Below are positions 1-64,000 of a DNA stretch of 64,000 bases, piece after piece. The translations under genes and the position numbers were made by a program. The stretch spans positions 62,001-126,000 of the forward strand of contig NZ_QOHF01000013.1 in the NCBI RefSeq assembly GCF_003319115.1, in the 5' to 3' direction. The DNA comes from Geodermatophilus sp. TF02-6 (lineage in GTDB: Bacteria > Actinomycetota > Actinomycetes > Mycobacteriales > Geodermatophilaceae). Every line of letters starts with the position of its first letter. The stretch's first letter is position 1. The notes beneath the pieces are model-generated. The model saw only the letters and a list, made by a program, of their open reading frames with translations, did no database searches and was not told the origin of the DNA.

Positions 1-107
1 GGCGCCACGGCGATGACCGCGGGGCGCTGGTTGAGCGCCACTCCCACGACGGCGACCACGAACAGCAGCGCCGTCCCGCGGGAGCGCGTCGTCCCCCGTG
101 TCTGCAT
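1..107 (-). CDS. MFS transporter, CynX/NimT-like, N-terminal fragment
   Basis: Only the first 35 codons are inside the window; the gene continues beyond base 1. The ATG at 107 follows a GAGGTGA ribosome binding site. The peptide has a short basic head (MQTRGTTRSRG), one hydrophobic helix and then ALNQRPAVIAVA, which resembles the ALN-RPA signature at the start of helix 1 in CynX/NimT (cyanate/nitroimidazole) major facilitator transporters. The substrate cannot be told from this fragment. Confidence 0.5.
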   Translation of the reverse strand, partial: MQTRGTTRSRGTALLFVVAVVGVALNQRPAVIAVA

Positions 108-119
108 GCCGGTCACCTC

Positions 120-262
120 ACCACAGAAGGACCCCGTCCTCCCCACCCCTCGCAGGCTCGGGGCGGGACCCGGGACGGGGCCGCCGTCCTCCCCACCCCT
201 CGCAGGCTCGGGGCGGGGTCCTTCCCGGGGCCGCGGCGGGACCCTGCACGGGGGCAGGGGTC
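120..262. repeat. GC-rich hairpin repeats downstream of cysN
   Basis: Two tandem copies of a dispersed module, each containing CCCCACCCCTCGCAGGCTCG followed by a GGGGCGGG arm (about 137-162 and 190-215), bounded by a GGACCCCGTCC stem and a GGGACGGGGCC arm, then a partial third copy. The block lies just after the cysN stop codon and probably ends transcription. Related copies occur near 6546, 19903, 23634, 35649, 38031 and 42752. Confidence 0.75.
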
Positions 263-267
263 CTCCC

Positions 268-1668
268 TCAGCCGGCGGGGGTGAGCATCCCCGCGCCGAC
301 GGTGGCGTTCGTGGCCTCGTCGACCAGGATGAACCGGCCGGTCACCCGGTTGCGCAGGTACTCGTCGACGAACAGCGGCTGGGTCGCGCGCAGCCGCACC
401 CGGCCGATGTCGTTGAGGCCCAGCTCGGTCGCCTCGCGGTCGCGGTGCAGCGTGTTGACGTCGAGCCGGTAGGCCAGCTCCACGACCTTGGCACGCACCG
501 TGCGGGTGGTGTGCTTGACCGCGATGCGCTGGCGCGGGCGCAGCGGCTCCTCGGCCATCCAGCAGACCAGCGCGTCGAGGTCCTGGGTGGTGCTCGGCGC
601 GTTCTCCGGCCGGCAGACCAGGTCGCCGCGGGAGACGTCGAGGTCGTCGGCGAGCCGCAGCGTCACCGACATGGGCGGGAACGCCTCCTCCACCGGTCCG
701 CGCGGGCCGTCGATGCCGGCGATCGTCGTCGTCAGGCCGCTGGGCAGCACCTGCACCTCGTCGCCGGGGCGGAACACGCCGCTGGCCACGGTGCCCGCGT
801 AGCCGCGGTAGTCGTGGTGGGCGTCGGACTGCGGCCGGATCACGTACTGCACCGCGAACCGGGCGTCGGTGAGGTTGCGGTCGCTGGCCACGTGCACGTG
901 CTCGAGGTGGTGGATCAGCGTGGGGCCCTCGTACCACGGGGTGTTGAGGGAGTGCGTCACCACGTTGTCCCCGTGCAGGGCGGAGATCGGGACGACGGTC
1001 AGGTCGGGCACGGACAGCTTGGCGGCGAAGGCGCTGAACTCGTCGGCGATGGCGTCGAAGGTCTGCTCCGACCAACCGACCAGGTCCATCTTGTTGACGC
1101 AGACCACCAGGTGCGGCACCCGCAGCAGCGAGGCGAGGAAGGCGTGCCGGCGGCTCTGCTCCACCATGCCCTTGCGGGCGTCGACCAGCACGATCGCCAG
1201 GTCGGCGGTCGAGGCGCCGGTGACCATGTTGCGCGTGTACTGCACGTGCCCGGGGGTGTCGGCCAGGATGAACGTCCGCCGCGGGGTGGCGAAGTAGCGG
1301 TAGGCGACGTCGATGGTGATGCCCTGCTCCCGCTCGGCGCGCAGGCCGTCGGTGAGCAGCGCCAGGTCGACGTGGTCGCCCTTGCTGGCGCGGGCGACCG
1401 CCTCGTACTGGTCCTCGAAGATCGCCTTGCTGTCGAAGAGCAGCCGGCCGATCAGCGTGCTCTTGCCGTCGTCGACCGAGCCGGCGGTGGCGATGCGCAG
1501 GATGTCCTTGCGCGCGGTCGCCAGCTCCGCGGCGTGCTCCGCGACGGCGGAGTGCACGTCGACGGGCTGGTCGTCCGCGTCGGCGACGGTGGGGTAGGTG
1601 GTGTCGGTGTCGGAGGCCGTGGGGAGGGCCGGGTTGGGTGTCGTGGGGTGCGCGGGCACGGGAGCCAT
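268..1668 (-). CDS. cysN: Sulfate adenylyltransferase subunit 1 (GTPase), CysN
   Basis: GTPase subunit of ATP sulfurylase; GTP hydrolysis drives formation of adenosine 5'-phosphosulfate by CysD. The 466-residue protein has an EF-Tu-like fold with P-loop GSVDDGKST (residues about 62-70), DTPGH, NKMD and the C-terminal beta-barrel domains. No APS kinase (CysC) domain is fused, so it is the stand-alone form. About 50 N-terminal residues are low-complexity and precede the conserved core. The ATG overlaps the cysD stop codon (ATGA), so the two subunits are translationally coupled. The hairpin repeat block after the stop suggests it is the last gene of the cysDN unit. Confidence 0.95.
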   Translation of the reverse strand: MAPVPAHPTTPNPALPTASDTDTTYPTVADADDQPVDVHSAVAEHAAELATARKDILRIATAGSVDDGKSTLIGRLLFDSKAIFEDQYEAVARASKGDHVDLALLTDGLRAEREQGITIDVAYRYFATPRRTFILADTPGHVQYTRNMVTGASTADLAIVLVDARKGMVEQSRRHAFLASLLRVPHLVVCVNKMDLVGWSEQTFDAIADEFSAFAAKLSVPDLTVVPISALHGDNVVTHSLNTPWYEGPTLIHHLEHVHVASDRNLTDARFAVQYVIRPQSDAHHDYRGYAGTVASGVFRPGDEVQVLPSGLTTTIAGIDGPRGPVEEAFPPMSVTLRLADDLDVSRGDLVCRPENAPSTTQDLDALVCWMAEEPLRPRQRIAVKHTTRTVRAKVVELAYRLDVNTLHRDREATELGLNDIGRVRLRATQPLFVDEYLRNRVTGRFILVDEATNATVGAGMLTPAG

Positions 1669-2576
1669 CAGAAGTAGCCCTCCTTCTTCCGGTCCTCCAT
1701 GGCGGCGTCGCTGACCTTGTCGTCGCCGCGGGTGGCGCCCCGCTCGGTCATCCGGGTCACCGCGATCTCGGCGATGACCTCCTCGACCGTGGTCGCCTCC
1801 GACCGGACGGCGGCGGTCAGGTTGGCGTCGCCCACCGTGCGGTAGCGGACCGTCGCGCGGAACGGCTGCTCGCCGTCCTTGGGGCGGATGAACTCGTTGA
1901 CCGCGTAGAGCATGCCCTGCCGCTCGACGACCTCCCGCTCCTGCGCGAGGTACAGCGGCGGGATGGCGATCTGCTCGCGGGCGATGTACTGCCAGACGTC
2001 GAGCTCGGTCCAGTTCGACAGCGGGAACACCCGGATCGACTCACCGAGGTGGATCCGGCCGTTGTAGAGGTCCCACAGCTCGGGGCGCTGGTTCTTCGGG
2101 TCCCACTGGCCGAACTCGTCGCGGAAGGAGAACACCCGCTCCTTGGCCCGGGCCTTGTCCTCGTCGCGGCGGGCGCCGCCGAACAGCGCGGTGAAGCCGT
2201 GCTCCTCGACGGCGTCGAGCAGCACCGGCGTCTGGATGCGGTTGCGGGAGCCGTTGGGCTCCTCCCGGACCAGGCCCTGGGCGATCGCGTCGGGCACCGA
2301 GGCGACGACCAGCGCGACGCCGAGCTCGGCGACCCGCTTGTCGCGGAACTCCAGCACGTCGGGGAAGTTCAGCCCGGTGTCGACGTGCATGACCGGGAAC
2401 GGGATGCGGGCGGGGGAAAAGGCCTTCCTGGCCAGCTCCAGCATGACGATGGAGTCCTTGCCGCCGGAGAAGAGCAGCACCGGCCGCTCGAGCTCGGCGG
2501 CGACCTCGCGGATCACGTGGATGGACTCGGCCTCCAGCGTCTCCAGCTGGGAGAGCCGGTAGTCAGGGGTCGTCAC
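1668..2576 (-). CDS. cysD: Sulfate adenylyltransferase subunit 2, CysD
   Basis: Catalytic subunit of ATP sulfurylase (ATP + sulfate to APS + PPi), 302 residues, the usual length. It is a PAPS reductase-like PP-loop ATPase: the PP-loop LFSGGKDSIVML lies near residue 35, followed by the conserved HVDTGLNFP and the C-terminal RERVFSFRDEFGQWDPKNQRPELW signature elements. A GTG start is used. It pairs with cysN through an ATGA overlap and lies 93 bp downstream of cysQ on the same strand, so sulfate activation and PAP removal are probably co-expressed. The 93-bp gap has no recognisable cysteine leader peptide like the one upstream of sseA. Confidence 0.95.
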   Translation of the reverse strand: MTTPDYRLSQLETLEAESIHVIREVAAELERPVLLFSGGKDSIVMLELARKAFSPARIPFPVMHVDTGLNFPDVLEFRDKRVAELGVALVVASVPDAIAQGLVREEPNGSRNRIQTPVLLDAVEEHGFTALFGGARRDEDKARAKERVFSFRDEFGQWDPKNQRPELWDLYNGRIHLGESIRVFPLSNWTELDVWQYIAREQIAIPPLYLAQEREVVERQGMLYAVNEFIRPKDGEQPFRATVRYRTVGDANLTAAVRSEATTVEEVIAEIAVTRMTERGATRGDDKVSDAAMEDRKKEGYF

Positions 2577-2669
2577 GCGCGGGACTCCGGGACATCGGGG
2601 ACAGTGCTCGAACCAGCACCAACCGCACCGGTCCGGGGAGGATTCCCCCTCCCAGTGTCCGCCATGGCC

Positions 2670-3419
2670 TCACGGGCCCGGCGGTGACCCCTCCCGCACC
2701 GCGGCCAGGAGCCGGTCGGTCAGCTCCGGCCGGCAGACCAGCAGGTCCGGCAGCTCCGGGTCGGGTCCGTTGTACGCCAGCGGCGAGCCGTCGAGCCGGA
2801 CGGCGGTCAGCCCCGCGGCGCGGGCGACGGCGACCGGCGCGGCGGAGTCCCACTGGTACATGCCGCCGGCGTGCACGTAGGCGTCGACCTCGCCCCGCAG
2901 CACCGCGGTGACCTTGTAGCCGGCCGAGCCCATCGGCACCACCGCCGCGTCGAGCGCGGCCGCGGCGGTCGCGGCGACCGCCGGCGGTCGGGTGCGGCTC
3001 ACCGCGATCCGCGGCCGGCCGCCCCCCGGCACGGGCACCGCCGGGGCCGGGTCGGTGAGGAGGACCTCGCCCAGCGCCGGCAGCGCCACCGCGGCGGACA
3101 CCAGCTCCCCGCCCGCCCAGAGCGCCACGTGCACCGCCCAGTCCGGCCGCGGGGCCTCCCCGTACTCCCGGGTGCCGTCGAGGGGGTCGACGATCCACAC
3201 GCGGTCGGCGTCCAACCGGCGCCGGTCGTCGGCCGCCTCCTCGCTGAACACGACGTCCCGGGGTCGGGAGGCGGCGAGCACCCCGGAGATGGCGGCCTGC
3301 GCGGCGGCGTCCCCGGCGTCGCCGAGCGCGCGGCCGGACAGCCGGCCCTCCTCGCGCAGCCGCACCAGGGCGGTCGCCGCCGCGCGCGCCGCCGCGGCGG
3401 CGACCTCGACGTCGGTCAC
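2670..3419 (-). CDS. cysQ: 3'(2'),5'-bisphosphate nucleotidase, CysQ
   Basis: Inositol-monophosphatase-superfamily enzyme (249 residues) predicted to dephosphorylate PAP (and PAPS) to AMP, removing the by-product of sulfate assimilation. The metal-binding core is visible: FSEEAADD (the EE element) and WIVDPLDGTREY (the DPxDGT motif), with the late W-D-S-A-A-P-V-A-V-A-R motif carrying the last metal-binding Asp. Start: GTG at 3419, whose GTGA overlaps the stop of the upstream thioesterase gene. Position immediately before cysD supports CysQ rather than a general inositol monophosphatase. Confidence 0.88.
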   Translation of the reverse strand: MTDVEVAAAAARAAATALVRLREEGRLSGRALGDAGDAAAQAAISGVLAASRPRDVVFSEEAADDRRRLDADRVWIVDPLDGTREYGEAPRPDWAVHVALWAGGELVSAAVALPALGEVLLTDPAPAVPVPGGGRPRIAVSRTRPPAVAATAAAALDAAVVPMGSAGYKVTAVLRGEVDAYVHAGGMYQWDSAAPVAVARAAGLTAVRLDGSPLAYNGPDPELPDLLVCRPELTDRLLAAVREGSPPGP

Positions 3420-4129
3420 GGCTGGTCGGCCGGCGCGGCCGCGTCGGCCGGCCGCCCGGGCGGCGCGTACTGGCCCGAGGCGTTGGTGATGGCCCCGAAG
3501 TAGTCGGCCACGAGGTCCTCGCGGGGCGTGACCCACAGGCCGTGGGCCTCGACCAGCGGGCGGTCGGGGTCGTCGGCCAGCGCGATGCTGCCGGTGGCGG
3601 TGGTCCGCCGCCCCCTGCTCCCGACGACCCGGGCCCGCAGCACCAGCGGCGTCTCCAGCGGGACCGGTCGGTGGTAGGCCAGCTCCAGCCGGGCGGTCAT
3701 GCCCCACAGCCCGGCGGCCAGCACGGCCGTGCCGAGCAGCTGGTCCATCAGCAGGCTGCTCACGCCGCCGTGCACGTACCCGGGCGGCCCCTCGTACGCC
3801 GGGCCGAGCGCGGCCTCGGCGGCGACGCCGTCCCCGGTCCACCGGACGGCCAGCGGCGGCGCCAGGGCGCTGCCCGCGCCGTCCACCGGGTTGAACACCC
3901 GGCGCAGGACCGCCGGGTCGTCCAGGGCGGGCAGCTGGTCCACCGGACGCCGCGCCGCGGCCAGCCGCGCGGTCACCGCCCGGGCCTCGGCGGCCGCCGT
4001 CCGCAGCTCGTCGGCCGGGACGGCGGTGCGCACCGAGGCGTCCACCAGCTCCCGCAGGGCCGCACCGAGCTCGGTCACCGCGGCCATCAGGTCGGCGTCG
4101 TCGGGCTGTCCGCCCGCGTCGGAGTCCAC
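3416..4129 (-). CDS. PaaI-family hotdog thioesterase
   Basis: A 237-residue protein with a helical N-terminal segment of about 90 residues and a C-terminal hotdog fold. The PaaI/YigI-like signature GPPGYVHGGVSSLLMDQLLG contains the HGG motif, and the AYHRPVPLETPL strand follows. The family hydrolyses acyl-CoA thioesters in the cytosol; the substrate is unknown. The start chosen is GTG at 4129; an upstream ATG at 4189 would overlap the neighbouring kinase gene. It is coupled to cysQ by a GTGA overlap although no sulfur-assimilation role is known for the family. Confidence 0.75.
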   Translation of the reverse strand: MDSDAGGQPDDADLMAAVTELGAALRELVDASVRTAVPADELRTAAAEARAVTARLAAARRPVDQLPALDDPAVLRRVFNPVDGAGSALAPPLAVRWTGDGVAAEAALGPAYEGPPGYVHGGVSSLLMDQLLGTAVLAAGLWGMTARLELAYHRPVPLETPLVLRARVVGSRGRRTTATGSIALADDPDRPLVEAHGLWVTPREDLVADYFGAITNASGQYAPPGRPADAAAPADQP

Positions 4130-4157
4130 GAGCGGACGGTAACGAGCGCGCCGTCCG

Positions 4158-5657
4158 CTAGCCCCCCGGCCCGTCGGCGGCGACCCCACCCGGTCCCGAG
4201 CGGGGCAGCCGCACCGTGAACGTCGTCCCGCGGCCGGGCGCGGTGTCCAGGTGGACGGTGCCCCCGTGGGCGGCGACCAGCGCGGAGACGATGGCCAGCC
4301 CCAGCCCGCTGCCGCCGGCGGCGCGGGCCCGCGACGGGTCGGCGCGGTAGAAGCGCTCGAAGACCCGCTCGGCGTCCTCGGGGACCATGCCCGGCCCCTC
4401 GTCGGCCACCCGCAGGACGACCACGCCGCCGTCCTCGGCTGCGCTGTCGTCCTCGCCCGACGGATCGGCCGCCGGCTCGTCGGACAGGCGCACGGTGACC
4501 CGCGCGGTCTGCGGGGTGTGCACCAGGGCGTTGGCGACCAGGTTGCCCACCACCTGGCGCAGCCGCGCCTCGTCGCCGAGGACCACGGGCAGGTCGGCCA
4601 GGCCCTCGTCGAGGTGCAGGTCGATCGGCCGGTCCGGCTGCAGCACGCGGGCGTCGTGGACGGCGTCCCCCGCGACCTCGGCGAGGTCGACCGGCGTGAT
4701 GGTGAGCGGCCGCTGCTGGTCCAGCCGGGCCAGCTGCAACAGGTCCTCGACCAGCAGGCCCATGCGGGCCCCCTCGGACTCGATGCGCTGCATGAGCCGG
4801 GCGGTCTCCTCGGGGCTGGTGACGGCGCCCTGCCGGTAGAGCTCGGCGAACCCGCGGATCGACGTCAGCGGCGTGCGCAGCTCGTGGCTGGCGTCGGCGA
4901 CGAAGCGGCGCATCCGGCCCTCCGAGGCGCGGGCCTGCCCCTCGGAGGCCTGCTGCGCGCGGAAGGCCTGCTCGATGCGGGCGAGCATCCCGTTGAGCGC
5001 CGTCGCCAGCCGGCCCACCTCGGTGCGCTCGTCGCCCGCCGGCACGCGCTGGGACAGGTCGCCGGCGGCGATCGCCCGGGCGGTGCGCTCGACCTCGGTC
5101 AGCGGCCGCAGGCTGTTGCGCACCAGCACGTACCCGGCGGTGCCGACCAGCAGCAGCACGATCAGCCCGACGACGAGCTCGATGGCCACCAGCCGGCCGA
5201 TGACCCGTTCGTCCCGCGCGAGGTCGGTGCCGACGACGACGGTGTAGCCGTCGGGGATGACCTCGCTGACCACCCGCCACTCCGTGCCGTCGGCGGACCG
5301 GAGGTCGGTCGACCGGGCGTCGCCGTCGGGGAGCTCCTCGGTCTCCTCCGCGGACAGCTCCGGCAGGCCGCCGACCTGCGGCGGGGAGGACACCACCGTG
5401 ACGGCGTCCGAGCCCGGTGCCAGGCAGGCCACGAAGTAGTTGCCGGGCAGAGCGCGGTCCACGCCCTGGGTGCAGGCGGCGCGGAACCACGGCTGGCGGT
5501 TGTACACCTGGACGGCCGCCCGGAGCTGCTGGTCCTGCTGACCGCGGAGGTAGCCGTGCAGCAGCGAGCTGGCGGTGGAGCCGGTGATGGCCAGGGCCAC
5601 GGCGACCAGCCCCACGACCAGCGCGACGAGGGTGATCCGCAGCGGGAGGCGGGGCAT
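4158..5657 (-). CDS. Sensor histidine kinase, PhoR-like (partner of the adjacent regulator)
   Basis: Membrane sensor kinase of about 499 residues. Features in order: first transmembrane helix (ITLVALVVGLVAVALAITG), an extracytoplasmic sensor segment of about 130 residues, second transmembrane helix (VVGLIVLLLVGTAGYVLV), HAMP linker, HisKA with the phosphoacceptor in ADASHELRTPLTSI, and HATPase_c with the N box (LVANALVHTP), DEGPGMVPED and GSGLGLAI. The ATG at 5657 is used; a GTG at 5693 overlapping the regulator stop (GTGA) would add 12 residues. It lies directly downstream of the response regulator, as expected for a cognate pair. The signal is unknown. Confidence 0.9.
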   Translation of the reverse strand: MPRLPLRITLVALVVGLVAVALAITGSTASSLLHGYLRGQQDQQLRAAVQVYNRQPWFRAACTQGVDRALPGNYFVACLAPGSDAVTVVSSPPQVGGLPELSAEETEELPDGDARSTDLRSADGTEWRVVSEVIPDGYTVVVGTDLARDERVIGRLVAIELVVGLIVLLLVGTAGYVLVRNSLRPLTEVERTARAIAAGDLSQRVPAGDERTEVGRLATALNGMLARIEQAFRAQQASEGQARASEGRMRRFVADASHELRTPLTSIRGFAELYRQGAVTSPEETARLMQRIESEGARMGLLVEDLLQLARLDQQRPLTITPVDLAEVAGDAVHDARVLQPDRPIDLHLDEGLADLPVVLGDEARLRQVVGNLVANALVHTPQTARVTVRLSDEPAADPSGEDDSAAEDGGVVVLRVADEGPGMVPEDAERVFERFYRADPSRARAAGGSGLGLAIVSALVAAHGGTVHLDTAPGRGTTFTVRLPRSGPGGVAADGPGG

Positions 5658-5689
5658 GCCCTCCCGGGTGCCCCGTGCGGCGGGGGCTC

Positions 5690-6445
5690 TCACACCCCCC
5701 GCGGCAGCCGCAGCGTGTAGCCGACCCCCCGGATGGTGTGCAGCAGCCGCGGTTCGGTCGTGTCGATCTTGCGCCGCAGGTAGGAGATGTAGGACTCCAC
5801 CACGTTCGCCTCGCCGTTGAAGTCGTAGTTCCACACGTGGTCGAGGATCTGCGCCTTGGACAGCACCCGGCCCGCGTTGGCCATGAGGTAGCGCAGCAGC
5901 TTGAACTCGGTCGGCGACAGGCTGACCACCTGGCCGGCCTTGACCACCTCGTGCGACTCCTCGTCGAGCTCGATGTCGGCGAAGGACAGCCGCGGCGCCT
6001 CGGCGGTGCGCTGCGGGCCCTGGCTGCGGCGCAGCACCGCCCGGATGCGGGCCAGCACCTCGTCCAGGCTGAACGGCTTGGTGACGTAGTCGTCACCGCC
6101 CAGGGTCAGCCCGGAGACCTTGTCCTCCGCGGCGTCGCGGGCGGTGAGGAAGAGCACCGGCGTGTACCGGCCGCTCTCCCGCAGCCGGCGGACGACGCCG
6201 AAGCCGTCCAGGCCCGGCATCATCACGTCGAGGACGAGCAGGTCGGGGCGGAAGGACGCGGCCATCGCCAGCGCCTGCTGCCCGTCGGCGGCGGTGGCCA
6301 CCTCGAAGCCGGCGTAGCGGAGGCTGGCCGACAGCAGCTCGCGGATGTTCGGCTCGTCGTCCACCACGAGCAGGCGCGCCTCCGGTGCGGAGCTCCTGCC
6401 GGTGCCGTTCACAGCACCTCCCGTCGAACGCGTCACCGTCGTCAT
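5690..6445 (-). CDS. OmpR-family response regulator, PhoP-like (M. tuberculosis sense)
   Basis: 251-residue receiver plus winged-helix regulator. The acidic pocket is VVDDE, the phosphoacceptor Asp73 sits in VLDVMMPG, and the KPF lysine is present. The winged helix contains LSPTEFKLLRYLMANAGRVL and ends in HTIRGVGYTLR. From memory the pattern (LLSASLRYAGFEV, LTLGGDDYVTKPFS, FADIELDEESHEV) is closest to M. tuberculosis PhoP, a DNA-binding virulence and lipid regulator, rather than to the phosphate regulator RegX3 that is also in this window. The first 22 residues are low-complexity, so the true start may lie slightly downstream of the ATG at 6445. Confidence 0.9.
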   Translation of the reverse strand: MTTVTRSTGGAVNGTGRSSAPEARLLVVDDEPNIRELLSASLRYAGFEVATAADGQQALAMAASFRPDLLVLDVMMPGLDGFGVVRRLRESGRYTPVLFLTARDAAEDKVSGLTLGGDDYVTKPFSLDEVLARIRAVLRRSQGPQRTAEAPRLSFADIELDEESHEVVKAGQVVSLSPTEFKLLRYLMANAGRVLSKAQILDHVWNYDFNGEANVVESYISYLRRKIDTTEPRLLHTIRGVGYTLRLPRGV

Positions 6446-6545
6446 GCCCCGAGCCTGCGGCCGACGGCTGGAGCGGCCCTGGACGGAACCTGTGAGGAGT
6501 CTGGACGACGAGGACTCCGGGACCCCCTGCCCCCCGCCCAGCCCC

Positions 6546-6633
6546 GTCCAGAGGCTCACCGCGAGCCTGCGAGTGGTGAGGAGGACGGGGTCCTTCCACC
6601 TGCAGGGGGCCTGCGGGAGGGCGGGGTCCTCCT
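6546..6633. repeat. GC-rich hairpin repeat downstream of the SIP gene
   Basis: Copy of the dispersed hairpin module in minus orientation, beginning directly after the stop codon at 6634. It includes GAGCCTGCGAGTGGTGAGG and GGACGGGGTCC arms, with an adjacent CTGCAGG palindrome. It also fills the gap between the SIP gene and the start of the PhoP-like regulator and probably acts as a terminator for the former. Confidence 0.65.
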
Positions 6634-7467
6634 TCAGCCGGCGGGCGCCATGGCGCGCCCGCGCCGCCAGTAGCCGATCGCGTGGTGCTGGGCGCGGCCG
6701 AGCCCCCACCGACCGCGCAGGTCGGCGCGGACGGCGCGGACGGCCGCCGACTCGGCGGCCACCCAGGCGAAGACGTCCTCGCCGGCGGGCCGGTCGAGGG
6801 CGGCGACGGCGTCGGCCAGCAGCGTGCCCTCCCCGGGCGGGGTGCCGTCGCGGTGCAGCCAGCGGACCCCCACCCCGGCCGGGGCGGGCAGCGGCTGCTC
6901 CTCCGCGACGTCGGCGACCTCGACCAGGGCCAGCCCGCGGGTGCCGGGCGCGGCCTCGGCCAGGATGCGGGTGATCGCCGGCAGCGCGGTCTCGTCGCCG
7001 GCCAGCAGCAGCCATCCCGCGGGCCGCTCGCCCAGCGGCCCGCCGCCGGCCACGGCCACCGTCGCCCCGGGCCCGGCGGCCGCGGCCCATGCAGCCGCCG
7101 GGCCGTCGCCGTGCAGCACGAAGTCGATCTCCACCTCGCCGCGGTCGGGGTCCTGCCGGCGGGCGGTGTAGCTGCGCAGGCTCACCCCGTGCGCACCGGC
7201 GGGCCACACGATCCGCCCGTCCCGCGCCACCGCCGGCCAGCGCGGCGCCGGGTCGCCGACACGCGGCACCAGCAGGGAGATCGTCGGGCCGGCGGCCGCG
7301 GCCGCGGCCGGGGTGCCCGCCAGCAGGACCCGGCGCACCGACGGGGTGGCGTCGGCGCCCGAGACCACGGTGAGGACGTCGACCGGGCGGGTGGCGTCGG
7401 GAGGGGCCGGGAGGCCGGGGCGGCCGGCGGGCGCCGCACCCGGGAGAGCTGCGTCGCTGGGGGGCAT
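6634..7467 (-). CDS. Siderophore-interacting FAD-binding protein (ferric-chelate reductase type)
   Basis: 277-residue flavoprotein of the SIP/ViuB family, predicted to reduce ferric siderophores in the cytosol with NAD(P)H. Visible elements: flavin-binding RSYTARR, the EVEIDFVLHGD strand, GPAAAWAAAAGPGATVAVAGG, and LAGDETALPAI before the nucleotide-binding half. It ends with the typical GYWRRGRA. The start chosen is ATG at 7467; an upstream in-frame ATG at 7581 would add 38 unconserved residues. No siderophore biosynthesis or uptake gene lies next to it. Confidence 0.85.
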   Translation of the reverse strand: MPPSDAALPGAAPAGRPGLPAPPDATRPVDVLTVVSGADATPSVRRVLLAGTPAAAAAAGPTISLLVPRVGDPAPRWPAVARDGRIVWPAGAHGVSLRSYTARRQDPDRGEVEIDFVLHGDGPAAAWAAAAGPGATVAVAGGGPLGERPAGWLLLAGDETALPAITRILAEAAPGTRGLALVEVADVAEEQPLPAPAGVGVRWLHRDGTPPGEGTLLADAVAALDRPAGEDVFAWVAAESAAVRAVRADLRGRWGLGRAQHHAIGYWRRGRAMAPAG

Positions 7468-7744
7468 GGCGGGAGACAGCCTAGCGGGCCGACCCGGCCG
7501 ACCCCGGGGGAATGAGGTCGACCAGGCCGGCGATCGCGGACGGACCACGTCACCGTACGTAGTCACTCCATACCGCCTCACCAGCGGCGATGGCGCAACG
7601 TCGTCCGTCGGAGGGGACGCTACGTGACGGAGGCGCGTTCGTCAGCGCCCGGCCGCGCGGCGTTCGGTCCGGACCGGCGATGTGTGTGCCGGGCGCTGGG
7701 CGGGCAGGGGCGGGGGACGGCGCCGAGCACTCCGGGAGGTCCAC

Positions 7745-7954
7745 GTGTCGGACGAGTTCGAGAAGGGTGACCACGTCACCTGGAACAGCCACGGGCAGCA
7801 GGTCGAGGGGACGGTCAAGCGCACGATCACCTCGGAGACCGAGGCGTCCGGCCGGAAGGTGGAGGCCAGCGAGGACGAGCCGCAGTACGAGGTGCAGAGC
7901 GACGAGACCGGCAAGACGGCGGTGCACGAGCCCGGCGCCCTGCCCCAGAAGTGA
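7745..7954 (+). CDS. DUF2945 (HVA/Tudor-like) small protein
   Basis: 69-residue acidic protein matching the DUF2945 family: KGDHVTWNSHGQQVEGTVKR, then VEASEDEPQYEVQSD and the C-terminal HEPGAL. The family is described as having a small Tudor-like barrel and often accompanies stress genes; no biochemical role is established. The GTG at 7745 follows a GGGAGG ribosome binding site. It is followed 22 bp later by a DUF2795 gene on the same strand, so the two probably form a small operon. Confidence 0.8.
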   Translation: MSDEFEKGDHVTWNSHGQQVEGTVKRTITSETEASGRKVEASEDEPQYEVQSDETGKTAVHEPGALPQK

Positions 7955-7976
7955 CCCACGTACGAGGAGGGCGATC

Positions 7977-8408
7977 ATGAGCGAGACCGGAGACCAGTTC
8001 GCCGGGGTGTCGGCGCGCAACACCAAGCACAGTCCCCGGATCGACGACGAGCTCGAGCACGAGACCCAGGGGATGTTCAAGGCCGAGCGCGCGACCCGCG
8101 CCGAGGAGTGGCGCCAGGTCGAGCCGGAGGCCGAGGGCGACCCCGACATCGACGCCGACCCCGACGGCACGCTGGTCGGCGGCACACCGGTGGGCATGGA
8201 CGCCGACGCGGTGGTGCGCCGCGCCGAGCTGGCCCGCTGGCTGGACCGGGCCGACTACCCGAACGACGGCCCGGGTCTGGTCGAGGCCGCCCTGGACCAC
8301 CGGGCACCGGACGCCGTCGTCGACGAGCTGCGCCGACTGCCGGAGGGGCAGACCTTCGAGCGGATCGGGGACGTCGTCCGCGCCCTGGGCTACCCGACCG
8401 AGACCTGA
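7977..8408 (+). CDS. DUF2795 domain protein
   Basis: 143-residue acidic cytosolic protein. The first 70 residues are polar and variable (SARNTKHSPRIDDELEHETQG), then a DUF2795 segment follows: ELARWLDRADYPNDGPGLVEAA, ending LRRLPEGQTFERIGDVVRAL. Function unknown; DUF2795 resembles a small helical fold seen in many actinobacterial stress-type proteins. It starts at ATG 7977 with a GAGGAGGG ribosome binding site and follows the DUF2945 gene closely. Confidence 0.75.
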   Translation: MSETGDQFAGVSARNTKHSPRIDDELEHETQGMFKAERATRAEEWRQVEPEAEGDPDIDADPDGTLVGGTPVGMDADAVVRRAELARWLDRADYPNDGPGLVEAALDHRAPDAVVDELRRLPEGQTFERIGDVVRALGYPTET

Positions 8409-8448
8409 GCGGAGGACGTCGGGAGTCGGGCGCCCCGGCTCCCGACCC

Positions 8449-9696
8449 TCACCGGCCCTCCGCGGTCTCGCGCTCCTCGTCCTCCTCCGCACCCCGCCGG
8501 CGCAGCAGCCGTGACCCGGGCACGCCCTTCACCACCTGCCGCAGGTCGTGCACGCTGTCGAGCAGCTCGTGCACGTCGGTGCCCACGCTGCCCAGCGAGG
8601 ACGCCACCGGCAGGACGTCCTCGTCCAGGCGGGTCATGAGCTGCGGCAGCCGGTCGATCAGTGCGACCACCGCCTCCACCTGGTCCGGCTCGATGCTCTC
8701 CGCGAGGCGGCGCACCGCCGGCCCCAGGGCCTGCAGCGGCTCCTCGAAGGCGCCGACCAGCGGCTCGGTCCGGCCGATCAGCCGCTCGGCCTGGGTCACC
8801 GCGCCGTCCGCGCGGGAGATCGTGCCCTCGACGGCCCCGACCGCCTCGTCGGCCCGCTGCCGGGTGCCCTCCACGGCGCTGACCGCCTCGTCGGCGCGGT
8901 GCCGGGTGCCGTTCACCTCGCTGATGGCGTCGTCGGCTCGCTGCCGGGTGCCGTTCACCGCGCCGATCGCATCGTCGGCCCGTTGCCGGGTGCCGTTCAC
9001 CTCGCTGATGGCGTCGTCGGCGCGGTGCCGGGTGCCGTTCACCGCGGTGATCGCGTCGTCGACGCGCTGTCGGGTGCCGTCCACGGCGCTGACCGCGTCC
9101 TCCGCACGGTGCCGGGTGCCGTCGACGGCGTTGATGGCGTCGTCGGCCCGGTGTCGAGTCTGATCGACAGCGGCGATGGCCTGGTCGGCTCGCTGCCGAG
9201 AGCCGTCGATGGCGCTGACCGCGTCATCGGCGCGGTGCCGGGTGCCGTCCACGGCGGCGATGGCCTGGTCGGCTCGCTGACGGGTTGCGTCCACCGCACC
9301 CAACGTGATGTCGGCCCGGTGCCGGGTCAGGTCGATGGCGGTGAAGGCGTCGTGGGCTCGCTGTCGGGTTCCCTCCACGGCGATGATGCCCACCTCGGCC
9401 GTGTGGCGGGTTGCGTCCACGGCGATGATCATGGCGTCCGCCCGGTCCACGACCCCCTCGATCCGATCCACGGCGGTGGTGGCCCGGGCGAGCAGGAACT
9501 CCAGCTGACCGAGGACGGTGGCCACCCGCGGCAGGAGGGCCAGCGCGTCGGTGATGCCCTCGCGGACGCCCTCCACCGCGGAGATCACGTCGGACGGTCC
9601 GGGTACGAACGGCAGCCTCACCGGGGGGACGCTACGACCAGCAGCGGCGTCCTGCCCGCTGACCTCCGCGCGTCGGCCGGGAGTCGGGCTGCTCAT
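8449..9696 (-). CDS. Protein with fifteen tandem 14-residue helical repeats
   Basis: 415-residue protein of no recognised family. Residues 1-84 contain a hydrophobic-patterned region (ISAVEGVREGITDALALLPRV). Residues 85-294 are fifteen uninterrupted 14-residue repeats with consensus RADDAI-x-AV-x-GTR(Q/H), two heptads each, predicted to form long helical or coiled-coil structure. Residues 295-415 are helical (ESIEPDQVEAVVALIDRLPQ, then LLDSVHDLRQVVKGVPG) and end in a charged tail, RRRGAEEDEERETAEGR. There is no signal peptide or membrane helix, so it is probably cytosolic or peripheral to the membrane. The start at ATG 9696 lacks a strong ribosome binding site. Function unknown. Confidence 0.8.
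   Translation of the reverse strand: MSSPTPGRRAEVSGQDAAAGRSVPPVRLPFVPGPSDVISAVEGVREGITDALALLPRVATVLGQLEFLLARATTAVDRIEGVVDRADAMIIAVDATRHTAEVGIIAVEGTRQRAHDAFTAIDLTRHRADITLGAVDATRQRADQAIAAVDGTRHRADDAVSAIDGSRQRADQAIAAVDQTRHRADDAINAVDGTRHRAEDAVSAVDGTRQRVDDAITAVNGTRHRADDAISEVNGTRQRADDAIGAVNGTRQRADDAISEVNGTRHRADEAVSAVEGTRQRADEAVGAVEGTISRADGAVTQAERLIGRTEPLVGAFEEPLQALGPAVRRLAESIEPDQVEAVVALIDRLPQLMTRLDEDVLPVASSLGSVGTDVHELLDSVHDLRQVVKGVPGSRLLRRRGAEEDEERETAEGR
8815..9444. repeat. Tandem 42-bp coding repeats (15 units)
   Basis: Fifteen in-frame 42-bp units inside the coding gene, each encoding one RADxAI-x-AV-x-GTRx tetradecapeptide. Alternating units end in a Gln or His codon. The central units (about 8880-9060) are nearly identical in DNA, while those near 9400 have drifted, which indicates repeated unequal duplication within the block. 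Confidence 0.9.
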
Positions 9697-9821
9697 CCGT
9701 ATCGTGGACAGCTGCCGTCACCGTGCGCCGGCCTGCCGCCTGCGCCCGTGCGGAGCCGACAGCGCGCGCCATGTGGACACGGACGTGGCGGCACGGGTAC
9801 GACGATGGGAAGACGACACGG

Positions 9822-11789
9822 GTGGGGGATGAGCGGACGCCGGACGGCGCGGGGGACGGTCGCACGTCCGGGGGTCTCCTCGGCCGTCGACGGCCGACCG
9901 CACCCCCCTCGGCCGGCCGGACCCCACCCCGGGAACCGATCACCGTCGAGCAGCTGATCGCCCGCCAGGGCGGTGAGGTCGGTCGTCGCCGCGCCGCCCG
10001 CACCGGCGAGATCCCGCTGCCCCTGACCGCCGACGGGCCGCCCGCCACCGAGGTCTCACGCGTCCCCTACGGGCGGCGCGCCGCCGACAGACCGGGTGCT
10101 GGGGACGGCGGCCCGGCACCGCAACGCGGCCTGCCGCCCGTGCCCGGCGCCCCCATCGCCCGGCCTCCGGACGCGGCCGCCGACCCCGCTCCTCGGCCGG
10201 CGCCCGCCGCCGGCCCACAGCCGTCCCGACCGATCAGCCCGCTGCCCCCGATCCCCGGCCGCGACGTCCCGCAGCCGGGCGCCACCCGGCCGGCGCCGCC
10301 CTCGCCGCGGGAGCGCCGGGCGGCGAAGCGGGCCGCCCGCAGCCCCCGGCGCCGGCGGCTGGTCCGCGCAGCGGTGGCCCTGGCCGCCCTCGTCGGCGTG
10401 GTCCTCGCCTACCACGTGGGCCTGTACCTCTACGTCGACCGGGACATCCAGCGGGTCGACGCGCTGGCCCCCGACGGCGCCGAGGTGCTGGCCCCCCGGC
10501 TGCAGGAGGGAGCGGCCACCTACCTCGTCGTCGGCACGGGGCTGCCCGGCGCGGCGGGCGCGGGCACGGTCGCGCCACTGCTGGTGCACGTGACACCCGA
10601 CCAGCAGCGCGCGGTCCTGGTCAGCATCCCGCCGACCGCGCTGGTCGACACCCCGGCCTGTGCCCGTGCCGACGGCGAGATCCGGGAGCCGGCGACCGAG
10701 GCGATCGCCACCGCGCTGCTCGACGGCGGGCCGTCGTGCCTGGTCCGCGCCGTGCAGCAGCTGTCCGGCCTGCGGGTCGACCACTACCTCGGCGTGGACC
10801 TCACCCGGCTGTCCGCCGTGGTCGACGCCCTCGGCGGGGTCGGCGTCTGCCTGCCCGCGGTGACGCCGGCGGTCGACGCGTCCGCCGACCCGCTGCCGGC
10901 CGGCCGGAGCGCGCTGTCGGGCGAGCGGGCTGTGGGCTACCTGACCCCCGGGGGCGCCGACTCCGACGTCACCGGCAGGGCCGTCGCCGAGCGCGTCGAG
11001 CTGCTGCTCACCGCGACCCTGCGGACGGCGACGTCGGGAGCCACCATCGGCGACCCGGTCACCCTCACCCGGTTCCTCACCCGCGCCTCCGACGCGCTCA
11101 CCGTCGACGAGGGGACCAACCTCGGTGACCTGCGCACCCTCGCCGGCACGCTCGGCGACCTCGCCGGCGACGCGGTGCAGCGCGCCGGCCTGCCGGTCGC
11201 GCAGGTCGGCTACGTGCCGGCCGGCACCGACCAGGCGTACGTGCTGCTCGACGCCGCGACCACCCGGACCCTGTTCGACGCGCTGATCGAGGAGGGCCGG
11301 CTGCCCGCGGAGCTCGTCGCGCAGGAGCCGGCCGACGGCGCCGCGTCCCCGACGCCCACCGCGCCACCTGCGACGCCGACTGGGCACCAGCCCGCTCCGT
11401 CCCCGGCGTCGCAGCCGCTGACCGCCGCGCCGTCGGGCATCACCGTCGACGTCCTCAACGGCACCGCGACCAGCGGGCTGGCCGCCACGGTCGCCGACCA
11501 GCTGCGCGGCCAGGGCTTCGGGGTCGGCCAGGTCGGCAACGAGCCGGGCGCGGTCGACCGGACCGTCGTCCGGTTCGAGCCGGGAGCCGAGCAGCAGGCC
11601 CGCACCGTGGCCGCCGCCGTCCCGGGGTCGCAGCTGCAGCCCAGCGACTCGGTCGGTGGGGCGGTCCAGCTCGTGCTCGGCCCCGGCTACTCGAGCGTCG
11701 TCCCGGTCCTCATCCCGGAGGTGACCCCCGCCGCCGACGCCGCCGCGCCGTCCGCCGAACCGGTCGCCGCGGCACCTGCCAGCTGCTGA
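9822..11789 (+). CDS. LCP-family protein with LytR_C domain, apparently lacking catalytic residues
   Basis: About 655 residues. Architecture: Pro/Ala-rich cytoplasmic region of about 180 residues, one transmembrane helix (AAVALAALVGVVLAYHVGLYLYV), an extracytoplasmic LytR-CpsA-Psr-like domain (YLVVGTGLPG, LLVHVTPDQQRAVLVSIPP, LSGLRVDHYLGVDL) and a C-terminal LytR_C domain (ITVDVLNGTATSGLAATVADQ). LCP enzymes attach polymers to peptidoglycan, but the usual Asp after the first strand and the Arg of SIPRD are absent here (SIPPT). Start is uncertain; the GTG at 9822 has a GGGAAG ribosome binding site. It converges with pstB across a perfect inverted repeat. Confidence 0.75.
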   Translation: MGDERTPDGAGDGRTSGGLLGRRRPTAPPSAGRTPPREPITVEQLIARQGGEVGRRRAARTGEIPLPLTADGPPATEVSRVPYGRRAADRPGAGDGGPAPQRGLPPVPGAPIARPPDAAADPAPRPAPAAGPQPSRPISPLPPIPGRDVPQPGATRPAPPSPRERRAAKRAARSPRRRRLVRAAVALAALVGVVLAYHVGLYLYVDRDIQRVDALAPDGAEVLAPRLQEGAATYLVVGTGLPGAAGAGTVAPLLVHVTPDQQRAVLVSIPPTALVDTPACARADGEIREPATEAIATALLDGGPSCLVRAVQQLSGLRVDHYLGVDLTRLSAVVDALGGVGVCLPAVTPAVDASADPLPAGRSALSGERAVGYLTPGGADSDVTGRAVAERVELLLTATLRTATSGATIGDPVTLTRFLTRASDALTVDEGTNLGDLRTLAGTLGDLAGDAVQRAGLPVAQVGYVPAGTDQAYVLLDAATTRTLFDALIEEGRLPAELVAQEPADGAASPTPTAPPATPTGHQPAPSPASQPLTAAPSGITVDVLNGTATSGLAATVADQLRGQGFGVGQVGNEPGAVDRTVVRFEPGAEQQARTVAAAVPGSQLQPSDSVGGAVQLVLGPGYSSVVPVLIPEVTPAADAAAPSAEPVAAAPASC

Positions 11790-11838
11790 GCTGCGGCCCG
11801 GTCACCGCTCGCCGACGGGCCGGTGGCCTCGCCAGCGT

Positions 11839-11897
11839 TGATGATCGGCGGGTGGCTGCTCGACACACCGATGGGGGCAGCCACCCGCCGATGATCA
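11839..11897. terminator. Perfect 21-bp inverted repeat between convergent genes
   Basis: Arms 11839-11859 and 11877-11897 (GATGATCGGCGGGTGGCTGC and its complement, plus one more pair), 17-base loop. It lies between the converging LCP and pstB genes and could terminate both. No U-run follows, as is common in actinobacteria. It resembles the palindrome at 26141 in having TGATC-type ends and a GACAC-containing centre. Confidence 0.75.
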
Positions 11898-11919
11898 CGG
11901 CGAGCTCCTCGGGCACAGC

Positions 11920-12699
<780 letters not shown>

Positions 12700-12724
12700 G
12701 GGGGGTCCCTCCGAGGGGCGCCGG

Positions 12725-13813
12725 TCAGCGACCGGTCTTGGGCGCGAAGACGCGGCCGATCAGGCGCGCGACGAGGTTGAGGACGAGGACGATCGCGATG
12801 AGCACCAGCGCCGCCGTCCAGGCCCGGTTGATCCCGTCCTCCGGCGGCACGCCGGGCTGGGTGAGCTGGTAGTAGGCGAACACCGGCAGGGTGGCCATGC
12901 GGCCGTCGAACGGGTCGAGGTTGGTGGCGGTCGTGGTGCCGGCGATGACCAGCAGCGGCGCGGTCTCGCCGATGACGCGGGCGATGGCCAGCGTGATGCC
13001 GGTGCCCAGGCCGGCGACCGCGGTCGGCAGCACGACCTTGACGATCGTGCGCCACTTGGGCACCCCGAGGGCGTAGGAGGCCTCGCGCAGCTCGTTGGGC
13101 ACCAGCTTGAGCACCTCCTCGGCCGAGCGGACGACCACCGGGACCATGAGCACCGACAGCGCGACCGCGCCGCCGAAGCCCATCCGCACGCCCTCGCCGA
13201 AGAAGATCACGAACAGGGCGTAGGCGAACAGGCCGGCGACGATCGACGGGATGCCGGTCATGACGTCGACGAGGAAGGTGATCGCCCGCTTCAGCCGGCC
13301 GTGGCCGTACTCCACCAGGTAGACGGCGGTCAGCAGGCCGATCGGGACCGACATCAGCGTCGTGATCCCGGTGATGACCAGCGTGCCCATGATGGCGTGG
13401 TACACGCCGCCGCCGGGGCCGAGGATGCCGAGCATCGAGGAGTGGAAGAACTCCGCGTCCAGCCGGGGCAGGCCCGAGCTGACGACCGTCCAGACCAGGC
13501 TGACCAGCGGGACCATGGCCAGCGCGAAGGCGCCGACGACGAGGCAGGTGACGAACCGGTCGGTGGCCTTGCGTGCACCCTCGACGGCGCGGGAGAGCAG
13601 CACGACCACCAGGGTCCCGACGACCGCCACGAGCAGGACCAGGGGGACGACGCCGAGCCCGGTGGTCAGGCCGAGCAGCACGGCGAGCACGGTGAGGACG
13701 GCGAACACGCCGGTCGCCGTCCGGCGGGGGAGCCGCCGCGCCCGGGGCTGTCCCGCGGCGAGGCTGGCGCCGGCCGGCTGCCCCAGGTCCGGGGTGCGGG
13801 TCGGTCTGCTCAT
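12725..13813 (-). CDS. pstA: Phosphate ABC transporter permease PstA
   Basis: 362-residue inner-membrane permease. A basic N-terminal tail and two or three extra helices ([36 protein letters not shown]) precede the six-helix BPD_transp_1 core. The core has [17 protein letters not shown] and the cytoplasmic EAA loop [17 protein letters not shown] that contacts PstB. The N-terminal extension makes it longer than E. coli PstA (about 296). The start codon lies 4 bp from the pstC stop, so the genes are tightly coupled. Confidence 0.93.
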
Positions 13814-13817
13814 CGGT

Positions 13818-14765
13818 TCACTCCGAGAACTCCGCGCGGCGGTTGACGACCGCTCGGGCGAGCAGGTTGACCGCGAAGGTGATGACGAACAGGGCGAGGC
13901 CGCTGGCGATCAGCGCGTTGACCCCGATGCCGGTGGCCTCGGGGAAGTTCAGCGCGATGTTGGCGGCGATGGTGGCCGGGTTGCTGCTGCTGATCAGGTT
14001 GACGGTGACCAGACCGGAGGTCACCGAGAGCACGAGGGCGACGGCCAGGGTCTCGCCGAGCGCCCGGCCGAGGCCGAGCATGGCGCCGCCGATGACGCCG
14101 GAACGGCCGTAGGGCAGCACCGCCATGCGGATCATCTCCCACCGGGTGGCGCCGAGGGCCAGCGCCGCCTCCCGGTGCAGGGACGGGACCTGGCTGAAGA
14201 CCTCGCGCGAGATCGCGCTGATGATCGGCAGGATCATGATCGCCAGCACCAGGCCGGCGGTCAACATGGTCCGGCCGGTGGCGGACGCCGGCCCCGCGAA
14301 GAACGGCAGCCAGCCCGCGTGCTCGTCCAGCCACCGGTAGGAGGGCACCAGGTGCGGAGCCAGCCAGGCGATGCCCCAGAAGCCGTAGACGACGCTCGGT
14401 ATGGCCGCGAGCAGGTCGACCAGGTAGCCGAGCGGCTGGGCCACGCGGCGGGGCGCGTAGTACGTGGTGAACAGGGCGATGCCGATGGCCAGCGGGGTCG
14501 CCACGAGCAGGGCGATGACGGCAGCGAGCAGCGTGCCGAAGACCAGCGGCCAGACGTAGGCGACGATGCCCTCGCCGCCGGGGATCGAGTCGGCGGGCGC
14601 GGTGACCGCCGGGACGGACTGGACGACCAGGAACGCCGCGACGCCGGCGAGGAGGAGCAGGATCAGGATGCCGGCGCCGGTGGCGCTGCCGGCGAACAGC
14701 CGGTCGCCGAGGCTGCGGACGGGACGCCGGGTCGGGGGCTGGGCAGGTGCGCTGGTCGCGGTCAC
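13818..14765 (-). CDS. pstC: Phosphate ABC transporter permease PstC
   Basis: 315-residue permease with about six transmembrane helices. The first is GAGILILLLLAGVAAFLVV; the family motif LAAIPSVVYGFWGI and the EAA-loop HREAALALGATRWEMI are clear. It forms the channel with PstA. The GTG start at 14765 is separated from pstS by about 237 bp containing four 18-bp tandem repeats, an unusually long internal gap for a pst operon. Confidence 0.94.
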   Translation of the reverse strand: MTATSAPAQPPTRRPVRSLGDRLFAGSATGAGILILLLLAGVAAFLVVQSVPAVTAPADSIPGGEGIVAYVWPLVFGTLLAAVIALLVATPLAIGIALFTTYYAPRRVAQPLGYLVDLLAAIPSVVYGFWGIAWLAPHLVPSYRWLDEHAGWLPFFAGPASATGRTMLTAGLVLAIMILPIISAISREVFSQVPSLHREAALALGATRWEMIRMAVLPYGRSGVIGGAMLGLGRALGETLAVALVLSVTSGLVTVNLISSSNPATIAANIALNFPEATGIGVNALIASGLALFVITFAVNLLARAVVNRRAEFSE

Positions 14766-14804
14766 GCGTTCTCCTCGCTGGCGCTCGTCGGCCGCGTGCC
14801 CGAC

Positions 14805-14876
14805 GGTGCTGTGTCCTCGCGCGGTGCTGTGTCCTCGCGCGGTGCTGTGTCCTCGCGCGGTGCTGTGTCCTCGCGT
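14805..14876. repeat. Four 18-bp tandem repeats between pstS and pstC
   Basis: GGTGCTGTGTCCTCGCGC repeated four times (14805-14822, 14823-14840, 14841-14858, 14859-14876), identical except for the final base of the last copy. It lies in the pstS-pstC spacer on the transcribed strand. The near identity implies recent slippage; a role in differential expression of pstS versus the membrane genes is possible but unproven. Confidence 0.9.
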
Positions 14877-15002
14877 GCCCTCGCGAGCTCGGTCACGGGC
14901 TGCTTCGGGTCGGGGTGGGCGGGGGCGTGCGGGAGGGCCCCAGACAGGGGGCCGTCCCGGGACGTCCGGAGACGCCGCGGGCCGCCGTGCGGGGGAGGAC
15001 GC

Positions 15003-16106
15003 TCACCCGCCGGTGATGGCGTCCACGGCGGGCTGCGCCTGCTGGCGCAGCGTGTCGGAGATCGGCGCGGAACCGGCCTGCTGGGCCGCGACCTCCTGGC
15101 CTTCGGCGCTGATGACGTAGCCCATGAACGACCCGACCAGCTCCGCCGTGGCCGCGTCGGGGTAGCGGACGCAGCCGATGTGGTAGCTGACCAGGACGAT
15201 CGGGTACTGGTCGGCGGGGTCCGGGGTCCGGTTGATCGTGAGCGCGAGGTCGTACGGGCCGCGGCCGGGCTGGACCTGGCTGCTCTCCACCACGGCCACC
15301 GCGGCCTCGGGGGACGGCGCCACGAAGTCTGAACCGACTCTGACCTCGGCGACGCCGAGGTCGCCGGCCTGGCTCTCGTCGGCGTAGCCGATCGCGCCCT
15401 CACCGGCCCCGACGGCCTGGATCATGCCGGACGTCCCGTTGGCGGCCTCGCCGCCCTGCAGCGGCCAGGTGCCTGCCGCCGGGTTGGTCCACACCGACGG
15501 CGCGGCCTTGTTCAGGTAGTCGGTGAAGTTGGTCGTCGTGCCCGAGTCGTCGCCACGGTGCACCGGGGTGATGGCGGTGCCCGGCAGCTGGGCGCCCGGG
15601 TTGTCCGCGGCGATCGCCGGGTCGTTCCAGGTGGTGATCGCCCCGCTGAAGATCTCGGCGATGGTGTCGGGCGAGAGCTGCAGGTCCTCGACGCCGGGCA
15701 GGTTGTAGACGACGGCGATCGCGGAGATGTAGTTCGGCAGCTCGAAGACCCCGTCGTTGCCGCAGCGCTGCAGGGCCCCCTGCAGCTGCTCGTCCGCCAG
15801 CGCGGCGTCGGAGCCGGCGAAGTCGACGCCGCCCGCGACGAACTGGTCGCGTCCGCCGCCGGAGCCGACCGGGTCGTAGTCGACCGTGACGGCCGGCTGC
15901 TGGACGTTGTAGCCGGCGGCCCAGCCCGTCATGGCCGCCTGCTGGGCGCTCGAGCCGGCGCCGTCGAGCGTGCCGCTCAGCTGCTCGGAGCCGCCGCTCG
16001 CGCTCTTCCCCGTGCTGCCGATGCCCCTCTCGTTGGAGGCACCGCACGCGGCGAGGGCGAGGGAGCCGGCGAGTGCCAACGTCAGCGGGATGGCACGCGG
16101 CTTCAT
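15003..16106 (-). CDS. pstS: Phosphate-binding lipoprotein PstS
   Basis: 367-residue extracytoplasmic phosphate receptor. Signal peptide MKPRAIPLTLALAGSLALAAC with a LALAAC lipobox predicts lipid attachment at the cysteine. The periplasmic-binding fold has phosphate-contact motifs GAGSSAQ, VDFAGSDAAL and HRGDDSGTTTNF. The start at 16106 is preferred over the in-frame ATG at 16136 because it gives a compact signal peptide. First gene of pstSCAB; a PHO box 109 bp upstream suggests induction under phosphate limitation. Confidence 0.95.
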   Translation of the reverse strand: MKPRAIPLTLALAGSLALAACGASNERGIGSTGKSASGGSEQLSGTLDGAGSSAQQAAMTGWAAGYNVQQPAVTVDYDPVGSGGGRDQFVAGGVDFAGSDAALADEQLQGALQRCGNDGVFELPNYISAIAVVYNLPGVEDLQLSPDTIAEIFSGAITTWNDPAIAADNPGAQLPGTAITPVHRGDDSGTTTNFTDYLNKAAPSVWTNPAAGTWPLQGGEAANGTSGMIQAVGAGEGAIGYADESQAGDLGVAEVRVGSDFVAPSPEAAVAVVESSQVQPGRGPYDLALTINRTPDPADQYPIVLVSYHIGCVRYPDAATAELVGSFMGYVISAEGQEVAAQQAGSAPISDTLRQQAQPAVDAITGG

Positions 16107-16214
16107 GCTGGACTTCACCTGGACGCCTCTCGACACGGGAGCCCGGACGTCTCCCGGGCAACAGGGGGCCGACGGACGCCGACGGTAGGCAGCCGAGGTG
16201 GACGCATCCGGGTC

Positions 16215-16236
16215 GCTCGGTGAACGCTCGGTGAAC
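16215..16236 (-). promoter_or_regulatory. PHO box upstream of pstSCAB
   Basis: Exact 11-bp direct repeat; on the minus strand the site reads GTTCACCGAGC twice (the two copies are 16226-16236 and 16215-16225). GTTCACC-N4 tandem units are the known binding pattern of actinobacterial PhoP/RegX3-type phosphate regulators. It lies about 109 bp upstream of the pstS start, in the correct orientation. The likely regulator is RegX3, encoded at 50162. Confidence 0.8.
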
Positions 16237-16334
16237 GACGGCGGAGGCCTGCTCGACCGGGTGAGCCCCAGCTCATGTCCGGCGGGTGGGCGAGCCGCGC
16301 GCCGCCGGGCACGCCCGCGGACGCGCCGGGCCGG

Positions 16335-17330
16335 TCAGGCCGGGTCGCGGTCCGGACGCGGGCGGCGCCAGGAGACGTCGACGGCGGAACGGGTGAAGCC
16401 GCTGCGTTCGTAGAGGGACACCGCGACGGTGTTGTCCTCCTCGACGTAGAGGAGCACCTGCGCGAGCCCCCGGCTGCGCAGGTGGGCCAGGCCGGTGTCG
16501 GTCAGCGCGCGGCCCAGGCCCATGCCCTGCGCGTCGGGGTCGATGCCCAGGACGTACACCTCGCCGACCGCCTCCGGACCCGCGTCGCCGGGGGGGTGCA
16601 CCTTCGTCCAGTGGAAGCCCAGCAGGGCGCCGCCGTGGTCGGGGTCGCCCCGCCACGCGAGGAAGAAGCCGGCCGGGTCGAACCACGGCTCGGCCTCGCG
16701 CAGCTCCAGGTCGGTGGTGGTCCAGCTGCCCTGCTCGGGGTGCGTGGCGAAGGCTCGGGCGTTGACCCGCAGCCACGTCTGCTCGTCGCGGCCGGGCCGG
16801 AACGGGCGCACCGTGACGCCCTCGGGCAGCACCGGTCGCGGCACGGGGTCGACCCCGGCCGCGCCGGGGCCCGGCCGGTCGGGAGCGGCCTCGCCGAGGT
16901 CGCGGCGCATCTGCAGCAGCACCCGGGCCCGCGTGTACCCGTGCCGCGCGGCCAGCTCGGCGGAGCCCGGCAGGTCGCCGTGCGCCCACACCCGCAGCGG
17001 GCGGAGGTCGGCGAGCTGTTCGAGCCGGGTCAGCAGGGCGCGGCCGACCCCGCGGCGCCGGTGCTCGGGGGCGACGACGAGCTCGCCCTCGGCGTCCTCG
17101 CTACCCGTGCCGCCCTCGAACCGTGCGTAGCCGGCCAGCGCGCCGTCCGCGGTGGTGGCCAGGACGTCGCGCCCGCCGGGGGGGCCGCCGTGCTGCAGCC
17201 GCAGCTCGGCCTCCTCCGACAGCGGGCGGACGCCGTCGGCCGCCGCCGCGGCGCGCAGCAGCGCGAGGACGGCGGCGACGTCGGCCGGGTCGAGCCGGGC
17301 GACGTCGCGGACCGCAGCGGCAGCGGACAG
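16335..17330 (-). CDS. mshD: Mycothiol synthase MshD, probable CTG start
   Basis: Acetyl-CoA:Cys-GlcN-Ins acetyltransferase, last step of mycothiol synthesis. Two tandem GNAT domains: the N-terminal one with VVAPEHRRRGVGRALL and the C-terminal one with VYVLGIDPDAQGMGLGRALT and LYVEEDNTVAVSLYERSGF. The open frame extends upstream of the only in-frame GTG (16991), which would delete the whole first domain. No ATG, GTG or TTG occurs between that GTG and the in-frame stop near 17469. The best start is CTG at 17330, five bases after GAGG and just downstream of the glnR stop, giving 331 residues, about normal for MshD. Confidence 0.85.
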   Translation of the reverse strand: MSAAAAVRDVARLDPADVAAVLALLRAAAAADGVRPLSEEAELRLQHGGPPGGRDVLATTADGALAGYARFEGGTGSEDAEGELVVAPEHRRRGVGRALLTRLEQLADLRPLRVWAHGDLPGSAELAARHGYTRARVLLQMRRDLGEAAPDRPGPGAAGVDPVPRPVLPEGVTVRPFRPGRDEQTWLRVNARAFATHPEQGSWTTTDLELREAEPWFDPAGFFLAWRGDPDHGGALLGFHWTKVHPPGDAGPEAVGEVYVLGIDPDAQGMGLGRALTDTGLAHLRSRGLAQVLLYVEEDNTVAVSLYERSGFTRSAVDVSWRRPRPDRDPA

Positions 17331-17337
17331 GACGGCC

Positions 17338-18102
17338 TCAGACCAGCTCGGTGTCGTTCTCCGCGGCCGCCCCCGCGGCCCCGGCCTCCGCCTCGGCGCG
17401 CGCAGCCGCCGCCGTCGCGTCGGCCACCTGCTGGTCGAGCTTGTAGCCGACGTTGCGCACGGTGCCGATCAGCGCCTCGTGCTCGGTGCCGAGCTTGGCC
17501 CGCAGCCGGCGCACGTGGACGTCGACGGTGCGGGTGCCGCCGAAGTAGTCGTAGCCCCAGATCTCCTGCAGCAGCTGCGCCCGGGAGAAGACCCGACCCG
17601 GGTGCTGGGCCAGGTACTTGAGCAGCTCGAACTCCTTGTAGGTGAGGTCCAGCGGGCGGCCGCGGAGCTTGGCCGAGTAGCTGTGCTCGTCGATGACCAG
17701 CTCCCCGGCCTGGGTGACGCCGCCGTCGACACGGTCGGCCGGCACGGTGGCCGCCGTGCGGCGCGCGGTGGCCCACTTCAGCCGCGCGTCGACCTCCGCC
17801 GGGCCGGCGGTGTCGAGCAGGACGTCGTCGACCCCCCAGTCGGCCGACAGCGCGACCAGGCCGCCCTCGGCGAGGACCGCGACGAGCGCCGAGGCGAGGC
17901 CGGTGGAGGACAGCAGCCCGCACAGCGTGCGGGCCTGGATGAGGTCGTGGCGGGCGTCGACGAGGACGACGTCCCCGGAGTCGCCGTCGAGCAGGCTGGA
18001 CAGCTCGGGCGCCACCACACGGACGTGGTGGCCCAGGAGGCCGAGAGCGGGCAGCACCTCGGTCGTGGCCTGGCGGGCAGCGGTCATGAGCACGAGTCGC
18101 AT
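17338..18102 (-). CDS. glnR: Nitrogen regulator GlnR (orphan OmpR-type)
   Basis: 254-residue regulator with an atypical receiver ([25 protein letters not shown] with Asp49, [20 protein letters not shown]) and a C-terminal winged helix ([35 protein letters not shown]). The ADWGVDD/GPAE pattern is typical of actinobacterial GlnR, which activates ammonium assimilation genes and works as a dimer without classical phosphorylation. No kinase gene is adjacent. The C-terminus is an Ala/Glu-rich tail. mshD follows at once, matching the glnR-mshD adjacency of mycobacteria as I recall it. Confidence 0.88.
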
Positions 18103-18354
18103 GTCGTCTCCTCATGGAGCCGGGGACGACCGGGGTCGTCCGGGGGCCCACGACGGCGCTGTCGGAGTGCCGTGAGGATAGCCGACGCGTCGCCGCGACC
18201 CTCCGTCGTCCCGGACCTGCAACACGTGACCGCGCACACCCGACGGCGGAGCGCGGGGCCGGCGGCGACGGCGTGTCCGGCCCCGCGGGTCCGGACACGC
18301 CGATGGCGTCGGTCCCACCCCGCTCGTGAACGGATCCGGTCGGGAGGCGTCTGC

Positions 18355-18366
18355 CACCATCGACGC
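18355..18366 (+). promoter_or_regulatory. Leaderless promoter -10 of the membrane protein gene
   Basis: CACCAT at 18355-18360 followed by six bases and then GTG at 18367. No ribosome binding site precedes that GTG, so transcription probably starts at or next to the start codon. Confidence 0.45.
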
Positions 18367-19200
18367 GTGACTGCGGCCGCGCTGGGGACCGGGATCTCCG
18401 CCCGGGGCCACCACCTCCCCGCGGCCGCCGCCGTCGCGGTGGCCACCGCCCTGCTGGTGCTGCTGCCCGGGTACGCGCAGCAGCCGGGCCGGGTGGTCGC
18501 GGTCGCCGTCCTGCAGCTGGTGCTGGTGGCGGCCTGGGTGCCGGCCACCGGCATCCCGGCCCGGGTCGGCGGGCCCGCGCTGGGGGCGGCCGCGGCCGTC
18601 GGCGCGGACCTGCTCGTGGTGTTCCCGGAGCGGCCCGAGCTCGGCTCGCTGCTGGCCGTGCCGGGACTGGGCTTCCTCGCCGCGGTGCTGCACCAGATGC
18701 TGCGCCGGGCGCCGCGACGCGACGTCGTCGGCTCGCTGGCCGGCGTGGTCCTGCTGATCTGCGCGGTCTGCGCCCTGGCCGTGCTGCTCGTCGAGCCGCG
18801 CGGCCCGGACGGCGGGGCGGCGACGACCGCGCTGCTGATGGTCGGGACGACGCTCGTCGTCGGGCACCTGGTCGACCTGGTGCTGCCGCGGCCGCCCATC
18901 GCACCCGGCCTGCCCCGCGGGGTGCCGGGGCTGGTGCTGTCGGTCCTGGCCGGGACGGCGGTGGCGCTGGTCCGGCACGGATCGCCCGGCCTGGCCGACC
19001 TGGTCTCGGTGCTCCTCGCCGGCCTGGTGCTGGGCTCGGTCGCCGCGCTGGTCGGCCTGGCCGCCGGCTTCGTCACGGTGGGAGAGCCCGGCGCTGGCGG
19101 CCCGCGCCGGACCTGGGCCGCCCCGTTGCTGCAGGCGGTGCTGCCGTTCGCCGCGTGCGCCCCGGTGACCTTCTCCCTCCTGCTGCAGGACGTGCTGTGA
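18367..19200 (+). CDS. Multi-pass membrane protein, uncharacterised
   Basis: 277-residue integral membrane protein with about eight predicted helices (for example AVAVATALLVLLPG, LGSLLAVPGLGFLAAVL, VVGSLAGVVLLICAVCALAVLLV, LVSVLLAGLVLGSVAALVGLAAGF). No catalytic motif recognised. Start GTG 18367 appears leaderless. Its stop overlaps the start of the lmeA-like gene (GTGA), so the two are translationally coupled and may work together at the cell envelope. It is divergent from glnR. Confidence 0.75.
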   Translation: MTAAALGTGISARGHHLPAAAAVAVATALLVLLPGYAQQPGRVVAVAVLQLVLVAAWVPATGIPARVGGPALGAAAAVGADLLVVFPERPELGSLLAVPGLGFLAAVLHQMLRRAPRRDVVGSLAGVVLLICAVCALAVLLVEPRGPDGGAATTALLMVGTTLVVGHLVDLVLPRPPIAPGLPRGVPGLVLSVLAGTAVALVRHGSPGLADLVSVLLAGLVLGSVAALVGLAAGFVTVGEPGAGGPRRTWAAPLLQAVLPFAACAPVTFSLLLQDVL

Positions 19201-19901
19201 GACGCCGGCCGGTGCTGGTGCTGCTGGTCGTGCTGCTGGTCCTGGCCGGCCTGGCCGTCGTCGCCGACCGGGTGGTCGTGGGCATCGCCGAGGACCGCGT
19301 GGCGCGGTTGATCGCCGAGCGGGGACGGCTGGCCGGGCGGCCGGACGTGCAGATCGAGGGCTTCCCGTTCCTCACCCAGGCGGTCCGCGGCCGCTACGAC
19401 GACGTGCGGATCGCGCTGACCGCCGCCGACCTCGACCAGCCCGCGGGCACCCGTGCCGACGTCTCGCTGCGCGGCGTCCACGTGCCGCTGTCCGACGTGC
19501 TCTCCGGCTCGGTGCAGGAGGTGCCGGTCGAGCACGTCGACGGGACGGTGACCCTGTCCTACGACCTGCTGGCGCAGCGGCTGGGCCCCGGCACGACGCT
19601 GGCCCGGGAGGGCGACGGCCTGCGCGTCCAGCGGACCGTGGAGGTCGCCGGGGTCACGGTGCCCCTCACCGCGACCGGCACCATCGCCCTCGACGGCGAC
19701 GAGATCCTGTTCGACGTGCAGGACGTCTCGAGCGAGGACGAGCACGTGCCCGACTTCATCGTCGACCAGGCCAGCGACCTGCTCGACCTGCGCTACGGGG
19801 TGCCGGACCTGCCCTTCGGCCTGCGGGTGACCGGGGTCAGCGTCGCCGACGACGGCGTGGACGTCGCCTTCTCGGCCACCGACACGGTGCTGCGGGGCTG
19901 A
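19197..19901 (+). CDS. lmeA: LmeA-like DUF2993 lipid-binding protein
   Basis: 234 residues. N-terminal signal anchor (VLVLLVVLLVLAGLAVVADRVVVG) then a DUF2993 domain: IEGFPFLTQAVRGRYDDVRIALT, followed by alternating beta strands and LPFGLRVTGVSVADDGVDV. In mycobacteria LmeA binds phospholipid and supports lipomannan elongation in the periplasm; by family this protein should sit on the outer face of the membrane. Start GTG 19197 overlaps the previous stop. A perfect hairpin follows the stop. Its place between glnR and a thioredoxin gene agrees with the M. tuberculosis Rv0816c-Rv0818 order. Confidence 0.8.
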   Translation: MRRRPVLVLLVVLLVLAGLAVVADRVVVGIAEDRVARLIAERGRLAGRPDVQIEGFPFLTQAVRGRYDDVRIALTAADLDQPAGTRADVSLRGVHVPLSDVLSGSVQEVPVEHVDGTVTLSYDLLAQRLGPGTTLAREGDGLRVQRTVEVAGVTVPLTATGTIALDGDEILFDVQDVSSEDEHVPDFIVDQASDLLDLRYGVPDLPFGLRVTGVSVADDGVDVAFSATDTVLRG

Positions 19902-19902
19902 G

Positions 19903-19965
19903 GAAGGGCCCTCCTGCCTCCCACCGCTCACGAGCTCGCGGAGAACCCGGCAGGAGGGCCGTCCT
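19903..19965 (+). terminator. Hairpin after lmeA (member of the dispersed family)
   Basis: Perfect 12-bp stem GGCCCTCCTGCC (19907-19918) with its complement at 19949-19960. The loop contains the family core CACCGCTCACGAGCTCGCGG. It begins right after the lmeA stop codon. Confidence 0.75.
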
Positions 19966-20005
19966 CGACCGGAACAGCCGCCGCCCGAGCCGGGTTGGGC
20001 GGGTC

Positions 20006-20359
20006 GTGGAGCGGATCGCGACCGCGGTGCTCGAGGCCCTGGGCGTGCGCCCGGAGGACGCCGACCTGACCGTCGTGCAGTTCTCGACGGCGTTCTGCGG
20101 GCCGTGCCGGGCGACCCGGGCGCGGCTGCGGCAGCTGCACGTGACCCGGCCCGGGCTGGCCTGCGTCGAGGTCGACGCGGAGAGCCACCTGGACGCCGTC
20201 CGCGCGCTCGACGTCCGGCGGACGCCGACCCTGTTCTGGCTCGACCGCACCGGCCGGCTGCTCGGCCGCAGCGACGGGGCGCCGCGGCCCGCCGAGCTGA
20301 CCGCCCTGGTCGCGGCCCACCTCCCGGCTCCCGGTGCGCGGGGCGGGCGGGAGGTGTGA
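20006..20359 (+). CDS. thiX: Thioredoxin-fold protein ThiX
   Basis: 117-residue thioredoxin-like protein with active site FCGPC in VVQFSTAFCGPCRATRARL, the cis-Pro region RRTPTLFWLDRTGRLL, and no signal peptide, so cytosolic. It probably reduces disulfides or serves sulfur carriers. Located two genes before the rhodanese sseA and after lmeA, as thiX is in M. tuberculosis (Rv0816c). Start GTG 20006; the ribosome binding site is weak. Confidence 0.8.
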   Translation: MERIATAVLEALGVRPEDADLTVVQFSTAFCGPCRATRARLRQLHVTRPGLACVEVDAESHLDAVRALDVRRTPTLFWLDRTGRLLGRSDGAPRPAELTALVAAHLPAPGARGGREV

Positions 20360-20364
20360 TCCGT

Positions 20365-20370
20365 TACCCT
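20365..20370 (+). promoter_or_regulatory. -10 element for leader peptide and sseA-sseC
   Basis: TACCCT, eight bases before the GTG of the cysteine-rich leader peptide. This is the TANNNT-short-gap-RTG arrangement of leaderless actinobacterial transcripts; no clear -35 element is seen. Confidence 0.6.
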
Positions 20371-20378
20371 TTCCAGCC

Positions 20379-20453
20379 GTGGGCATCCTGCTGACCTCCC
20401 GCCGCACAGTGGACCTGTGCCGCGTCGGCAGCTGTCTCTGTCCGGCCTCCTGA
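20379..20453 (+). CDS. Cysteine-rich leader peptide upstream of sseA (attenuator)
   Basis: 24-residue peptide with GTG start: MGILLTSRRT, then VDLCRVGSCLCPAS, carrying Cys at 14, 19 and 21. It is leaderless and lies 163 bp upstream of sseA. The RR-x-VDL-(C/x)R-x-x-S-C-L-C pattern matches small actinobacterial leader peptides found before sulfur-metabolism genes; in mycobacteria such poly-cysteine leaderless ORFs have been shown to act as cysteine-responsive attenuators. Predicted role: when charged tRNA-Cys is scarce, ribosomes stall here and raise sseA-sseC expression. It is below the usual length cut-off of gene finders. Confidence 0.8.
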   Translation: MGILLTSRRTVDLCRVGSCLCPAS

Positions 20454-20616
20454 GGGCGGCCCACCTCGCCCCGGCGTGCCCCGGCCGCCGTCCGGGAGCG
20501 CTCGCCGTTCCCGCGTCCCCACCGACCGAGCAGCCCGTCGGCGTCCGGGGGCCGCGTCCCGCCCTCGTCCCCACCCGACCGAACGCGCACACCCGACCAA
20601 GGGAGGAACACCCCGC

Positions 20617-21450
20617 ATGAGCCGCAACGACGTGCTCGTCTCCGCCGACTGGGCCCAGGAGCACATCGGCGCTCCCGGCATCGTCTTCGTCGAGGTCGAC
20701 GAGGACACCAGCGCCTACGACAAGGGCCACATCGAGGGCGCGGTCAAGCTGGACTGGAAGGAAGACCTGCAGGACCCGCTGCGCCGCGACTTCGTGAGCA
20801 AGGAGCAGTTCGAGCAGCTGCTGTCCGAGCGCGGCATCAGCAACGACGACACCGTCGTCCTCTACGGCGGCAACAACAACTGGTTCGCCGCGTACGCGTA
20901 CTGGTACTTCAAGCTCTACGGCCACTCCGACGTCAAGCTGATCGACGGCGGCCGCAAGAAGTGGGAGCTCGACAGCCGCCCGCTGTCGGAGGACCCGGTC
21001 GAGCGCCCGGCCACCCAGTACGTGGCCAAGGACCCCGACACCTCCATCCGCGCCTTCCGCGACGAGGTCGTCGCCGCCATCGGGCAGCAGAACCTGGTCG
21101 ACGTCCGCTCGCCCGACGAGTTCGCCGGCAAGCTGGTCGCCCCCGCCCACCTGCCGCAGGAGGGCGCGCAGCGCCCGGGCCACATCCCGACCGCGGTCAA
21201 CGTGCCGTGGAGCAAGGCGGCCAACGAGGACGGCACCTTCAAGAGCGACGAGGAGCTGGCCGGGCTCTACGCCGACGCCGGCCTGGACGCGTCGAAGGAC
21301 ACCATCGCCTACTGCCGCATCGGCGAGCGCTCGAGCCACACCTGGTTCGTGCTGCGCGAGCTGCTGGGACACCAGAACGTGAAGAACTACGACGGCTCGT
21401 GGACCGAGTACGGCTCGCTGGTCGGCGTCCCGATCGAGAAGGGAGCCTGA
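20617..21450 (+). CDS. sseA: Thiosulfate sulfurtransferase (rhodanese), SseA/CysA type
   Basis: 277-residue two-domain rhodanese that moves sulfane sulfur from thiosulfate to cyanide or other thiols. The N-terminal inactive domain has VEVDEDTSAYDKGHIEGAV; the C-terminal active domain has LVDVRSPDEF, RPGHIPTAVNVPW and the catalytic loop YCRIGERSSHTWF with the persulfide cysteine. The ATG at 20617 follows GGGAGG. The long 5' leader (20454-20616) separates it from the cysteine-rich leader peptide. It is directly followed by sseC. Actinobacterial paralogues are often named cysA2/cysA3. Confidence 0.92.
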   Translation: MSRNDVLVSADWAQEHIGAPGIVFVEVDEDTSAYDKGHIEGAVKLDWKEDLQDPLRRDFVSKEQFEQLLSERGISNDDTVVLYGGNNNWFAAYAYWYFKLYGHSDVKLIDGGRKKWELDSRPLSEDPVERPATQYVAKDPDTSIRAFRDEVVAAIGQQNLVDVRSPDEFAGKLVAPAHLPQEGAQRPGHIPTAVNVPWSKAANEDGTFKSDEELAGLYADAGLDASKDTIAYCRIGERSSHTWFVLRELLGHQNVKNYDGSWTEYGSLVGVPIEKGA

Positions 21451-21452
21451 GC

Positions 21453-21746
21453 ATGTGCGGCGCCCCCAAGCAGGGCGGCAGCCTGGCCGGCATCGACCTG
21501 GACACCCAGACGGTGATCCAGGGGTCGGTGTGGCACGACGGCGCTCCGGTCGCCGGCGCCTACGTGCGGCTGCTGGACGCGACCGACGAGTTCACCGCCG
21601 AGGTGGTCTCCAGCCCGGAGGGCGAGTTCCGCTTCTTCGCCGCGCCCGGTGAGTGGAAGATCCGCTCGCTCGCGCCGGTGGGCAAGGGCGAGCGGGTGCT
21701 CACCGCCGACGTCGGCCTCAACGAGACCACGGTCGCGATCGGCTGA
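21453..21746 (+). CDS. sseC: DUF1416 protein SseC
   Basis: 97-residue protein matching DUF1416: MCGAPKQGG at the start, then a small beta-sandwich-like segment (VIQGSVWHDGAPVAGAYVRLLD, SSPEGEFRFFAAPGEWKIR). It is nearly always encoded just after sseA/cysA2 in actinobacteria, here with 2 bp between them, and is thought to help sulfur metabolism, but its biochemical role is not established. A strong hairpin follows. Confidence 0.85.
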   Translation: MCGAPKQGGSLAGIDLDTQTVIQGSVWHDGAPVAGAYVRLLDATDEFTAEVVSSPEGEFRFFAAPGEWKIRSLAPVGKGERVLTADVGLNETTVAIG

Positions 21747-21766
21747 AGGACCCTGGAGGGGTCGTG

Positions 21767-21802
21767 CAGCGCCCGTCACCGGTTGCCCGGGGACGGGCGC
21801 TG
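21767..21802 (+). terminator. Terminator hairpin after sseC
   Basis: Perfect 11-bp stem CAGCGCCCGTC (21767-21777) and complement (21792-21802), 14-base loop, between convergent sseC and the TetR-family gene. Confidence 0.75.
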
Positions 21803-21869
21803 TCGCATGTTGCGGCACGTACCGAGTCCGCACGGCTCGCTCGCCTCCGGCCGGGCTCGACCGAGACCG

Positions 21870-22583
21870 TCATCCACGGCCCAGGCCGACGAGGGCGGCC
21901 AGCTCGTCCGTCACCCGGTCGAAGTAGCGGTCGCCGTCCTCCACCGAGCCGACGAAGTGCCCGAACAGCTCGAAGCTGATCGTCCCGAACAGCGAGCTCC
22001 AGGCCAGCAGCGCGCGCAGCCGGACGGCGTCGTCGAGGGCGGGGTGCTCCCCGCCCAGGACCGCGACGGCGTCGTCGCTGACCAGCTCCGGGTCCCGCGC
22101 GCGCCCGGCCGCCGCGGGCAGCGCGCCGCTGCGGGCCGCGTCGCCCAGGATCCGACCCAGGACGACGCCGACGCGCGCGGCCGCGGGCACCGTGTCGCGG
22201 GGAGCCGTGTAGCCCGGCACGGGCGAGCCGTAGAGCAGCGCGTACTCGTGCGGGTGCGCCCGCGTCCAGTTCCGGACGGCGCGGCACACGGCCAGCCAGC
22301 GCTCCCGTGGCGGCGCGGACGGGTCGTCGGCGGCCTCCGCGGCGGCGCCGAGCGCGTCGTAGCCGTCGAGGATCAGCCGGGTCAGCAGGTCGTCCCGGCT
22401 CGGGAAGTAGCGGTAGAGCGCGGAGGAGGCCATGCCCAGCTCCCGCGCGACGGCCCGCAGCGACAGCGCGGCCGCGCCGACCTCGGCCAGCTGCCGGCGT
22501 GCGGCGGCGGTGATCTCACCGATCACCTCGGCGCGGACGCGTTCCCGCACGCTCGTCGTCACGGCCGCCATCCTGCCTGTCAT
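21870..22583 (-). CDS. TetR-family transcriptional regulator
   Basis: 237 residues with an N-terminal TetR helix-turn-helix (LSLRAVARELGMASSALYRYFPSRDDLL) and a TetR_C-type ligand domain of the WHG family (WTRAHPHEYALLYGSPVPGY). Divergent from the epimerase gene and separated from it by about 105 bp containing a clear inverted repeat at 22584-22613, so it probably represses both itself and the epimerase. ATG 22583 touches the operator; an alternative ATG at 22571 is equally possible. Confidence 0.87.
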   Translation of the reverse strand: MTGRMAAVTTSVRERVRAEVIGEITAAARRQLAEVGAAALSLRAVARELGMASSALYRYFPSRDDLLTRLILDGYDALGAAAEAADDPSAPPRERWLAVCRAVRNWTRAHPHEYALLYGSPVPGYTAPRDTVPAAARVGVVLGRILGDAARSGALPAAAGRARDPELVSDDAVAVLGGEHPALDDAVRLRALLAWSSLFGTISFELFGHFVGSVEDGDRYFDRVTDELAALVGLGRG

Positions 22584-22613
22584 GAGCGGTGCGCGCAAAT
22601 ATGAGCACCGCTC
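22584..22613. promoter_or_regulatory. Candidate TetR operator
   Basis: Inverted repeat GAGCGGTGC (22584-22592) and GCACCGCTC (22605-22613) around an A/T-containing centre, with half-sites like those of known TetR-type operators. It lies between the divergent TetR and epimerase genes. Confidence 0.65.
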
Positions 22614-22688
22614 TTGACGACCAGGACGGGCTGTGCGAGCGTCGTCCGCAACCGAGAGCAGTGCTCTCGGACAAATCGAGGAGGAGCC

Positions 22689-23633
22689 GTGGGACTGCAC
22701 GTCATCGTGGGCAAGGGGCCGGTCGGGACGACGACGGCGGAGGTGCTCGCCGGGCGCGGGCACCGCGTCCGGGTGCTCTCGCGCAGCGGCGGGGTGTCGA
22801 CCGAGGCCGTCGAGCACCGCCGGGTGGACGCCGCCGACGCCGGGGCCGTGGCGGCCGCGGCCGACGGCGCGGACGCCCTCTACAACGCGGTCAACCCCGC
22901 CTACCACCGCTGGGCCACCGACTGGCCGCCGGTCGCCACGGCGCTGCTGACCGCGGCCGAGCGGACCGGTGCGGTGCTGGTCACCATGGCCAACCTCTAC
23001 GTGTACGGCCGGCCGGCCGGCCCGATGACCCCGGACAGCCCGCTGGCCGCGACCGACGTCAAGGGCCGGGTGCGCATCGCCATGTGGCGGGAGGCGCTGG
23101 CCGCGCACGAGGCCGGTCGGGTGCGGGTGACCGAGGCCCGGGCGGCGGACTTCGTCGGTCCGCAGGTGCCGGCCGAGCACTCGCACCTGGTCCGGCAGCT
23201 GCCCGCGCTGCGCCGCGGCCGGCGGGCCTGGGTGGTCGGCGACCCCGACGCCCTCCGCAGCTGGGCCTACCTGCCCGACGTCGCGGCCACGCTGGCGACC
23301 CTGGGCACCGACGAGCGGGCGCTCGGGCGGGCCTGGCACGTGCCCAGCCCGCCGCCGCGCTCGCAGCGGCAGGCCCTCACCGACCTCGCGGCGGCGATGT
23401 CCTCGCCGGCCCACCCGGTGCCCCCGGCGCGGGTCGGCAGCATCCCGTGGCCGGTGCTGCGCGCGCTGGGGCTGGTCTCGCCGATGCTGCGCGAGGTCGT
23501 GGCCGTCCGGCACCAGTTCGACCAGGAGTACGTGACCGACGCCTCGGCCACGACCGCCACCTTCGGCCTGACCGCGACGCCCTGGGCGGAGGTCGTGGCG
23601 GCGACGGCGGCGTCGTCCCCGGCGACTGCCTGA
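22689..23633 (+). CDS. NAD-dependent epimerase/dehydratase family protein
   Basis: 314-residue extended SDR-type protein. The Rossmann glycine motif is VIVGKGPVGTTTAEVLAGRGH (GxGxxG form), and NLYVYG replaces the canonical YxxxK region. Conserved substructure: VDAADAGAVAAAADGADALYNAVNPAYHRW. The reaction is unknown; relatives are annotated as atypical NAD-dependent epimerases. GTG 22689 follows GAGGAG. Probably controlled by the divergent TetR gene. A copy of the dispersed hairpin follows the stop. Confidence 0.78.
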   Translation: MGLHVIVGKGPVGTTTAEVLAGRGHRVRVLSRSGGVSTEAVEHRRVDAADAGAVAAAADGADALYNAVNPAYHRWATDWPPVATALLTAAERTGAVLVTMANLYVYGRPAGPMTPDSPLAATDVKGRVRIAMWREALAAHEAGRVRVTEARAADFVGPQVPAEHSHLVRQLPALRRGRRAWVVGDPDALRSWAYLPDVAATLATLGTDERALGRAWHVPSPPPRSQRQALTDLAAAMSSPAHPVPPARVGSIPWPVLRALGLVSPMLREVVAVRHQFDQEYVTDASATTATFGLTATPWAEVVAATAASSPATA

Positions 23634-23690
23634 TGAAGGACCCCCTCCCCACCCCTCGCGAGCTCGGGGTGGTACCCGGGAGGGGGCCGG
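23634..23690 (+). repeat. Hairpin repeat after the epimerase gene
   Basis: Single copy of the dispersed family: AAGGACCCCCTCCCCACCCC, TCGCGAGCTCGGGGTGG, then CCCGGGAGGGGGCC. It begins immediately after the stop codon and probably terminates transcription before the leaderless promoter at 23702. Confidence 0.75.
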
Positions 23691-23701
23691 CCGGGCGGTC
23701 C

Positions 23702-23707
23702 TACGGT
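23702..23707 (+). promoter_or_regulatory. Leaderless promoter -10 of the small membrane peptide gene
   Basis: TACGGT followed by seven bases and the ATG at 23715; no ribosome binding site is present. Confidence 0.55.
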
Positions 23708-23714
23708 GGGACGC

Positions 23715-23819
23715 ATGGTCTCTGCCTGGGTCCTCGTCACCCTGGCGTCGCTCGCCGCCCTGGGCAGCGGGTACGGCGCCCTTCGGCTCGCCCGCCGGCC
23801 GCAGGAGCCGGGTCGGTGA
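23715..23819 (+). CDS. 34-residue single-helix membrane peptide
   Basis: Short ORF: MVSAWVLVTLASLAALGSGY forms one hydrophobic helix, followed by a basic tail LARRPQEPGR. It has a leaderless promoter and its stop codon overlaps the GTG of the nitrobindin-like gene (GTGA), which argues that it is translated. No family recognised. Confidence 0.6.
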   Translation: MVSAWVLVTLASLAALGSGYGALRLARRPQEPGR

Positions 23820-24349
23820 GCGACGCCACCGAGCTGCCGGTGCCCGACACCGTCGACGTCCGCTCCGGGCCCGAGGTCTCCGAGGAGCTGCTGGCCGTCC
23901 TGCCGCTGCTCGGCGAGTGGCACGGCGAGGGACAGGCCGCGGGAGCCGAGGGGGACCACCGCTTCGGTCAGTGGATCCGGTTCAGCCACGACGGCCGCGG
24001 GTTCCTGGCCTACGAGTCGCGCACCTGGCGGCTCACCGACGACGGGCGGATCGTGGGGCCGCAGTCGCGCGAGTCCGGCTTCTGGCGGCCCCGCGGGCGG
24101 GACGACGTCGAGCTGCTGGTGGTCAGCTCCGACGGGCTGCTGGAGCTCTACGTCGGGCGGGCCCGGACGACGACCAGCTGGGAGCTGTCCAGCGACGTCC
24201 TCGCCCGAACACCGGACGCCCCGGACGTGGCTCGCGTCGTCCGGCTCTACGGCATCGTCGAGGGGGCGCTGATGTACGCCATCGACCGCGCCGGCGCCGA
24301 CGAGCCGCTGCGGCCCACGATGTCGGCCCGGCTGGAGCGGATCCGGTGA
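23816..24349 (+). CDS. Nitrobindin-like beta-barrel protein lacking the heme histidine
   Basis: 177-residue FABP-like protein of the DUF1794/nitrobindin family: PLLGEWHGEGQ at the barrel entrance, then RFGQWIRFSHDG, FLAYESRTWRL and GFWRPRG. Classical nitrobindins bind heme through a histidine near the C-terminus (pattern PLxPHLxAxLxR) and isomerise peroxynitrite. Here the equivalent segment reads LRPTMSARLERI, without the His, so it falls in the ferric nitrobindin-like group that is not expected to hold heme. Coupled by GTGA overlaps to the small peptide before it and the DUF885 gene after it. Confidence 0.8.
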   Translation: MSDATELPVPDTVDVRSGPEVSEELLAVLPLLGEWHGEGQAAGAEGDHRFGQWIRFSHDGRGFLAYESRTWRLTDDGRIVGPQSRESGFWRPRGRDDVELLVVSSDGLLELYVGRARTTTSWELSSDVLARTPDAPDVARVVRLYGIVEGALMYAIDRAGADEPLRPTMSARLERIR

Positions 24350-26097
24350 GCGAGCCGGTCACCGCGGGTCGTCCGGCCCGCCCCGCCACCCCGCGGTCAC
24401 CCACCCGCCCCACCACCCCGAGACGAGTCGCCGACCGCTACGTCGACGCCGTCTGCGACCTCGACCCGGTCGTCGCCACCGTGCTGGGTACCCGCCCCGG
24501 CGACGACCGGCTGCCCGACCCGAGCCCGGCCGGGCTCGAGGCCGAGGCGCAGCTCGCCCGCGACACCCTCGCCGGACTCGACCGGGCGACGGCCGCGGAC
24601 CCCGCGCTCGCCGACGACCCGGTCGAGCGGCGCTGCGCCCGGCTGCTGCGCGAGCGGCTCGGCGCGGAGCTGGCGGCACACGAGGCGGGCGAGGGGCTGC
24701 GCGCGCTGTCCAACCTGTCCAGCCCGGTGCACTCGATCCGCCAGGTGTTCCTGCTCATGCCGTCGTCCTCGGAGGAGGACTGGGCGGTCGTCGCCCGCCG
24801 CTTGGCCCGGGTCCCGGAGGCCTACCGCGGCTTCTGTGCTGCGCTGGAGGAGGGCGCGCGCCGGGGCCTGTTCGCCGCGCCGCGGCAGGTCGCCACCGTC
24901 GTCGGCCAGCTCGACGAGTGGCTGTCCGGCCCGTTCTTCGCCGGCTTCGCCGCGAACGGCCCGGACGCGCTGCGCGGCGAGCTGGACGCCGCGGCGCGGG
25001 CCGCGGACGAGGCGGTGGCCGAGGTCCGCGACTTCCTCCGCGACGGCTACGGCCCGCGGGCCGAGGGGACGCCGGACGCCGTCGGCCGGGACCGCTACGC
25101 CCTGGCCGCCCGCCGCTGGACCGGGTCCGACCTCGGCGCCGGGGACGGGCTCGAGGAGGCGTACGCCTGGGGCTGGGCCGAGCACCGGCGGATCCTCGGC
25201 GAGCAGCGGGCCGAGGCCGAGCGGGTGGTGGCCGGTGCAGGGCCGATGGAGGCGATGCGCTGGCTGGACGAGCACGGCCCCGCGGTCGAGGGCGTCGAGG
25301 CGGTCCGCGAGCGGCTGCAGGCGATGATGGACGCGGCGATCGACGCCCTCGACGGCGTCCACTTCGACCTCGCCGAGCCGGTGCGCCGGGTCGAGGCGGT
25401 GATCGCGCCACCCGGCAGCGCCGCCGCCCCGTACTACACCCGGCCGTCCTCGGACTTCTCCCGACCGGGGCGGACCTGGCTGCCCACGCTGGGCCGGGAG
25501 CGCTTCCCGCTGTGGGACCTGACCTCGATCTGGTACCACGAGGGCGTCCCGGGCCACCACCTGCAGCTGGCGCAGTGGGTCCTCGTCGCCGGCCGGCTGT
25601 CGACGTACCAGACCTCGCTCGGGCAGGTCGGCGCCGACGTCGAGGGCTGGGCGCTCTACGCCGAGCGGCTCATGGACGAGCTCGGCTTCTTCCCGGACGC
25701 GGGCACCCGGCTCGGCTTCCTCGACGCCCAGCAGCTGCGGGCCGTGCGGGTCGTCGTCGACATCGGCGTGCACCTGCGGCTACCGGTCCCGGACGACGCC
25801 GAGGGCGCGCTCGCCGAGCACCGTGGGCGGCCGTGGACGCCGGAGCTGGCCCGCGCGTTCCTCGGCGAGCACTCCGGCGCCGACCCGGCCTTCCTCGACA
25901 GCGAGCTGGTGCGCTACCTGGGCCTGCCCGGCCAGGCGATCACCTACAAGCTCGGGGAGCGGGCGTGGCTGGCCGGCCGGGACGCGGCGTGGCGGGCGCG
26001 CGGCGAGGGCTTCGACCTCAAGGCCTGGCACATGGCGGCGCTGTCGCAGGGCTCGCTCGGCCTCGACGACCTGGCCGCGGAGCTGGCCCGGCTGTGA
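24346..26097 (+). CDS. DUF885 family putative metallopeptidase-like protein
   Basis: 583 residues, no signal peptide, so cytosolic. The DUF885 signature is SIWYHEGVPGHHLQLAQWV, whose HExxxHH-like arrangement suggests a zinc metallopeptidase, followed by GWALYAERLMDELGF and GQAITYKLGERAWL. Members are assumed to be peptidases; activity has not been shown for most. The start GTG 24346 overlaps the nitrobindin-like stop. The first 30 residues are Pro/Thr/Arg-rich. Confidence 0.82.
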   Translation: MSEPVTAGRPARPATPRSPTRPTTPRRVADRYVDAVCDLDPVVATVLGTRPGDDRLPDPSPAGLEAEAQLARDTLAGLDRATAADPALADDPVERRCARLLRERLGAELAAHEAGEGLRALSNLSSPVHSIRQVFLLMPSSSEEDWAVVARRLARVPEAYRGFCAALEEGARRGLFAAPRQVATVVGQLDEWLSGPFFAGFAANGPDALRGELDAAARAADEAVAEVRDFLRDGYGPRAEGTPDAVGRDRYALAARRWTGSDLGAGDGLEEAYAWGWAEHRRILGEQRAEAERVVAGAGPMEAMRWLDEHGPAVEGVEAVRERLQAMMDAAIDALDGVHFDLAEPVRRVEAVIAPPGSAAAPYYTRPSSDFSRPGRTWLPTLGRERFPLWDLTSIWYHEGVPGHHLQLAQWVLVAGRLSTYQTSLGQVGADVEGWALYAERLMDELGFFPDAGTRLGFLDAQQLRAVRVVVDIGVHLRLPVPDDAEGALAEHRGRPWTPELARAFLGEHSGADPAFLDSELVRYLGLPGQAITYKLGERAWLAGRDAAWRARGEGFDLKAWHMAALSQGSLGLDDLAAELARL

Positions 26098-26140
26098 ACG
26101 AGGACCACCCTGCCCCGACTGCCCCCCCTCTCCCCGAGTC

Positions 26141-26206
26141 GATCATGGGGTTGTCGTCGTGCGACACGCAGACGCCGGCGTGTCGCACGACGACAACCCC
26201 ATGATC
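26141..26206. terminator. Perfect 29-bp inverted repeat
   Basis: Arms 26141-26169 and 26178-26206, starting GATCATGGGGTTGTCGTCGT, with only 8 bases in the loop. It lies between the converging DUF885 gene and the hypothetical gene at 26340. A perfect stem of this length is much longer than an ordinary terminator needs and looks like a repeated palindromic element; compare 11839-11897. Confidence 0.8.
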
Positions 26207-26339
26207 ACCAGCGAGACGGGCGGGGCGGGAGCCTGCAGGGTGGCCGACACAGGGCCTGCGAGGTCACGGCACCCGATCGTGGCCGCCCCCGCCGGGTCGA
26301 CGGCGGTCGCCGGTGCAGCAGCCGGCCGGTCCGGGCTGG

Positions 26340-27086
26340 TCAGACGGGGCCGTCGGGCGGCAGTGGGTTGAGAGTGTCGGCGTCCCAGGTCGTGCGCTGC
26401 CCGGCGTCGACCTCGGCGGTCTCCAGGCCGTCGGTGGCCAGGAGCTCGTCGACGCAGGCCCGGCTGCCGCCGACGTAGGTGGTCACCAGGTCGATGTCGG
26501 TGGCCACGCACCAGGTCCGGTCGGCCGGCCACCACAGGTTCGCGCTCTGCTCGGCAGGCTCCGGGGCGAGGTTCGCGGCCGCGAGGCCGACCGGCCCGCG
26601 GACGAGCCAGTGCTGGCGGCCGGGCAGCGTGAGGGTGGGCCGGTCGGCGGACACGGAGCCGAAGCCGTGCCAGACGCCGAACCAGCAGTCGTCCGGCGTG
26701 GTGGTGTGGCGGGCCAGGACCGCGGCGAGCCGTTCGGCCACCGACACCGGCAGGTGCCCGCGGGCCGGCGCGCCGTTCCACAGCGGGGACTGGTCCGCCT
26801 CCTCGAAGAACTCCATCGAGCCGGTGATCGACCCCCACTCCATGGCGGGGTGGGCGGCGGTGCCGTTGTGCGCGGCGACCTCGGCCCAGGTCACGTCGAC
26901 GTCGTCGAGGCCGTGGTAGCGGACCGCGGGGTGGAAGACCCGGGCGTGGGCGGGGAAGACGGGCGGCACCAGGGAGCCGACGACATGACGGCCGAACGGG
27001 CGCAGCGCCTCGACGATCCAGGCTCCGGCGGAGACGTGGATCTCGATGTCGGCCTCCCCGCCCCAGGCCTGGCCGGCGGACGGCAC
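26340..27086 (-). CDS. Hypothetical protein
   Basis: 248 residues, no signal peptide or membrane helix, family not recognised. It contains segments such as WIVEALRPFGRHVVGSLVPP, HTTTPDDCWFGVWHGFGS and WCVATDIDLVTTYVGGSRAC, suggesting a globular, Trp-rich cytosolic protein. The GTG at 27086 follows a good GGGGAGG ribosome binding site; an upstream ATG at 27269 would add 61 low-complexity residues. Confidence 0.7.
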   Translation of the reverse strand: MPSAGQAWGGEADIEIHVSAGAWIVEALRPFGRHVVGSLVPPVFPAHARVFHPAVRYHGLDDVDVTWAEVAAHNGTAAHPAMEWGSITGSMEFFEEADQSPLWNGAPARGHLPVSVAERLAAVLARHTTTPDDCWFGVWHGFGSVSADRPTLTLPGRQHWLVRGPVGLAAANLAPEPAEQSANLWWPADRTWCVATDIDLVTTYVGGSRACVDELLATDGLETAEVDAGQRTTWDADTLNPLPPDGPV

Positions 27087-27408
27087 GGAACCTCCCCGGG
27101 GAACGGACAACCCCCGGGCTGCTCCGCGGCGCCCGGCCCTCCGAGGAGGGGGGCAGCACGCGGGCCGGCTGGACAAGTGCCGGCGGCCCGGGGGTCGGGT
27201 GACTGTCCGGTTCTCGCTCGCCGCCGTACCACGCGACGGGCGATTCGTGCCGTCGTCCGGCTTCCACACCGGACGGGCGGCCCATCACAGACGGCGGCTA
27301 GCGGACAGCCACCTCACGAGTCCGATCAGAAGACAATTGTTCGGACCACCTCCTCTCCCGTGTACCTCGACGGTACGTCGTCCGCGGAGGGGTCGGCAAT
27401 GCGGATTT
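27087..27408. other. Intergenic region, hypothetical gene to nhaA
   Basis: Both flanking genes are on the minus strand; this holds the promoter region of the hypothetical gene at 26340 and the end of the nhaA transcript. It has an unusually AT-rich patch (AAGACAATTGTTCGG near 27330) and a perfect AGGAGGTG sequence on the minus strand at 27347-27354 that is not followed by a convincing gene. No RNA element recognised. Confidence 0.5.
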
Positions 27409-28797
27409 TCAGCCGTCGGCGGAACCCCGTTGGTAGACGTCGGGGATGCCGTCGGCGTCCCGGTCGACGTGTTCGGCCTCGTACACCCGCCGGTAGCGGC
27501 GGTTGCGCAGCCGGAGCACGACCGTGGCCAGCAGCGCAGCCGTGACCGTGCCGGTGAGGATGCCCACCTTCGCGTGGTCGTAGGTCGGCGACCCGATCCC
27601 GTAGGCGAGCTCGGTGATGAGCAGGGCGACGGTGAACCCGATGCCGCCGAGCAGGGACAGGCCCAGGACGTCGGGCCAGCCCAGGTCCTCGTCCAGCTCC
27701 GCCCGGGTGAACCGGGCGACCAGCCAGGTGGCCGCGGTGATGCCGAGCGTCTTGCCCACCACCAGGCCCAGGACGACCCCGAGCGCGACGGGGTCGGTGA
27801 CCGAGGCGGCGAAGCCGGAGAGCCCGCCGACGGCCACCCCGGCCGAGAACAAGGCGAACACCGGGACGGCGACCCCGGCCGACAGCGGCCGGAGCAGGTG
27901 CTCGAGGTGTGCGGCCGGTCCCCGTCCGGCGCCGGGACCGCCGGCCATCGCCTGCGCCGGCGGACCCGCGGCCTCGGTCCTCCGCGCGTCCCGGTCTGGC
28001 GCGTGGCTCGGCTCCGCCGGGCGCACGGGCACGGTGGCCGCCAGGAGCACCCCCGCCACGGTGGCGTGCACCCCGGACTCGTGCACCAGCACCCAGGTGA
28101 GCACCGCCGGCGGCAGCAGCAGCCACCACGGTGCCCTCCGCCCGCCCCGCCGCCCCCACCTCTGCACGAGCAGCCCGAAGGCGGCCAGGGGCACCAGGGC
28201 CATGAGCAGCGGCAGCACCGACAGGGACGCCGTGTAGAAGACCGCGATCACCACGATCGCCAGCAGGTCGTCGACCACCGCGAGGGTGAGCAGGAAGGTG
28301 CGCAGCGCGCTGGGCAGGTGGCTGCTGACCACGGCCAGGACGGCGAGGGCGAAGGCGATGTCGGTGGCCGAGGGGATGGCCCACCCGCGCAGGGCGCCGT
28401 CCGGACCACCCAGGTTGACCAGCACGAACAGCAGCGCGGGCACGGCCATGCCACCGACGGCCGCCGCCACGGGCAGCACCGCCCGCCGCGGGTCGCGCAG
28501 GTCCCCGGCGACGAACTCGCGCTTGAGCTCCAGGCCGGCGACGAAGAAGAACAGCGCCAGCAGGCCGTCGGCCGCCCAGGTGCCGAGGGAGAGGTCCAGG
28601 TGCAGCGACGCCGGGCCCACCCGGGTGTCGCGCAGCGTCTCGTAGGCGCCGGCCCACGGCGAGTTGGCCCACACGAGAGCGACCGCGGCGGCGGCCAGCA
28701 GCAGCGCCCCGCCCACGGTCTCCTCGCGCAGGACGGCGGCGATCCGGCTGGTCTCGGCCCAGGAACCGCGGCGGAAGAGGCGGGCGGGGCTGCTCAC
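27409..28797 (-). CDS. nhaA: Na+/H+ antiporter NhaA with a C-terminal DxDxDG tail
   Basis: 462-residue inner-membrane antiporter exchanging Na+ for H+. NhaA hallmarks: [32 protein letters not shown], the paired aspartates in [17 protein letters not shown], and [16 protein letters not shown] loop of about 45 residues rich in Pro/Ala/Gly lies mid-protein. The C-terminus carries [15 protein letters not shown], like the DxDxDG calcium-binding loop of thrombospondin type 3 repeats, which is not a normal NhaA feature. The GTG at 28797 has a GGAG site; a start at 28869 would add 24 residues. Confidence 0.9.
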
Positions 28798-29008
28798 GAG
28801 GCGGCTCCAGGGGACGGGTCGGGTCGGGCGGCGCACGTCGAGGACACCGCCGACCAGACTTCCCGGCACACCTGCTGATGACCCTACCGGCGGGTCCCCT
28901 CACGCGGGTCCCCTCACGCGGGTCCCGTTGCGCGCCGTCCGGAACCGGCCGCGCTCCGTAGAGTGGGTGCATGGCCTCCCCCTCGGCGTTCCCCGACCGG
29001 AGCGGCCG

Positions 29009-30403
29009 GTGAGGCTCGCCGATCTGGCCGGGCGCCGGGTCGGCGTCTGGGGCCACGGCCGGGAGGGCCGGGCGGCGGTCCGCGCCGCCGTGGCCGCCGG
29101 CGCCGCCGGCATCGTGGTCGTCGACGCCGTGCCCCCCGCCCCCGAGGAGCTCCCGCCGGACGCGCAGGTCGGTACGGACGCCGTCGCCCTGGCCGGTTGC
29201 GACGTCGTCCTCCGGTCGCCGGGGATCAGCCCGTACCGCGAGGACGCGCAGGCCCTGGCCGCCGGTACCCGCGTGACCTCGGGCACCGCCGTGGCGCTGG
29301 CCGAGTTCACCGCCCGGTCGGTGCCGACCCTCTGCGTCACCGGCACCAAGGGCAAGAGCACCACCAGCGCGCTGGCCGCCGCGGTGCTCCCCGCCGCCGG
29401 CCGGCCCGCGGTGCACGCCGGCAACATCGGCACGCCGCTGCTCGACGTCCTCCTGGACGGCGCCGTGGGGGACGCGACGTCGCTGGTCGTCGAGGTCTCC
29501 AGCTACCAGGCGGCCGCGGTCGACGACTTCACCGGCTGGGGAGCGGTGACCTCCCTGTCGCCCGAGCACCTCGACTGGCACCGCTCGGTCGAGGCCTACT
29601 ACCGCGACAAGCTGCACGTCTTCGCCGGCTGCGGGCCGGGATCGGTGGTGGTCGGCGCGCAGGCCCGCCCGATCGCCGAGCGCCACCTCGACCCCGCGGT
29701 GCTGGTCGACCCGGCCGACGTCGTCCCGCCGGCGGTGCTCGACGGCTTCCACCCGGCGCACCTGCCGGGCGCGCACAACCTGGCCAACGTGCACGTGGCG
29801 CTGGCCGCCTGCGTCCGGATGGGCGTGGACCTCGACCGGTCCGCCGACGCCGTCCGCGCCGCCGTCGCCGGGTTCCGTGCCCTCCCGCACCGGCTCTCCC
29901 CGGTGGCCACCAGGGACGGCGTCACGTTCGTCGACGACACGTTGAGCACCACCCCCGTCTCGGTGCTCGCCGCCCTGGACGCCCACGCCGGGCGGGCGGT
30001 GACCCTGCTGGCCGGCGGGCAGGACCGCGGGCTGGACCACACCGACCTGGCCCGCGCGGTGGTGGCCCGCGGCGGGGCGGTGCGGGTGGTCACGGTCCCC
30101 GACACCGGCGCCCGGTTGGCCGCCGGCATCCGCGCCGAGGCCGCCCGCGCCGGCGTCGACGCCCCGGTCACCGAGACCGCGTCGCTGGAGGAGGCGGTCG
30201 CCGAGGCGCTCCGGACGACGCCGCCCGGCGCGGTCGTGCTGCTCTCGCCGGGCGCACCCAGCTACAACCGCTTCCGCAACTACGAGGAGTTGGCACGGAC
30301 CTATGAGCAGATCCTCGCCGCCGCCGGGGCCGAGCGCCTCGGAGCAGGGCGTCTCGGAGCAGGGCCTCTCGGAGCGGGGCGTCTCGGAGCAGGGCGTACC
30401 TGA
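29009..30403 (+). CDS. murD2: UDP-MurNAc-L-Ala:L-Glu ligase, MurD2
   Basis: 464-residue Mur ligase: ATP-binding GTKGKST (112-118), EVSSYQ, HLDWH with the metal-binding His, AHNLANVHVALAA, and the C-terminal LLSPGAPSYNRF. Ordinary MurD adds D-Glu. Immediate coupling to murL indicates the MurD2 subtype, which in Xanthomonas adds L-Glu to UDP-MurNAc-L-Ala, after which MurL epimerises it. GTG 29009 has a GGAG ribosome binding site. The last 20 residues are four LGAGR-type repeats encoded by a 15-bp tandem repeat inside the murL overlap. The subtype rests on context plus sequence style. Confidence 0.85.
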   Translation: MRLADLAGRRVGVWGHGREGRAAVRAAVAAGAAGIVVVDAVPPAPEELPPDAQVGTDAVALAGCDVVLRSPGISPYREDAQALAAGTRVTSGTAVALAEFTARSVPTLCVTGTKGKSTTSALAAAVLPAAGRPAVHAGNIGTPLLDVLLDGAVGDATSLVVEVSSYQAAAVDDFTGWGAVTSLSPEHLDWHRSVEAYYRDKLHVFAGCGPGSVVVGAQARPIAERHLDPAVLVDPADVVPPAVLDGFHPAHLPGAHNLANVHVALAACVRMGVDLDRSADAVRAAVAGFRALPHRLSPVATRDGVTFVDDTLSTTPVSVLAALDAHAGRAVTLLAGGQDRGLDHTDLARAVVARGGAVRVVTVPDTGARLAAGIRAEAARAGVDAPVTETASLEEAVAEALRTTPPGAVVLLSPGAPSYNRFRNYEELARTYEQILAAAGAERLGAGRLGAGPLGAGRLGAGRT

Positions 30404-31757
30404 GCCGTTCGTCGTCGCCGACCGCTCGCTCGACCCCGCCACCGGCGAAGCCGCGTTCACCTACCGGCTGGCCGGCGACGAGTTCACCGAGCGGCTCACC
30501 CTCGACCCCGCCCTGCTCCCCGGCGCCGACCCGGCCCGGCTCGACGCCGCGCTCGACCTGGTCCACCTCGTGATGGGCACCAGCTACTACAAGCTGCGCG
30601 CGCCCGGCCGGGTCGTGGTGCGGCGGCCGGTCACCAAGGCGCAGGCCGCCGTCGCCGAGGCCGCCTACACGCACGGGCTGGGCGAGTTCGCCGCGGTCAA
30701 CCGGCTGCCGGTGCCGCACGAGGTCGCCTTCGACGTCGAGGTCCGCGACGACGTCCCCGCGCCGGCCGGCGGCGGCGGCCGGGGCGCGCTGCTGCCGGTC
30801 GGCGGCGGCAAGGACTCCGCGCTGGCGCTGGTCGTCGTCTCACCGGCCACCGCCCTGGCGGTCAACCCGACCGGCGCCCAACGCGACGTGGCCCGCGCGG
30901 CCGGGGTGCCGCTGCTCGGCGTCCGGCGCCGGCTGGACCCGCTGCTGGCCGAGCGGACGGCGGCCGGCGGGCTCAACGGGCACGTGCCGGTCACCGCGAT
31001 CAACTCAGGCCTGGCCACGCTGGTCGCCGTCCTCGGCGGCTTCGACCCGGTGGTCTTCGCCAACGAGCGCTCCGCCGACGAGGAGACGCTGACGGTGAAC
31101 GGCGCGCGGGTGAACCACCAGTACTCCAAGTCCCACGAGTTCGAGCGCCTCTTCGCCGCCGCGGCGGCCGAGGTCGGCGTCGGCTACTTCAGCCTCACCC
31201 GGCAGCTGTCGGAGCTGGCCACGGTCGCCGCGGTGGCCGCCCTGCCCGACCTGCGCGGGCAGATCCTGTCCTGCAACCGCTCCTACACGCAGGCGCACCT
31301 GGGTTTCAGGGACGGCGGCTTCGGGGACGGCGGCTTCGGGGACGGCGGGCAGGCTCCCCAGCGGTGGTGCCTGCACTGCGACAAGTGCCTGTTCACCTTC
31401 CTGTGCTTCGCGGTCTTCCTGACCCCGGACGAGGCGGTCGGGGTGTTCGGCGGTGACCCGCTGCGCGACCTGGCCCTGGTCGACGGCTTCCGGAGGCTGT
31501 GGGCCACGGAGAAGCCGTTCGACTGCGTGGGGGAGCGCGCGGAGAGCGCCGCCGCGATGGCCCACCTGGCCGGGAGCGCGGCCTGGGGCGAGCACGCCGT
31601 CGTCCGGGCGCTGGGCGAGGAGGCGACGTCGTTCGCCCGTGTCAGCGGGGCCACCGTCGAGGGCCTCCTCGAGCCGCGCGGCGAGCACTCGGTGCCTCCG
31701 GCGTACCTGGCCGCGCTGCAGCGGGTGCTCGCGGAGGCCCGCCCGCCGGTGCGGTGA
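30303..31757 (+). CDS. murL: UDP-MurNAc-L-Ala-L-Glu epimerase, MurL
   Basis: 484-residue cytosolic enzyme predicted to convert the L-Glu of UDP-MurNAc-L-Ala-L-Glu to D-Glu using ATP. Motifs: PP-loop-like LPVGGGKDSAL (GGGKDS at 167-172), NERSADEETL, VNHQYSKSHEFE, SCNRSYTQ and a cysteine cluster WCLHCDKCLFTFLCF. It overlaps murD2 by 101 bp; the overlapping N-terminus has four SEQGV-type repeats of no conserved function, so the folded enzyme begins near residue 33. A second 15-bp repeat (FGDGG) lies in a loop near residue 335. Some codon-level uncertainty remains about the start. Confidence 0.87.
   Translation: MSRSSPPPGPSASEQGVSEQGLSERGVSEQGVPEPFVVADRSLDPATGEAAFTYRLAGDEFTERLTLDPALLPGADPARLDAALDLVHLVMGTSYYKLRAPGRVVVRRPVTKAQAAVAEAAYTHGLGEFAAVNRLPVPHEVAFDVEVRDDVPAPAGGGGRGALLPVGGGKDSALALVVVSPATALAVNPTGAQRDVARAAGVPLLGVRRRLDPLLAERTAAGGLNGHVPVTAINSGLATLVAVLGGFDPVVFANERSADEETLTVNGARVNHQYSKSHEFERLFAAAAAEVGVGYFSLTRQLSELATVAAVAALPDLRGQILSCNRSYTQAHLGFRDGGFGDGGFGDGGQAPQRWCLHCDKCLFTFLCFAVFLTPDEAVGVFGGDPLRDLALVDGFRRLWATEKPFDCVGERAESAAAMAHLAGSAAWGEHAVVRALGEEATSFARVSGATVEGLLEPRGEHSVPPAYLAALQRVLAEARPPVR
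30338..30397. repeat. 15-bp tandem repeat in the murD2-murL overlap
   Basis: Four units of CTCGGAGCAGGGCGT (30338-30352, 30353-30367, 30368-30382, 30383-30397) with one or two changes. Read in the murD2 frame they give LGAGR units; in the murL frame SEQGV units. The unit is a multiple of three, so slippage keeps both frames open. Confidence 0.92.
31305..31349. repeat. Three 15-bp repeats inside murL
   Basis: TTC-(A/G)GG-GAC-GGC-GG(C/G) three times, encoding F(R/G)DGG units between SYTQAHLG and the WCLHC cysteine cluster. Probably a flexible loop expanded by slippage. Confidence 0.85.
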
Positions 31758-32641
31758 CGCCGGCCCTCGCGGCGGTCGAGCGGGCACTGCTGCGCCCCGG
31801 GGCCCGCGACGTCACCGGGCTGGGCGCCGCCGTGCCCGGCCAGCTCGCCCGGCTGGCCGGGGAGCTCGCCGCCGCCGGGCAGGCCCGGTCCCGGGTCGGC
31901 CTGGTCACCGGGGTGCACATCGCCTGGGCGCCCACCCCCGCGGCCGAGACCGACGGCCCGGTCGGCGTCGCCGTCCTCGCCGCCGCGCTGGCCACCCTGG
32001 GCGCCGAGCCGGTGGTGCTCACCGACGATCCCTGCGCCGGGGTGACCGGCGCCTGCCTGGCGGTCCTCGGCGCCGGGCGGCTCGAGGTCGTGCCGGTGGC
32101 CGCGGACGAGGCCGCCGTGGCCGGGACCGTGGCGGACCTGGGCCCGTCGCACCTGGTCGCGGTCGAGCGCCTCGGCCCCAACACCGAGGGCCGGGTGATG
32201 ACGATGCGTGCGGTGGACGTCACGGCGTCCACCGCGCCGCTGCACGCAGCGTTCGCCCTGCCCGGCCTGGTCACCGGGGCGGTCGGCGACGGCGGCAACG
32301 AGATCGGCATGGGCAACGTGCCGGCCGACGTCGTCGCGGCCTGCGTCGCGCACGGCGCGCGGATCGCCTGCCGTGTGCCGGTGGACGCCCTCGTGGTGGC
32401 CGGCACGTCGAACTGGGGCTGCTGCGGGCTCATCGCCGCCCTGGCGCTGCTCGTGCCCCAGCACGGCCCCGCGCTGCGCGCGCTGCTCGACCCGGCCGTG
32501 GACGCCGCGGTGCTCGACGCGGCCACCGCCGCCGGCGGGATCGACGGCGTGACCGGGCGGCCCGGCGCCTCGGTGGACGGCGTCCGGGTGGCCGACCACG
32601 CCGACCTGCTCGCCGGCCTGCGGGCACTGGCCCGGGCCTAG
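31754..32641 (+). CDS. DUF4392 protein, D-glutamate cyclase-like
   Basis: 295 residues matching the C-terminal domain of D-glutamate cyclase (DUF4392): LVTGVHIAWAPTPAAETDGPVG near the start, LVAVERLGPNTEGRVMTMRAVDV, then GDGGNEIGMGNV and ALVVAGTSNWGCCGL. In animals the related enzyme turns D-glutamate into 5-oxo-D-proline. Its start overlaps the murL stop (GTGA), so it is expressed with the D-Glu-forming murD2-murL pair. It may dispose of free D-Glu or act on a related cell-wall intermediate; this is inference. Confidence 0.8.
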   Translation: MTPALAAVERALLRPGARDVTGLGAAVPGQLARLAGELAAAGQARSRVGLVTGVHIAWAPTPAAETDGPVGVAVLAAALATLGAEPVVLTDDPCAGVTGACLAVLGAGRLEVVPVAADEAAVAGTVADLGPSHLVAVERLGPNTEGRVMTMRAVDVTASTAPLHAAFALPGLVTGAVGDGGNEIGMGNVPADVVAACVAHGARIACRVPVDALVVAGTSNWGCCGLIAALALLVPQHGPALRALLDPAVDAAVLDAATAAGGIDGVTGRPGASVDGVRVADHADLLAGLRALARA

Positions 32642-32644
32642 GCT
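32639..32644 (+). promoter_or_regulatory. Leaderless promoter -10 of the Fur-family gene
   Basis: TAGGCT, seven bases before the GTG at 32652. The hexamer overlaps the TAG stop codon of the preceding gene. Confidence 0.55.
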
Positions 32645-32651
32645 GGACCGC

Positions 32652-33134
32652 GTGCCGCACCCGCACCACACCGAGGACACCGCGCTGGAGGGTATGGCGC
32701 CGCTGGCCGAGCGCCTGCGCGCCCGCGGCCTGCGGTTGACCACCCAGCGCCAGCAGGTGCTCGCCGCCGTCGGCGCGCTCGAGCACGCCACCCCCGAGGA
32801 CATCGGCGTGCGGCTGCGCGCGGAGGCCGGCCCGGACGGCGCCGCTCCCGACACCTCGACCGTCTACCGCACCCTGGAACTGCTCGAGCGGCTGGGCCTG
32901 GTCTGGCACACCCACCTGGGCAGGGGCGCGCCGGTCTACCACGCGGCCGAGCACCCGCACCTGCACGTCGTCTGCTCCGGCTGCGGCGAGATCTCCTCGG
33001 CCGACCCGGCGCTGCTCGACGGCGCCGCGGAGCGGCTGGCCGCCGACCTCGGTTTCCAGCTCGACGTGGGGCACGTCGCGCTGTCCGGGACGTGCCGCGC
33101 CTGCCGTGAACGAGCCGGACAGGAGAGGTCGTGA
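32652..33134 (+). CDS. Fur-family metalloregulator (Zur/FurB-like)
   Basis: 160-residue repressor. DNA-binding winged helix: LRLTTQRQQVLAAVGALEHATPEDIG and STVYRTLELLERLGLV. The regulatory metal region is PVYHAAEHPHLHVVCSGCGEI, with structural zinc pairs CSGC and CRAC. The balance of motifs suggests zinc (Zur/FurB) rather than iron sensing, but no zinc-uptake genes are adjacent. Its GTG start appears leaderless, and its stop overlaps the ygfZ start (GTGA). Confidence 0.82.
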   Translation: MPHPHHTEDTALEGMAPLAERLRARGLRLTTQRQQVLAAVGALEHATPEDIGVRLRAEAGPDGAAPDTSTVYRTLELLERLGLVWHTHLGRGAPVYHAAEHPHLHVVCSGCGEISSADPALLDGAAERLAADLGFQLDVGHVALSGTCRACRERAGQERS

Positions 33135-34255
33135 CCACCCCCAGCCCCCTGCTCTCCCGCCCCGGCGCCGTCGCCGGGGAGGACGGGTCCGTCTCCGCGT
33201 ACCACTCCGTCGCAGCTCACTACGGCGACCCGCTGCGGGAGCAGCGCGCGCTCGCCGAGGGCGCCGGCCTGGTCGACCGCGGCGACCGCGACGTCCTCGT
33301 CGTCCCCGGCGCCGACCGGCTGACCTGGCTGCACAGCCTCACCACGCAGCACCTCGAGCGGCTGGCCGACGGCACCGGCGCCGAGGCGCTGGAGCTCACC
33401 CCGAACGGGCACGTCGAGCACCACCTCGTCCTGGCCGAGCTGGGCGGCACCACGTGGGTGGACGTCGAGCCGGGCACGGGAGCGGCGCTGCAGGCGTTCC
33501 TGGAGCGGATGCGGTTCCTGCTGCGCGTCGAGCCGGCCCTGGTCACCGACGAGTGGGCGCTGCTCTCGCTGGTCGGCCCGCGGTCGGGAGCGGTGCTCGC
33601 CGCCGCGGGGCTGCCGGTTCCCGCCGAGCCGTACGCGGTGGCCGCCGCCGAGGGCGGCGGGTGGGTGCGCCGGATGCCGCCGGTCGGGGACGGCGCCGAC
33701 GTCGTCGACCTGCTGGTGCCCCGCGCCGAGCTGGCCGCCCGCGCCGACGCGCTGCTCGCCGCCGGGGCCACCCTCGCCGGGCTGGACGCGTACGAGGCGC
33801 TGCGCGTGGAGGCCCGCCGGCCGCGGCTCGGCGTCGACACCGACCACCGCACCATCCCCAACGAGACCGGGTGGCTGACCACCGCCGTCCACCTGGCCAA
33901 GGGCTGCTACCGCGGGCAGGAGACCGTCGCCCGGGTGCACAACCTCGGCCGCCCGCCGCGCCGGCTGGTCCTGCTGCACCTGGACGGGCTCTCCGAGGAG
34001 CTCCCCGCCCCGGGCACGCCGGTGCTCGCCGGCGCCCGCGAGGTGGGCCGGGTCGGCACCGTCGTCCGCCACCACGAGCTCGGGGTGGTCGCCCTGGCGC
34101 TGGTCAAGCAGTCGGTCGCCATGGACGCGCAACTCACCGTGGGCGGGGCGGGCGCCGCGATCGACCCGGACGACGCCCCGGCGGCGCTCGACGACACCCG
34201 GGCCGCGGCGCGGGAACGGGTCCAGGCCGTCCGGTCTGCCACCATCCAACGGTGA
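33131..34255 (+). CDS. ygfZ: Folate-binding iron-sulfur assembly protein YgfZ
   Basis: 374-residue GcvT-fold protein. The YgfZ signature is KGCYRGQETVARVHNLG (family motif KGCYxGQE with the conserved cysteine), preceded by WLHSLTTQHLERLADG and IPNET. YgfZ uses folate to help repair or assemble certain iron-sulfur enzymes in the cytosol. Coupled by GTGA overlaps to the Fur gene before it and the BKACE gene after it. Confidence 0.9.
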   Translation: MTTPSPLLSRPGAVAGEDGSVSAYHSVAAHYGDPLREQRALAEGAGLVDRGDRDVLVVPGADRLTWLHSLTTQHLERLADGTGAEALELTPNGHVEHHLVLAELGGTTWVDVEPGTGAALQAFLERMRFLLRVEPALVTDEWALLSLVGPRSGAVLAAAGLPVPAEPYAVAAAEGGGWVRRMPPVGDGADVVDLLVPRAELAARADALLAAGATLAGLDAYEALRVEARRPRLGVDTDHRTIPNETGWLTTAVHLAKGCYRGQETVARVHNLGRPPRRLVLLHLDGLSEELPAPGTPVLAGAREVGRVGTVVRHHELGVVALALVKQSVAMDAQLTVGGAGAAIDPDDAPAALDDTRAAARERVQAVRSATIQR

Positions 34256-35094
34256 CCGGCACGCTGATCACGCTCGCCCCGACGGGGGCGGAGTCGGCGA
34301 AGGCGGACGTCCCGGCGCTGCCGGTGACCGTCGACGAGGTCGTGGCCACCGCGCGCGACTGCCAGGCGCTGGGCGCCGCTGTCGTCCACCTGCACGTGCG
34401 CGACGCCGAGACCCGGCCGACCCTCGACCTGGGCCGGGTGCGGGAGGTCGTCACCGCCGTCCGCGAGGCCACCGACCTGGTCGTCCAGCTGTCCACCGGC
34501 TGCGCGGTCACCGACCCGGCGGACGCGCGGCTCGCCGTCCTCGACGCCGAGCCCGACGCCGCCTCGCTGACCCTGGGCACGGTCAACTTCGGCCGTGACG
34601 TCTTCTGCAACCCGTGGGACCTGATCGTCGAGCTGCACACGCAGATGCAGCAGCGCGGCATCGTCCCCGAGTACGAGGTGTTCGACCTCGGCCACCTGGC
34701 CACCCTGGCCCGGTTGCTGGACCGGCACGGTCCGCCGTCCGGCGGGCACGTGCACGCCGACCTGGTCATGGGCGTGCCCGGCGGGATGCCCGGGACGACG
34801 CAGGCGCTGGCGGCCTGCCTGCCGCACCTGCCGCCGGGGGCGACGTTCGCCGCGACCGGGGTGGGCCGCACCTCGCTGCCGGTGGTGCTGGCGGCCCTGT
34901 CGGCCGGCGGCCACCTGCGGGTCGGCATGGAGGACACGCTCACGTACGCACCCGGGCAGCCGGTGCGCGACAACGCCCAGCTGGTCGCCCGGGCGGCGGG
35001 GCTGGCCCGCATCGCCCAGCGCCCGCCGATGAGTACCGAGGACGCCCGAGCGATGCTCGGCATCACCCGAACCACCGTGGAGGCTCGCGAGTGA
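34252..35094 (+). CDS. BKACE (DUF849) beta-keto acid cleavage enzyme
   Basis: 280-residue TIM-barrel protein of the 3-keto-5-aminohexanoate cleavage enzyme family. Members are Zn-dependent and cleave a beta-keto acid using acetyl-CoA. Visible: ITLAPTGAESAKADVPALPVT, the metal motif VVHLHVRD, LSTGCAV, the second metal His in GHVHADLVMGV, FAATGVGR and the substrate-side RVGMEDTL. The specific substrate cannot be inferred. Translationally coupled to ygfZ and rsiG. Confidence 0.85.
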   Translation: MTGTLITLAPTGAESAKADVPALPVTVDEVVATARDCQALGAAVVHLHVRDAETRPTLDLGRVREVVTAVREATDLVVQLSTGCAVTDPADARLAVLDAEPDAASLTLGTVNFGRDVFCNPWDLIVELHTQMQQRGIVPEYEVFDLGHLATLARLLDRHGPPSGGHVHADLVMGVPGGMPGTTQALAACLPHLPPGATFAATGVGRTSLPVVLAALSAGGHLRVGMEDTLTYAPGQPVRDNAQLVARAAGLARIAQRPPMSTEDARAMLGITRTTVEARE

Positions 35095-35648
35095 CCCCCG
35101 AACCGACCCCCGCCGGCGGCGCCGCCGTCGACGCGCTGCTCGACCCCGGCTTCCTCGAGGCCGCCGTGGCGCGCCCGATGGCCGACGTCCGCCGGCTGCG
35201 CCGCCAGGCCGAGCAGGAGGAGGTCAACCTCTCCTACACCCGCCGGCTGCTGCAGGGCCGGCTGGACATCGTGCGCCGGGAGCTGCAGCGGCGCGCCGAG
35301 GACGACGGCCGGTCGCTGGTCGACCTGCTGCCGGAGATCCTGGCCGAGAAGGGCCGCGGCCCCGCGCACGGGCTGGGCCGCCACCAGACGGTGCAGCCGG
35401 CCGCGCCCGAGGCGCACGAGTCCTGGGTCACCGGGCTCACCCCGGGCGCCGACCTCTCGGCGGTCCCCGACCTGTCCGACGCCGAGCTGGAGCAGGCCGC
35501 GCGCGCCCTCGCCGCGGCCGAGGCGTCGCTGTCCGAGCGCCGCCGGGGCGTGCAGCAGGTCATGGACGGGCTCGCCGCCGAGCTCGGCCGCCGGTACCAG
35601 GCCGGCGAGGCCGACGTCGCCGCGCTGCTGGCCGACGAGGCCCGCTGA
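35091..35648 (+). CDS. rsiG: Anti-sigma factor RsiG with two c-di-GMP motifs
   Basis: 185-residue helical protein. Streptomyces RsiG holds the WhiG sigma factor inactive when bound to c-di-GMP through two copies of E-x3-S-x2-R-x3-Q-x3-D. Both copies are intact here: E44, S48, R51, Q55, D59 in EVNLSYTRRLLQGRLD, and E144, S148, R151, Q155, D159 in EASLSERRRGVQQVMD, exactly 100 residues apart. Predicted partner: a WhiG/FliA-type sigma factor encoded elsewhere, controlling motility or differentiation. Start GTG 35091 overlaps the BKACE stop; a hairpin repeat block follows. Confidence 0.87.
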   Translation: MTPEPTPAGGAAVDALLDPGFLEAAVARPMADVRRLRRQAEQEEVNLSYTRRLLQGRLDIVRRELQRRAEDDGRSLVDLLPEILAEKGRGPAHGLGRHQTVQPAAPEAHESWVTGLTPGADLSAVPDLSDAELEQAARALAAAEASLSERRRGVQQVMDGLAAELGRRYQAGEADVAALLADEAR

Positions 35649-35800
35649 AAGGACCCCCGTGCCCCCCACCACTCGCAAGCTCGCGGCGGGACCCTGCACG
35701 GGGGCCGCCGCCGACCCCCCACCGGAGAAGGACCCCGTCCTCCCCACCCTTCGCGAGCTCAGGGCGGCGCCCGGGACGGGGCCGGGGACGGGGTCCTCCC
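35649..35800 (+). repeat. Two hairpin repeat modules between rsiG and the asparaginase gene
   Basis: First module: stem CCCCCGTGC (35654-35662) with GCACGGGGG (35696-35704) around CACTCGCAAGCTCGCGGCGGG. Second: GGACCCCGTCC (35730-35740) with its complement at 35786-35796 around CCTTCGCGAGCTCAGGGC. Both belong to the dispersed family and start right after the rsiG stop codon. Confidence 0.82.
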
Positions 35801-35817
35801 ACTGGCCGGACAACCCG

Positions 35818-36762
35818 GTGCTGGTCGAGGTGGAGCGCTCGGGGTTCCTCGAGTCGGTGCACCGCGGGTCGCTGGTCGTGGTGGGCCCCGACGGGCAGGT
35901 GCTGTTCTCCGCGGGGGACGTCGACCGGCCGGTGCTGCCCCGCTCGTCGAACAAGCCGGTGCAGGTGACCGCGATGCTGGCGGCGGGCTGGTCGCCCCGC
36001 TCGGGGGAGGAGCTGGCGATCGCCGCCGGCTCGCACTCCGGTGAGGACGGCCACCGGGAGCTCGCCGCCGGCATGCTGGCCGCCGCCGGGCTGACCCCCG
36101 ACGACCTCGGTTGCCCGCCCGCGCTGCCCTCCCACGAGCCCACCCGGGCCACCTGGCTGACAGCCGGCCGGCAGCCGCAGCGGCTGGCGATGAACTGCTC
36201 GGGCAAGCACGCGGCGATGCTGGCCACCTGCGTCGCCGCGGGCTGGCCCACCGACGGCTACCTCGACCGCGAGCACCCGCTGCAGCAGGCGGTCGAGGCC
36301 CGGCTCGGCGCGGTCGCCGGGACGCCGGTGACCGCGGTCGTCGTCGACGGCTGCGGCGCACCCCAGCACGCCCTACCGCTCACCGGCCTGGCCCGGGGCG
36401 TGTCCTCGCTGGTGGAGGCCGCGGCCGGGTCGCGGAACCGGTCGGTCGCCGACGCGATGCGCGCCCACCCCTGGTTCGTCGCCGGCACCGGCCGGGAGGA
36501 CACCGACCTCATGCGCGCGGTCGACGGCCTGCTGGTCAAGGGCGGGGCCGACGGCGTGCACGTCGCCGCGCTGCCGGGCCGCGGCGCGGTGGCGCTCAAG
36601 CTGGACGACGGCGGGGACCGCGGCCGCACCCCCGCGCTGTGCGCCGGCCTGCTGCGGCTCGGGGTGCCCGCCGAGCAGCTGGCCCCCTGGTCGCTGACGC
36701 CCGTGCCGGGTGGGGACGGCGTGGTCGGGGAGGTGCGTCCCGCCGCGTCGGTGACCAGGTGA
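35818..36762 (+). CDS. Asparaginase (type-II, Rhizobium-like family)
   Basis: 314-residue protein of the asparaginase family typified by the rhizobial inducible enzyme: HRGSLVVVGPDGQVLFSAG, LPRSSNKPVQ with the Ser-x-x-Lys element, MNCSGKHAAML, VDGCGAPQHALPLTGLA and the C-terminal KGGADGVHVAALPGRG. Predicted to hydrolyse L-asparagine to aspartate and ammonia in the cytosol. The start is GTG 35818, the first plausible codon after the hairpin repeats; the open frame extends upstream through the repeat but that part is not protein-like. Confidence 0.83.
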   Translation: MLVEVERSGFLESVHRGSLVVVGPDGQVLFSAGDVDRPVLPRSSNKPVQVTAMLAAGWSPRSGEELAIAAGSHSGEDGHRELAAGMLAAAGLTPDDLGCPPALPSHEPTRATWLTAGRQPQRLAMNCSGKHAAMLATCVAAGWPTDGYLDREHPLQQAVEARLGAVAGTPVTAVVVDGCGAPQHALPLTGLARGVSSLVEAAAGSRNRSVADAMRAHPWFVAGTGREDTDLMRAVDGLLVKGGADGVHVAALPGRGAVALKLDDGGDRGRTPALCAGLLRLGVPAEQLAPWSLTPVPGGDGVVGEVRPAASVTR

Positions 36763-36814
36763 AGCCGACACACCGCAGGTGAGGCAGCTCACGCCTCGGG
36801 GCGGGCCGGACCGC

Positions 36815-36843
36815 TTGCAGGAGCTAGCACCGCTGGGTAACGT
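36815..36843 (+). promoter_or_regulatory. Promoter of the XRE-hbhA operon
   Basis: TTGCAG (36815-36820), 17-bp spacer, TAACGT (36838-36843), then six bases to the GTG at 36850. This is the best-formed promoter in the window and predicts a leaderless transcript. Confidence 0.7.
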
Positions 36844-36849
36844 CGGAAC

Positions 36850-37347
36850 GTGCAGACACCCGGCGAGTTCGTCCGCGAACAGGTGACCACCGTCCGGGAG
36901 AAGGTGGACCAGCTCGCGGGTAGCGTCGCGGAGACGGTGGCCGCAGAGCGGTCCAAGGTCACCACGACGAGTTCGCAGGTCGGCGAGTTCATCCGGGAGC
37001 AGCGCAACCTGGCCCGGGTGTCCCTCCGGGAGCTGGCCCGCTCGGCAGGCGTGAGCAACCCGTACCTGTCCCAGGTGGAACGGGGGCTGCGCAAGCCCTC
37101 GGCGGAGATCCTGGCCGCCATCGCCAAGGGGCTGAAGATCTCGGCCGAGACGCTCTACGAGCAGGCCGGGATCCTCGACCGCCGGTCCGGCAACCCGGAC
37201 ACCGTGGCGGCCATCCGCTGCGACCCGTCGCTGTCCGAGCGGCACAAGGCGGTGCTGCTCGAGCTCTACGAGACCTACGTCCGGGAGCACGCCGCGAGCC
37301 GGCCCGCCACACCGAGCCCCCCCACCACCACGAAGGAGTCGGCATGA
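36850..37347 (+). CDS. XRE-family transcriptional regulator
   Basis: 165 residues. The first 45 form a charged helical segment (REKVDQLAGSVAETVAAERS), followed by an HTH_3 domain (IREQRNLARVSLRELARSAG, VSNPYLSQVERGLRKPSAEI) and a C-terminal helical region. It resembles Rv0474, the regulator gene preceding hbhA in M. tuberculosis. Its stop overlaps the next start (ATGA), so the pair is one operon driven by the promoter at 36815. Confidence 0.85.
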   Translation: MQTPGEFVREQVTTVREKVDQLAGSVAETVAAERSKVTTTSSQVGEFIREQRNLARVSLRELARSAGVSNPYLSQVERGLRKPSAEILAAIAKGLKISAETLYEQAGILDRRSGNPDTVAAIRCDPSLSERHKAVLLELYETYVREHAASRPATPSPPTTTKESA

Positions 37348-38027
37348 CCGCCACCCAGACCCTCAAGAAGGCCGGCGAGACCGTCGCCGTGCGCCAGAAG
37401 ACCGTCCTGCTCGCCGCCGTCGGCGCCGGTGACCTGGCCGTCGAGCGGGCCCGCGCCCGCGCCGAGCAGGCCGCCGACCGCACCCTCGGCGCCGTGCGCT
37501 CCGCCCGCACCTCCGCCCAGCAGGTCGCCTCCGCCGTCCGGCCCGTCACCGTCGCCAGCACGGTGGCCGGCCTGGTGAGCACCGCCCGCACCCAGACGGT
37601 CGCGACCATCGAGACCCTCGCGGTCCGCGGTGCCGAGGTGGTCGAGGAGCTGCGCCGCCAGCCCGGCGTGCGCAGCGTCGTCGGCCGCGCCGAGCGCGCG
37701 GTGGACGCCGTCGAGGACGCCGTGGAGGAGGTGCTCGAGGAGACCGCCGAGACCGTCGCCGAGGTCTCCAACGAGGTCACCTCGATCACGCAGAAGACCG
37801 CGGCGAAGGCCGAGCAGGTCCTCGACTCGGCCGAGGCGGCCACCCACGAGGCCGCGGAGTCGGCCCGGGCCACGCTCGCCGAGACCGAGCCGACTCCGGC
37901 GAAGCGACCTGCCCGCAGGAGCCCGGCGGTCCGGAAGACCGTGGCTGCGACCACGGCCCGGGCGACCCGCGCCCGCACCGCCCAGCGCACCGACCCGACG
38001 GCCGTCCCCGCCAAGCGCAACGACTGA
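37344..38027 (+). CDS. hbhA: HbhA-like heparin-binding hemagglutinin homologue
   Basis: 227-residue, Ala-rich, mostly helical protein with predicted coiled coil (RARARAEQAADRTLGAV, then AVDAVEDAVEEVLEETAETV) and a basic C-terminal tail containing KRPARRSPAVRKT and ATRARTAQR. Mycobacterial HbhA is a surface adhesin whose Lys-rich tail binds heparan sulfate; this tail is Arg/Ala-rich, so host binding should not be assumed and an envelope or cell-pole role is as likely. Encoded in an operon with the XRE regulator, as in M. tuberculosis. Confidence 0.75.
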   Translation: MTATQTLKKAGETVAVRQKTVLLAAVGAGDLAVERARARAEQAADRTLGAVRSARTSAQQVASAVRPVTVASTVAGLVSTARTQTVATIETLAVRGAEVVEELRRQPGVRSVVGRAERAVDAVEDAVEEVLEETAETVAEVSNEVTSITQKTAAKAEQVLDSAEAATHEAAESARATLAETEPTPAKRPARRSPAVRKTVAATTARATRARTAQRTDPTAVPAKRND

Positions 38028-38030
38028 GAA

Positions 38031-38140
38031 AGGACCCCTCTGCCCCCCGCCGCTCGCAGGCTCGCGGCGGGCCCCTGCAGAGGGGCCGCCCGTCCTCCCC
38101 ACCCCTCGCAAACTCGGGGCGGGGCCCTGGAGGGGGCCGC
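38031..38140 (+). repeat. Two hairpin repeat modules after hbhA
   Basis: First module: GGACCCCTCTGC with GCAGAGGGGCC around CCGCTCGCAGGCTCGCGGC. Second: CGTCCTCCCCACCCCTCGC with AAACTCGGGGCGGGGCCC. Dispersed family members beginning directly after the stop codon. Confidence 0.78.
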
Positions 38141-38164
38141 GGGCGACCGGCCGACGCACCGACC

Positions 38165-38202
38165 CAGGGCCCCGGAGCTGCGATCCGCGCTCCGGGGCCC
38201 TG
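38165..38202 (+). terminator. 14-bp perfect hairpin upstream of the DUF2516 gene
   Basis: CAGGGCCCCGGAGC (38165-38178) and its complement (38189-38202), 10-base loop. A strong terminator candidate that isolates the downstream gene, which has its own promoter. Confidence 0.8.
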
Positions 38203-38270
38203 TGCCGTCCCGGGCCTGCCGCGGTCGCGCGTCCTGGGATCGGGACCGCTGCGGCGGGTACCCTCCGGGC

Positions 38271-38558
38271 ATGCCGTCCTTCGACCTGCTCGTCTCCTCC
38301 GTCCTCACCTACGGGGCGCTGGCGCTGGCGGGCTGGGCCCTCGTCGACGCGCTCGTCCGGCCGGCCGCCGGGTACGTGGCGGCGGGGAAGCTGACCAAGC
38401 CCGGCTGGACGGCGATCCTCGGGCTGGCCCTCCTCGTCGTCTTCTTCGCGGGGCCGATGAGCTTCCTCGGGCTGCCCGCGGTCATCGCCTCGATCGTCTA
38501 CCTGGTCGACGTGCGGCCCGCCGTCCGCGGGCTGAGCCGGGGCGGCAGCAGCTGGTGA
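38271..38558 (+). CDS. DUF2516 membrane protein
   Basis: 95-residue protein with two or three transmembrane helices (VSSVLTYGALALAGWALVDAL, ILGLALLVVFFAGPMSFLGLP, VIASIVYLVDVRPAV). It matches DUF2516; its homologue follows hbhA in mycobacteria (Rv0476). Function unknown. The ATG at 38271 is preceded six bases earlier by TACCCT, consistent with a leaderless transcript. Confidence 0.85.
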   Translation: MPSFDLLVSSVLTYGALALAGWALVDALVRPAAGYVAAGKLTKPGWTAILGLALLVVFFAGPMSFLGLPAVIASIVYLVDVRPAVRGLSRGGSSW

Positions 38559-38700
38559 GCCGGAGCGGGGCCGCGGCCCCGCCCCGACCGTCCCCGCAGG
38601 GCGGTGCACGCCCCGACCGGGGACGACGACCCGCCCCCGGCGGCCGGGATGACGACCGCCGCCCCGCCGGACCCTCCGGACGAGCCCGCCGGGGGATCGC

Positions 38701-38904
38701 TCAGTACCGGGTGTCCGCGGGGATGAGCACCCACAGCAGCAGGTAGGCGATGAACTGCGGCCCGGGCAGGATGCACGAGAGGACGAACGCCAGGCGCAGT
38801 CCGTTGACCGACAGGCCGTAGCGCCGGGCGATCCCGGAGCAGACGCCCGCGATCACCCTGTTCCGGGTGTCGCGGCGCAGCGGCGGGCGTGCGGGGGAGG
38901 TCAT
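38701..38904 (-). CDS. PspC-domain protein
   Basis: 67-residue membrane protein: RRDTRNRVIAGVCSGIARRY then the hydrophobic FVLSCILPGPQFIAYLLLWVLIP. This is the whole PspC domain, a phage-shock stress family module associated with membrane integrity. No pspA gene is nearby. Confidence 0.87.
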   Translation of the reverse strand: MTSPARPPLRRDTRNRVIAGVCSGIARRYGLSVNGLRLAFVLSCILPGPQFIAYLLLWVLIPADTRY

Positions 38905-38944
38905 GGGCCAGAACCCTACGGCCGCGGGTGCCCTCCGGCGGCGC

Positions 38945-39808
38945 TCAGCGGCTGAAGACGCCCTCCGGGGGCTCGGGGGAGGCGACCGCGTCGGCGTCGT
39001 GCACCGGGAGGGCCCTCCCGACGAACCGGTCCAGGTCGGTGCCCTCGACCACCCGGCTCGGCACGGGGTCGGCGGCGCAGCGGCGGACGAGGGCGGCGAC
39101 CGGCAGCTCGGCGTCCGAGGCGACCGCCACCAGGTTGCCGAACCGCCGGCCGCGCAGGGTGCCGGGCTCGGCGACCAGGCAGACGTGCGCGAAGACCGCC
39201 CGCAGGGTGGCGACCTGCGCGCGGGCGAAGCGCAGCGGCGGGCCGTCGGCGACGTTGGCCAGGAGGACGCCGCCGGGCCGCAGCACCCTCCTGGCCTCCC
39301 GGGCGTACTCGACGCTGGTCAGGTGGGCAGGGGTGCGGGCGCCGGCGAACACGTCGCTGACCACGACGTCGGCGCTGGCCGGGGGCAGCGCCGCCAGACC
39401 GGCGCGGGCGTCGGCGGCGCGCACCCGGATGCGGGCCCCCCGCGGCAGCGGCAGGTGGGCACGGACGAGGTCGGTCAGCGGCTGGTCGATCTCCACGACC
39501 CGCTGCCGCGAGCCGGGGCGGGTCACCGCGACGTAGCGGGGCAGGGTGAGCGCCCCGCCGCCGAGGTGGACGGCGTCGACGGGACGGCCCTCCTCGGCGG
39601 CGAGGTCGAGTGCGTGACCCATCCGGCGGACGTACTCGAACTCCAGGTGCGACGGGTCGGCCAGGTCGACGTGCGACTGCGGCGTCCCGTCGACCAGGAG
39701 CACCCAGGAGCCGTCCCGGTCGGCGTCGCCGAGCAGCTCGGCGACGCCGCCGTCCACCGGCGTGGGACCGGGCGGGACGATCGGCTCGCTCTGCGGACGC
39801 CGGCTCAC
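38945..39808 (-). CDS. Spermidine synthase-like methyltransferase-fold protein
   Basis: 287 residues. The nucleotide-binding motif is VHLGGGALTLPRYVA; VVEIDQPLTDLVR and DVVVSDVFAGARTPAHL follow, as in the spermidine synthase family. The catalytic Asp of SpeE falls in VVSDVF. Stand-alone actinobacterial members often lack proven polyamine synthase activity; no speD or other polyamine gene is adjacent, so the substrate is open. 36 bp from the PspC gene. Confidence 0.8.
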   Translation of the reverse strand: MSRRPQSEPIVPPGPTPVDGGVAELLGDADRDGSWVLLVDGTPQSHVDLADPSHLEFEYVRRMGHALDLAAEEGRPVDAVHLGGGALTLPRYVAVTRPGSRQRVVEIDQPLTDLVRAHLPLPRGARIRVRAADARAGLAALPPASADVVVSDVFAGARTPAHLTSVEYAREARRVLRPGGVLLANVADGPPLRFARAQVATLRAVFAHVCLVAEPGTLRGRRFGNLVAVASDAELPVAALVRRCAADPVPSRVVEGTDLDRFVGRALPVHDADAVASPEPPEGVFSR

Positions 39809-39907
39809 CGCCGGCGCCGCGGGACGGCGGCCAGGCGGGACACGCCCGTCATGGTGCCCCGCCCGGCGCAGCGGAGAGGCCGGACGCCGTCCCGGGAGGA
39901 GCCGAGC

Positions 39908-40084
39908 TCACCCCGCGCCGCGGATGCGCTGGCGCACCCGGTCGACGAGCTCCGGCGGGATGTCGGTGAGGCCGTGGTCGGTGCGGGCGTGCACGGCGAC
40001 GGCGGCCAGGATCTCCTCGTCGGTGGGCTCGAGGAAGGTGCGGGTGCAGTTGGGGACGACGTCACCACAGGCGAACTGCTTCAC
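39908..40084 (-). CDS. DUF1059 small protein
   Basis: 58-residue protein, KQFACGDVVPNCTRTFLEPT, then DEEILAAVAVHARTDHG, matching DUF1059. Two cysteines and two histidines could bind a metal ion. GTG 40084 follows GGAGG with five-base spacing. Function unknown. Confidence 0.8.
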   Translation of the reverse strand: MKQFACGDVVPNCTRTFLEPTDEEILAAVAVHARTDHGLTDIPPELVDRVRQRIRGAG

Positions 40085-40205
40085 GGGTGCCTCCAGCGGG
40101 ATCGGGTGTCGGATCGGCGGGTGCAGGTCGGGCGCCGCCGGGTGGTGGCGCCCGACCGGAGTGGCGGCGCTGCGGCCGCCCCGTCCTCCGCGCCGGCGGC
40201 TCACC

Positions 40206-40265
40206 CACCGGCGTCCTCCGCACCGGCGTTCTCCGCGACGGCGGTGTCCGCACCGGCGGCGTCCT
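40206..40265. repeat. Degenerate 15-bp tandem repeats
   Basis: Units CACCGGCGTCCTCCG, CACCGGCGTTCTCCG, CGACGGCGGTGTCCG and CACCGGCGGCGTCCT, with further degenerate units on each side. They begin at the stop codon of the EAL gene and extend toward the DUF1059 gene. Confidence 0.7.
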
Positions 40266-41430
40266 ACGCATCGGCGGCGAGCCGGAGCAGCAGGCGTTCC
40301 ACGCGGACCACCCCGACCGCGATGCCCACGTCGTCGACGCAGACCACTGGGTCGAAGCGGCAGGAGTCGGGGCGCGCGGCGACCCGCCGGGCCACCTCCC
40401 GGACCCCGGCGAGCGTGGGGACGCGCAGGCTCACCGGGGCGACGCGGTGACCGGGCTGGTCGTCGTCGCGGCGTCGCGGCAACAGCAGGGACACGGGGCG
40501 GCCGACGGCGTCGACCCGCAGCCCGGCCTGCCCGGGGGGCACCACCCCCCCGTACGGTCCGCCCTCGACCGGCACCTGCTCGACCAGGCTGGCCACGTGG
40601 TCGACCAGGTGGGCCCGCGCCGACCGGAAGCGCAGCCCTGCCGCGACCACGGGGTCGAGCCGGGGCCACGCCGGGCCGGGCCGCCCGAGGAGCCAGCCCT
40701 GGCCGAGCGGGACGCGCAGGCGCAGCAGCGCCTCGAGCTCGCCCCAGGCCTCGATGCCCTCGGCCAGCAGCCACGCGTCGATGCGTCCGGCGAACTCGCC
40801 GAGCACCTCGGTGAGGGCCAGCTTCACCTCGTCGCCGTCCACGCCGGTCACGAGCGTGCGGTCGAGCTTGACCATCTGCGGCTTGATGGAGGCGATCTGC
40901 CGGAGGCCGGAGTAGCCGGCCCCGGCGTCGTCCACGGCCAGGAGCGCCCCGCGGCTGCGCAGCTTCTCGCGCAGGTCGAGGAGGGTGCGCAGGTCGGCCA
41001 CGTCCTGGTGCTCGGTCAGCTCGAGGACGAGCGGAGCCAGTTCCGGAACGGCCAGGAGGACGTCGGTCAGCTCGGAGTCCGTGAGCAGGTGCGGGCTGAC
41101 GTTGACGGTGAGGAAGCAGTTGGGGGGCAGCTGGCCCAGCAGGTCGAGGCTGCGCCGGACGACGAGCGCCTCCAGGCGGGCGCCGCGGCCCTGCGCCTCT
41201 GCGGCAGCGAACCACCGGTCGGGGGACAGCCGACTGGGCCGTCCGTCGGGCTCGGAGAAGCGGGCGAGGGTCTCGTAGCCGGCGACGACGCCGCGTTGCA
41301 GGTCGACGATCGGCTGGAAGACCAGCTGGAGCAGTGCCGGATCGGCCAGGACGGACTCCACCCGTCGCTGCCACTGCTCCACCGTGCCGGCGGGTGTCGT
41401 GGTGGAGGAGTTGCGCATCAGCAGGTACAC
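40264..41430 (-). CDS. EAL-domain protein (c-di-GMP phosphodiesterase)
   Basis: 388 residues. The EAL domain covers about 30-250 and keeps the metal and catalytic residues: E53 in YETLARF (ETL variant of EAL), Asn in LTVNVSPHLL, ELTEH, the Asp pair in VDDAGAGYSGL, Lys in VKLDRTLV, AEGIE and GQGWLLG. It is therefore probably an active phosphodiesterase. The C-terminal 130 residues form a second, unassigned domain. No GGDEF, transmembrane or sensor domain. With rsiG in the same window it points to c-di-GMP signalling. The start may instead be the ATG at 41418. Confidence 0.85.
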   Translation of the reverse strand: MYLLMRNSSTTTPAGTVEQWQRRVESVLADPALLQLVFQPIVDLQRGVVAGYETLARFSEPDGRPSRLSPDRWFAAAEAQGRGARLEALVVRRSLDLLGQLPPNCFLTVNVSPHLLTDSELTDVLLAVPELAPLVLELTEHQDVADLRTLLDLREKLRSRGALLAVDDAGAGYSGLRQIASIKPQMVKLDRTLVTGVDGDEVKLALTEVLGEFAGRIDAWLLAEGIEAWGELEALLRLRVPLGQGWLLGRPGPAWPRLDPVVAAGLRFRSARAHLVDHVASLVEQVPVEGGPYGGVVPPGQAGLRVDAVGRPVSLLLPRRRDDDQPGHRVAPVSLRVPTLAGVREVARRVAARPDSCRFDPVVCVDDVGIAVGVVRVERLLLRLAADA

Positions 41431-41904
41431 GGGGACGTCTCCGGTGCCGACCCGGAACCGGGGGGAGCCGGCAGCGCCGGTCCTCGGCCGCTGCCCTCCT
41501 GTCGGGGGGCCGTGCCGGGTCGTACGAGCCGTCCCGAGGCACCGCGGTCGGGGCGCCGCTCGGAGGACGGGTGCCGCAGGTCAGGGCCGAGCCAGGTCGC
41601 CGCACAGCCCGCCACGCCGGTTCCTCTCAGCCGTCCCCCTGGCCCGCCGGAGGACGGGGTCCTCGGTAGGCGTGTCCTGCCGCTGAGTGACCACCGTACC
41701 CGGGCGGGGGTGACGGCTCGGCCGCACCTCGGCCGCACCTCGGCCGCTCACGACCGCCTCCCGTCGCCCGGCCGAGGACTCGCCGCCCGTCCGACCCCAT
41801 CCCTTGGCGTGGACGGACGGTAGCGTGCTGCCTCCTCCCTGTCGTGCCCGGGTGAGGGTCGGCCGACCCGCCCCGAGGGACGTGCAGGTCGGCGGTCGCG
41901 CTCC
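41431..41904. other. 474-bp intergenic region between EAL and methyltransferase genes
   Basis: It must carry the EAL promoter. It contains three 11-bp direct repeats CTCGGCCGCAC (41717-41727, 41728-41738 and a variant at 41739-41749) and a GGACGGGGTCC fragment near 41653 related to the hairpin family. No gene, riboswitch or structured RNA could be recognised. Confidence 0.5.
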
Positions 41905-42870
41905 TCAGGTCGGGGCGACGGCCGACCAGCGCACGGTCACCTCGCCGTGCTTCCACCGGCGGCTCGAGCCGACGAACGGCCAGCCCTGTTCGGCGAGGGC
42001 CTGGACGGCGGCGCTCCAGCGCTGCCGCGGACCGAAGGTGGACAGCCCGGCGGCCGCGGCCCACGCCGCGTCGAACGCCCGCAGGAACCCGTGCACCGGC
42101 CGCCCCGGCACGTTGGAGTGGATGAGCGCCTTGGGCAGCCGCTCGGCGAGGTCCGAGGGCCGGTCGAGGTCGGACACCCGGGCGGAGAGCGTGAGGATCA
42201 GCGGCCCGTCGGCGTCCAGGGCGACCCAGGCCGCGCGGCGTCCCCACTCGTCGCAGGTGCCCTCCACCAGCAGCCCGCCGGGGCCGAGGGCGGCGCACAT
42301 CGTCTGCCAGGCGCGGGCCGCGGACTCCTCGTCGTACTGGCGCAGCACGTTGAACGCGCGGACCAGCACCGGGCGCAGTCCGGCCAGCTCGAAGCCGCCC
42401 AGCCGGAAGTCGATCCGCGGCGGGTCCCGGTCGGCGGCGGCGGCGGCCACCCGGGCCGGGTCGATCTCCAGGCCGACCACCTCGAGGCCGCGCACCTCCG
42501 GGCCCAGCCGGTCGGCGAGCTCGAGCGTGGTGACCGCCGACGAGCCGTAGCCGAGATCCACGACCAGGGGGCGGGCGGCGTCGCGCAGCCGCGGCACCTG
42601 GGTGGCCAGCAGCCAGCGGTCGACCCGGCGCAGCCGGTTGGCGGTGGTGGTGCCGCGGGTCGGCAGGCCGAGCGCCCGCGCGCGGCCGGCGGCCAGCCGC
42701 GGGTCGGCCTTCCTGGGGAGGCTGGCCCGGCGCTTGTGCTCACCGCCTCCCGCGGCCCCGTCCCGGGTCCCGCCCCGAGCCTCGATCGGCCTCCCTGCAG
42801 GGGCCCGCCGCGAGCTTGCGAGCGGTGGGGAGCAGGGAGGTCCTTCTCGGGGAGGACGGGGTCCTTCCAC
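41905..42870 (-). CDS. Class I SAM-dependent methyltransferase, start unclear
   Basis: The conserved protein begins near 42735 (RRASLPRKADPRLAAGRARA) and has the SAM motif VVDLGYGSSAVTTLELAD, VVGLEIDPARV and GGLLVEGTCDEWGRR. Substrate unknown. The only in-frame ATG/GTG upstream of the conserved region is GTG 42870, which forces translation through a hairpin repeat block. A GTG at 42743 with GGAGG close by is out of frame by one base with the body. Either the repeat entered the 5' end of the gene or the N-terminus is frameshifted. The boundaries given are those of the open frame. Confidence 0.65.
   Translation of the reverse strand: MEGPRPPREGPPCSPPLASSRRAPAGRPIEARGGTRDGAAGGGEHKRRASLPRKADPRLAAGRARALGLPTRGTTTANRLRRVDRWLLATQVPRLRDAARPLVVDLGYGSSAVTTLELADRLGPEVRGLEVVGLEIDPARVAAAAADRDPPRIDFRLGGFELAGLRPVLVRAFNVLRQYDEESAARAWQTMCAALGPGGLLVEGTCDEWGRRAAWVALDADGPLILTLSARVSDLDRPSDLAERLPKALIHSNVPGRPVHGFLRAFDAAWAAAAGLSTFGPRQRWSAAVQALAEQGWPFVGSSRRWKHGEVTVRWSAVAPT
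42752..42870. repeat. Nested hairpin repeat at the methyltransferase 5' end
   Basis: Outer module arms (minus strand): GGACCCCGTCC at 42854-42864 and GGGACCCGGGACGGGGCC near 42754-42771. Inside is a complete second module with ACCTCCCTGC and GCAGGGAGGCC arms around CCGCTCGCAAGCTCGCGGC (about 42790-42842). One element appears to have inserted into another. Confidence 0.7.
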
Positions 42871-42891
42871 GGTCCGCAGCGTAGTCGCGGT

Positions 42892-42897
42892 TAGCGT
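42892..42897 (+). promoter_or_regulatory. Leaderless promoter -10 of murB
   Basis: TAGCGT followed by six bases and the GTG at 42904; no ribosome binding site. Confidence 0.6.
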
Positions 42898-42903
42898 GGG
42901 GAC

Positions 42904-43914
42904 GTGCAGGTCCGACGCGACGCCCGCCTCGCCGAGCTGACGACCCTCGGGGTGGGTGGCCCCGTCGACCGGCTGGTCGAGGTCACCACCGCCGAGGAAC
43001 TCGTCGCCGCCGTCCGCGAGGCCGACGAGGCGGGGCGGCCGCTGCTGCTGCTCGGCGGCGGCTCCAACGTCGTCGCGCCGGACGCGGGCTGGCCCGGGGA
43101 CGTCGTCGCCGTCCGCAGCCGCGGCGTCGAGCGGGACGGCGCCCGGCTCGTCGTCCAGGCCGGGGAGCCGTGGGACGACCTGGTGGCGTACACGGTCGAG
43201 CGGCAGCTGGCCGGGATGGAGGCGATGTCGGGCATCCCCGGCTCGACCGGCGCGACACCCGTGCAGAACGTCGGCGCCTACGGCCAGGAGGTCGCCCAGG
43301 TCGTCACCGCGGTGCGCGTGTACGACCGCGCGGGCAGGACCGAGCGGGTGCTGACCCCCGCCGAGTGCGGGTTCGCCTACCGCGACAGCCGGCTCAAGCG
43401 CGAGCCCGGCCGGTTCGTCGTCCTCACGGTCGGCTTCGCGCTCGAGCCGGGGGAGCTGTCCCGGCCGGTCGGCTACGCCGAGCTCGCCCGCCGGCTGGGC
43501 GTCGAGCTGGGGCAGCGGGCACCGCTGGCCGACGTCCGGGCGGCCGTGCTGGAGCTGCGCCGGGGCAAGGGCATGGTGTGGGACCCGGCCGACCCGGACA
43601 GCCGCAGTGCGGGCTCGTTCTTCACCAACCCGGTCCTCCCGGCGCGGCAGGCGGTCGAGGGCTGCCCGAGCTGGCCGGCCGGCGACGGGCGGGTCAAGCT
43701 GTCCGCCGCCTGGCTGGTGCAGCACGCCGGGTTCGGCCGGGGGACGCGCGACGGCCTGGTCGGGACGTCGTCCCGGCACAGCCTGGCCCTGACCACCGAG
43801 CCCGGGGCGAGCGCCGACGAGCTGCTCGCCTTCGCCGACGAGGTCGTGGCCCGGGTGCGGGAGCGCTTCGGCGTGACGTTGGAGCGGGAGCCGACCGCCG
43901 TCCGGCCGGTTTGA
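42904..43914 (+). CDS. murB: UDP-N-acetylenolpyruvoylglucosamine reductase, MurB
   Basis: 336-residue FAD enzyme that reduces UDP-GlcNAc-enolpyruvate to UDP-MurNAc, the precursor used by the Mur ligases. FAD-binding motifs LLLGGGSNVVAPD and GIPGSTGATPVQNVGAYGQEV; the catalytic serine lies in SAGSFFTNP and the C-terminal part has KLSAAWLVQHAGFGRG and SRHSLALT. Type I MurB by length. Leaderless GTG start. Its place beside an SDR remnant and mshA agrees with the Rv0482-Rv0486 order. Confidence 0.95.
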   Translation: MQVRRDARLAELTTLGVGGPVDRLVEVTTAEELVAAVREADEAGRPLLLLGGGSNVVAPDAGWPGDVVAVRSRGVERDGARLVVQAGEPWDDLVAYTVERQLAGMEAMSGIPGSTGATPVQNVGAYGQEVAQVVTAVRVYDRAGRTERVLTPAECGFAYRDSRLKREPGRFVVLTVGFALEPGELSRPVGYAELARRLGVELGQRAPLADVRAAVLELRRGKGMVWDPADPDSRSAGSFFTNPVLPARQAVEGCPSWPAGDGRVKLSAAWLVQHAGFGRGTRDGLVGTSSRHSLALTTEPGASADELLAFADEVVARVRERFGVTLEREPTAVRPV

Positions 43915-43917
43915 GCA

Positions 43918-43989
43918 CCCATTGCCGGTTCTCCTCGCCCATTGCGGGCGCGGCGGCACCGGCAAGGCGCGAGGAAAGCCGGCAATGGG
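43918..43989. terminator. Inverted repeat between murB and the SDR remnant
   Basis: CCCATTGCCGG (43918-43928) and its complement (43979-43989), with the arms continuing imperfectly through TTCTCCTC and GAGGAAAG. A second CCCATTGC lies within the loop. Between convergent genes. Confidence 0.65.
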
Positions 43990-44004
43990 CCGCCGCCGGC
44001 GAGC

Positions 44005-44400
44005 TCAGCCCTCGCGGAAGACCTTGTGCTGGGCGGCCTGGGCGCGGGGGCGGACGACGAGCAGGTCGACGTCGACGTGGTGCGGGCGGGTGAGCGCCCA
44101 GGCGATGCAGTCGGCGACGTCCTCGGCGACCAGCGGCTCGCGCACCCCCCGGTAGACCGCCTCCGCCCTCTGCGGGTCGCCGACCCGGTTGAGGCCGAAC
44201 TCCTCGGTCCGCACCATCCCCGGCGCGATCTCGATGACCCGCACCGGCTCGCCGCACGGTTCCAGCCGCAGCGTCTCGGCCAGGGTGTGCACCCCGTGCT
44301 TGGCCGCGGTGTACGAGGCGCCGCCCTCGTAGCTGACCAACCCGGCCGTCGAGCCGACGAACAGCACGTCACCCGCGCCGGAGGCGACCAGCCCGGCCCG
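44005..44400 (-). pseudogene. Truncated short-chain dehydrogenase/reductase (N-terminal half missing)
   Basis: The frame encodes only the C-terminal 130 residues of an SDR: GDVLFVGSTAGLVSYEGGAS with the catalytic Ser, SYTAAKHGVHTLAETL with Tyr-x3-Lys, and VRVIEIAPGMVRTEEF. The Rossmann TGxxxGxG segment and the NAG motif (about 90 residues) are absent from all frames. Upstream of 44400 the frame runs into unrelated GC-rich DNA with no start codon before the mshA region. The remnant sits where an SDR (Rv0484c-like) is found between murB and mshA in mycobacteria, so this is probably a recent 5' deletion. Confidence 0.75.
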
Positions 44401-44532
44401 CGCCGGGCGGCTCCGCGGAGCCGGGGGCAGGATGGGCCGAGGGGCCGGGCATGAGCCCCATCCTGGCGCTGTTGCAGGATGCAGGATCGAGCGGGTGCCG
44501 TCCGGCGCCCCGGGCAGGGCGGGAGGTCGGAC

Positions 44533-45882
44533 GTGTCCGCTCGCCGCCGTCCCCGGTCGGCCGCGCCCCGGCGGGTGGCGACGCTCTCGGTGCACACCAG
44601 CCCGCTCGACCAGCCCGGCGCCGGTGACGCCGGCGGCATGAACGTCTACGTCGTCGAGGTCTCCCGCCGGCTGGCCGCCCGCGGCATCGCCGTCGACGTG
44701 TTCACCCGCGCCACCTCCAGCGACCTGCCGCCGGTGGTGGAGATGAGCCCCGGGGTGACGGTGCGGCACGTCAGCGCGGGGCCGTTCGAGGGGCTGGGCA
44801 AGGAGGAGCTGCCGGCCCAGTTGTGCGCCTTCACCGCCGCCGTCCTGCGCGAGGAGGCGCAGCACGAGCCGGGCCACTACGACGTCGTCCACTCCCACTA
44901 CTGGCTCTCCGGGCAGGTGGGCTGGCTGGCCCGCGACCGGTGGAGCGTGCCGCTTATCCACACCGCGCACACCCTCGCCAAGGTGAAGAACGCCGCGCTG
45001 GCCGCCGGTGACCGGCCCGAGCCGCGGGCCCGGGTGATCGGCGAGGAACAGGTCGTCGCCGAGGCCGACCGGCTGGTCGCCAACACCGCCGATGAGGCCC
45101 GCGATCTGGTCGACCACTACGGCGCCGACCCGCGCCGCACCCTCGTCGTCCCGCCCGGGGTCGACCTCGACCGGTTCACCCCCGGCGACCGGACGGCGGC
45201 CCGCCGCCGGCTGGGCGTCCCCGAGGACGCCGTGGTGCTCCTGTTCGTCGGCCGCATCCAGCCGCTCAAGGCCCCCGACCTGCTGCTCGAGGCCGCCGCG
45301 CGGATGCTCGCCGACGACCCCGGGCTGCGCGCCCGGCTGCGGGTGCACGTCATCGGGGCGCCCAGCGGCTCCGGCCTGCAGGCCCCGCGCCAGCTCGAGC
45401 AGCTGGCCGGCGACCTGGGCATCGCCGACCTGGTCCGGTTCCTGCCGCCCGTGCACGCCGAGCTGCTCGCCGAGCACTACCGGGCCGCCGACGTCGCCGT
45501 CGTCCCCAGCCACAACGAGTCCTTCGGGCTGGTGGCGCTGGAGGCGCAGGCCTGCGGCACCCCGGTCGTGGCGGCCGCGGTCGGCGGCCTGCGCACCGCC
45601 GTCCGGGACGGCGTCGCAGGCAGCCTGGTCGAGGGCCGCGACCCGGCCGACTACGCGGCCGCGATCCGGGCCGTGCTGGCCCGCCGGGAGCTGCTGTCGG
45701 CCGGTGCCCGCCGGCACGCCGGTTCCTTCTCCTGGGAGCGCACGGTCGACTCGCTGGTCGCGGCCTACACCGCCGCGGCCGAGGAGCTGGCCGCCGCACG
45801 AGGCGCCGTCGCCGGCACGCTGCTGCGCCCCGCCCGGGCCCTGGGGACGCTGCGGCCGCTGGGCGCGCAGGTGGCGCGGTGA
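44533..45882 (+). CDS. mshA: D-inositol-3-phosphate glycosyltransferase, MshA
   Basis: 449-residue GT4 glycosyltransferase catalysing the first step of mycothiol synthesis: UDP-GlcNAc + 1L-myo-inositol 1-phosphate to GlcNAc-inositol-phosphate. MshA hallmarks: [20 protein letters not shown] at the start, [47 protein letters not shown] and the nucleotide-sugar motif [24 protein letters not shown] 44533 follows GGGAGG. Together with mshD at 16335 it shows that mycothiol is made. Confidence 0.95.
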
Positions 45883-45925
45883 GCGGCTCGGCTGTCCTGC
45901 CGGCTCCGCCGGGCGGGAGCGATCA

Positions 45926-46498
45926 GTGAGCACGGGGGGCGAGGACGGGGGCGCCGTGGGCCGACGACGCAGCGTCGAGGAGCTCGACGCGGTCGTCGAG
46001 CAGACGCTGCGGGACGCCGAGCTGGTGCACGAGCACCCCGCCCCGGGCCGCTGGCTGGTCGACCTGCCCGGCACCAGGAAGCTCAAGACCGTCTGCGGGC
46101 TGATCGTCGGCGAGCACGCGCTGCGGGTGGAGGCGTTCGTCTGCCGCCAGCCCGACGAGAACCGCGAGCAGCTGTGGACCTTCCTGCTGCAGCACAACGC
46201 CCGCACGTACGGGGTCGCGTACTCCATCGACCGCGTCGGCGACGTCTACCTCACCGGCCGGCTCCCGCACGCCGCGGTCACGCCCGAGGAGCTCGACCGC
46301 GTCCTGGGCGCCGTCCTGAGCTACGCCGACGACCACTTCAACACGATGCTGGAGATCGGCTTCGGCACCTCGATCCGCCGGGAGTGGGAGTGGCGGGTCA
46401 AGCGGGGCGAGTCGCTGGCCAACCTCGAGGCGTTCGCCGACTTCGCCGACCCGGGGCGCCGGTCCCGCTCCGGCGGCTCCCCGGACGGCGGGGTGTGA
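45926..46498 (+). CDS. YbjN-domain protein
   Basis: 190-residue cytosolic protein with a YbjN/TY3-type fold similar to type III secretion chaperones: RWLVDLPGTRKLKTVCGLIV, EAFVCRQPDENREQLWTFLL, NARTYGVAYSIDRVGDVYL, ADDHFNTMLEIGF. It corresponds to Rv0487, the gene after mshA in mycobacteria. Function unknown. GTG 45926 follows GGGAG. Confidence 0.83.
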   Translation: MSTGGEDGGAVGRRRSVEELDAVVEQTLRDAELVHEHPAPGRWLVDLPGTRKLKTVCGLIVGEHALRVEAFVCRQPDENREQLWTFLLQHNARTYGVAYSIDRVGDVYLTGRLPHAAVTPEELDRVLGAVLSYADDHFNTMLEIGFGTSIRREWEWRVKRGESLANLEAFADFADPGRRSRSGGSPDGGV

Positions 46499-46580
46499 CC
46501 GTTCCCCCGACCTGCAGGAGCGCCCCCGACGATGCCCCGACGGGGCACGCCGCCGGCCCGTCGGCCGCGCCGGCAGCCGA

Positions 46581-46586
46581 TAGCGT
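46581..46586 (+). promoter_or_regulatory. Leaderless promoter -10 of the small membrane protein gene
   Basis: TAGCGT, seven bases before the GTG at 46594. It favours that GTG over the earlier in-frame GTGs at 46495 and 46585. Confidence 0.5.
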
Positions 46587-46593
46587 GGCGGCG

Positions 46594-46893
46594 GTGCAGG
46601 AGGGTCGCGGACAGCAGCGCTTCGTCCGGGCGCTCGTGGGCGTGGTCGCGGCCTCGGCACTGGCGTACCCGCTGCTGCTCTGCGCGGTGCGGTTGCTCTT
46701 CGCCCAGCTCGTCGTCCCGGACGTCGCCGAGGTCGTGCTGTGGCTGGTCGTCGCGGTGACCTGCAGCGTCGCCGCCGTCGCCGTCCTGCGGTGGGGCGCC
46801 GAGCGGCCGGTGCGCAGCCGGTGGCTGCTCGTCGGCCTGCTGCCGCCGGCGGCGTTCGAGACCTGGCTGCTGTGGCCGCTGCTCACCAGATGA
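46594..46893 (+). CDS. Small membrane protein
   Basis: 99 residues with three hydrophobic helices ([60 protein letters not shown]). No family recognised. An alternative start at GTG 46495, overlapping the ybjN-type stop (GTGA), would give 132 residues with an unstructured head. Lies 25 bp before gpmA. Confidence 0.65.
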
Positions 46894-46918
46894 GGCCCGC
46901 ATCGGGCAGGATGACGGC

Positions 46919-47683
46919 GTGACCGCGCCGACCCCCACCCACACCCTGGTGCTCCTCCGCCACGGCGAGAGCGAGTGGAACAAGGCCAACCTGTTCACCG
47001 GCTGGGTGGACGTGGCGCTGTCCGAGAAGGGCCGGGCCGAGGCGGCGCGGAGCGGCGAGCTGCTCGTCGAGCACGGGCTGCTGCCGGAGGTCGTGCACAC
47101 CTCGGTGCTCAAGCGGGCCATCTCCACCGCCGAGCTGGCGCTGGCCGCCGCCGACCGGCAGTGGATCCCGGTGAAGCGCTCCTGGCGGCTCAACGAGCGG
47201 CACTACGGCGCGCTGCAGGGCAAGGACAAGGCGGCCACCCTCGCCGAGTACGGCGAGGAGCAGTTCATGGTGTGGCGCCGCTCCTACAGCATCCCGCCGC
47301 CGCCGATCGAGCCCGGCAGCGAGTTCTCGCAGGACGGCGACCCGCGGTACGCGGTGCTGCCGCCGGAGGTGCGCCCGGCGACCGAGTGCCTGGCCGACGT
47401 CGTCGTCCGGATGCTGCCGTACTGGTACGACACGATCGTGCCGGACCTGCGCACCGGGGCCACCGTGCTCGTCGCCGCGCACGGCAACAGCCTGCGGGCG
47501 CTGGTCAAGCACCTGGACGGCATGGGGGAGGACGAGGTCGTCGGGCTGAACATCCCCACCGGCGTCCCGCTGCGCTACGACCTGGACGGCGACCTGCGCC
47601 CGGTCAAGCCCGGCGGCGAGTACCTCGACCCCGAGGCCGCGGCCGCCGCCATCGAGGCCGTCAAGAACCAGGGCAAGCGCTGA
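46919..47683 (+). CDS. gpmA: 2,3-bisphosphoglycerate-dependent phosphoglycerate mutase
   Basis: 254-residue glycolytic enzyme interconverting 3- and 2-phosphoglycerate. The phosphohistidine motif is [10 protein letters not shown] (RHG at 14-16); [14 protein letters not shown], the second histidine in [15 protein letters not shown] and [13 protein letters not shown] complete the signature. GTG 46919 lies six bases after CAGGAT, consistent with a leaderless transcript. Immediately upstream of the phosphate regulators, as in mycobacteria (Rv0489-Rv0491). Confidence 0.95.
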
Positions 47684-47706
47684 CGAGCCGGCCCCGGAGG
47701 GGTTGG

Positions 47707-47813
47707 CGAGGAAGCGCTGGAGCCGCCCTGCGAGGCGCGCCGACGAGTGGGGGCCCGGAGGGTCCCCCGAGGAAGCGCCTGGAGTCGCCCTGCGAGGCGG
47801 CCCGAGGAGTGGG
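47707..47813. repeat. Two direct copies of a 45-bp sequence after gpmA
   Basis: Copies at 47707-47751 and 47768-47813 share CGAGGAAGCGC-(C)-TGGAG and CGCCCTGCGAGGCG followed by GAGTGGG. They differ at a few positions and are separated by a GGGCCCGGAGGGTCCC palindrome. This family differs from the hairpin modules seen elsewhere. Confidence 0.75.
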
Positions 47814-47941
47814 CGGGCGGAGCCCTCCCCGACAAGGGTCGGGAAGGGCTCAACGCAGGTCGGGGACGGCACCTGGCCGCGGTGTCGGCCGGTAGGCCGA
47901 CGATGTCACGGTGTCGCCCGGAGGCCGACGGTGTCACGGTG

Positions 47942-48601
47942 TCATCGGTGCACTGCGTGCATCTCCCGCTCGCCGGTGACGAGGAAGACCACCCGACGGG
48001 CGACGCTGACCGCGTGGTCGGCGAAGCGCTCGTAGTAGCGGCCCAGCAGGGTGATGTCGATCGCCGCCTCCATGCCGTGCGGCCAGTCCTTGGAGAGCAG
48101 CTCGCTGAACAGCTGCCGGTGCAGCTGGTCCATGAGGTCGTCGTCGGCCTCGAGGTGGGCGGCGGCCTCGACGTCGAGCTTGGCGATCACGGTCGCGGTC
48201 TGGCTGACCAGGCTCTCGGCCACGTGGCCGGCCTCCAGGAAGATCGGCCGCAGCTCCTGGGGGACGGCGTGGTCGGGGAAGCGCATGCGCGCCAGCTTGG
48301 CGACGTGCACGGCGAGGTCACCCATCCGCTCGAGGTCGCTGATGATCCGCATCGCCGCGGTGATCGTCCGCAGGTCCGTGGCCACCGGCGCCTGGCGGGC
48401 CAGCAGGGTGAAGCAGCGCTGCTCGATGCTCTCCCGGGTCGCGTCGATGCGCTCGTCGCCCTCGATGACCAGGTTGGCCAGCTCGATGTCGGCGTCGAGC
48501 AGCGCGGTGGTCGCCTTGCTCATCGCCGAGCCGACCCAGTTGGCCATCTCGACCAGGGTGTCGTTGATGTCGTCGAGTTCCTCGTGGTAGTGCTGGCGCA
48601 C
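47942..48601 (-). CDS. phoU: Phosphate-signalling regulator PhoU
   Basis: 219-residue protein with two PhoU three-helix repeats: the first with EGDERIDATRESIEQRCFTL, then AMRIISDLERMGDLAVHVAK; the second with LLGRYYERFADHAVSVARRV. The E/D-R-hG-D metal motifs are present. PhoU links Pst transport state to the sensor kinase SenX3 and keeps it inactive when phosphate is plentiful. Divergent from senX3, separated by 292 bp with a PHO-box-like site. Confidence 0.93.
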   Translation of the reverse strand: MRQHYHEELDDINDTLVEMANWVGSAMSKATTALLDADIELANLVIEGDERIDATRESIEQRCFTLLARQAPVATDLRTITAAMRIISDLERMGDLAVHVAKLARMRFPDHAVPQELRPIFLEAGHVAESLVSQTATVIAKLDVEAAAHLEADDDLMDQLHRQLFSELLSKDWPHGMEAAIDITLLGRYYERFADHAVSVARRVVFLVTGEREMHAVHR

Positions 48602-48728
48602 GTCGTCCTCCTCGTCGGCCGGCCGGTCCCGGCCGGAGCAGCGGGTCTCCGCGACGCCGGTACCTCACGACGCCCGGCGCACTCCCTGTCGAGGGTATGG
48701 CGGCAACGCTGCTGCTCGTGGCCGCACC

Positions 48729-48757
48729 GGTGAACGCAGGGGCACCGGAACGTGAAC
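48729..48757 (-). promoter_or_regulatory. PHO-box-like site between phoU and senX3
   Basis: On the minus strand GTTCACG (from 48757) and GTTCACC (from 48735) are spaced exactly 22 bp, two 11-bp units with a degenerate unit between. It lies about 130 bp upstream of phoU and could serve autoregulation by RegX3. Weaker than the pst site. Confidence 0.45.
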
Positions 48758-48893
48758 AGTACTGGTACGGACGCGTTCCGCCACCCGGACGGACGAGGTC
48801 CCCCGCCGCGGCGGCCTAGCATCGGGCGGGGAGCGGGCTCGTGAGCTTCCCGGACGGTTGAGGGGCCTCCGCGAGCGCCGACGAGGAGGATGC

Positions 48894-50165
48894 GTGAGCG
48901 CGACGGTCGCCCTCGTGGTCGGCCTGGTCGTCGGCGGCGTCCTGGCTGCCACGGTCCTGCTGCGCCTCCGCCGTCCCGACCGCGACGTCGCGGCCCCCGC
49001 CGCACCCGCACCGGTGCCCGAGGCGGTGCTGGCCCGGCAGCTGATCGACCTGGTGGACCCCGCCGTCGTCCTGCTCGACCCCGACGACGTCGTCCTCCTG
49101 GCCAACCCCGCGGCGCGCGCGCTGGGCATCGTCCGCGACACCCGGCTGCTGGTCCCCGAGCTGCTCGAGCTGGCCCGCACGGTGCGCACCGGCGGACGGC
49201 GGCGCGCGGACGTCGCCCTGCCCGGCGCGCTGGTCGGCGGCGGCCCCCGGCTGGTCGGCGTCCAGGGGGTGCGCCTGGAGAGCGGGCCGGTGCCCGGCCC
49301 GGTGGGGCTGGTGCTGACCGACGTCACGGAGGCCCGCCGGGTGGAGGAGGTCCGCCGCGACTTCGTCGCCAACGTCGGCCACGAGCTGAAGACGCCGGTC
49401 GGCGCGCTGTCCCTGCTCGCCGAGGCGGTCGAGGACGCCGCCGACGACCCGGAGACCGTGCACCGGTTCGCCGCCCGCATGTCGCACGAGGCCGACCGGC
49501 TCGCCCGGCTGGTCCGCGAGCTGATCGACCTGTCCCGGCTGCAGGGCGGTGAGCCGCTGCCCGAGCTGGTGCCGGTCGAGGTCGACACGGTCATCGCCGA
49601 GGCCGTCGACCGGACCAGGCTGGCCGCGGCCGCCCGGCACACCGCGATCGCCACCGGCGGCCAACGCGGCCTGCTCGTGCGCGGGGTGGAGGCCCAGCTG
49701 ACCACCGCGGTGACCAACCTGCTGGCCAACGCCGTCGCCTACAGCCCGGAGGCAGCCCGGATCGCGGTCGGCGCCCGCGCCCGCTCCGGGTTCGCCGAGA
49801 TCACCGTGACCGACAGCGGCATCGGCATCCCGCGCCAGGACCGGTCGCGGGTGTTCGAGCGCTTCTACCGGGTCGATCAGTCCCGGGCCAGCGGCACCGG
49901 CGGCACCGGCCTGGGGCTGGCCATCGTCAAGCACGTGGCCACCAACCACGGCGGCTCGGTGAGCGTGTGGAGCGAGGAGGGCCTCGGCTCCACGTTCACC
50001 CTGCGGATCCCGCTGGCTCCCGGCGCCGCGCCCCCCGCCGAGCCCCCCGCCGAGCCCCCCGCCGAGCCCGAGGTCACCCCGGCTGCACCCGCCGGGGACG
50101 CGCCGGCCAAGCACCACCTCGCCGGCGGTGCGCCCGCCGGGAACGCCCCGGAGGGACGGTCGTGA
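48894..50165 (+). CDS. senX3: Sensor histidine kinase SenX3 (phosphate sensing)
   Basis: 423 residues. One N-terminal transmembrane helix (VALVVGLVVGGVLAATVLL), a PAS-like domain (LVDPAVVLLDPDDVVLLANP), HisKA with H163 in FVANVGHELKTPVGAL, and HATPase_c (NLLANAVAYSP, DSGIGIP, GGTGLGLAIV). This matches mycobacterial SenX3, which senses phosphate through the Pst-PhoU system rather than directly. The C-terminal tail has a PPAE repeat (12-bp tandem units near 50033). GTG 48894 follows GAGGAGGA; its stop overlaps the regX3 start (GTGA). Confidence 0.93.
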   Translation: MSATVALVVGLVVGGVLAATVLLRLRRPDRDVAAPAAPAPVPEAVLARQLIDLVDPAVVLLDPDDVVLLANPAARALGIVRDTRLLVPELLELARTVRTGGRRRADVALPGALVGGGPRLVGVQGVRLESGPVPGPVGLVLTDVTEARRVEEVRRDFVANVGHELKTPVGALSLLAEAVEDAADDPETVHRFAARMSHEADRLARLVRELIDLSRLQGGEPLPELVPVEVDTVIAEAVDRTRLAAAARHTAIATGGQRGLLVRGVEAQLTTAVTNLLANAVAYSPEAARIAVGARARSGFAEITVTDSGIGIPRQDRSRVFERFYRVDQSRASGTGGTGLGLAIVKHVATNHGGSVSVWSEEGLGSTFTLRIPLAPGAAPPAEPPAEPPAEPEVTPAAPAGDAPAKHHLAGGAPAGNAPEGRS

Positions 50166-50842
50166 ACCGAGTGCTGGTCGTGGAGGACGAGGAGTCCTTC
50201 TCCGACGCGCTGTCCTACATGCTGCGCAGGGAGGGCTTCGACCCCGTCGTCGCGGCCAGCGGCCCGGAGGCGCTGGACGAGTTCGACCGCGGTGGCGCCG
50301 ACATCGTCCTGCTCGACCTCATGCTGCCCGGGCTGCCCGGGACCGAGGTGTGCCGCGCCCTGCGCGCCCGCAGCGCGGTGCCGATCATCATGCTCACGGC
50401 CAAGGACGCCGAGATCGACAAGGTCGTCGGGCTCGAGCTGGGCGCCGACGACTACGTCACCAAGCCGTACTCGGCCCGCGAGCTGGTCGCCCGGATCCGG
50501 GCCGTGCTGCGCCGCCGCGGGCACACCGAGGCGCCGGCCGGGTCGGTGCTGGCGGCCGGCCGGGTCCGCATGGACGTCGACCGGCACGTGGTCTCCGTCG
50601 ACGGCGAGCCCGTCGCCCTGCCGCTCAAGGAGTTCGACCTGCTCGAACTGCTGCTGCGCAATGCCGGCCGGGTGCTCACCCGCGGGCAGCTCATCGACCG
50701 GGTGTGGGGCGCGGACTACGTGGGTGACACCAAGACCCTCGACGTCCACGTCAAGCGGCTGCGGGCCAAGATCGAGCCCGACCCGGCCAACCCCGAGCAC
50801 CTGGTGACGGTGCGCGGCCTCGGCTACAAGTTCGAGGCCTGA
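50162..50842 (+). CDS. regX3: Phosphate response regulator RegX3
   Basis: 226-residue OmpR-family regulator: acidic pair VVEDEE, phosphoacceptor D52 in IVLLDLMLPG, KPYSARELVARI, and winged helix LPLKEFDLLELLLRNAGRVL with KTLDVHVKRLRAKIE and TVRGLGYKFE. Expected to bind PHO boxes such as the one upstream of pstS and possibly the site near 48729. Coupled to senX3 by a GTGA overlap and followed by a short hairpin. Confidence 0.95.
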   Translation: MNRVLVVEDEESFSDALSYMLRREGFDPVVAASGPEALDEFDRGGADIVLLDLMLPGLPGTEVCRALRARSAVPIIMLTAKDAEIDKVVGLELGADDYVTKPYSARELVARIRAVLRRRGHTEAPAGSVLAAGRVRMDVDRHVVSVDGEPVALPLKEFDLLELLLRNAGRVLTRGQLIDRVWGADYVGDTKTLDVHVKRLRAKIEPDPANPEHLVTVRGLGYKFEA

Positions 50843-50857
50843 AGGAGCGAGGCTCCT
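50843..50857 (+). terminator. Short hairpin after regX3
   Basis: AGGAGC-GAG-GCTCCT overlapping the last bases after the stop codon; convergent with the dehydratase gene at 50907. Confidence 0.5.
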
Positions 50858-50906
50858 CCGTGGGCAGCGCGCCGACCGCCGCGGTGCTGGCGGCGGTGAC
50901 ACCGGC

Positions 50907-52577
50907 TCAGCCGCCGAGCGTCGCGCCCCGCCCCAGCGGCGACACCGTCCGCGCGTAGACGTCCAGCCACCCGCACCCGCGGGGAGCCGGCAGCGGGGGC
51001 AGCTCGGCGCGGCGCCGCTCGAGCTCCTCGGCCGGCACCTGCAGCTCCAGGGTGCGCGCGTCGACGTCCACCGAGACCAGGTCGCCGTCGCGGACCAGCC
51101 CGATCGGGCCGCCGACCGCGCCCTCGGGGCTGACCTCCGCGACGACCAGGCCCTTGTTGACCAGGCCGGACATCTGCCCGTCGGTGACGACGACGACCTC
51201 GTCCCCCAGCCCGGCGCCGTCGAGGGCGAAGACGACCGCCGAGGTCAGCGCCATGCCGGGCGAGCCGCGCAGGCCGAGGCCGCTGAGGACGACGACGTCG
51301 CCGGCGCTCACCTCGCCCGCCCGGATGCCGGCCAGACCCTCCTCGCGGGAGGAGTAGACCCTCGCCGGGCCGGTGAACCGGTGCAGCCCGTCGTCGGCCA
51401 CGGTGCGCTTGACGACCCCACCCTCGGGCGCCAGCGAGCCGCGGACGACGGTGATGCCGGGGTGGCGGGCCAGCGGGTCCTCCACCGGCCGGATCACCCG
51501 GGCGTCACCGACCGACGCGCCGCCCAGGACCTCCCCCAGGGTGCGGCCGTCCACGGTGGGCTGGTCGAGGTCGAGCAGCGACCGCAGCTGGTGGAGCAGC
51601 GCCCGGGCCCCGCCGGCGGCCTCGAACTCGTCGATCCGCCGTGCCCCGTTGGGCTTCACGCCGGTGATCAGCGGGACCTGGGGCGCGAGCTGCTCGAACA
51701 GCGCCAGGACATCGACGTCGCAGCCGGCCTCGACCGCGACCGCCTGCAGGTGCTTGACGCAGTTGACCGACCCGCTGATCGCCAGGACGGCGGTCACCGC
51801 GTTGCCGAACGCGCCCGGCGTCATGACCTGCCGCGGGCGCAGGTTCTCGGCGACCAGCTCGACGATCCGGCGCCCCGCCCGCTCGGCGTCGGCGAACATC
51901 TTCGGGCTGTTGGCCAGCACCGGGGTGGTGCCGGACAGTGCCATGCCGAGCGCCTCGGTGGCGATGTGCATGGAGTTCGCCGTCCCCATGCCCGCGCACA
52001 CGCCCGGGCCGCCGACCGCCACGCTGGCCATCTCGGTCAGCTCCTCGACGGTCATGGCACCGGTGGCGACGTGGCCGGCGTAGAGGAAGACGTCCTCGAA
52101 GTCGACGTGCTCGCCTCGGTAGACGCCGCTGGGCTGGTATCCGCAGCCGACGACGATCGTCGGGACGTCCAGCCGGCCGGCGGCCATGAGCTGGCCCGGG
52201 GTGGTCTTGTCGCAGGAGGCCAGGGTGACCATCCCGTCGAGCAGGGCCCCCTCGACGGCGACCTCGATGTCGCTGGCGATGAGGTCGCGGGTGGGCAGGA
52301 TGTACTGCCCGGCCCGGCCGGCGCTGGTGATGGCGTCGCTGGAGGCGGCCGTGCGGACCTCGAACGGCACACCCCCGGCCGCGCGGATCGCCTGCTCCAG
52401 GCGGGGCACGATGCCGTCGAGGTGGCTGAAGCAGCTGGCCAGCTTCGAGGAGCTGTTGACGATGGCGATCTTGGGCTTGTCCATGTCCTCGTCGGACAGG
52501 CCGAGCGCGGTCCACTGCGCCCGGCGCATCGCCCAGGGGGTGCTGCCGGGGGTGGAGTTGCTGCGCAGCGTGCTCAC
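50907..52577 (-). CDS. IlvD/Edd-family dehydratase (module A)
   Basis: 556-residue Fe-S dehydratase. The three cysteines expected to hold the cluster are C49 (SKLASCFSHLDG), C122 (ASCDKTTPG) and C194 (GPGVCAGMGTANSM); VVVTDGQMSGL and GSPGMALTS are also present. The family dehydrates dihydroxy or sugar acids to 2-keto acids. Differences from biosynthetic IlvD (for example SSSKLASC in place of the WTEVTPC-type segment) and the context indicate a catabolic substrate. GTG 52577 overlaps the stop of the FAD gene. A paralogue lies at 58453. Confidence 0.85.
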   Translation of the reverse strand: MSTLRSNSTPGSTPWAMRRAQWTALGLSDEDMDKPKIAIVNSSSKLASCFSHLDGIVPRLEQAIRAAGGVPFEVRTAASSDAITSAGRAGQYILPTRDLIASDIEVAVEGALLDGMVTLASCDKTTPGQLMAAGRLDVPTIVVGCGYQPSGVYRGEHVDFEDVFLYAGHVATGAMTVEELTEMASVAVGGPGVCAGMGTANSMHIATEALGMALSGTTPVLANSPKMFADAERAGRRIVELVAENLRPRQVMTPGAFGNAVTAVLAISGSVNCVKHLQAVAVEAGCDVDVLALFEQLAPQVPLITGVKPNGARRIDEFEAAGGARALLHQLRSLLDLDQPTVDGRTLGEVLGGASVGDARVIRPVEDPLARHPGITVVRGSLAPEGGVVKRTVADDGLHRFTGPARVYSSREEGLAGIRAGEVSAGDVVVLSGLGLRGSPGMALTSAVVFALDGAGLGDEVVVVTDGQMSGLVNKGLVVAEVSPEGAVGGPIGLVRDGDLVSVDVDARTLELQVPAEELERRRAELPPLPAPRGCGWLDVYARTVSPLGRGATLGG

Positions 52578-53929
52578 CGCTCCTCCTCGCGACCCAGGAA
52601 CACCCCGCCCTGCTCCAGCCGGCGCTGCAGCTCGGTGACCGGCACGTCCCCGACGGCCAGGTCGCCGGCGATGGCGAGGTCCGCGGCCTGGCCCACGGCT
52701 TCGCCCATCGCGAAGCAGGGGCCGGTGACCCGGGCCGAGGACTGGCCGCCCTGCGTCATGGAGGCGCAGCGCCCGGCGACGAACAGGTTGTCCACCCGCT
52801 GCGGCACCAGCATGCCGTAGGGCAGCTGGTTGTAGCCGCGCGGCCGGCGCTGCCAGCGGAACTCCACGGTGCCGGCGACGTGGGCCTCGACCGGCCAGCC
52901 GTTGACGCCGATCGCGTCGTCGAAGTCCGCGCAGTCGAGGACGTCGTCCTCGGTGAGCCGGTACTCGCCGTGCACCCGGCGGGTCTCGCGGATGCCGACC
53001 TGCGGGGCGATGTCGACGATGTAGGAGTCCCCGAAGCCCGGCGTCCGGTGCTTGATGAAGTCGAAGGCGTCGAAGGCCTGTCGGCGGCCCTGCAGCTCCC
53101 CGTGGGTGAGCTGGTCGACGTCGGTGCCGTCGACCGCGCTGCCGTCGGGGTTCGACAGCTGGGTGAGGTTGGCCCGCCACTCCAGCGGGTTGCGCTGCGG
53201 GCGCACGATCGGCTTCTTGCGGGGGAAGGTGTGCGTACCGGCCGCCTCGGCCTCGGTCATCAGCCGCTCGACCGTCCGCCACGGCGCGGGCCCGGCGGCG
53301 GCGACGTCCACCCCGTTGATCCGGAACATCAGCGACGGGTACAGCAGGTGCGGCGCCTTCTCGAACGGCACCCCGGCCCAGGCGGCGACGTCGGCGTCCC
53401 CCGAGGCGTCGACGAAGACCCGGCCGCGGACGGCGGCGCGGCCGGACTTGGACTCGATGAGGACCGCCTCGATCGTGGCCCTGTCGTCGGTCGCGCTGTC
53501 GGCCATGACGACGCCGACGGCGACCGCGTGGAACAGCAGCCGGGCGCCGGAGGCGGTGACCAGCTCGTCGGCGGCCAGCTTGTAGCAGGAGATGTCGAAG
53601 GCCTGGGCGAGGATGCCGTCGTTGATGGTCAGGTGCGGCTCGTTGAGCCCGTCGAGCTTGGCCAGCCGCTCGAGCAGCTCGTCGGCCAGGCCGTGGATCA
53701 CCTGGCGGTGCTCGCCGTGCACCTTGGCGTGCAGCCCGCAGAAGGTGGACAGCCCGCCCATCGTGCCGGCGCCGCCGAGGAAGCCGTAGCGCTCGAGCAG
53801 GATCGTCGAGCGGCCGGCGCGCGCGGCGGCGGCCGCGGCCGTGATCCCGGCCGGGCCGCCGCCGATGACGACGACGTCGAACTCTCCGTGGACCGGGGTG
53901 TCCCGGGCGGGCTCGTGCACGGTGCTCAT
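52574..53929 (-). CDS. FAD-dependent oxidoreductase (module A)
   Basis: 451-residue flavoprotein of the FAD_oxidored type. N-terminal dinucleotide-binding VVVIGGGPAGITAAAAAARAG (glycines at 23-28), LLERYGFLGGAGTMGGLSTF, internal GRVFVDASGDADVAAWAG and C-terminal LFVAGRCASMTQGGQSSARV. No signal peptide. Clearly paralogous to the protein at 60168 (both contain FCGLHA-x-VHGEHRQVIHG and NPLEWRAN). Predicted to oxidise an intermediate linked to the dehydratase; substrate unknown. Confidence 0.85.
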   Translation of the reverse strand: MSTVHEPARDTPVHGEFDVVVIGGGPAGITAAAAAARAGRSTILLERYGFLGGAGTMGGLSTFCGLHAKVHGEHRQVIHGLADELLERLAKLDGLNEPHLTINDGILAQAFDISCYKLAADELVTASGARLLFHAVAVGVVMADSATDDRATIEAVLIESKSGRAAVRGRVFVDASGDADVAAWAGVPFEKAPHLLYPSLMFRINGVDVAAAGPAPWRTVERLMTEAEAAGTHTFPRKKPIVRPQRNPLEWRANLTQLSNPDGSAVDGTDVDQLTHGELQGRRQAFDAFDFIKHRTPGFGDSYIVDIAPQVGIRETRRVHGEYRLTEDDVLDCADFDDAIGVNGWPVEAHVAGTVEFRWQRRPRGYNQLPYGMLVPQRVDNLFVAGRCASMTQGGQSSARVTGPCFAMGEAVGQAADLAIAGDLAVGDVPVTELQRRLEQGGVFLGREEER

Positions 53930-53987
53930 GCCGGGGTCCCCGCGGCGTCGTGGAGCGGAGCGACGTCGGGGGTGGCGTGGGGTCGGC

Positions 53988-55160
53988 TCATCGGGTGCTC
54001 CCCTGGGTCGGCGCGTCCTCGACGCGGGCGATGGCCGGGGCGCCACCCCGGGGGCCGAAGGTCTCGGCGACGGCGGAGACGCCGGCGTTGTGGGCGCCGG
54101 CGACGGTGACGAGGAGGGCCTCGGGCGAGTTGAGCACCGAGACGACGTCGCGCCCCTCCTCCGCGGCGGTGTCCGGCACCGCGTCGGGGTGGCCGGCCGG
54201 CACCCGCCAGCGGGTCTCCCGCGAGACGAGGTCCTTGCCGACCCGGGCCAGCTGCTCGCGGGTGTTCACGGCGTGCTCGTGCACGAACCGCCGGACGTCG
54301 GTGCGCGACCAGCCGGCGCGGGCGAACACGTGCGCGTGCTCGGGCCCCAGGACCAGGCAGCCGCTGATCGTCTCGTGCACCAGCGCACCGGTGCGGGCCA
54401 GCGTGCCGGCGAGGTCGCGGCCGAGCTGCTCGGGGTCGGTGGTGTGCCGCGCCTCGAGGTGGACCACCGAGCGGATCAGCATCGCGGTCACCGTGCTCTC
54501 ACCGGCGGCGAAGCCGTGGTCGGTGGGGAACGGCGCCCAGGGGCTGTCCTCCTCGTTCTCGGCGATGCAGCAGGTGTACTTGGCCGGCGTCCCCTGGGTG
54601 GCCTGGTCCAGCTGGTGCGGGTGCAGGCCGAAGGCGTTGATGGCGGTGAGCCGGATGGCGCGGCCGATGCTGGCGTTGGCCCGGACGCCGGAGCCGAACA
54701 CGTTGCCGCGGCCGTTGAGCCCGATCCGCTGCCGCACCGGCCCGTTGACCAACAGCAGCGGCGCGGTTCCCGTCGTGCTCTGCCAGATCCCCCGGCCGGC
54801 GTAGCCCTCCAGGGTCAGCGCGTCCCAGGCGGCCAGCACCACCGGGAAGTACTCGGGCAGGCAGCCGGCCATCGCGGCGTTGACGGCCGCGGCGCGGACC
54901 GTGCAGACCCGGTCGAGGTGCGGCATGCGCAAGACGACGTCCCCCGGCGCCCGCGAGGTCCGGGCGAGGAACTCGGCGAGGTAGGACTCGGTCACGGGCA
55001 CGACCGGCAGGCCGTCGGTCCAGCCCTGCTGGGCGTAGTACTCCACGACCCGACGGAGGGCCGCCATGTCCACCATCGGCCGGCCAGCGGCGTCGGTGGG
55101 CACTCCGGGCGTGCCGTCGACCGGCGCCGCGCCGTCCCTCGCGTCGAGCTGACCGCCCAC
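53988..55160 (-). CDS. Uncharacterised TDGLP-type protein
   Basis: 390-residue soluble protein. It carries WTDGLPVVPVTESYLAEFL (TDGLPVVP at 48-55), VNAAMAGCLPEYFPVVLAA, APLLLVNGPVRQRIGLNG, NVFGSGVRANASIGRAIRL and YTCCIAENEEDSPWAPF. From memory this layout is shared by hypothetical proteins sometimes annotated near UGSC-family (seleno)proteins; no reaction is known to me. There is no in-frame TGA within the gene. GTG 55160 follows AGGAGG; the ATG at 55232 would add 24 residues. First gene of the minus-strand module A. Confidence 0.65.
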   Translation of the reverse strand: MGGQLDARDGAAPVDGTPGVPTDAAGRPMVDMAALRRVVEYYAQQGWTDGLPVVPVTESYLAEFLARTSRAPGDVVLRMPHLDRVCTVRAAAVNAAMAGCLPEYFPVVLAAWDALTLEGYAGRGIWQSTTGTAPLLLVNGPVRQRIGLNGRGNVFGSGVRANASIGRAIRLTAINAFGLHPHQLDQATQGTPAKYTCCIAENEEDSPWAPFPTDHGFAAGESTVTAMLIRSVVHLEARHTTDPEQLGRDLAGTLARTGALVHETISGCLVLGPEHAHVFARAGWSRTDVRRFVHEHAVNTREQLARVGKDLVSRETRWRVPAGHPDAVPDTAAEEGRDVVSVLNSPEALLVTVAGAHNAGVSAVAETFGPRGGAPAIARVEDAPTQGSTR

Positions 55161-55198
55161 GCTTCCTCCTGCCGGCGTGCGACCCCATCGTCGGTGAT

Positions 55199-55234
55199 GT
55201 GCGACATCCGCACGGTTGCACTCTGTGCGCACAG
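55199..55234. promoter_or_regulatory. Two palindromes, candidate regulator operators
   Basis: GTGCG-ACATC-CGCAC (55199-55213) and the perfect CTGTGCGCACAG (55223-55234), centred 22-23 bp apart, about two helical turns. Their place in the divergent promoter region suggests binding of the IclR regulator encoded at 63310 or another dimeric factor. Confidence 0.55.
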
Positions 55235-55334
55235 GACGGTACCCGGCGGTGGGGGCCGGGTCGAGGCCCTCGGGCCGAGGGTCACGATCCGGTCACGCTC
55301 CGCCGAGCGCCCGCCGCCGATCCGGAACCCGGCG

Positions 55335-55364
55335 TTGACACCCCTGTGACCGTCATCATAAGTT
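55335..55364 (+). promoter_or_regulatory. Promoter of the ABC-dehydratase operon
   Basis: TTGACA (55335-55340) and ATAAGT (55358-55363) with a 17-bp spacer, in an unusually AT-rich patch. Drives the plus-strand operon starting at 55529, leaving a leader of about 155 bases. Confidence 0.6.
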
Positions 55365-55528
55365 CGCAAAGAGCACGGGTGATCGCATGCCGCACAAGCC
55401 CGGTGCCGCCGGCCAGCTCGCCGGTGCACCGGGCCCACCGCCCGACCGGTGCCGCACCGCCGGAGGTGGCCGGAGCCGGACGCCTCCACCACGACCCCGC
55501 CGGCCCGTCCGAGTCCGAGGAGGACCCG

Positions 55529-56629
55529 ATGACCTGCACCCCCACCCGTCCGTCCGGTGCAGCACCACGTCGCCGCCCGCGCTGGCGGGCCGCGCTCGCG
55601 GCGGCCAGCGCGGCGACCCTGCTGGCCGCCTGCGGCGGCGGGGACGACGCGGCCGGCAGCAGCAGCAGCGGGGGCAGCGAGGGTGGCGGCGGCGCGCTGC
55701 AGGACGTGACCTTCCTCAACATCCTCCCGCTGGAGAGCCTCACCTTCACCCCGGAGCTGGTGGCCAAGTCCTGCGGCTACTTCGAGGACCACGGCCTGAA
55801 CGTGACCTTCGAGACCACCCAGGGGTCGGCCCCCGCGATCCAGACCGTGCTCGCCGGTGGTGCGCTGATCACCCGCGTCGGCGACATGGAGACGATGCTG
55901 GCCGCCGGTGAGCGGGACGCGCCGCTGGTCAACGTCGGCCAGATCAACAAGACGGGCACCATCCGCTTCGTCTCGGCGAAGTCCGACCCGCTGCAGTCGC
56001 CGCAGGACATCGAGGGCCGGCTGATGGGCACCCCGTCGGAGGGCGGCACCAGCGAGATCATCCTCAAGCTGGTCGCGGCCACCGCCGGCATCGCGCCGGA
56101 CGACGTCCAGACCCAGGTGGTCGGCGTCGCCCCCGGCGTCTTCGACCTGGTGACCTCCGGCCGGATCGGCGGCTACATCGTCTCGCTCGACACCTCGGTC
56201 GCCCTCGCCGCGCAGCAGCCGGACGCGGTGGTCTACAACCCGTCGGACGCCGTCCGGAGCGGCGGGCAGGTGTACGTGACCAGCCAGGACCAGGCCGACG
56301 ACCCGGACAAGCAGGAGCAGCTGCGCAACTACCTGGCCGCCGTCAAGGAGGCCGTGCAGTTCGTGGCGCAGGACCAGGCCGGCGGCTACGCCGAGACCAA
56401 GAAGTGCCTGGCCGACTACGACATCCCGACCCTCAAGGACGAGGCGGTCGCGAACGCCGCGCTGGACCAGTACGTCGAGTCGTGGACCGCGGCCGGCGAC
56501 GACCAGATCGCCCGCACCGTGCCCGAGCAGTGGCAGGCCGTCTACGACGAGATGTCGGGCTCCGGCTTCGTCCCGAAGGGCCTGGACCCGGCCGAGTGGT
56601 ACACGAACGACTACGCGCCGGGGTCCTGA
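55529..56629 (+). CDS. ABC transporter substrate-binding lipoprotein (NMT1/SsuA-like)
   Basis: 366 residues. Signal peptide with a twin basic region and lipobox (LLAACGGG), then a Ser/Gly linker and an NMT1-type binding domain: FLNILPLESLTFTPELVAKS, QGSAPAIQTVLAGGALITRVG, PSEGGTSEIILKLVAATAGI. Such receptors bind sulfonates, pyrimidine precursors or aromatic and small organic acids. ATG 55529 follows GAGGAGG. First gene of an operon with ATPase, permease and four catabolic enzymes. Confidence 0.87.
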   Translation: MTCTPTRPSGAAPRRRPRWRAALAAASAATLLAACGGGDDAAGSSSSGGSEGGGGALQDVTFLNILPLESLTFTPELVAKSCGYFEDHGLNVTFETTQGSAPAIQTVLAGGALITRVGDMETMLAAGERDAPLVNVGQINKTGTIRFVSAKSDPLQSPQDIEGRLMGTPSEGGTSEIILKLVAATAGIAPDDVQTQVVGVAPGVFDLVTSGRIGGYIVSLDTSVALAAQQPDAVVYNPSDAVRSGGQVYVTSQDQADDPDKQEQLRNYLAAVKEAVQFVAQDQAGGYAETKKCLADYDIPTLKDEAVANAALDQYVESWTAAGDDQIARTVPEQWQAVYDEMSGSGFVPKGLDPAEWYTNDYAPGS

Positions 56630-56742
56630 TGACGCGCCCCCCGGCCGGTGCCGGACCCGGATCACCCACCCACGTCGGTGCCACCCCCTCCGGGGTGCCG
56701 GCAGCAGAGAACGGACGTCCCGCGGACCACGGGGAGGACGGC

Positions 56743-57582
56743 ATGACCATCTCGGAACCGGACGTCGCCGTGCGACCGGGCGCCGTGCCCGCAACGGAGG
56801 GCCGCCCGGCCCAGCTGGAGGTCACGGGCGTCGACAAGGTCTACCAGGCCCGCCGCGGCGAGGTGCACGCGCTCTCCAACGTGGACCTCTCCATCGGCAG
56901 GGGCGAGTTCATCTCCCTGGTCGGGCGGTCCGGGTGCGGGAAGACCACGCTGCTGCGCATCCTCGCCGGCCTGCTCGCGCCCAGCTCCGGCACGGTCACC
57001 GCCGACGGGGAGAGCACCTGGCGCGGCGGCAAGCGCAACGACGAGGCGTTCGCGCAGTTCGGCCTGGTCTTCCAGGACGCCAACCTGTTCCCCTGGTACA
57101 CGATCGCCGACAACATCGCGCTGCCCCTGAAGCTGCGCGGGGTCGCCAGGCGGGCCCGCCGGGCGCGCGCCGCGGAGCTGTGCGAGCTGGTCGGCCTGCC
57201 CGGGTTCGAGAACGCCTACCCGCGGGAGCTGTCCGGCGGCATGCGGCAGCGCGCGGCGATCGCCCGGGCGCTGAGCTACGACCCGAAGATCCTGCTCATG
57301 GACGAGCCGTTCGGGGCCCTGGACGCGCTGACCCGCGACCGGATGAACCTGGAACTGCAGACGATCCACGCGCAGGCCGGCGCGACCGTCGTCTTCGTGA
57401 CCCACTCGATCAACGAGGCGGTCTTCCTGGCCGACCGGGTCGTGCTGCTCACCCCGCGGCCGGGGCGGATCCGCTCGATCACCCCGGTGCCCGTCGCCCG
57501 CCCGCGCTCGCTGGAGACCGAGACCACCACCGAGTTCCAGACCGTCGTCCGCCGGCTCCGCCACGAACTGGACGAGGAGTGA
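56743..57582 (+). CDS. ABC transporter ATP-binding protein (SsuB/TauB type)
   Basis: 279-residue ATPase with Walker A GRSGCGKTT, Q-loop VFQDANLFPWYTIADNI, signature LSGGMRQRAAIARAL, Walker B ILLMDEPFGALDAL and H-loop THSINEA. Typical of nitrate/sulfonate/taurine importers. The ATG at 56743 with GGGGAGG five bases upstream is preferred over the in-frame ATG at 56629, which would add a 38-residue Pro/Gly-rich head overlapping the previous stop. Confidence 0.9.
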   Translation: MTISEPDVAVRPGAVPATEGRPAQLEVTGVDKVYQARRGEVHALSNVDLSIGRGEFISLVGRSGCGKTTLLRILAGLLAPSSGTVTADGESTWRGGKRNDEAFAQFGLVFQDANLFPWYTIADNIALPLKLRGVARRARRARAAELCELVGLPGFENAYPRELSGGMRQRAAIARALSYDPKILLMDEPFGALDALTRDRMNLELQTIHAQAGATVVFVTHSINEAVFLADRVVLLTPRPGRIRSITPVPVARPRSLETETTTEFQTVVRRLRHELDEE

Positions 57583-57589
57583 CCCGCCC

Positions 57590-58456
57590 ATGACCACGCT
57601 CGACCGCCGCACCGGGACCACCCCGCCGGCCGGGGGCAGCACGCCGGCCCGCCGGGAGAAGGCCCCCGGCGAGCGGGACGGCCTGATGAGGGCCCTGCCG
57701 CTGATCTCCACGCCGGTCCTGCTCCTGCTGCTCATCGGCGGCTGGCAGTTCACCGTCTCGGTCATCGGCGTCTCGCAGTTCATCCTGCCCGCGCCGCTGG
57801 ACGTCTGGCGCTCCCTGGTCGACCTGCTCACCGGCGGGACCATCTGGCGCGACGTCTGGATCACCCTCTACGAGGTCCTGCTCGGCTTCGTCATCGCCGT
57901 CGTGGTCGGCACGGTGGCCGGCGCCGTCCTCGGCCGGGTGGTCTGGCTGGAGCGGGCCCTGCAACCGGCGCTCGTGGCCCTGCAGGTGATCCCGAAGGTC
58001 GCCTTCATCCCGATCTTCGTCATCTGGTTCGGCTTCGGGACGACGTCCAAGGTCATCATGGCCGCGATCCTGGCCTTCTTCCCGATCATGCTGAACGTGA
58101 TGCTGGGCGTCCGGTCGGTGGACCGCGGGCACCGCGACGTGATGCGCGGCCTGGGCGCCAGCCGCTGGGCTACGTTCCGCGACCTGGAGCTGCCCAGCAC
58201 GCTGCCCTACATCTTCGCCGGCGCCGAGGTGGGCATCGTCTTCGCCGTCATCGGCGCGATCGTCGGCGAGTACCTGGGCGGCAGCGAGGGCCTGGGGCAC
58301 CTGGTGGTCCGCAGCCTCAACGCCCTCGACGCGCCGCAGCTGTTCGCGGTCATCGTGCTGCTGGCGATCATGGGGTCCCTGCTCTACGCGGCGGTGACCC
58401 TGACCAAGCGGCTGCTCATCCCGTGGCACGACTCGGTCTCCGGGGTCAGCCCGTGA
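57590..58456 (+). CDS. ABC transporter permease (SsuC/TauC type)
   Basis: 288-residue permease with about six helices after a 35-residue polar head. The first helix is LISTPVLLLLLIGGW; the PAPLDVWRSLVDLL motif is typical of this class, and the EAA loop is HRDVMRGLGASRWATF. Pairs with the ATPase 7 bp upstream. Its stop overlaps the start of the dehydratase gene (GTGA), tying import to catabolism. Confidence 0.9.
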   Translation: MTTLDRRTGTTPPAGGSTPARREKAPGERDGLMRALPLISTPVLLLLLIGGWQFTVSVIGVSQFILPAPLDVWRSLVDLLTGGTIWRDVWITLYEVLLGFVIAVVVGTVAGAVLGRVVWLERALQPALVALQVIPKVAFIPIFVIWFGFGTTSKVIMAAILAFFPIMLNVMLGVRSVDRGHRDVMRGLGASRWATFRDLELPSTLPYIFAGAEVGIVFAVIGAIVGEYLGGSEGLGHLVVRSLNALDAPQLFAVIVLLAIMGSLLYAAVTLTKRLLIPWHDSVSGVSP

Positions 58457-60171
58457 CCGACGGCGGGCCGCGGCTGCGCAGCAACCTGCAGGAGGGCAGC
58501 TCCCGCTGGGCCGTCCGCCGGGCGCAGTGGCGGGCGCTGGGCATCTCCGACGAGGACATGCGCAAGCCCAAGGTCGCGATCGTCAACTCGTCGTCGGACC
58601 TGGCGATCTGCTTCAGCCACCTGGACGGGATCGTCGCGCCGCTCAAGGAGGCGATCCGGGCCGCCGGCGGCCTGCCGTTCGAGGTCCGGACGGCGGCCCC
58701 GAGCGACTTCATCACCTCCGCCGGCCGGGACGGGCGCTACATCCTGCCCAGCCGCGACCTGATCGTGAACGACGTCGAGGTCGCCGTGGAGGGCGCCCAG
58801 CTCGACGGGATGGTCACCCTCGCCTCGTGCGACAAGACCGCGCCGGCGCACCTCATGGCCGCCGGCCGGCTGGACATCCCGACGATCGTCGTCGGCTGCG
58901 GCTACCAGCCCAGCGGCGACCACCGCGGGGAGCACGTCGACATCGAGGAGGTCTTCCTGGCCGCCGGCTCCGTGGCCGCCGGCCGGATGAGCCTCGAGCA
59001 GCTGTGCGGCATGAGCGACAACGCCATCCGCGGGCCCGGTGTCTGCGCCGGCCTCGGCACCGCGAACACCATGCACACGGCCTGCGAGGCCCTGGGCATG
59101 TCGCTGTCGGGCACCACCCCGGTGCTGGCCAACGGCCCGGCCATGTGGGACGCCGTCCGCCGTGCCGGCGCCCGCATCGTCGACCTGGTCACCGAGGGCC
59201 GGCGCCCGCGCGAGGTCATGACCGCCGGCGCCTTCCGCAACGCGGTCACGGTGATGCTGGCGATCAGCGCCTCGGTGAACTCGATCAAGCACCTGCAGGC
59301 CGTGGCGCACGAGGCGGCGGTCGACGTCGACGTCCCCGGCCTGTTCGCCGAGCTCGCCGACCGGGTGCCGCTGCTGTGCGCGGTCCGTCCGAACGGCCCG
59401 CACTCCATCGAGGACCTGGAGCGGGCCGGCGGCACCCGCGCCGTCCTCGTCCAGCTGCGCGACCTGCTCGACCTCGACGTCCCCACCGTGGACGGCGGCA
59501 CGCTCGGCGAGGTGCTGGCGGGCGCCACCGTGGCCGACGAGGAGGTGGTCCGCCCCGCGGACCGCCCGTTCGGGACCCGGCCGACGATCGTGGTCGTCCG
59601 CGGGTCGCTGGCCCCCGGCGGCGCTGTGGTGAAACGGCCGGTGGACGACCGCGGCGCGCGCCGCTTCGAGGGCACGGCGCTGTGCTACTCGACCCGCGAC
59701 GAGGCGCTGGCCGGACTGCAGCGCGGCGAGGTCGGCCCCGGCACGGTGCTGGTCGTCCGCGGCCTCGGCGTCGTCGGCGGGCCCGGCATGGCGCTGGGCT
59801 CGGCGGTGGTCTTCGCGCTGGAGGGCGCCGGCCTGGGCGACAGCGTCGCGGTGGTCACCGACGGGCAGATGTCCGGGTTGGTCAACGTGGGCACCGTCGT
59901 CGGCGAGGTGACGCCGGAGGCGGCGCTGGGCGGGCCGCTGGCCCTGGTGGAGGACGGCGACCGGATCGTCATCGACGTCGACCGGCGCACCGTCGACCTC
60001 GAGGTGCCCGACGACGTCCTGGCCGCCCGCCGCGAGCGGCTGGGCAGCACCGACCTGGGCCCGGACCACGGCTGGCTGTCGGCCTACCGCCGGCTGGTCT
60101 CCCCCGTCCCCGAGGGCGCGGTGCTCACCGCCCCCGCCCCGGGCCGTGCGCCTGCCGAGGAGACGACGTGA
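58453..60171 (+). CDS. IlvD/Edd-family dehydratase (module B)
   Basis: 572-residue paralogue of the protein at 50907. Putative cluster cysteines C53 (SDLAICFSHLDG), C126 (ASCDKTAPAH) and C198 (GPGVCAGLGTANTM) are conserved and the segment between them has the same length. The last 25 residues (PEGAVLTAPAPGRAPAEETT) extend beyond module A. Differences between the paralogues, such as CDKTAPAH versus CDKTTPGQ, suggest related but distinct substrates. Coupled to the permease and the following FAD gene by GTGA overlaps. Confidence 0.87.
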   Translation: MTDGGPRLRSNLQEGSSRWAVRRAQWRALGISDEDMRKPKVAIVNSSSDLAICFSHLDGIVAPLKEAIRAAGGLPFEVRTAAPSDFITSAGRDGRYILPSRDLIVNDVEVAVEGAQLDGMVTLASCDKTAPAHLMAAGRLDIPTIVVGCGYQPSGDHRGEHVDIEEVFLAAGSVAAGRMSLEQLCGMSDNAIRGPGVCAGLGTANTMHTACEALGMSLSGTTPVLANGPAMWDAVRRAGARIVDLVTEGRRPREVMTAGAFRNAVTVMLAISASVNSIKHLQAVAHEAAVDVDVPGLFAELADRVPLLCAVRPNGPHSIEDLERAGGTRAVLVQLRDLLDLDVPTVDGGTLGEVLAGATVADEEVVRPADRPFGTRPTIVVVRGSLAPGGAVVKRPVDDRGARRFEGTALCYSTRDEALAGLQRGEVGPGTVLVVRGLGVVGGPGMALGSAVVFALEGAGLGDSVAVVTDGQMSGLVNVGTVVGEVTPEAALGGPLALVEDGDRIVIDVDRRTVDLEVPDDVLAARRERLGSTDLGPDHGWLSAYRRLVSPVPEGAVLTAPAPGRAPAEETT

Positions 60172-61514
60172 CCTGGATCGAGGAGCCGGGACGGCGCACC
60201 GCCGTCCTCGGCGAGTACGAGGTCGTCGTGGTCGGCGGCGGCCCGGCCGGGGTCATGGCCGCGGCCGCCGCCGCCCGCGCCGGCCGCTCGACGATCCTGG
60301 TCGAGCGCAACGGCTACACCGGCGGCGCGGGCAGCGCCGGCGGGCTGTCCACGTTCTGCGGGCTGCACGCCAACGTGCACGGCGAGCACCGCCAGGTGAT
60401 CCACGGCCTGGCCGACGAGCTGCTGGCGCGGATGGCCGCGCTCGACGGGCTGAACGAGCCGCACCTGAGCTTCGCCGACCGGATCCTCGCCCAGGCCTAC
60501 GACATCAGCGCCTACAAGATCGCCCTCGACGACCTGCTGGTCGGGTCCGGCGTGACGCTGCTGTTCCACGCCCTCGCCGTCGGCGTGGTCATGGCCGACG
60601 AGTCCACCGTCGACGCGCTGCTGGTGGAGTCCAAGTCGGGCCGCGGCGCGATCCGCGGCCGGGTGTTCGTCGACGGCTCCGGCGACGGCGACCTCGCCGC
60701 GTGGGCCGGGGCGCCGTACGAGAAGACCGACCCGGGGCACGGGATGCTCTACCCGTCACTGATGTTCCGCATCAACGGCGTGGACGCCGGGGCCGCCGCG
60801 GCGACCCACGACCGGCTGTCCGGCCTCATGGAGGACGCCGAGCGCGCCGGCCGGTTCACCTTCCCGCGCAAGCGCCCGATCGTGCGGCCCCAGCGCAACC
60901 CGCTGGAGTGGCGGGCCAACATCACCCAGCTGCGCAACCCCGACGGCAGCGCGATCGACGGCACCGACGTGTGGCAGCTGACCCGCGGCGAGCTGCAGGG
61001 CCGCCGGCAGGTCCGCGACGTCTTCCCGTTCTACCGGCAGGAGGTGCCCGGCTTCGCGGCCGCCTACGTCGTCGACATCGCGCCGGACATCGGCATCCGG
61101 GAGACCCGCCGGATCGTCGGCGCCCACCAGCTCACCCAGGACGACATCCTCGACTGCGCCGACTTCCCCGACGCGATCGGCGTCAACGGCTGGCCGGTCG
61201 AGGCCCACGTCGCCGGCGACGTCGAGATCCGCTGGCAGCGCCGGCCGCGCGGCTACAACCAGCTGCCGTTTCGCATGATCGTCCCGCAAGTGCTGTCCAA
61301 CACCTACGTGGTGGGCCGGTGCGCCTCGATGACCCACGAGGGCCAGTCCAGCGCCCGGGTCAGCGGGCCCTGCTTCGCGATGGGCCAGGCCGCCGGCACC
61401 GCCGCCGACCTCGCCCTCTCCGCCGGGGTGGCGGTCGGGGACGTCGACGTCGCCAAGCTGCAGGCCCGCCTCGAGGAGGACGGCGCCTGGCTCGGCGGGG
61501 AGGGCGGGCGATGA
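60168..61514 (+). CDS. FAD-dependent oxidoreductase (module B)
   Basis: 448-residue paralogue of the flavoprotein at 52574: VVVVGGGPAGVMAAAAAARAG, LVERNGYTGGAGSAGGLSTF, NPLEWRANITQLRNPDGSAI, YVVDIAPDIGIRETRR and YVVGRCASMTHEGQSSARV. Long identical stretches show a recent common origin, yet the middle (HDRLSGLMEDAERAG) and C-terminus have diverged. It overlaps the aconitase X large subunit gene (ATGA), so its product probably feeds into or follows that reaction. Confidence 0.85.
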   Translation: MTWIEEPGRRTAVLGEYEVVVVGGGPAGVMAAAAAARAGRSTILVERNGYTGGAGSAGGLSTFCGLHANVHGEHRQVIHGLADELLARMAALDGLNEPHLSFADRILAQAYDISAYKIALDDLLVGSGVTLLFHALAVGVVMADESTVDALLVESKSGRGAIRGRVFVDGSGDGDLAAWAGAPYEKTDPGHGMLYPSLMFRINGVDAGAAAATHDRLSGLMEDAERAGRFTFPRKRPIVRPQRNPLEWRANITQLRNPDGSAIDGTDVWQLTRGELQGRRQVRDVFPFYRQEVPGFAAAYVVDIAPDIGIRETRRIVGAHQLTQDDILDCADFPDAIGVNGWPVEAHVAGDVEIRWQRRPRGYNQLPFRMIVPQVLSNTYVVGRCASMTHEGQSSARVSGPCFAMGQAAGTAADLALSAGVAVGDVDVAKLQARLEEDGAWLGGEGGR

Positions 61515-62794
61515 GGCTGACCGACGACGAGCGGGTGATGCTCGACGGCGAGCAGGGCGAGGCGGTCGCCGCCGCGATGGACCTGCTGGTCCGCTACGGC
61601 GAGGTGCTCGGCGCCGAGCGGCTGGTCGACACCGACAACGTGTGCGGAGCCAACCTCTTCGGATCCCGGCACAGCCTGGTCTGCGGCTCCCCCACCCCGG
61701 ACGCCGCCTTCTCCGAGCACAGCCTCGACGCGCCCACCGTGCTGACCATCCCCCCGGTGCGCGCGCAGAGCTACCAGCTCATCGGGCCGATGGACACCAA
61801 GCACTGGCAGGTGCAGGGGCTGCCGCAGGCCGAGCACGACGAGATCATCGCCAGCGAGCGGTACAACGCCGAGCACGGCATCCACCTGCTCACCACCTGC
61901 ACCCCGTACCAGGTGGGCAACGTCCCGCTCAAGGGCGAGCACTGCGCCTGGATGGAGAGCTCGGCGGTCGTCTACGTCAACTCCGTGCTCGGCGCGCGCA
62001 CCAACGTGGAGGGCCGGGAGAGCACGGGCGCGGCCATGCTCACCGGCAAGATCCCCTACTGGGGCCTGCACCTGGAGGAGAACCGGCACGGCTCGCACCT
62101 GGTCGAGGTGACCACGCCGGTCGAGAGCAACCGGGACTGGGGGCTGCTCGGCTACTGGATCGGCGAGCAGGTGCCGGAGGAGGCCATCCCGGTGGTCGAC
62201 GGGATCACCGCCACCACGCCCGACCTGGTCCGGCTCAAGCACTTCGGCGCCGCGGCCGCGTCCTCGGGGGGCGTGGAGCTCTACCACGTCCCGGGCGTCA
62301 CGGCGGAGGCGCGCACCGTCGAGGAGGCGCTCGCCGGGCGGACGCCGGTCGAGCGGCTGACCTACGGTCCGGCGCAGCGCCGGGAGGCGTACGAGCACCT
62401 GAACGCCACGGCCACGGACACCTCGGTCGACCTGGTGATGATCGGCTGCCCGCACGCGACGCTCGGGCAGATCCGCGACGTCGTCCGGCTGCTCGAGGGC
62501 CGCCGGGTGCACCCGGACACCGAGCTGTGGGTCTTCACCCCCCGCGCGTTGCGGCACGTCGCCGAGCGCAACGGGTACGACCGGGCGCTCGCCGACGCCG
62601 GCGCGCTGCTGATGAGCGACACCTGTCCGGCGATCGGCCGGTTCCTGCCGAAGGGGACCCGGGTCATCGCCACCGACTCGGCCAAGCAGGTGCACTACCT
62701 GCCGGCGATCATGGACGTGCAGGGCCGGTTCGGCACCCTCGCCGAGTGCGTGGACGCCGCGGTGACCGGCACCTGGCGGGGGGAGGTCCCGTGA
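61511..62794 (+). CDS. Aconitase X large (catalytic) subunit
   Basis: 427-residue AcnX-family hydro-lyase. Candidate iron-sulfur cysteines are C130 (LLTTCTPYQVGN), the one in MIGCPHATLGQI and the one in MSDTCPAIGRF; NSVLGARTNVEGRES and KIPYWGLHLEENRHG are further family segments. Known AcnX enzymes include phosphomevalonate dehydratase (archaea) and cis-3-hydroxy-L-proline dehydratase (bacteria); the neighbours here fit neither pathway clearly. The small swivelling subunit is a separate gene directly downstream. Confidence 0.87.
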   Translation: MRLTDDERVMLDGEQGEAVAAAMDLLVRYGEVLGAERLVDTDNVCGANLFGSRHSLVCGSPTPDAAFSEHSLDAPTVLTIPPVRAQSYQLIGPMDTKHWQVQGLPQAEHDEIIASERYNAEHGIHLLTTCTPYQVGNVPLKGEHCAWMESSAVVYVNSVLGARTNVEGRESTGAAMLTGKIPYWGLHLEENRHGSHLVEVTTPVESNRDWGLLGYWIGEQVPEEAIPVVDGITATTPDLVRLKHFGAAAASSGGVELYHVPGVTAEARTVEEALAGRTPVERLTYGPAQRREAYEHLNATATDTSVDLVMIGCPHATLGQIRDVVRLLEGRRVHPDTELWVFTPRALRHVAERNGYDRALADAGALLMSDTCPAIGRFLPKGTRVIATDSAKQVHYLPAIMDVQGRFGTLAECVDAAVTGTWRGEVP

Positions 62795-63210
62795 GCCAGG
62801 TCGTGCTCACCGGTCGCGGACTGGTCGGCGGCGTCGCCGAGGGGGAGGCGCTGGTCACCCGCGAGGCGATCTCCGGCTGGGGCGGGGTCGAGCCCCGCGA
62901 GGGCCGGGTGATCGAGTCGCGGCACGAGCTGGTCGGGCAGTCCTTCGCCGGCAAGGTGCTGGTCTTCCGCGGCGCCAAGGGCTCCTCGGGCTGGTCGGGG
63001 GTGTTCCACCTGACCCGGCTGATGGGTTCGGCGCCCGCGGCGATGGTGTTCACCACGATGAACACCAAGATCGCGCTCGGGGTCGTGGTGACCCACGTGC
63101 CGGCGGTGACCGACCTCGACGGCGACCCGTTCGAGCTCATCCGCACCGGTGACCGGGTGCGGGTGGACGCCGACCGCGGGCAGGTCATCGTCACCCCGGC
63201 GGGCGGGTAG
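62791..63210 (+). CDS. Aconitase X small (swivel) subunit
   Basis: 139-residue beta-rich domain matching the AcnX swivel subunit: VVLTGRGLVGGVAEGEALVT, GWGGVEPREGRVIESRHEL and the catalytic-side loop GKVLVFRGAKGSSGWSG. It completes the active site of the large subunit. GTG 62791 overlaps the large-subunit stop (GTGA) and follows GGGGAGG. Last gene of the operon; a long inverted repeat follows its stop codon. Confidence 0.87.
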   Translation: MSQVVLTGRGLVGGVAEGEALVTREAISGWGGVEPREGRVIESRHELVGQSFAGKVLVFRGAKGSSGWSGVFHLTRLMGSAPAAMVFTTMNTKIALGVVVTHVPAVTDLDGDPFELIRTGDRVRVDADRGQVIVTPAGG

Positions 63211-63260
63211 CGTCGTCGGCACCCGTCCCCGGCGCACGCACGGACGGGGATCGACGACGC
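63210..63260. terminator. Composite inverted repeat between aconitase X and IclR genes
   Basis: Outer arms GCGTCGTCG (63210-63218) and CGACGACGC (63252-63260); inner arms CCCGTCC (63222-63228) and GGACGGG (63242-63248); symmetric 3-base internal loops and a 13-base apex. It could be the operon terminator or an autoregulatory site for the IclR gene. Confidence 0.65.
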
Positions 63261-63309
63261 AGACGGACGTCGCGGCGCAGCGCCGCGACGGCGCGGAGGA
63301 GCTGGACCA

Positions 63310-64000
63310 CTGACCGAACCCGAGGCCGTGCCCGACGACGAGGGCGCCGGGGACGTCGGCGCCGTCCGCCAGCGCGGCGACTACTTCGTGCAGTCCCTGG
63401 AGCGCGGGCTGGCCGTGATCAAGGCCTTCACCGCCGAGGAGCCGGAGCTGACCCTCAGCGACATCGCCCGCCGCACCGGGATGACCCGCGCGGCGGCCCG
63501 CCGCTTCGTGCTGACGCTGGTCGACCTGGGGTACGTCGGCACCACCGACCGGCGGTTCCACCTGCGCCCGACCGTCCTGGAGCTCGGCTACACGTACCTG
63601 TCGCTGCTGTCCTTCCCGCAGGTGGCCACCCCGCACCTGACCGCGCTGTCCGAGCGGCTCAACGAGACGACCAGCGTCGCCGTCCTCGACGGGGACGACA
63701 TCGTCTACGTCGCGCGGGTGGGCCCGCGCCGCGTCATCTCCAGCGGGCTGACCGTCGGCACCAGGCTGCCGGCCTTCGTCACCTCCCACGGCCGCGTCCA
63801 GCTCGCCGCGCTGCCCGACGACCGGCTGGACGCCTACCTGACCCGCGCCCGCCTCGAGCCGCGCACCGCGCGGACGACGACCGACCCGGTCAAGCTGCGC
63901 GACCGGCTGCTGGAGGTGCGCGCCCAGGGCTTCGCGCTGGTCGACCAGGAGCTGGAGGAGGGCGTGACCTCGATCGCCGTCCCGGTCCGCGACGCCTCGG
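63310..64000 (+). CDS. IclR-family transcriptional regulator (PcaR/PobR-like), partial, probable CTG start
   Basis: 230 codons are visible; the gene continues beyond the window. N-terminal winged helix-turn-helix: DYFVQSLERGLAVIKAF, LTLSDIARRTGMTRAAARRF; the effector domain has YLSLLSFPQVATPHL, DGDDIVYVARVGPRR and GTRLPAFVTSHGRV. IclR proteins control aromatic and organic-acid catabolism. Reading from CTG 63310, nine bases after GGAGGAG, gives the natural-looking MTEPEAVPDDE; the first conventional in-frame start, GTG 63328, has no good ribosome binding site. Probable regulator of the adjacent dehydratase operon. Confidence 0.83.
   Translation, partial: MTEPEAVPDDEGAGDVGAVRQRGDYFVQSLERGLAVIKAFTAEEPELTLSDIARRTGMTRAAARRFVLTLVDLGYVGTTDRRFHLRPTVLELGYTYLSLLSFPQVATPHLTALSERLNETTSVAVLDGDDIVYVARVGPRRVISSGLTVGTRLPAFVTSHGRVQLAALPDDRLDAYLTRARLEPRTARTTTDPVKLRDRLLEVRAQGFALVDQELEEGVTSIAVPVRDAS

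What the first reader, a model, noticed from the sequence alone, without database searches (positions are those of the whole stretch)
50907..64000. Unassigned catabolic locus: duplicated dehydratase-flavoprotein modules with aconitase X
Two divergent modules share paralogous IlvD/Edd dehydratase and FAD oxidoreductase genes. Module B adds an SsuABC-like importer and two-subunit aconitase X; module A adds a TDGLP-type protein. Three dehydratase systems from two Fe-S families plus two flavoproteins do not match any pathway I know (cis-3-hydroxyproline and mevalonate routes lack this set). Continuous stop/start overlaps in module B imply one imported compound processed by all enzymes. This is the best candidate here for an undescribed system.
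Basis: partly seen in the sequence, partly recalled or inferred. Interest (0 to 1): 0.8.

Follow-up and report, generated by a model that had tools for sequence, protein, structure and literature searches.

The report
Conserved unassigned hydroxy-acid degradation gene cluster
A soil bacterium carries a set of import, oxidation and dehydration genes that recurs side by side in four bacterial phyla but fits no pathway I could find described, next to a gene for a selenium-containing protein of unknown function.

Summary
In detail: two divergent modules share paralogous IlvD-type dehydratases (66%) and FAD oxidoreductases (69%); module B adds an importer and two-subunit AcnX in overlapping genes. 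It is not chance. Of 80 loci found by AcnX similarity alone, 79 carry a FAD oxidoreductase and 60 an IlvD; their AcnX form one group from four phyla. Controls have neither: 0 of 19 distant AcnX loci, 0 of 26 UGSC loci. AcnX keeps aconitase-type cysteines in 82 of 82 but fails the hydroxyproline-dehydratase model; module-type IlvD have their own motif (63 of 63). My reading: a CoA-free catabolic module for an imported hydroxy-carboxylate. Substrate and order of steps are not shown. Just past the window (64152-67421) lies a third module: UGSC protein with in-frame TAG, second TDGLP protein, CoA ligase. TDGLP sits beside UGSC in 20 of 20 UGSC loci fetched and is fused to it in four others, so module A's TDGLP is an orphan partner of a (seleno)protein. 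UAG-selenocysteine in this bacterial family is published; the module was in no paper listed by eight open-access searches.

The parts
50907..52577 (-). Module A IlvD/Edd-type dehydratase (GTG start)
   Evidence: PF00920 320.3 bits, PF24877 180 bits; DHAD models below cut-off (493.9 of 644; 467.4 of 618.15); motif TDGQMSGLV
52574..53929 (-). Module A FAD-dependent oxidoreductase
   Evidence: PF12831 363.6 bits; 69% to module B copy; 4-nt overlap with IlvD
53988..55232 (-). Module A TDGLP protein, no Pfam or NCBIfam match; paralogue of the UGSC partner at 65813-66880
   Evidence: 0 families; 62% to the second copy; homologues beside UGSC in 20 of 20 UGSC loci fetched
55529..56629 (+). Module B ABC importer binding protein (lipoprotein-like start by eye; NMT1/THI5-like)
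   Evidence: PF09084 96.3 bits
56629..57582 (+). Module B ABC importer ATPase (start may lie further in)
   Evidence: PF00005 121.3 bits
57590..58456 (+). Module B ABC importer permease
   Evidence: PF00528 104.2 bits
58453..60171 (+). Module B IlvD/Edd-type dehydratase (GTG start)
   Evidence: PF00920 323.1 bits; DHAD models below cut-off; 66% to module A copy
60168..61514 (+). Module B FAD-dependent oxidoreductase
   Evidence: PF12831 374.8 bits
61511..62794 (+). Aconitase X large subunit
   Evidence: PF04412 377.9 bits; C130, C313, C372, E149, K392 present and invariant in 82 of 82 of its group
62791..63210 (+). Aconitase X small (swivel) subunit
   Evidence: PF01989 90.1 bits; KGSSG motif in 81 of 81 of its group
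63328..64000 (+). IclR-family regulator of PcaR/PcaU/PobR type, runs on to 64161 outside the window
   Evidence: TIGR02431 309.7 bits over cut-off 284.75; PF01614 146 bits

Best explanation
Module B is a self-contained, CoA-independent catabolic operon, a conserved kind found in four phyla, that imports a hydroxylated (probably poly-)carboxylic acid and turns it into a 2-oxo acid for central metabolism. Proposed steps: (1) ABC import; (2) the FAD oxidoreductase dehydrogenates the acid, as a flavin-linked desaturation or alcohol oxidation beside a carboxylate; (3) AcnX, with an aconitase-like [4Fe-4S] site, removes or adds water at a 3-hydroxy-carboxylate; (4) the IlvD-like [2Fe-2S] enzyme dehydrates the resulting 2,3-dihydroxy acid to a 2-oxo acid; (5) housekeeping enzymes finish. 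An IclR regulator controls it. Shown: gene set, conservation, overlapping reading frames, the Fe-S ligand residues, distinct subfamilies of AcnX and IlvD. Inferred: catabolic direction, nature of the substrate, cluster types, the reaction of each enzyme and their order. Module A is a diverged duplicate of the FAD-IlvD pair plus a TDGLP protein; with module C (UGSC selenoprotein, TDGLP, CoA ligase, 64152-67421) it probably feeds or branches from module B. That link is inferred.
For: 79 of 80 AcnX loci have a FAD gene (78 within 3 kb) and 60 of 80 an IlvD (49 within 3 kb); where at least 9 kb is held on both sides, 60 of 60 and 48 of 60. Loci were chosen by AcnX similarity only. Controls: 0 of 19 distant AcnX loci and 0 of 26 UGSC loci have either. 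AcnX group is one side of a branch, support 99, in four phyla. Compact sets of IlvD, FAD, one transporter and AcnX in Alicyclobacillus (L064, L065) and, with a LysR gene, in an actinobacterium (L043). Transporters vary but stay with it: TTT-type binding proteins (named by eye) in 36 of 82 loci, one MFS family in 13, porins, as expected if the imported molecule is the common factor. IclR or LysR-type (LysR by eye) regulators recur. AcnX Cys at three cluster sites in 82 of 82, sites as in PMC8184944 and PMC10040528. IlvD Fe-S Cys and Lys in 67 of 67; motif DG[QH]xSGL in 63 of 63 module-type rows with letters there (2 more are gapped), while the genome's two other IlvD copies read DGRFSGG and DGRMSG.
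Against: No substrate is identified, and I found no characterised enzyme of these subgroups. 20 of 80 loci show no IlvD in the stretch held, so IlvD may be dispensable or elsewhere in those genomes (not searched); one (L142) shows no FAD gene. In most proteobacterial and Bacillota loci, and in L043, the FAD protein is only about 26-32% identical to the window's, so the FAD reaction may not be the same. Only 1 of the 19 distant AcnX controls has 9 kb on both sides. Feeder genes differ (TfdA-type dioxygenase, GMC oxidoreductase, SDR, alpha/beta hydrolase, amidohydrolase, Rieske protein), so different compounds may converge or the substrate may differ by lineage.
Confidence: 0.6

Rival explanations
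1. It is a cis-3-hydroxy-L-proline (or other hydroxyproline) degradation cluster, AcnX being the dehydratase LhpI.
For: [quoted passage not shown] Two-subunit type IIa enzymes with this activity exist (PMC8184944, section 14 read).
Against: 244.5 bits against a cut-off of 700. The type I site-C cysteine is Ala or Ser in 82 of 82, while a site-1 Cys is present in 82 of 82 and absent in 18 of 21 distant or plasmid AcnX. No proline-type reductase or racemase is among the module genes named; IlvD and FAD have no role in that route as I know it.
Confidence: 0.06
2. It is part of a mevalonate route, AcnX being a phosphomevalonate dehydratase.
For: The three cluster cysteines match the archaeal phosphomevalonate dehydratase pattern (PMC8184944 and PMC10040528, passages read).
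Against: No mevalonate kinase or UbiD-type decarboxylase is among the module genes; IlvD, FAD oxidoreductase, importer and IclR/LysR regulators do not fit isoprenoid synthesis. The phosphate-binding residues could not be aligned, so this is not excluded at residue level.
Confidence: 0.04
3. Two or three separate systems merely lie next to each other: module B for one acid, module A for another, module C for a third.
For: FAD-IlvD pairs without AcnX in the stretch held occur on two plasmids, UGSC-TDGLP pairs occur without AcnX in 20 of 20 loci, and module B lies on the opposite strand to A and C.
Against: A and B share two paralogous genes, A and C a third; all three modules are syntenic in Blastococcus tunisiensis. 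UGSC-TDGLP genes are also linked to AcnX in L073, L092 and L140 and on Sporomusa and Vibrio plasmids.
Confidence: 0.25
4. The IlvD genes are extra copies for branched-chain amino acid synthesis or sugar-acid use.
For: Best family models are dihydroxy-acid dehydratases.
Against: Below every cut-off. The genome has another, higher-scoring IlvD on contig 42 at 38-39% identity, with the motif DGRFSGG, and a fourth copy on contig 23 at 36-37% with DGRMSG (a motif I recall from sugar-acid dehydratases).
Confidence: 0.05

Closest known systems
[quoted passage not shown]
   Same: Same superfamily and domains; conserved Glu, Lys, Tyr and Ser of the active site
   Different: Different Fe-S cysteine set, far below the family cut-off, different gene context
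Aconitase X type IIb, phosphomevalonate dehydratase
   Same: Two subunits and three cysteines at the same sites
   Different: Bacterial, in a catabolic-looking operon with FAD and IlvD enzymes; probably one of the types IIc-IIf that PMC8184944 leaves without a function (the assignment to one of these is my inference)
Dihydroxy-acid dehydratase and sugar-acid dehydratases (IlvD/Edd)
   Same: Both domains, three Fe-S cysteines, active-site Lys and Ser
   Different: 36-39% to the genome's own other copies; DG[QH]xSGL replaces DGRFSGG/DGRMSG; model scores below cut-offs
UGSC family (seleno)protein and glycine/proline reductase subunits (GrdB/PrdB)
   Same: UxxC motif, similar stretch after the selenocysteine; UGSC model met (158 bits, cut-off 125)
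   Different: Link to GrdB is weak (8.9 bits; best of 200 shuffles 1.8); partner TDGLP matched no family model
FAD-dependent tricarballylate dehydrogenase route (TcuA)
   Same: Idea of flavin dehydrogenation feeding an aconitase-type step (recalled, not tested)
   Different: TcuA model hits only the FAD-binding start at 20.9-27.4 bits against a cut-off of 369

Membership tests
[quoted passage not shown]
   244.5 bits large subunit, 75.1 bits small subunit; the model covers both subunits fused, so a split enzyme scores in two parts
[quoted passage not shown]
   Position 374 is Ala in 80 and Ser in 2 of 82; residue roles from PMC8184944 passages
[quoted passage not shown]
   They align to a variable stretch, residues 45-64 of the window protein
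Phosphomevalonate dehydratase (AcnX type IIb) | Cys at sites A, 1 and 2, with Glu and Lys | tested here: met
   C130, C313, C372, E149, K392 in 82 of 82
Phosphomevalonate dehydratase (AcnX type IIb) | Phosphate-binding residues 48-53 and Asn79 of the large subunit | tested here: inconclusive
   That stretch is not in the alignment returned
Dihydroxy-acid dehydratase (IlvD) | NCBIfam equivalog/subfamily cut-offs | tested here: not met
   A 493.9 and B 500.1 against 644; A 467.4 and B 460.4 against 618.15
Dihydroxy-acid dehydratase (IlvD) | Three Fe-S Cys and active-site Lys of the IlvD/Edd superfamily | tested here: met
   67 of 67 rows, including the two own-genome paralogues; that these are the ligands is recalled
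FAD_oxidored (PF12831) | Pfam cut-off 27 bits over the full model | tested here: met
   363.6 and 374.8 bits, positions 1-416 of 416
UGSC family (seleno)protein (module C, outside the window) | NF041046 cut-off and U/C-G-S-C motif | tested here: met
   158 bits, cut-off 125; TAG at the U position
Glycine/proline reductase (GrdB/PrdB) | Sequence homology around the Sec site | tested here: inconclusive
   8.9 bits versus 1.8 for the best of 200 shuffles; hhalign probability 22%; TrxB near only 3 of 28 UGSC/TDGLP loci
SsuABC sulfonate importer | TIGR01728 cut-off 163.5 bits | tested here: not met
   43.7 bits

The most novel reading that the evidence does not exclude
AcnX of this unassigned group, the FAD oxidoreductase and IlvD form an undescribed CoA-free route for a common plant or soil hydroxy-carboxylate, and the UGSC-TDGLP (seleno)enzyme is a working part of it: an alternative to, or a branch beside, the IlvD step. 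UGSC-TDGLP occurs with AcnX in 3 of the 20 loci without a visible IlvD but in 1 of 60 with one, and as a fusion it is the next gene after AcnX in one Burkholderiales operon (L092). In Blastococcus-like bacteria the step would depend on selenocysteine encoded by UAG. That would give a first pathway to the UGSC selenoprotein family.
Probability: 0.25. Interest if true: 0.8.

Novelty: new variant of a known kind. Interest (0 to 1): 0.55.

Why it matters
The three enzyme families together, conserved in four phyla, predict a carbon-use pathway whose genes are now named only by family. One solved substrate would help to annotate the at least 227 related AcnX stretches that one scan found, assign a function to one of the orphan AcnX types, and give the UGSC-TDGLP pair a testable pathway context: UGSC was the selenoprotein used most often in non-marine water samples (PMC2398784, passages) and a 2026 review still lists it among families whose functions remain largely uncharacterised (PMC13188914, passages).

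Tried and rejected
Substrate by homology: no solved relative for the FAD protein beyond its FAD motif; the binding protein matches only a putative exported protein and a pyrimidine-binding protein weakly; TDGLP matches nothing in the PDB by sequence. Structure: TDGLP model (mean pLDDT 66.2, pTM 0.71, 6 sequences) and a UGSC-TDGLP fusion model (mean pLDDT 65.8, pTM 0.57, 8 sequences) gave no Foldseek match at E<=0.001; VIA-align best Z for TDGLP 4.8, for the UGSC part 11.7 over 131 residues to 8s7v_H, a chain of a methyl-coenzyme M reductase activation complex, followed by B12-binding, receiver and GTPase-type chains. I conclude nothing about TDGLP's fold. The UGSC part looks like a common alpha/beta domain; PMC2398784 suggests a thioredoxin-like fold, which these low-confidence models neither show nor exclude.

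Glycine-reductase idea for UGSC-TDGLP: weak. TrxB lies near 3 of 28 loci, TrxA near 1, and the AcnX-linked fusions of Sporomusa and Vibrio have Met in place of Sec/Cys and Ser in place of the second Cys, so the usual redox pair cannot act there. Only one GrdB sequence was available; the 59-genome search found no other.

IlvD/UGSC exclusion: Fisher p = 0.046, chosen after seeing the data, uncorrected, and two of the three loci (L073, L092) are sisters in the tree; a hint only.

Hypotheses set aside for lack of gene evidence: tartrate, hydroxycitrate, quinate, 3,4-dihydroxyproline, ascorbate (thought through, not tested). A Variovorax FAD oxidoreductase from thiodipropionate work (PMC6370202; outline, abstract and passages seen) sits among CoA enzymes and the main text has no 'aconitase', so I do not take it for this module; its sequence was not compared.

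Literature: eight full-text searches of the open library on the module; two lists were cut (20 of 33 papers shown, 15 of 73). No listed title or abstract start joins AcnX with IlvD or a FAD oxidoreductase in a pathway. Two further searches were on UGSC and UAG. Subscription journals and preprints are not covered.


Full report
WHAT IS THERE. The window region 50907-64000 holds two divergent gene sets. Minus strand, module A: TDGLP protein, FAD oxidoreductase (PF12831), IlvD/Edd-type dehydratase. Plus strand, module B: NMT1-type binding protein, ATPase, permease, IlvD, FAD oxidoreductase, AcnX large, AcnX small, IclR-type regulator. FAD copies are 69% and IlvD copies 66% identical. Base-level check of the junctions: overlaps of 1 or 4 nt at five of six junctions in module B, and of 4 nt between FAD and IlvD in module A.

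PAST THE WINDOW. The contig continues (window = contig C4 from 62001). Right after the regulator, on the minus strand, lie an AMP-forming CoA ligase (64152-65816), a second TDGLP protein (65813-66880; 62% to module A's) and a UGSC-family protein (66884-67421) whose U position is an in-frame TAG. The genome has a tRNA-Sec with CUA anticodon (65.3 bits). In the same genome a second UGSC gene also has TAG and a third has TGC; in the other Actinomycetota genomes every UGSC match with a stop inside has TGA. Blastococcus tunisiensis has the same TAG. UAG-selenocysteine in Geodermatophilaceae, UGSC included, is published (PMC5330540, passages read), so this is not new; the link of the gene to this locus was not found in the papers listed. 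In folds of the 52 bases after the codon, a stem of at least five pairs with a three-base loop follows the stop-coded U in 15 of 19 UGSC genes and the Cys codon in 0 of 10 (two loci dropped).

IS IT MORE THAN CHANCE. Using the window's proteins plus four FAD and two TDGLP proteins taken from other loci, 79 of 80 loci have a FAD oxidoreductase (78 within 3 kb of AcnX), 60 of 80 an IlvD (49 within 3 kb) and 79 of 80 the small subunit; of 60 loci with at least 9 kb on both sides, 60 and 48. Controls with the same queries: 0 of 19 distant AcnX loci (only 1 of which has 9 kb on both sides) and 0 of 26 UGSC loci totalling 399,613 bases. The near AcnX form one side of a branch (82 of 102 rows, support 99; one short row left out) and come from Actinomycetota, Bacillota, Pseudomonadota and Acidobacteriota. 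In the window's own phylum the group seems rare: of 396 genomes sampled, 25 have an AcnX at E<=1e-20; the own genome and one other (54%) fall in the group, the other 23 have best matches of 32-40%, and loci of 19 matches from these were fetched, 18 of which lie outside the group in the tree.

WHAT SURROUNDS IT ELSEWHERE. Minimal sets (IlvD, FAD, one MFS transporter, AcnX) occur in Alicyclobacillus, and FAD, IlvD, MFS, AcnX behind a LysR gene in an actinobacterium. Transporters change with lineage: tripartite-tricarboxylate-type binding proteins in 36 of the 82 loci clustered, an MFS family in 13, NMT1/Ssu-type ABC importers in five actinomycetes, porins in the proteobacteria (OprD in four Pseudomonas). 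Cluster names rest on one representative each: Pfam for those, by eye for the binding proteins, LysR genes and actinomycete importers. Extra enzymes also change: TfdA/TauD-type dioxygenase in 7 loci (closest solved relatives are 2,4-D dioxygenases), GMC oxidoreductase in 5, one SDR family in 8, alpha/beta hydrolase in 3 actinomycetes, amidohydrolase in 3, Rieske protein in 3. The constant core is AcnX plus FAD, then IlvD. FAD-IlvD pairs without AcnX within the roughly 10 kb held on each side exist in Cupriavidus oxalaticus and Polaromonas JS666 plasmids, much like module A; of the other two FAD-bearing plasmids read, neither shows IlvD beside it.

RESIDUES. In the near AcnX group the cluster cysteines C130, C313 and C372 and E149, S150, S151, S390, K392 and Y396 are invariant in 82 of 82; in 21 distant or plasmid AcnX the site-1 position (313) is Thr in 17, Cys in 3 and Ala in 1. 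This is the cysteine pattern of the archaeal phosphomevalonate dehydratase, not of type I hydroxyproline dehydratase (PMC8184944: section 14 and passages; PMC10040528: passages). PMC8184944 says that types IIc to IIf have no landmark residue of either known function. The module-type IlvD proteins read DG[QH]xSGL at the conserved serine in 63 of 63 rows with letters there (2 rows gapped), against DGRFSGG and DGRMSG in the two other IlvD copies of the genome, to which the window's copies are 36-39% identical. So both dehydratases are distinct subfamilies.

TDGLP AND UGSC. TDGLP has no family model. It lies next to UGSC in 20 of 20 UGSC loci fetched (20 of the matches) and, by tblastn, in 6 of 8 plasmid loci inspected of 24 records. 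In L092 and L140 the two are one protein; in the other two plasmid loci (Sporomusa, Vibrio) a protein of about 574 or 561 residues carries both, with Met at the Sec position. An older paper reports UGSC fused to an 'Unknown_1' domain (PMC2398784, passages read); that this is TDGLP is my guess. AcnX and UGSC-TDGLP share a locus in Blastococcus (own genome and B. tunisiensis), L073 and L140 (each about 6 kb apart), L092 (next gene after the small subunit, about 0.3 kb), and on the Sporomusa and Vibrio plasmids, whose AcnX lie outside the near group. The three loci of the 80 outside Blastococcus that have UGSC-TDGLP show no IlvD in the stretch held. Against a general redox role: the Met variants, and TrxB near only 3 of 28 loci.

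HOW IT MOST LIKELY WORKS. See Best explanation. From chemistry of the families as I recall it: IlvD/Edd enzymes turn 2,3-dihydroxy acids into 2-oxo acids; PF12831 flavoproteins are dehydrogenase-like. That AcnX acts on 3-hydroxy-carboxylates follows from the two known substrates (PMC8184944). Together they make a CoA-free oxidation and dehydration sequence. The absence of a CoA ligase, kinase or aldolase from the minimal gene sets supports a short route to a central 2-oxo acid. The substrate is unknown; tricarboxylate- and acid-type transporters point to a carboxylate. Modules A and C are probably accessory.

VERDICT. Real, conserved, and as far as searched undescribed; made of known enzyme families in a new combination.

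Noticed in passing
outside the window, continued coordinates 66884-67421 (L003:884-1421 minus strand): UGSC-family gene with an in-frame TAG at the selenocysteine position; genome has a tRNA-Sec with CUA anticodon (contig 18) and a second TAG-bearing UGSC gene on contig 1 (132705-133211), plus a Cys version on contig 34.
   Followed up: yes
L092:11968-13617 plus strand and L140:2698-4374 minus strand: Single genes that fuse UGSC and TDGLP domains (Sec by TGA in L092, Cys in L140), showing that TDGLP is the partner of the UGSC (seleno)protein.
   Followed up: yes
L149:6320-8044 and L150:6335-8020 (Sporomusa termitida and Vibrio europaeus plasmids): UGSC-TDGLP fusions beside AcnX in which the Sec/Cys is replaced by Met and the second Cys by Ser, so these versions cannot use the usual redox pair.
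   Followed up: partly
L143:4686-6965 (Arthrobacter plasmid): UGSC-TDGLP genes follow thioredoxin reductase, thioredoxin, a gene annotated phosphosulfolactate synthase and an ABC importer; a gene with that annotation is also near the pair in Natrinema (L148:3856-4323). Possible sulfur-compound context.
   Followed up: no
L040:9875-12855 and L041:9890-12896: FAD_oxidored-IlvD pairs without AcnX in the stretch held on Cupriavidus oxalaticus and Polaromonas JS666 plasmids, the closest parallels to module A.
   Followed up: partly
L200 and L197 (UGSC loci of unnamed Actinomycetota): UGSC variants with the motif stop-GAC instead of stop-GSC at the selenocysteine site.
   Followed up: no
window 48858-50842: A sensor kinase and response regulator pair (histidine kinase-like and receiver/winged-helix reading frames) directly before module A, probably ordinary chromosomal genes; judged by eye from the translations only.
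   Followed up: no
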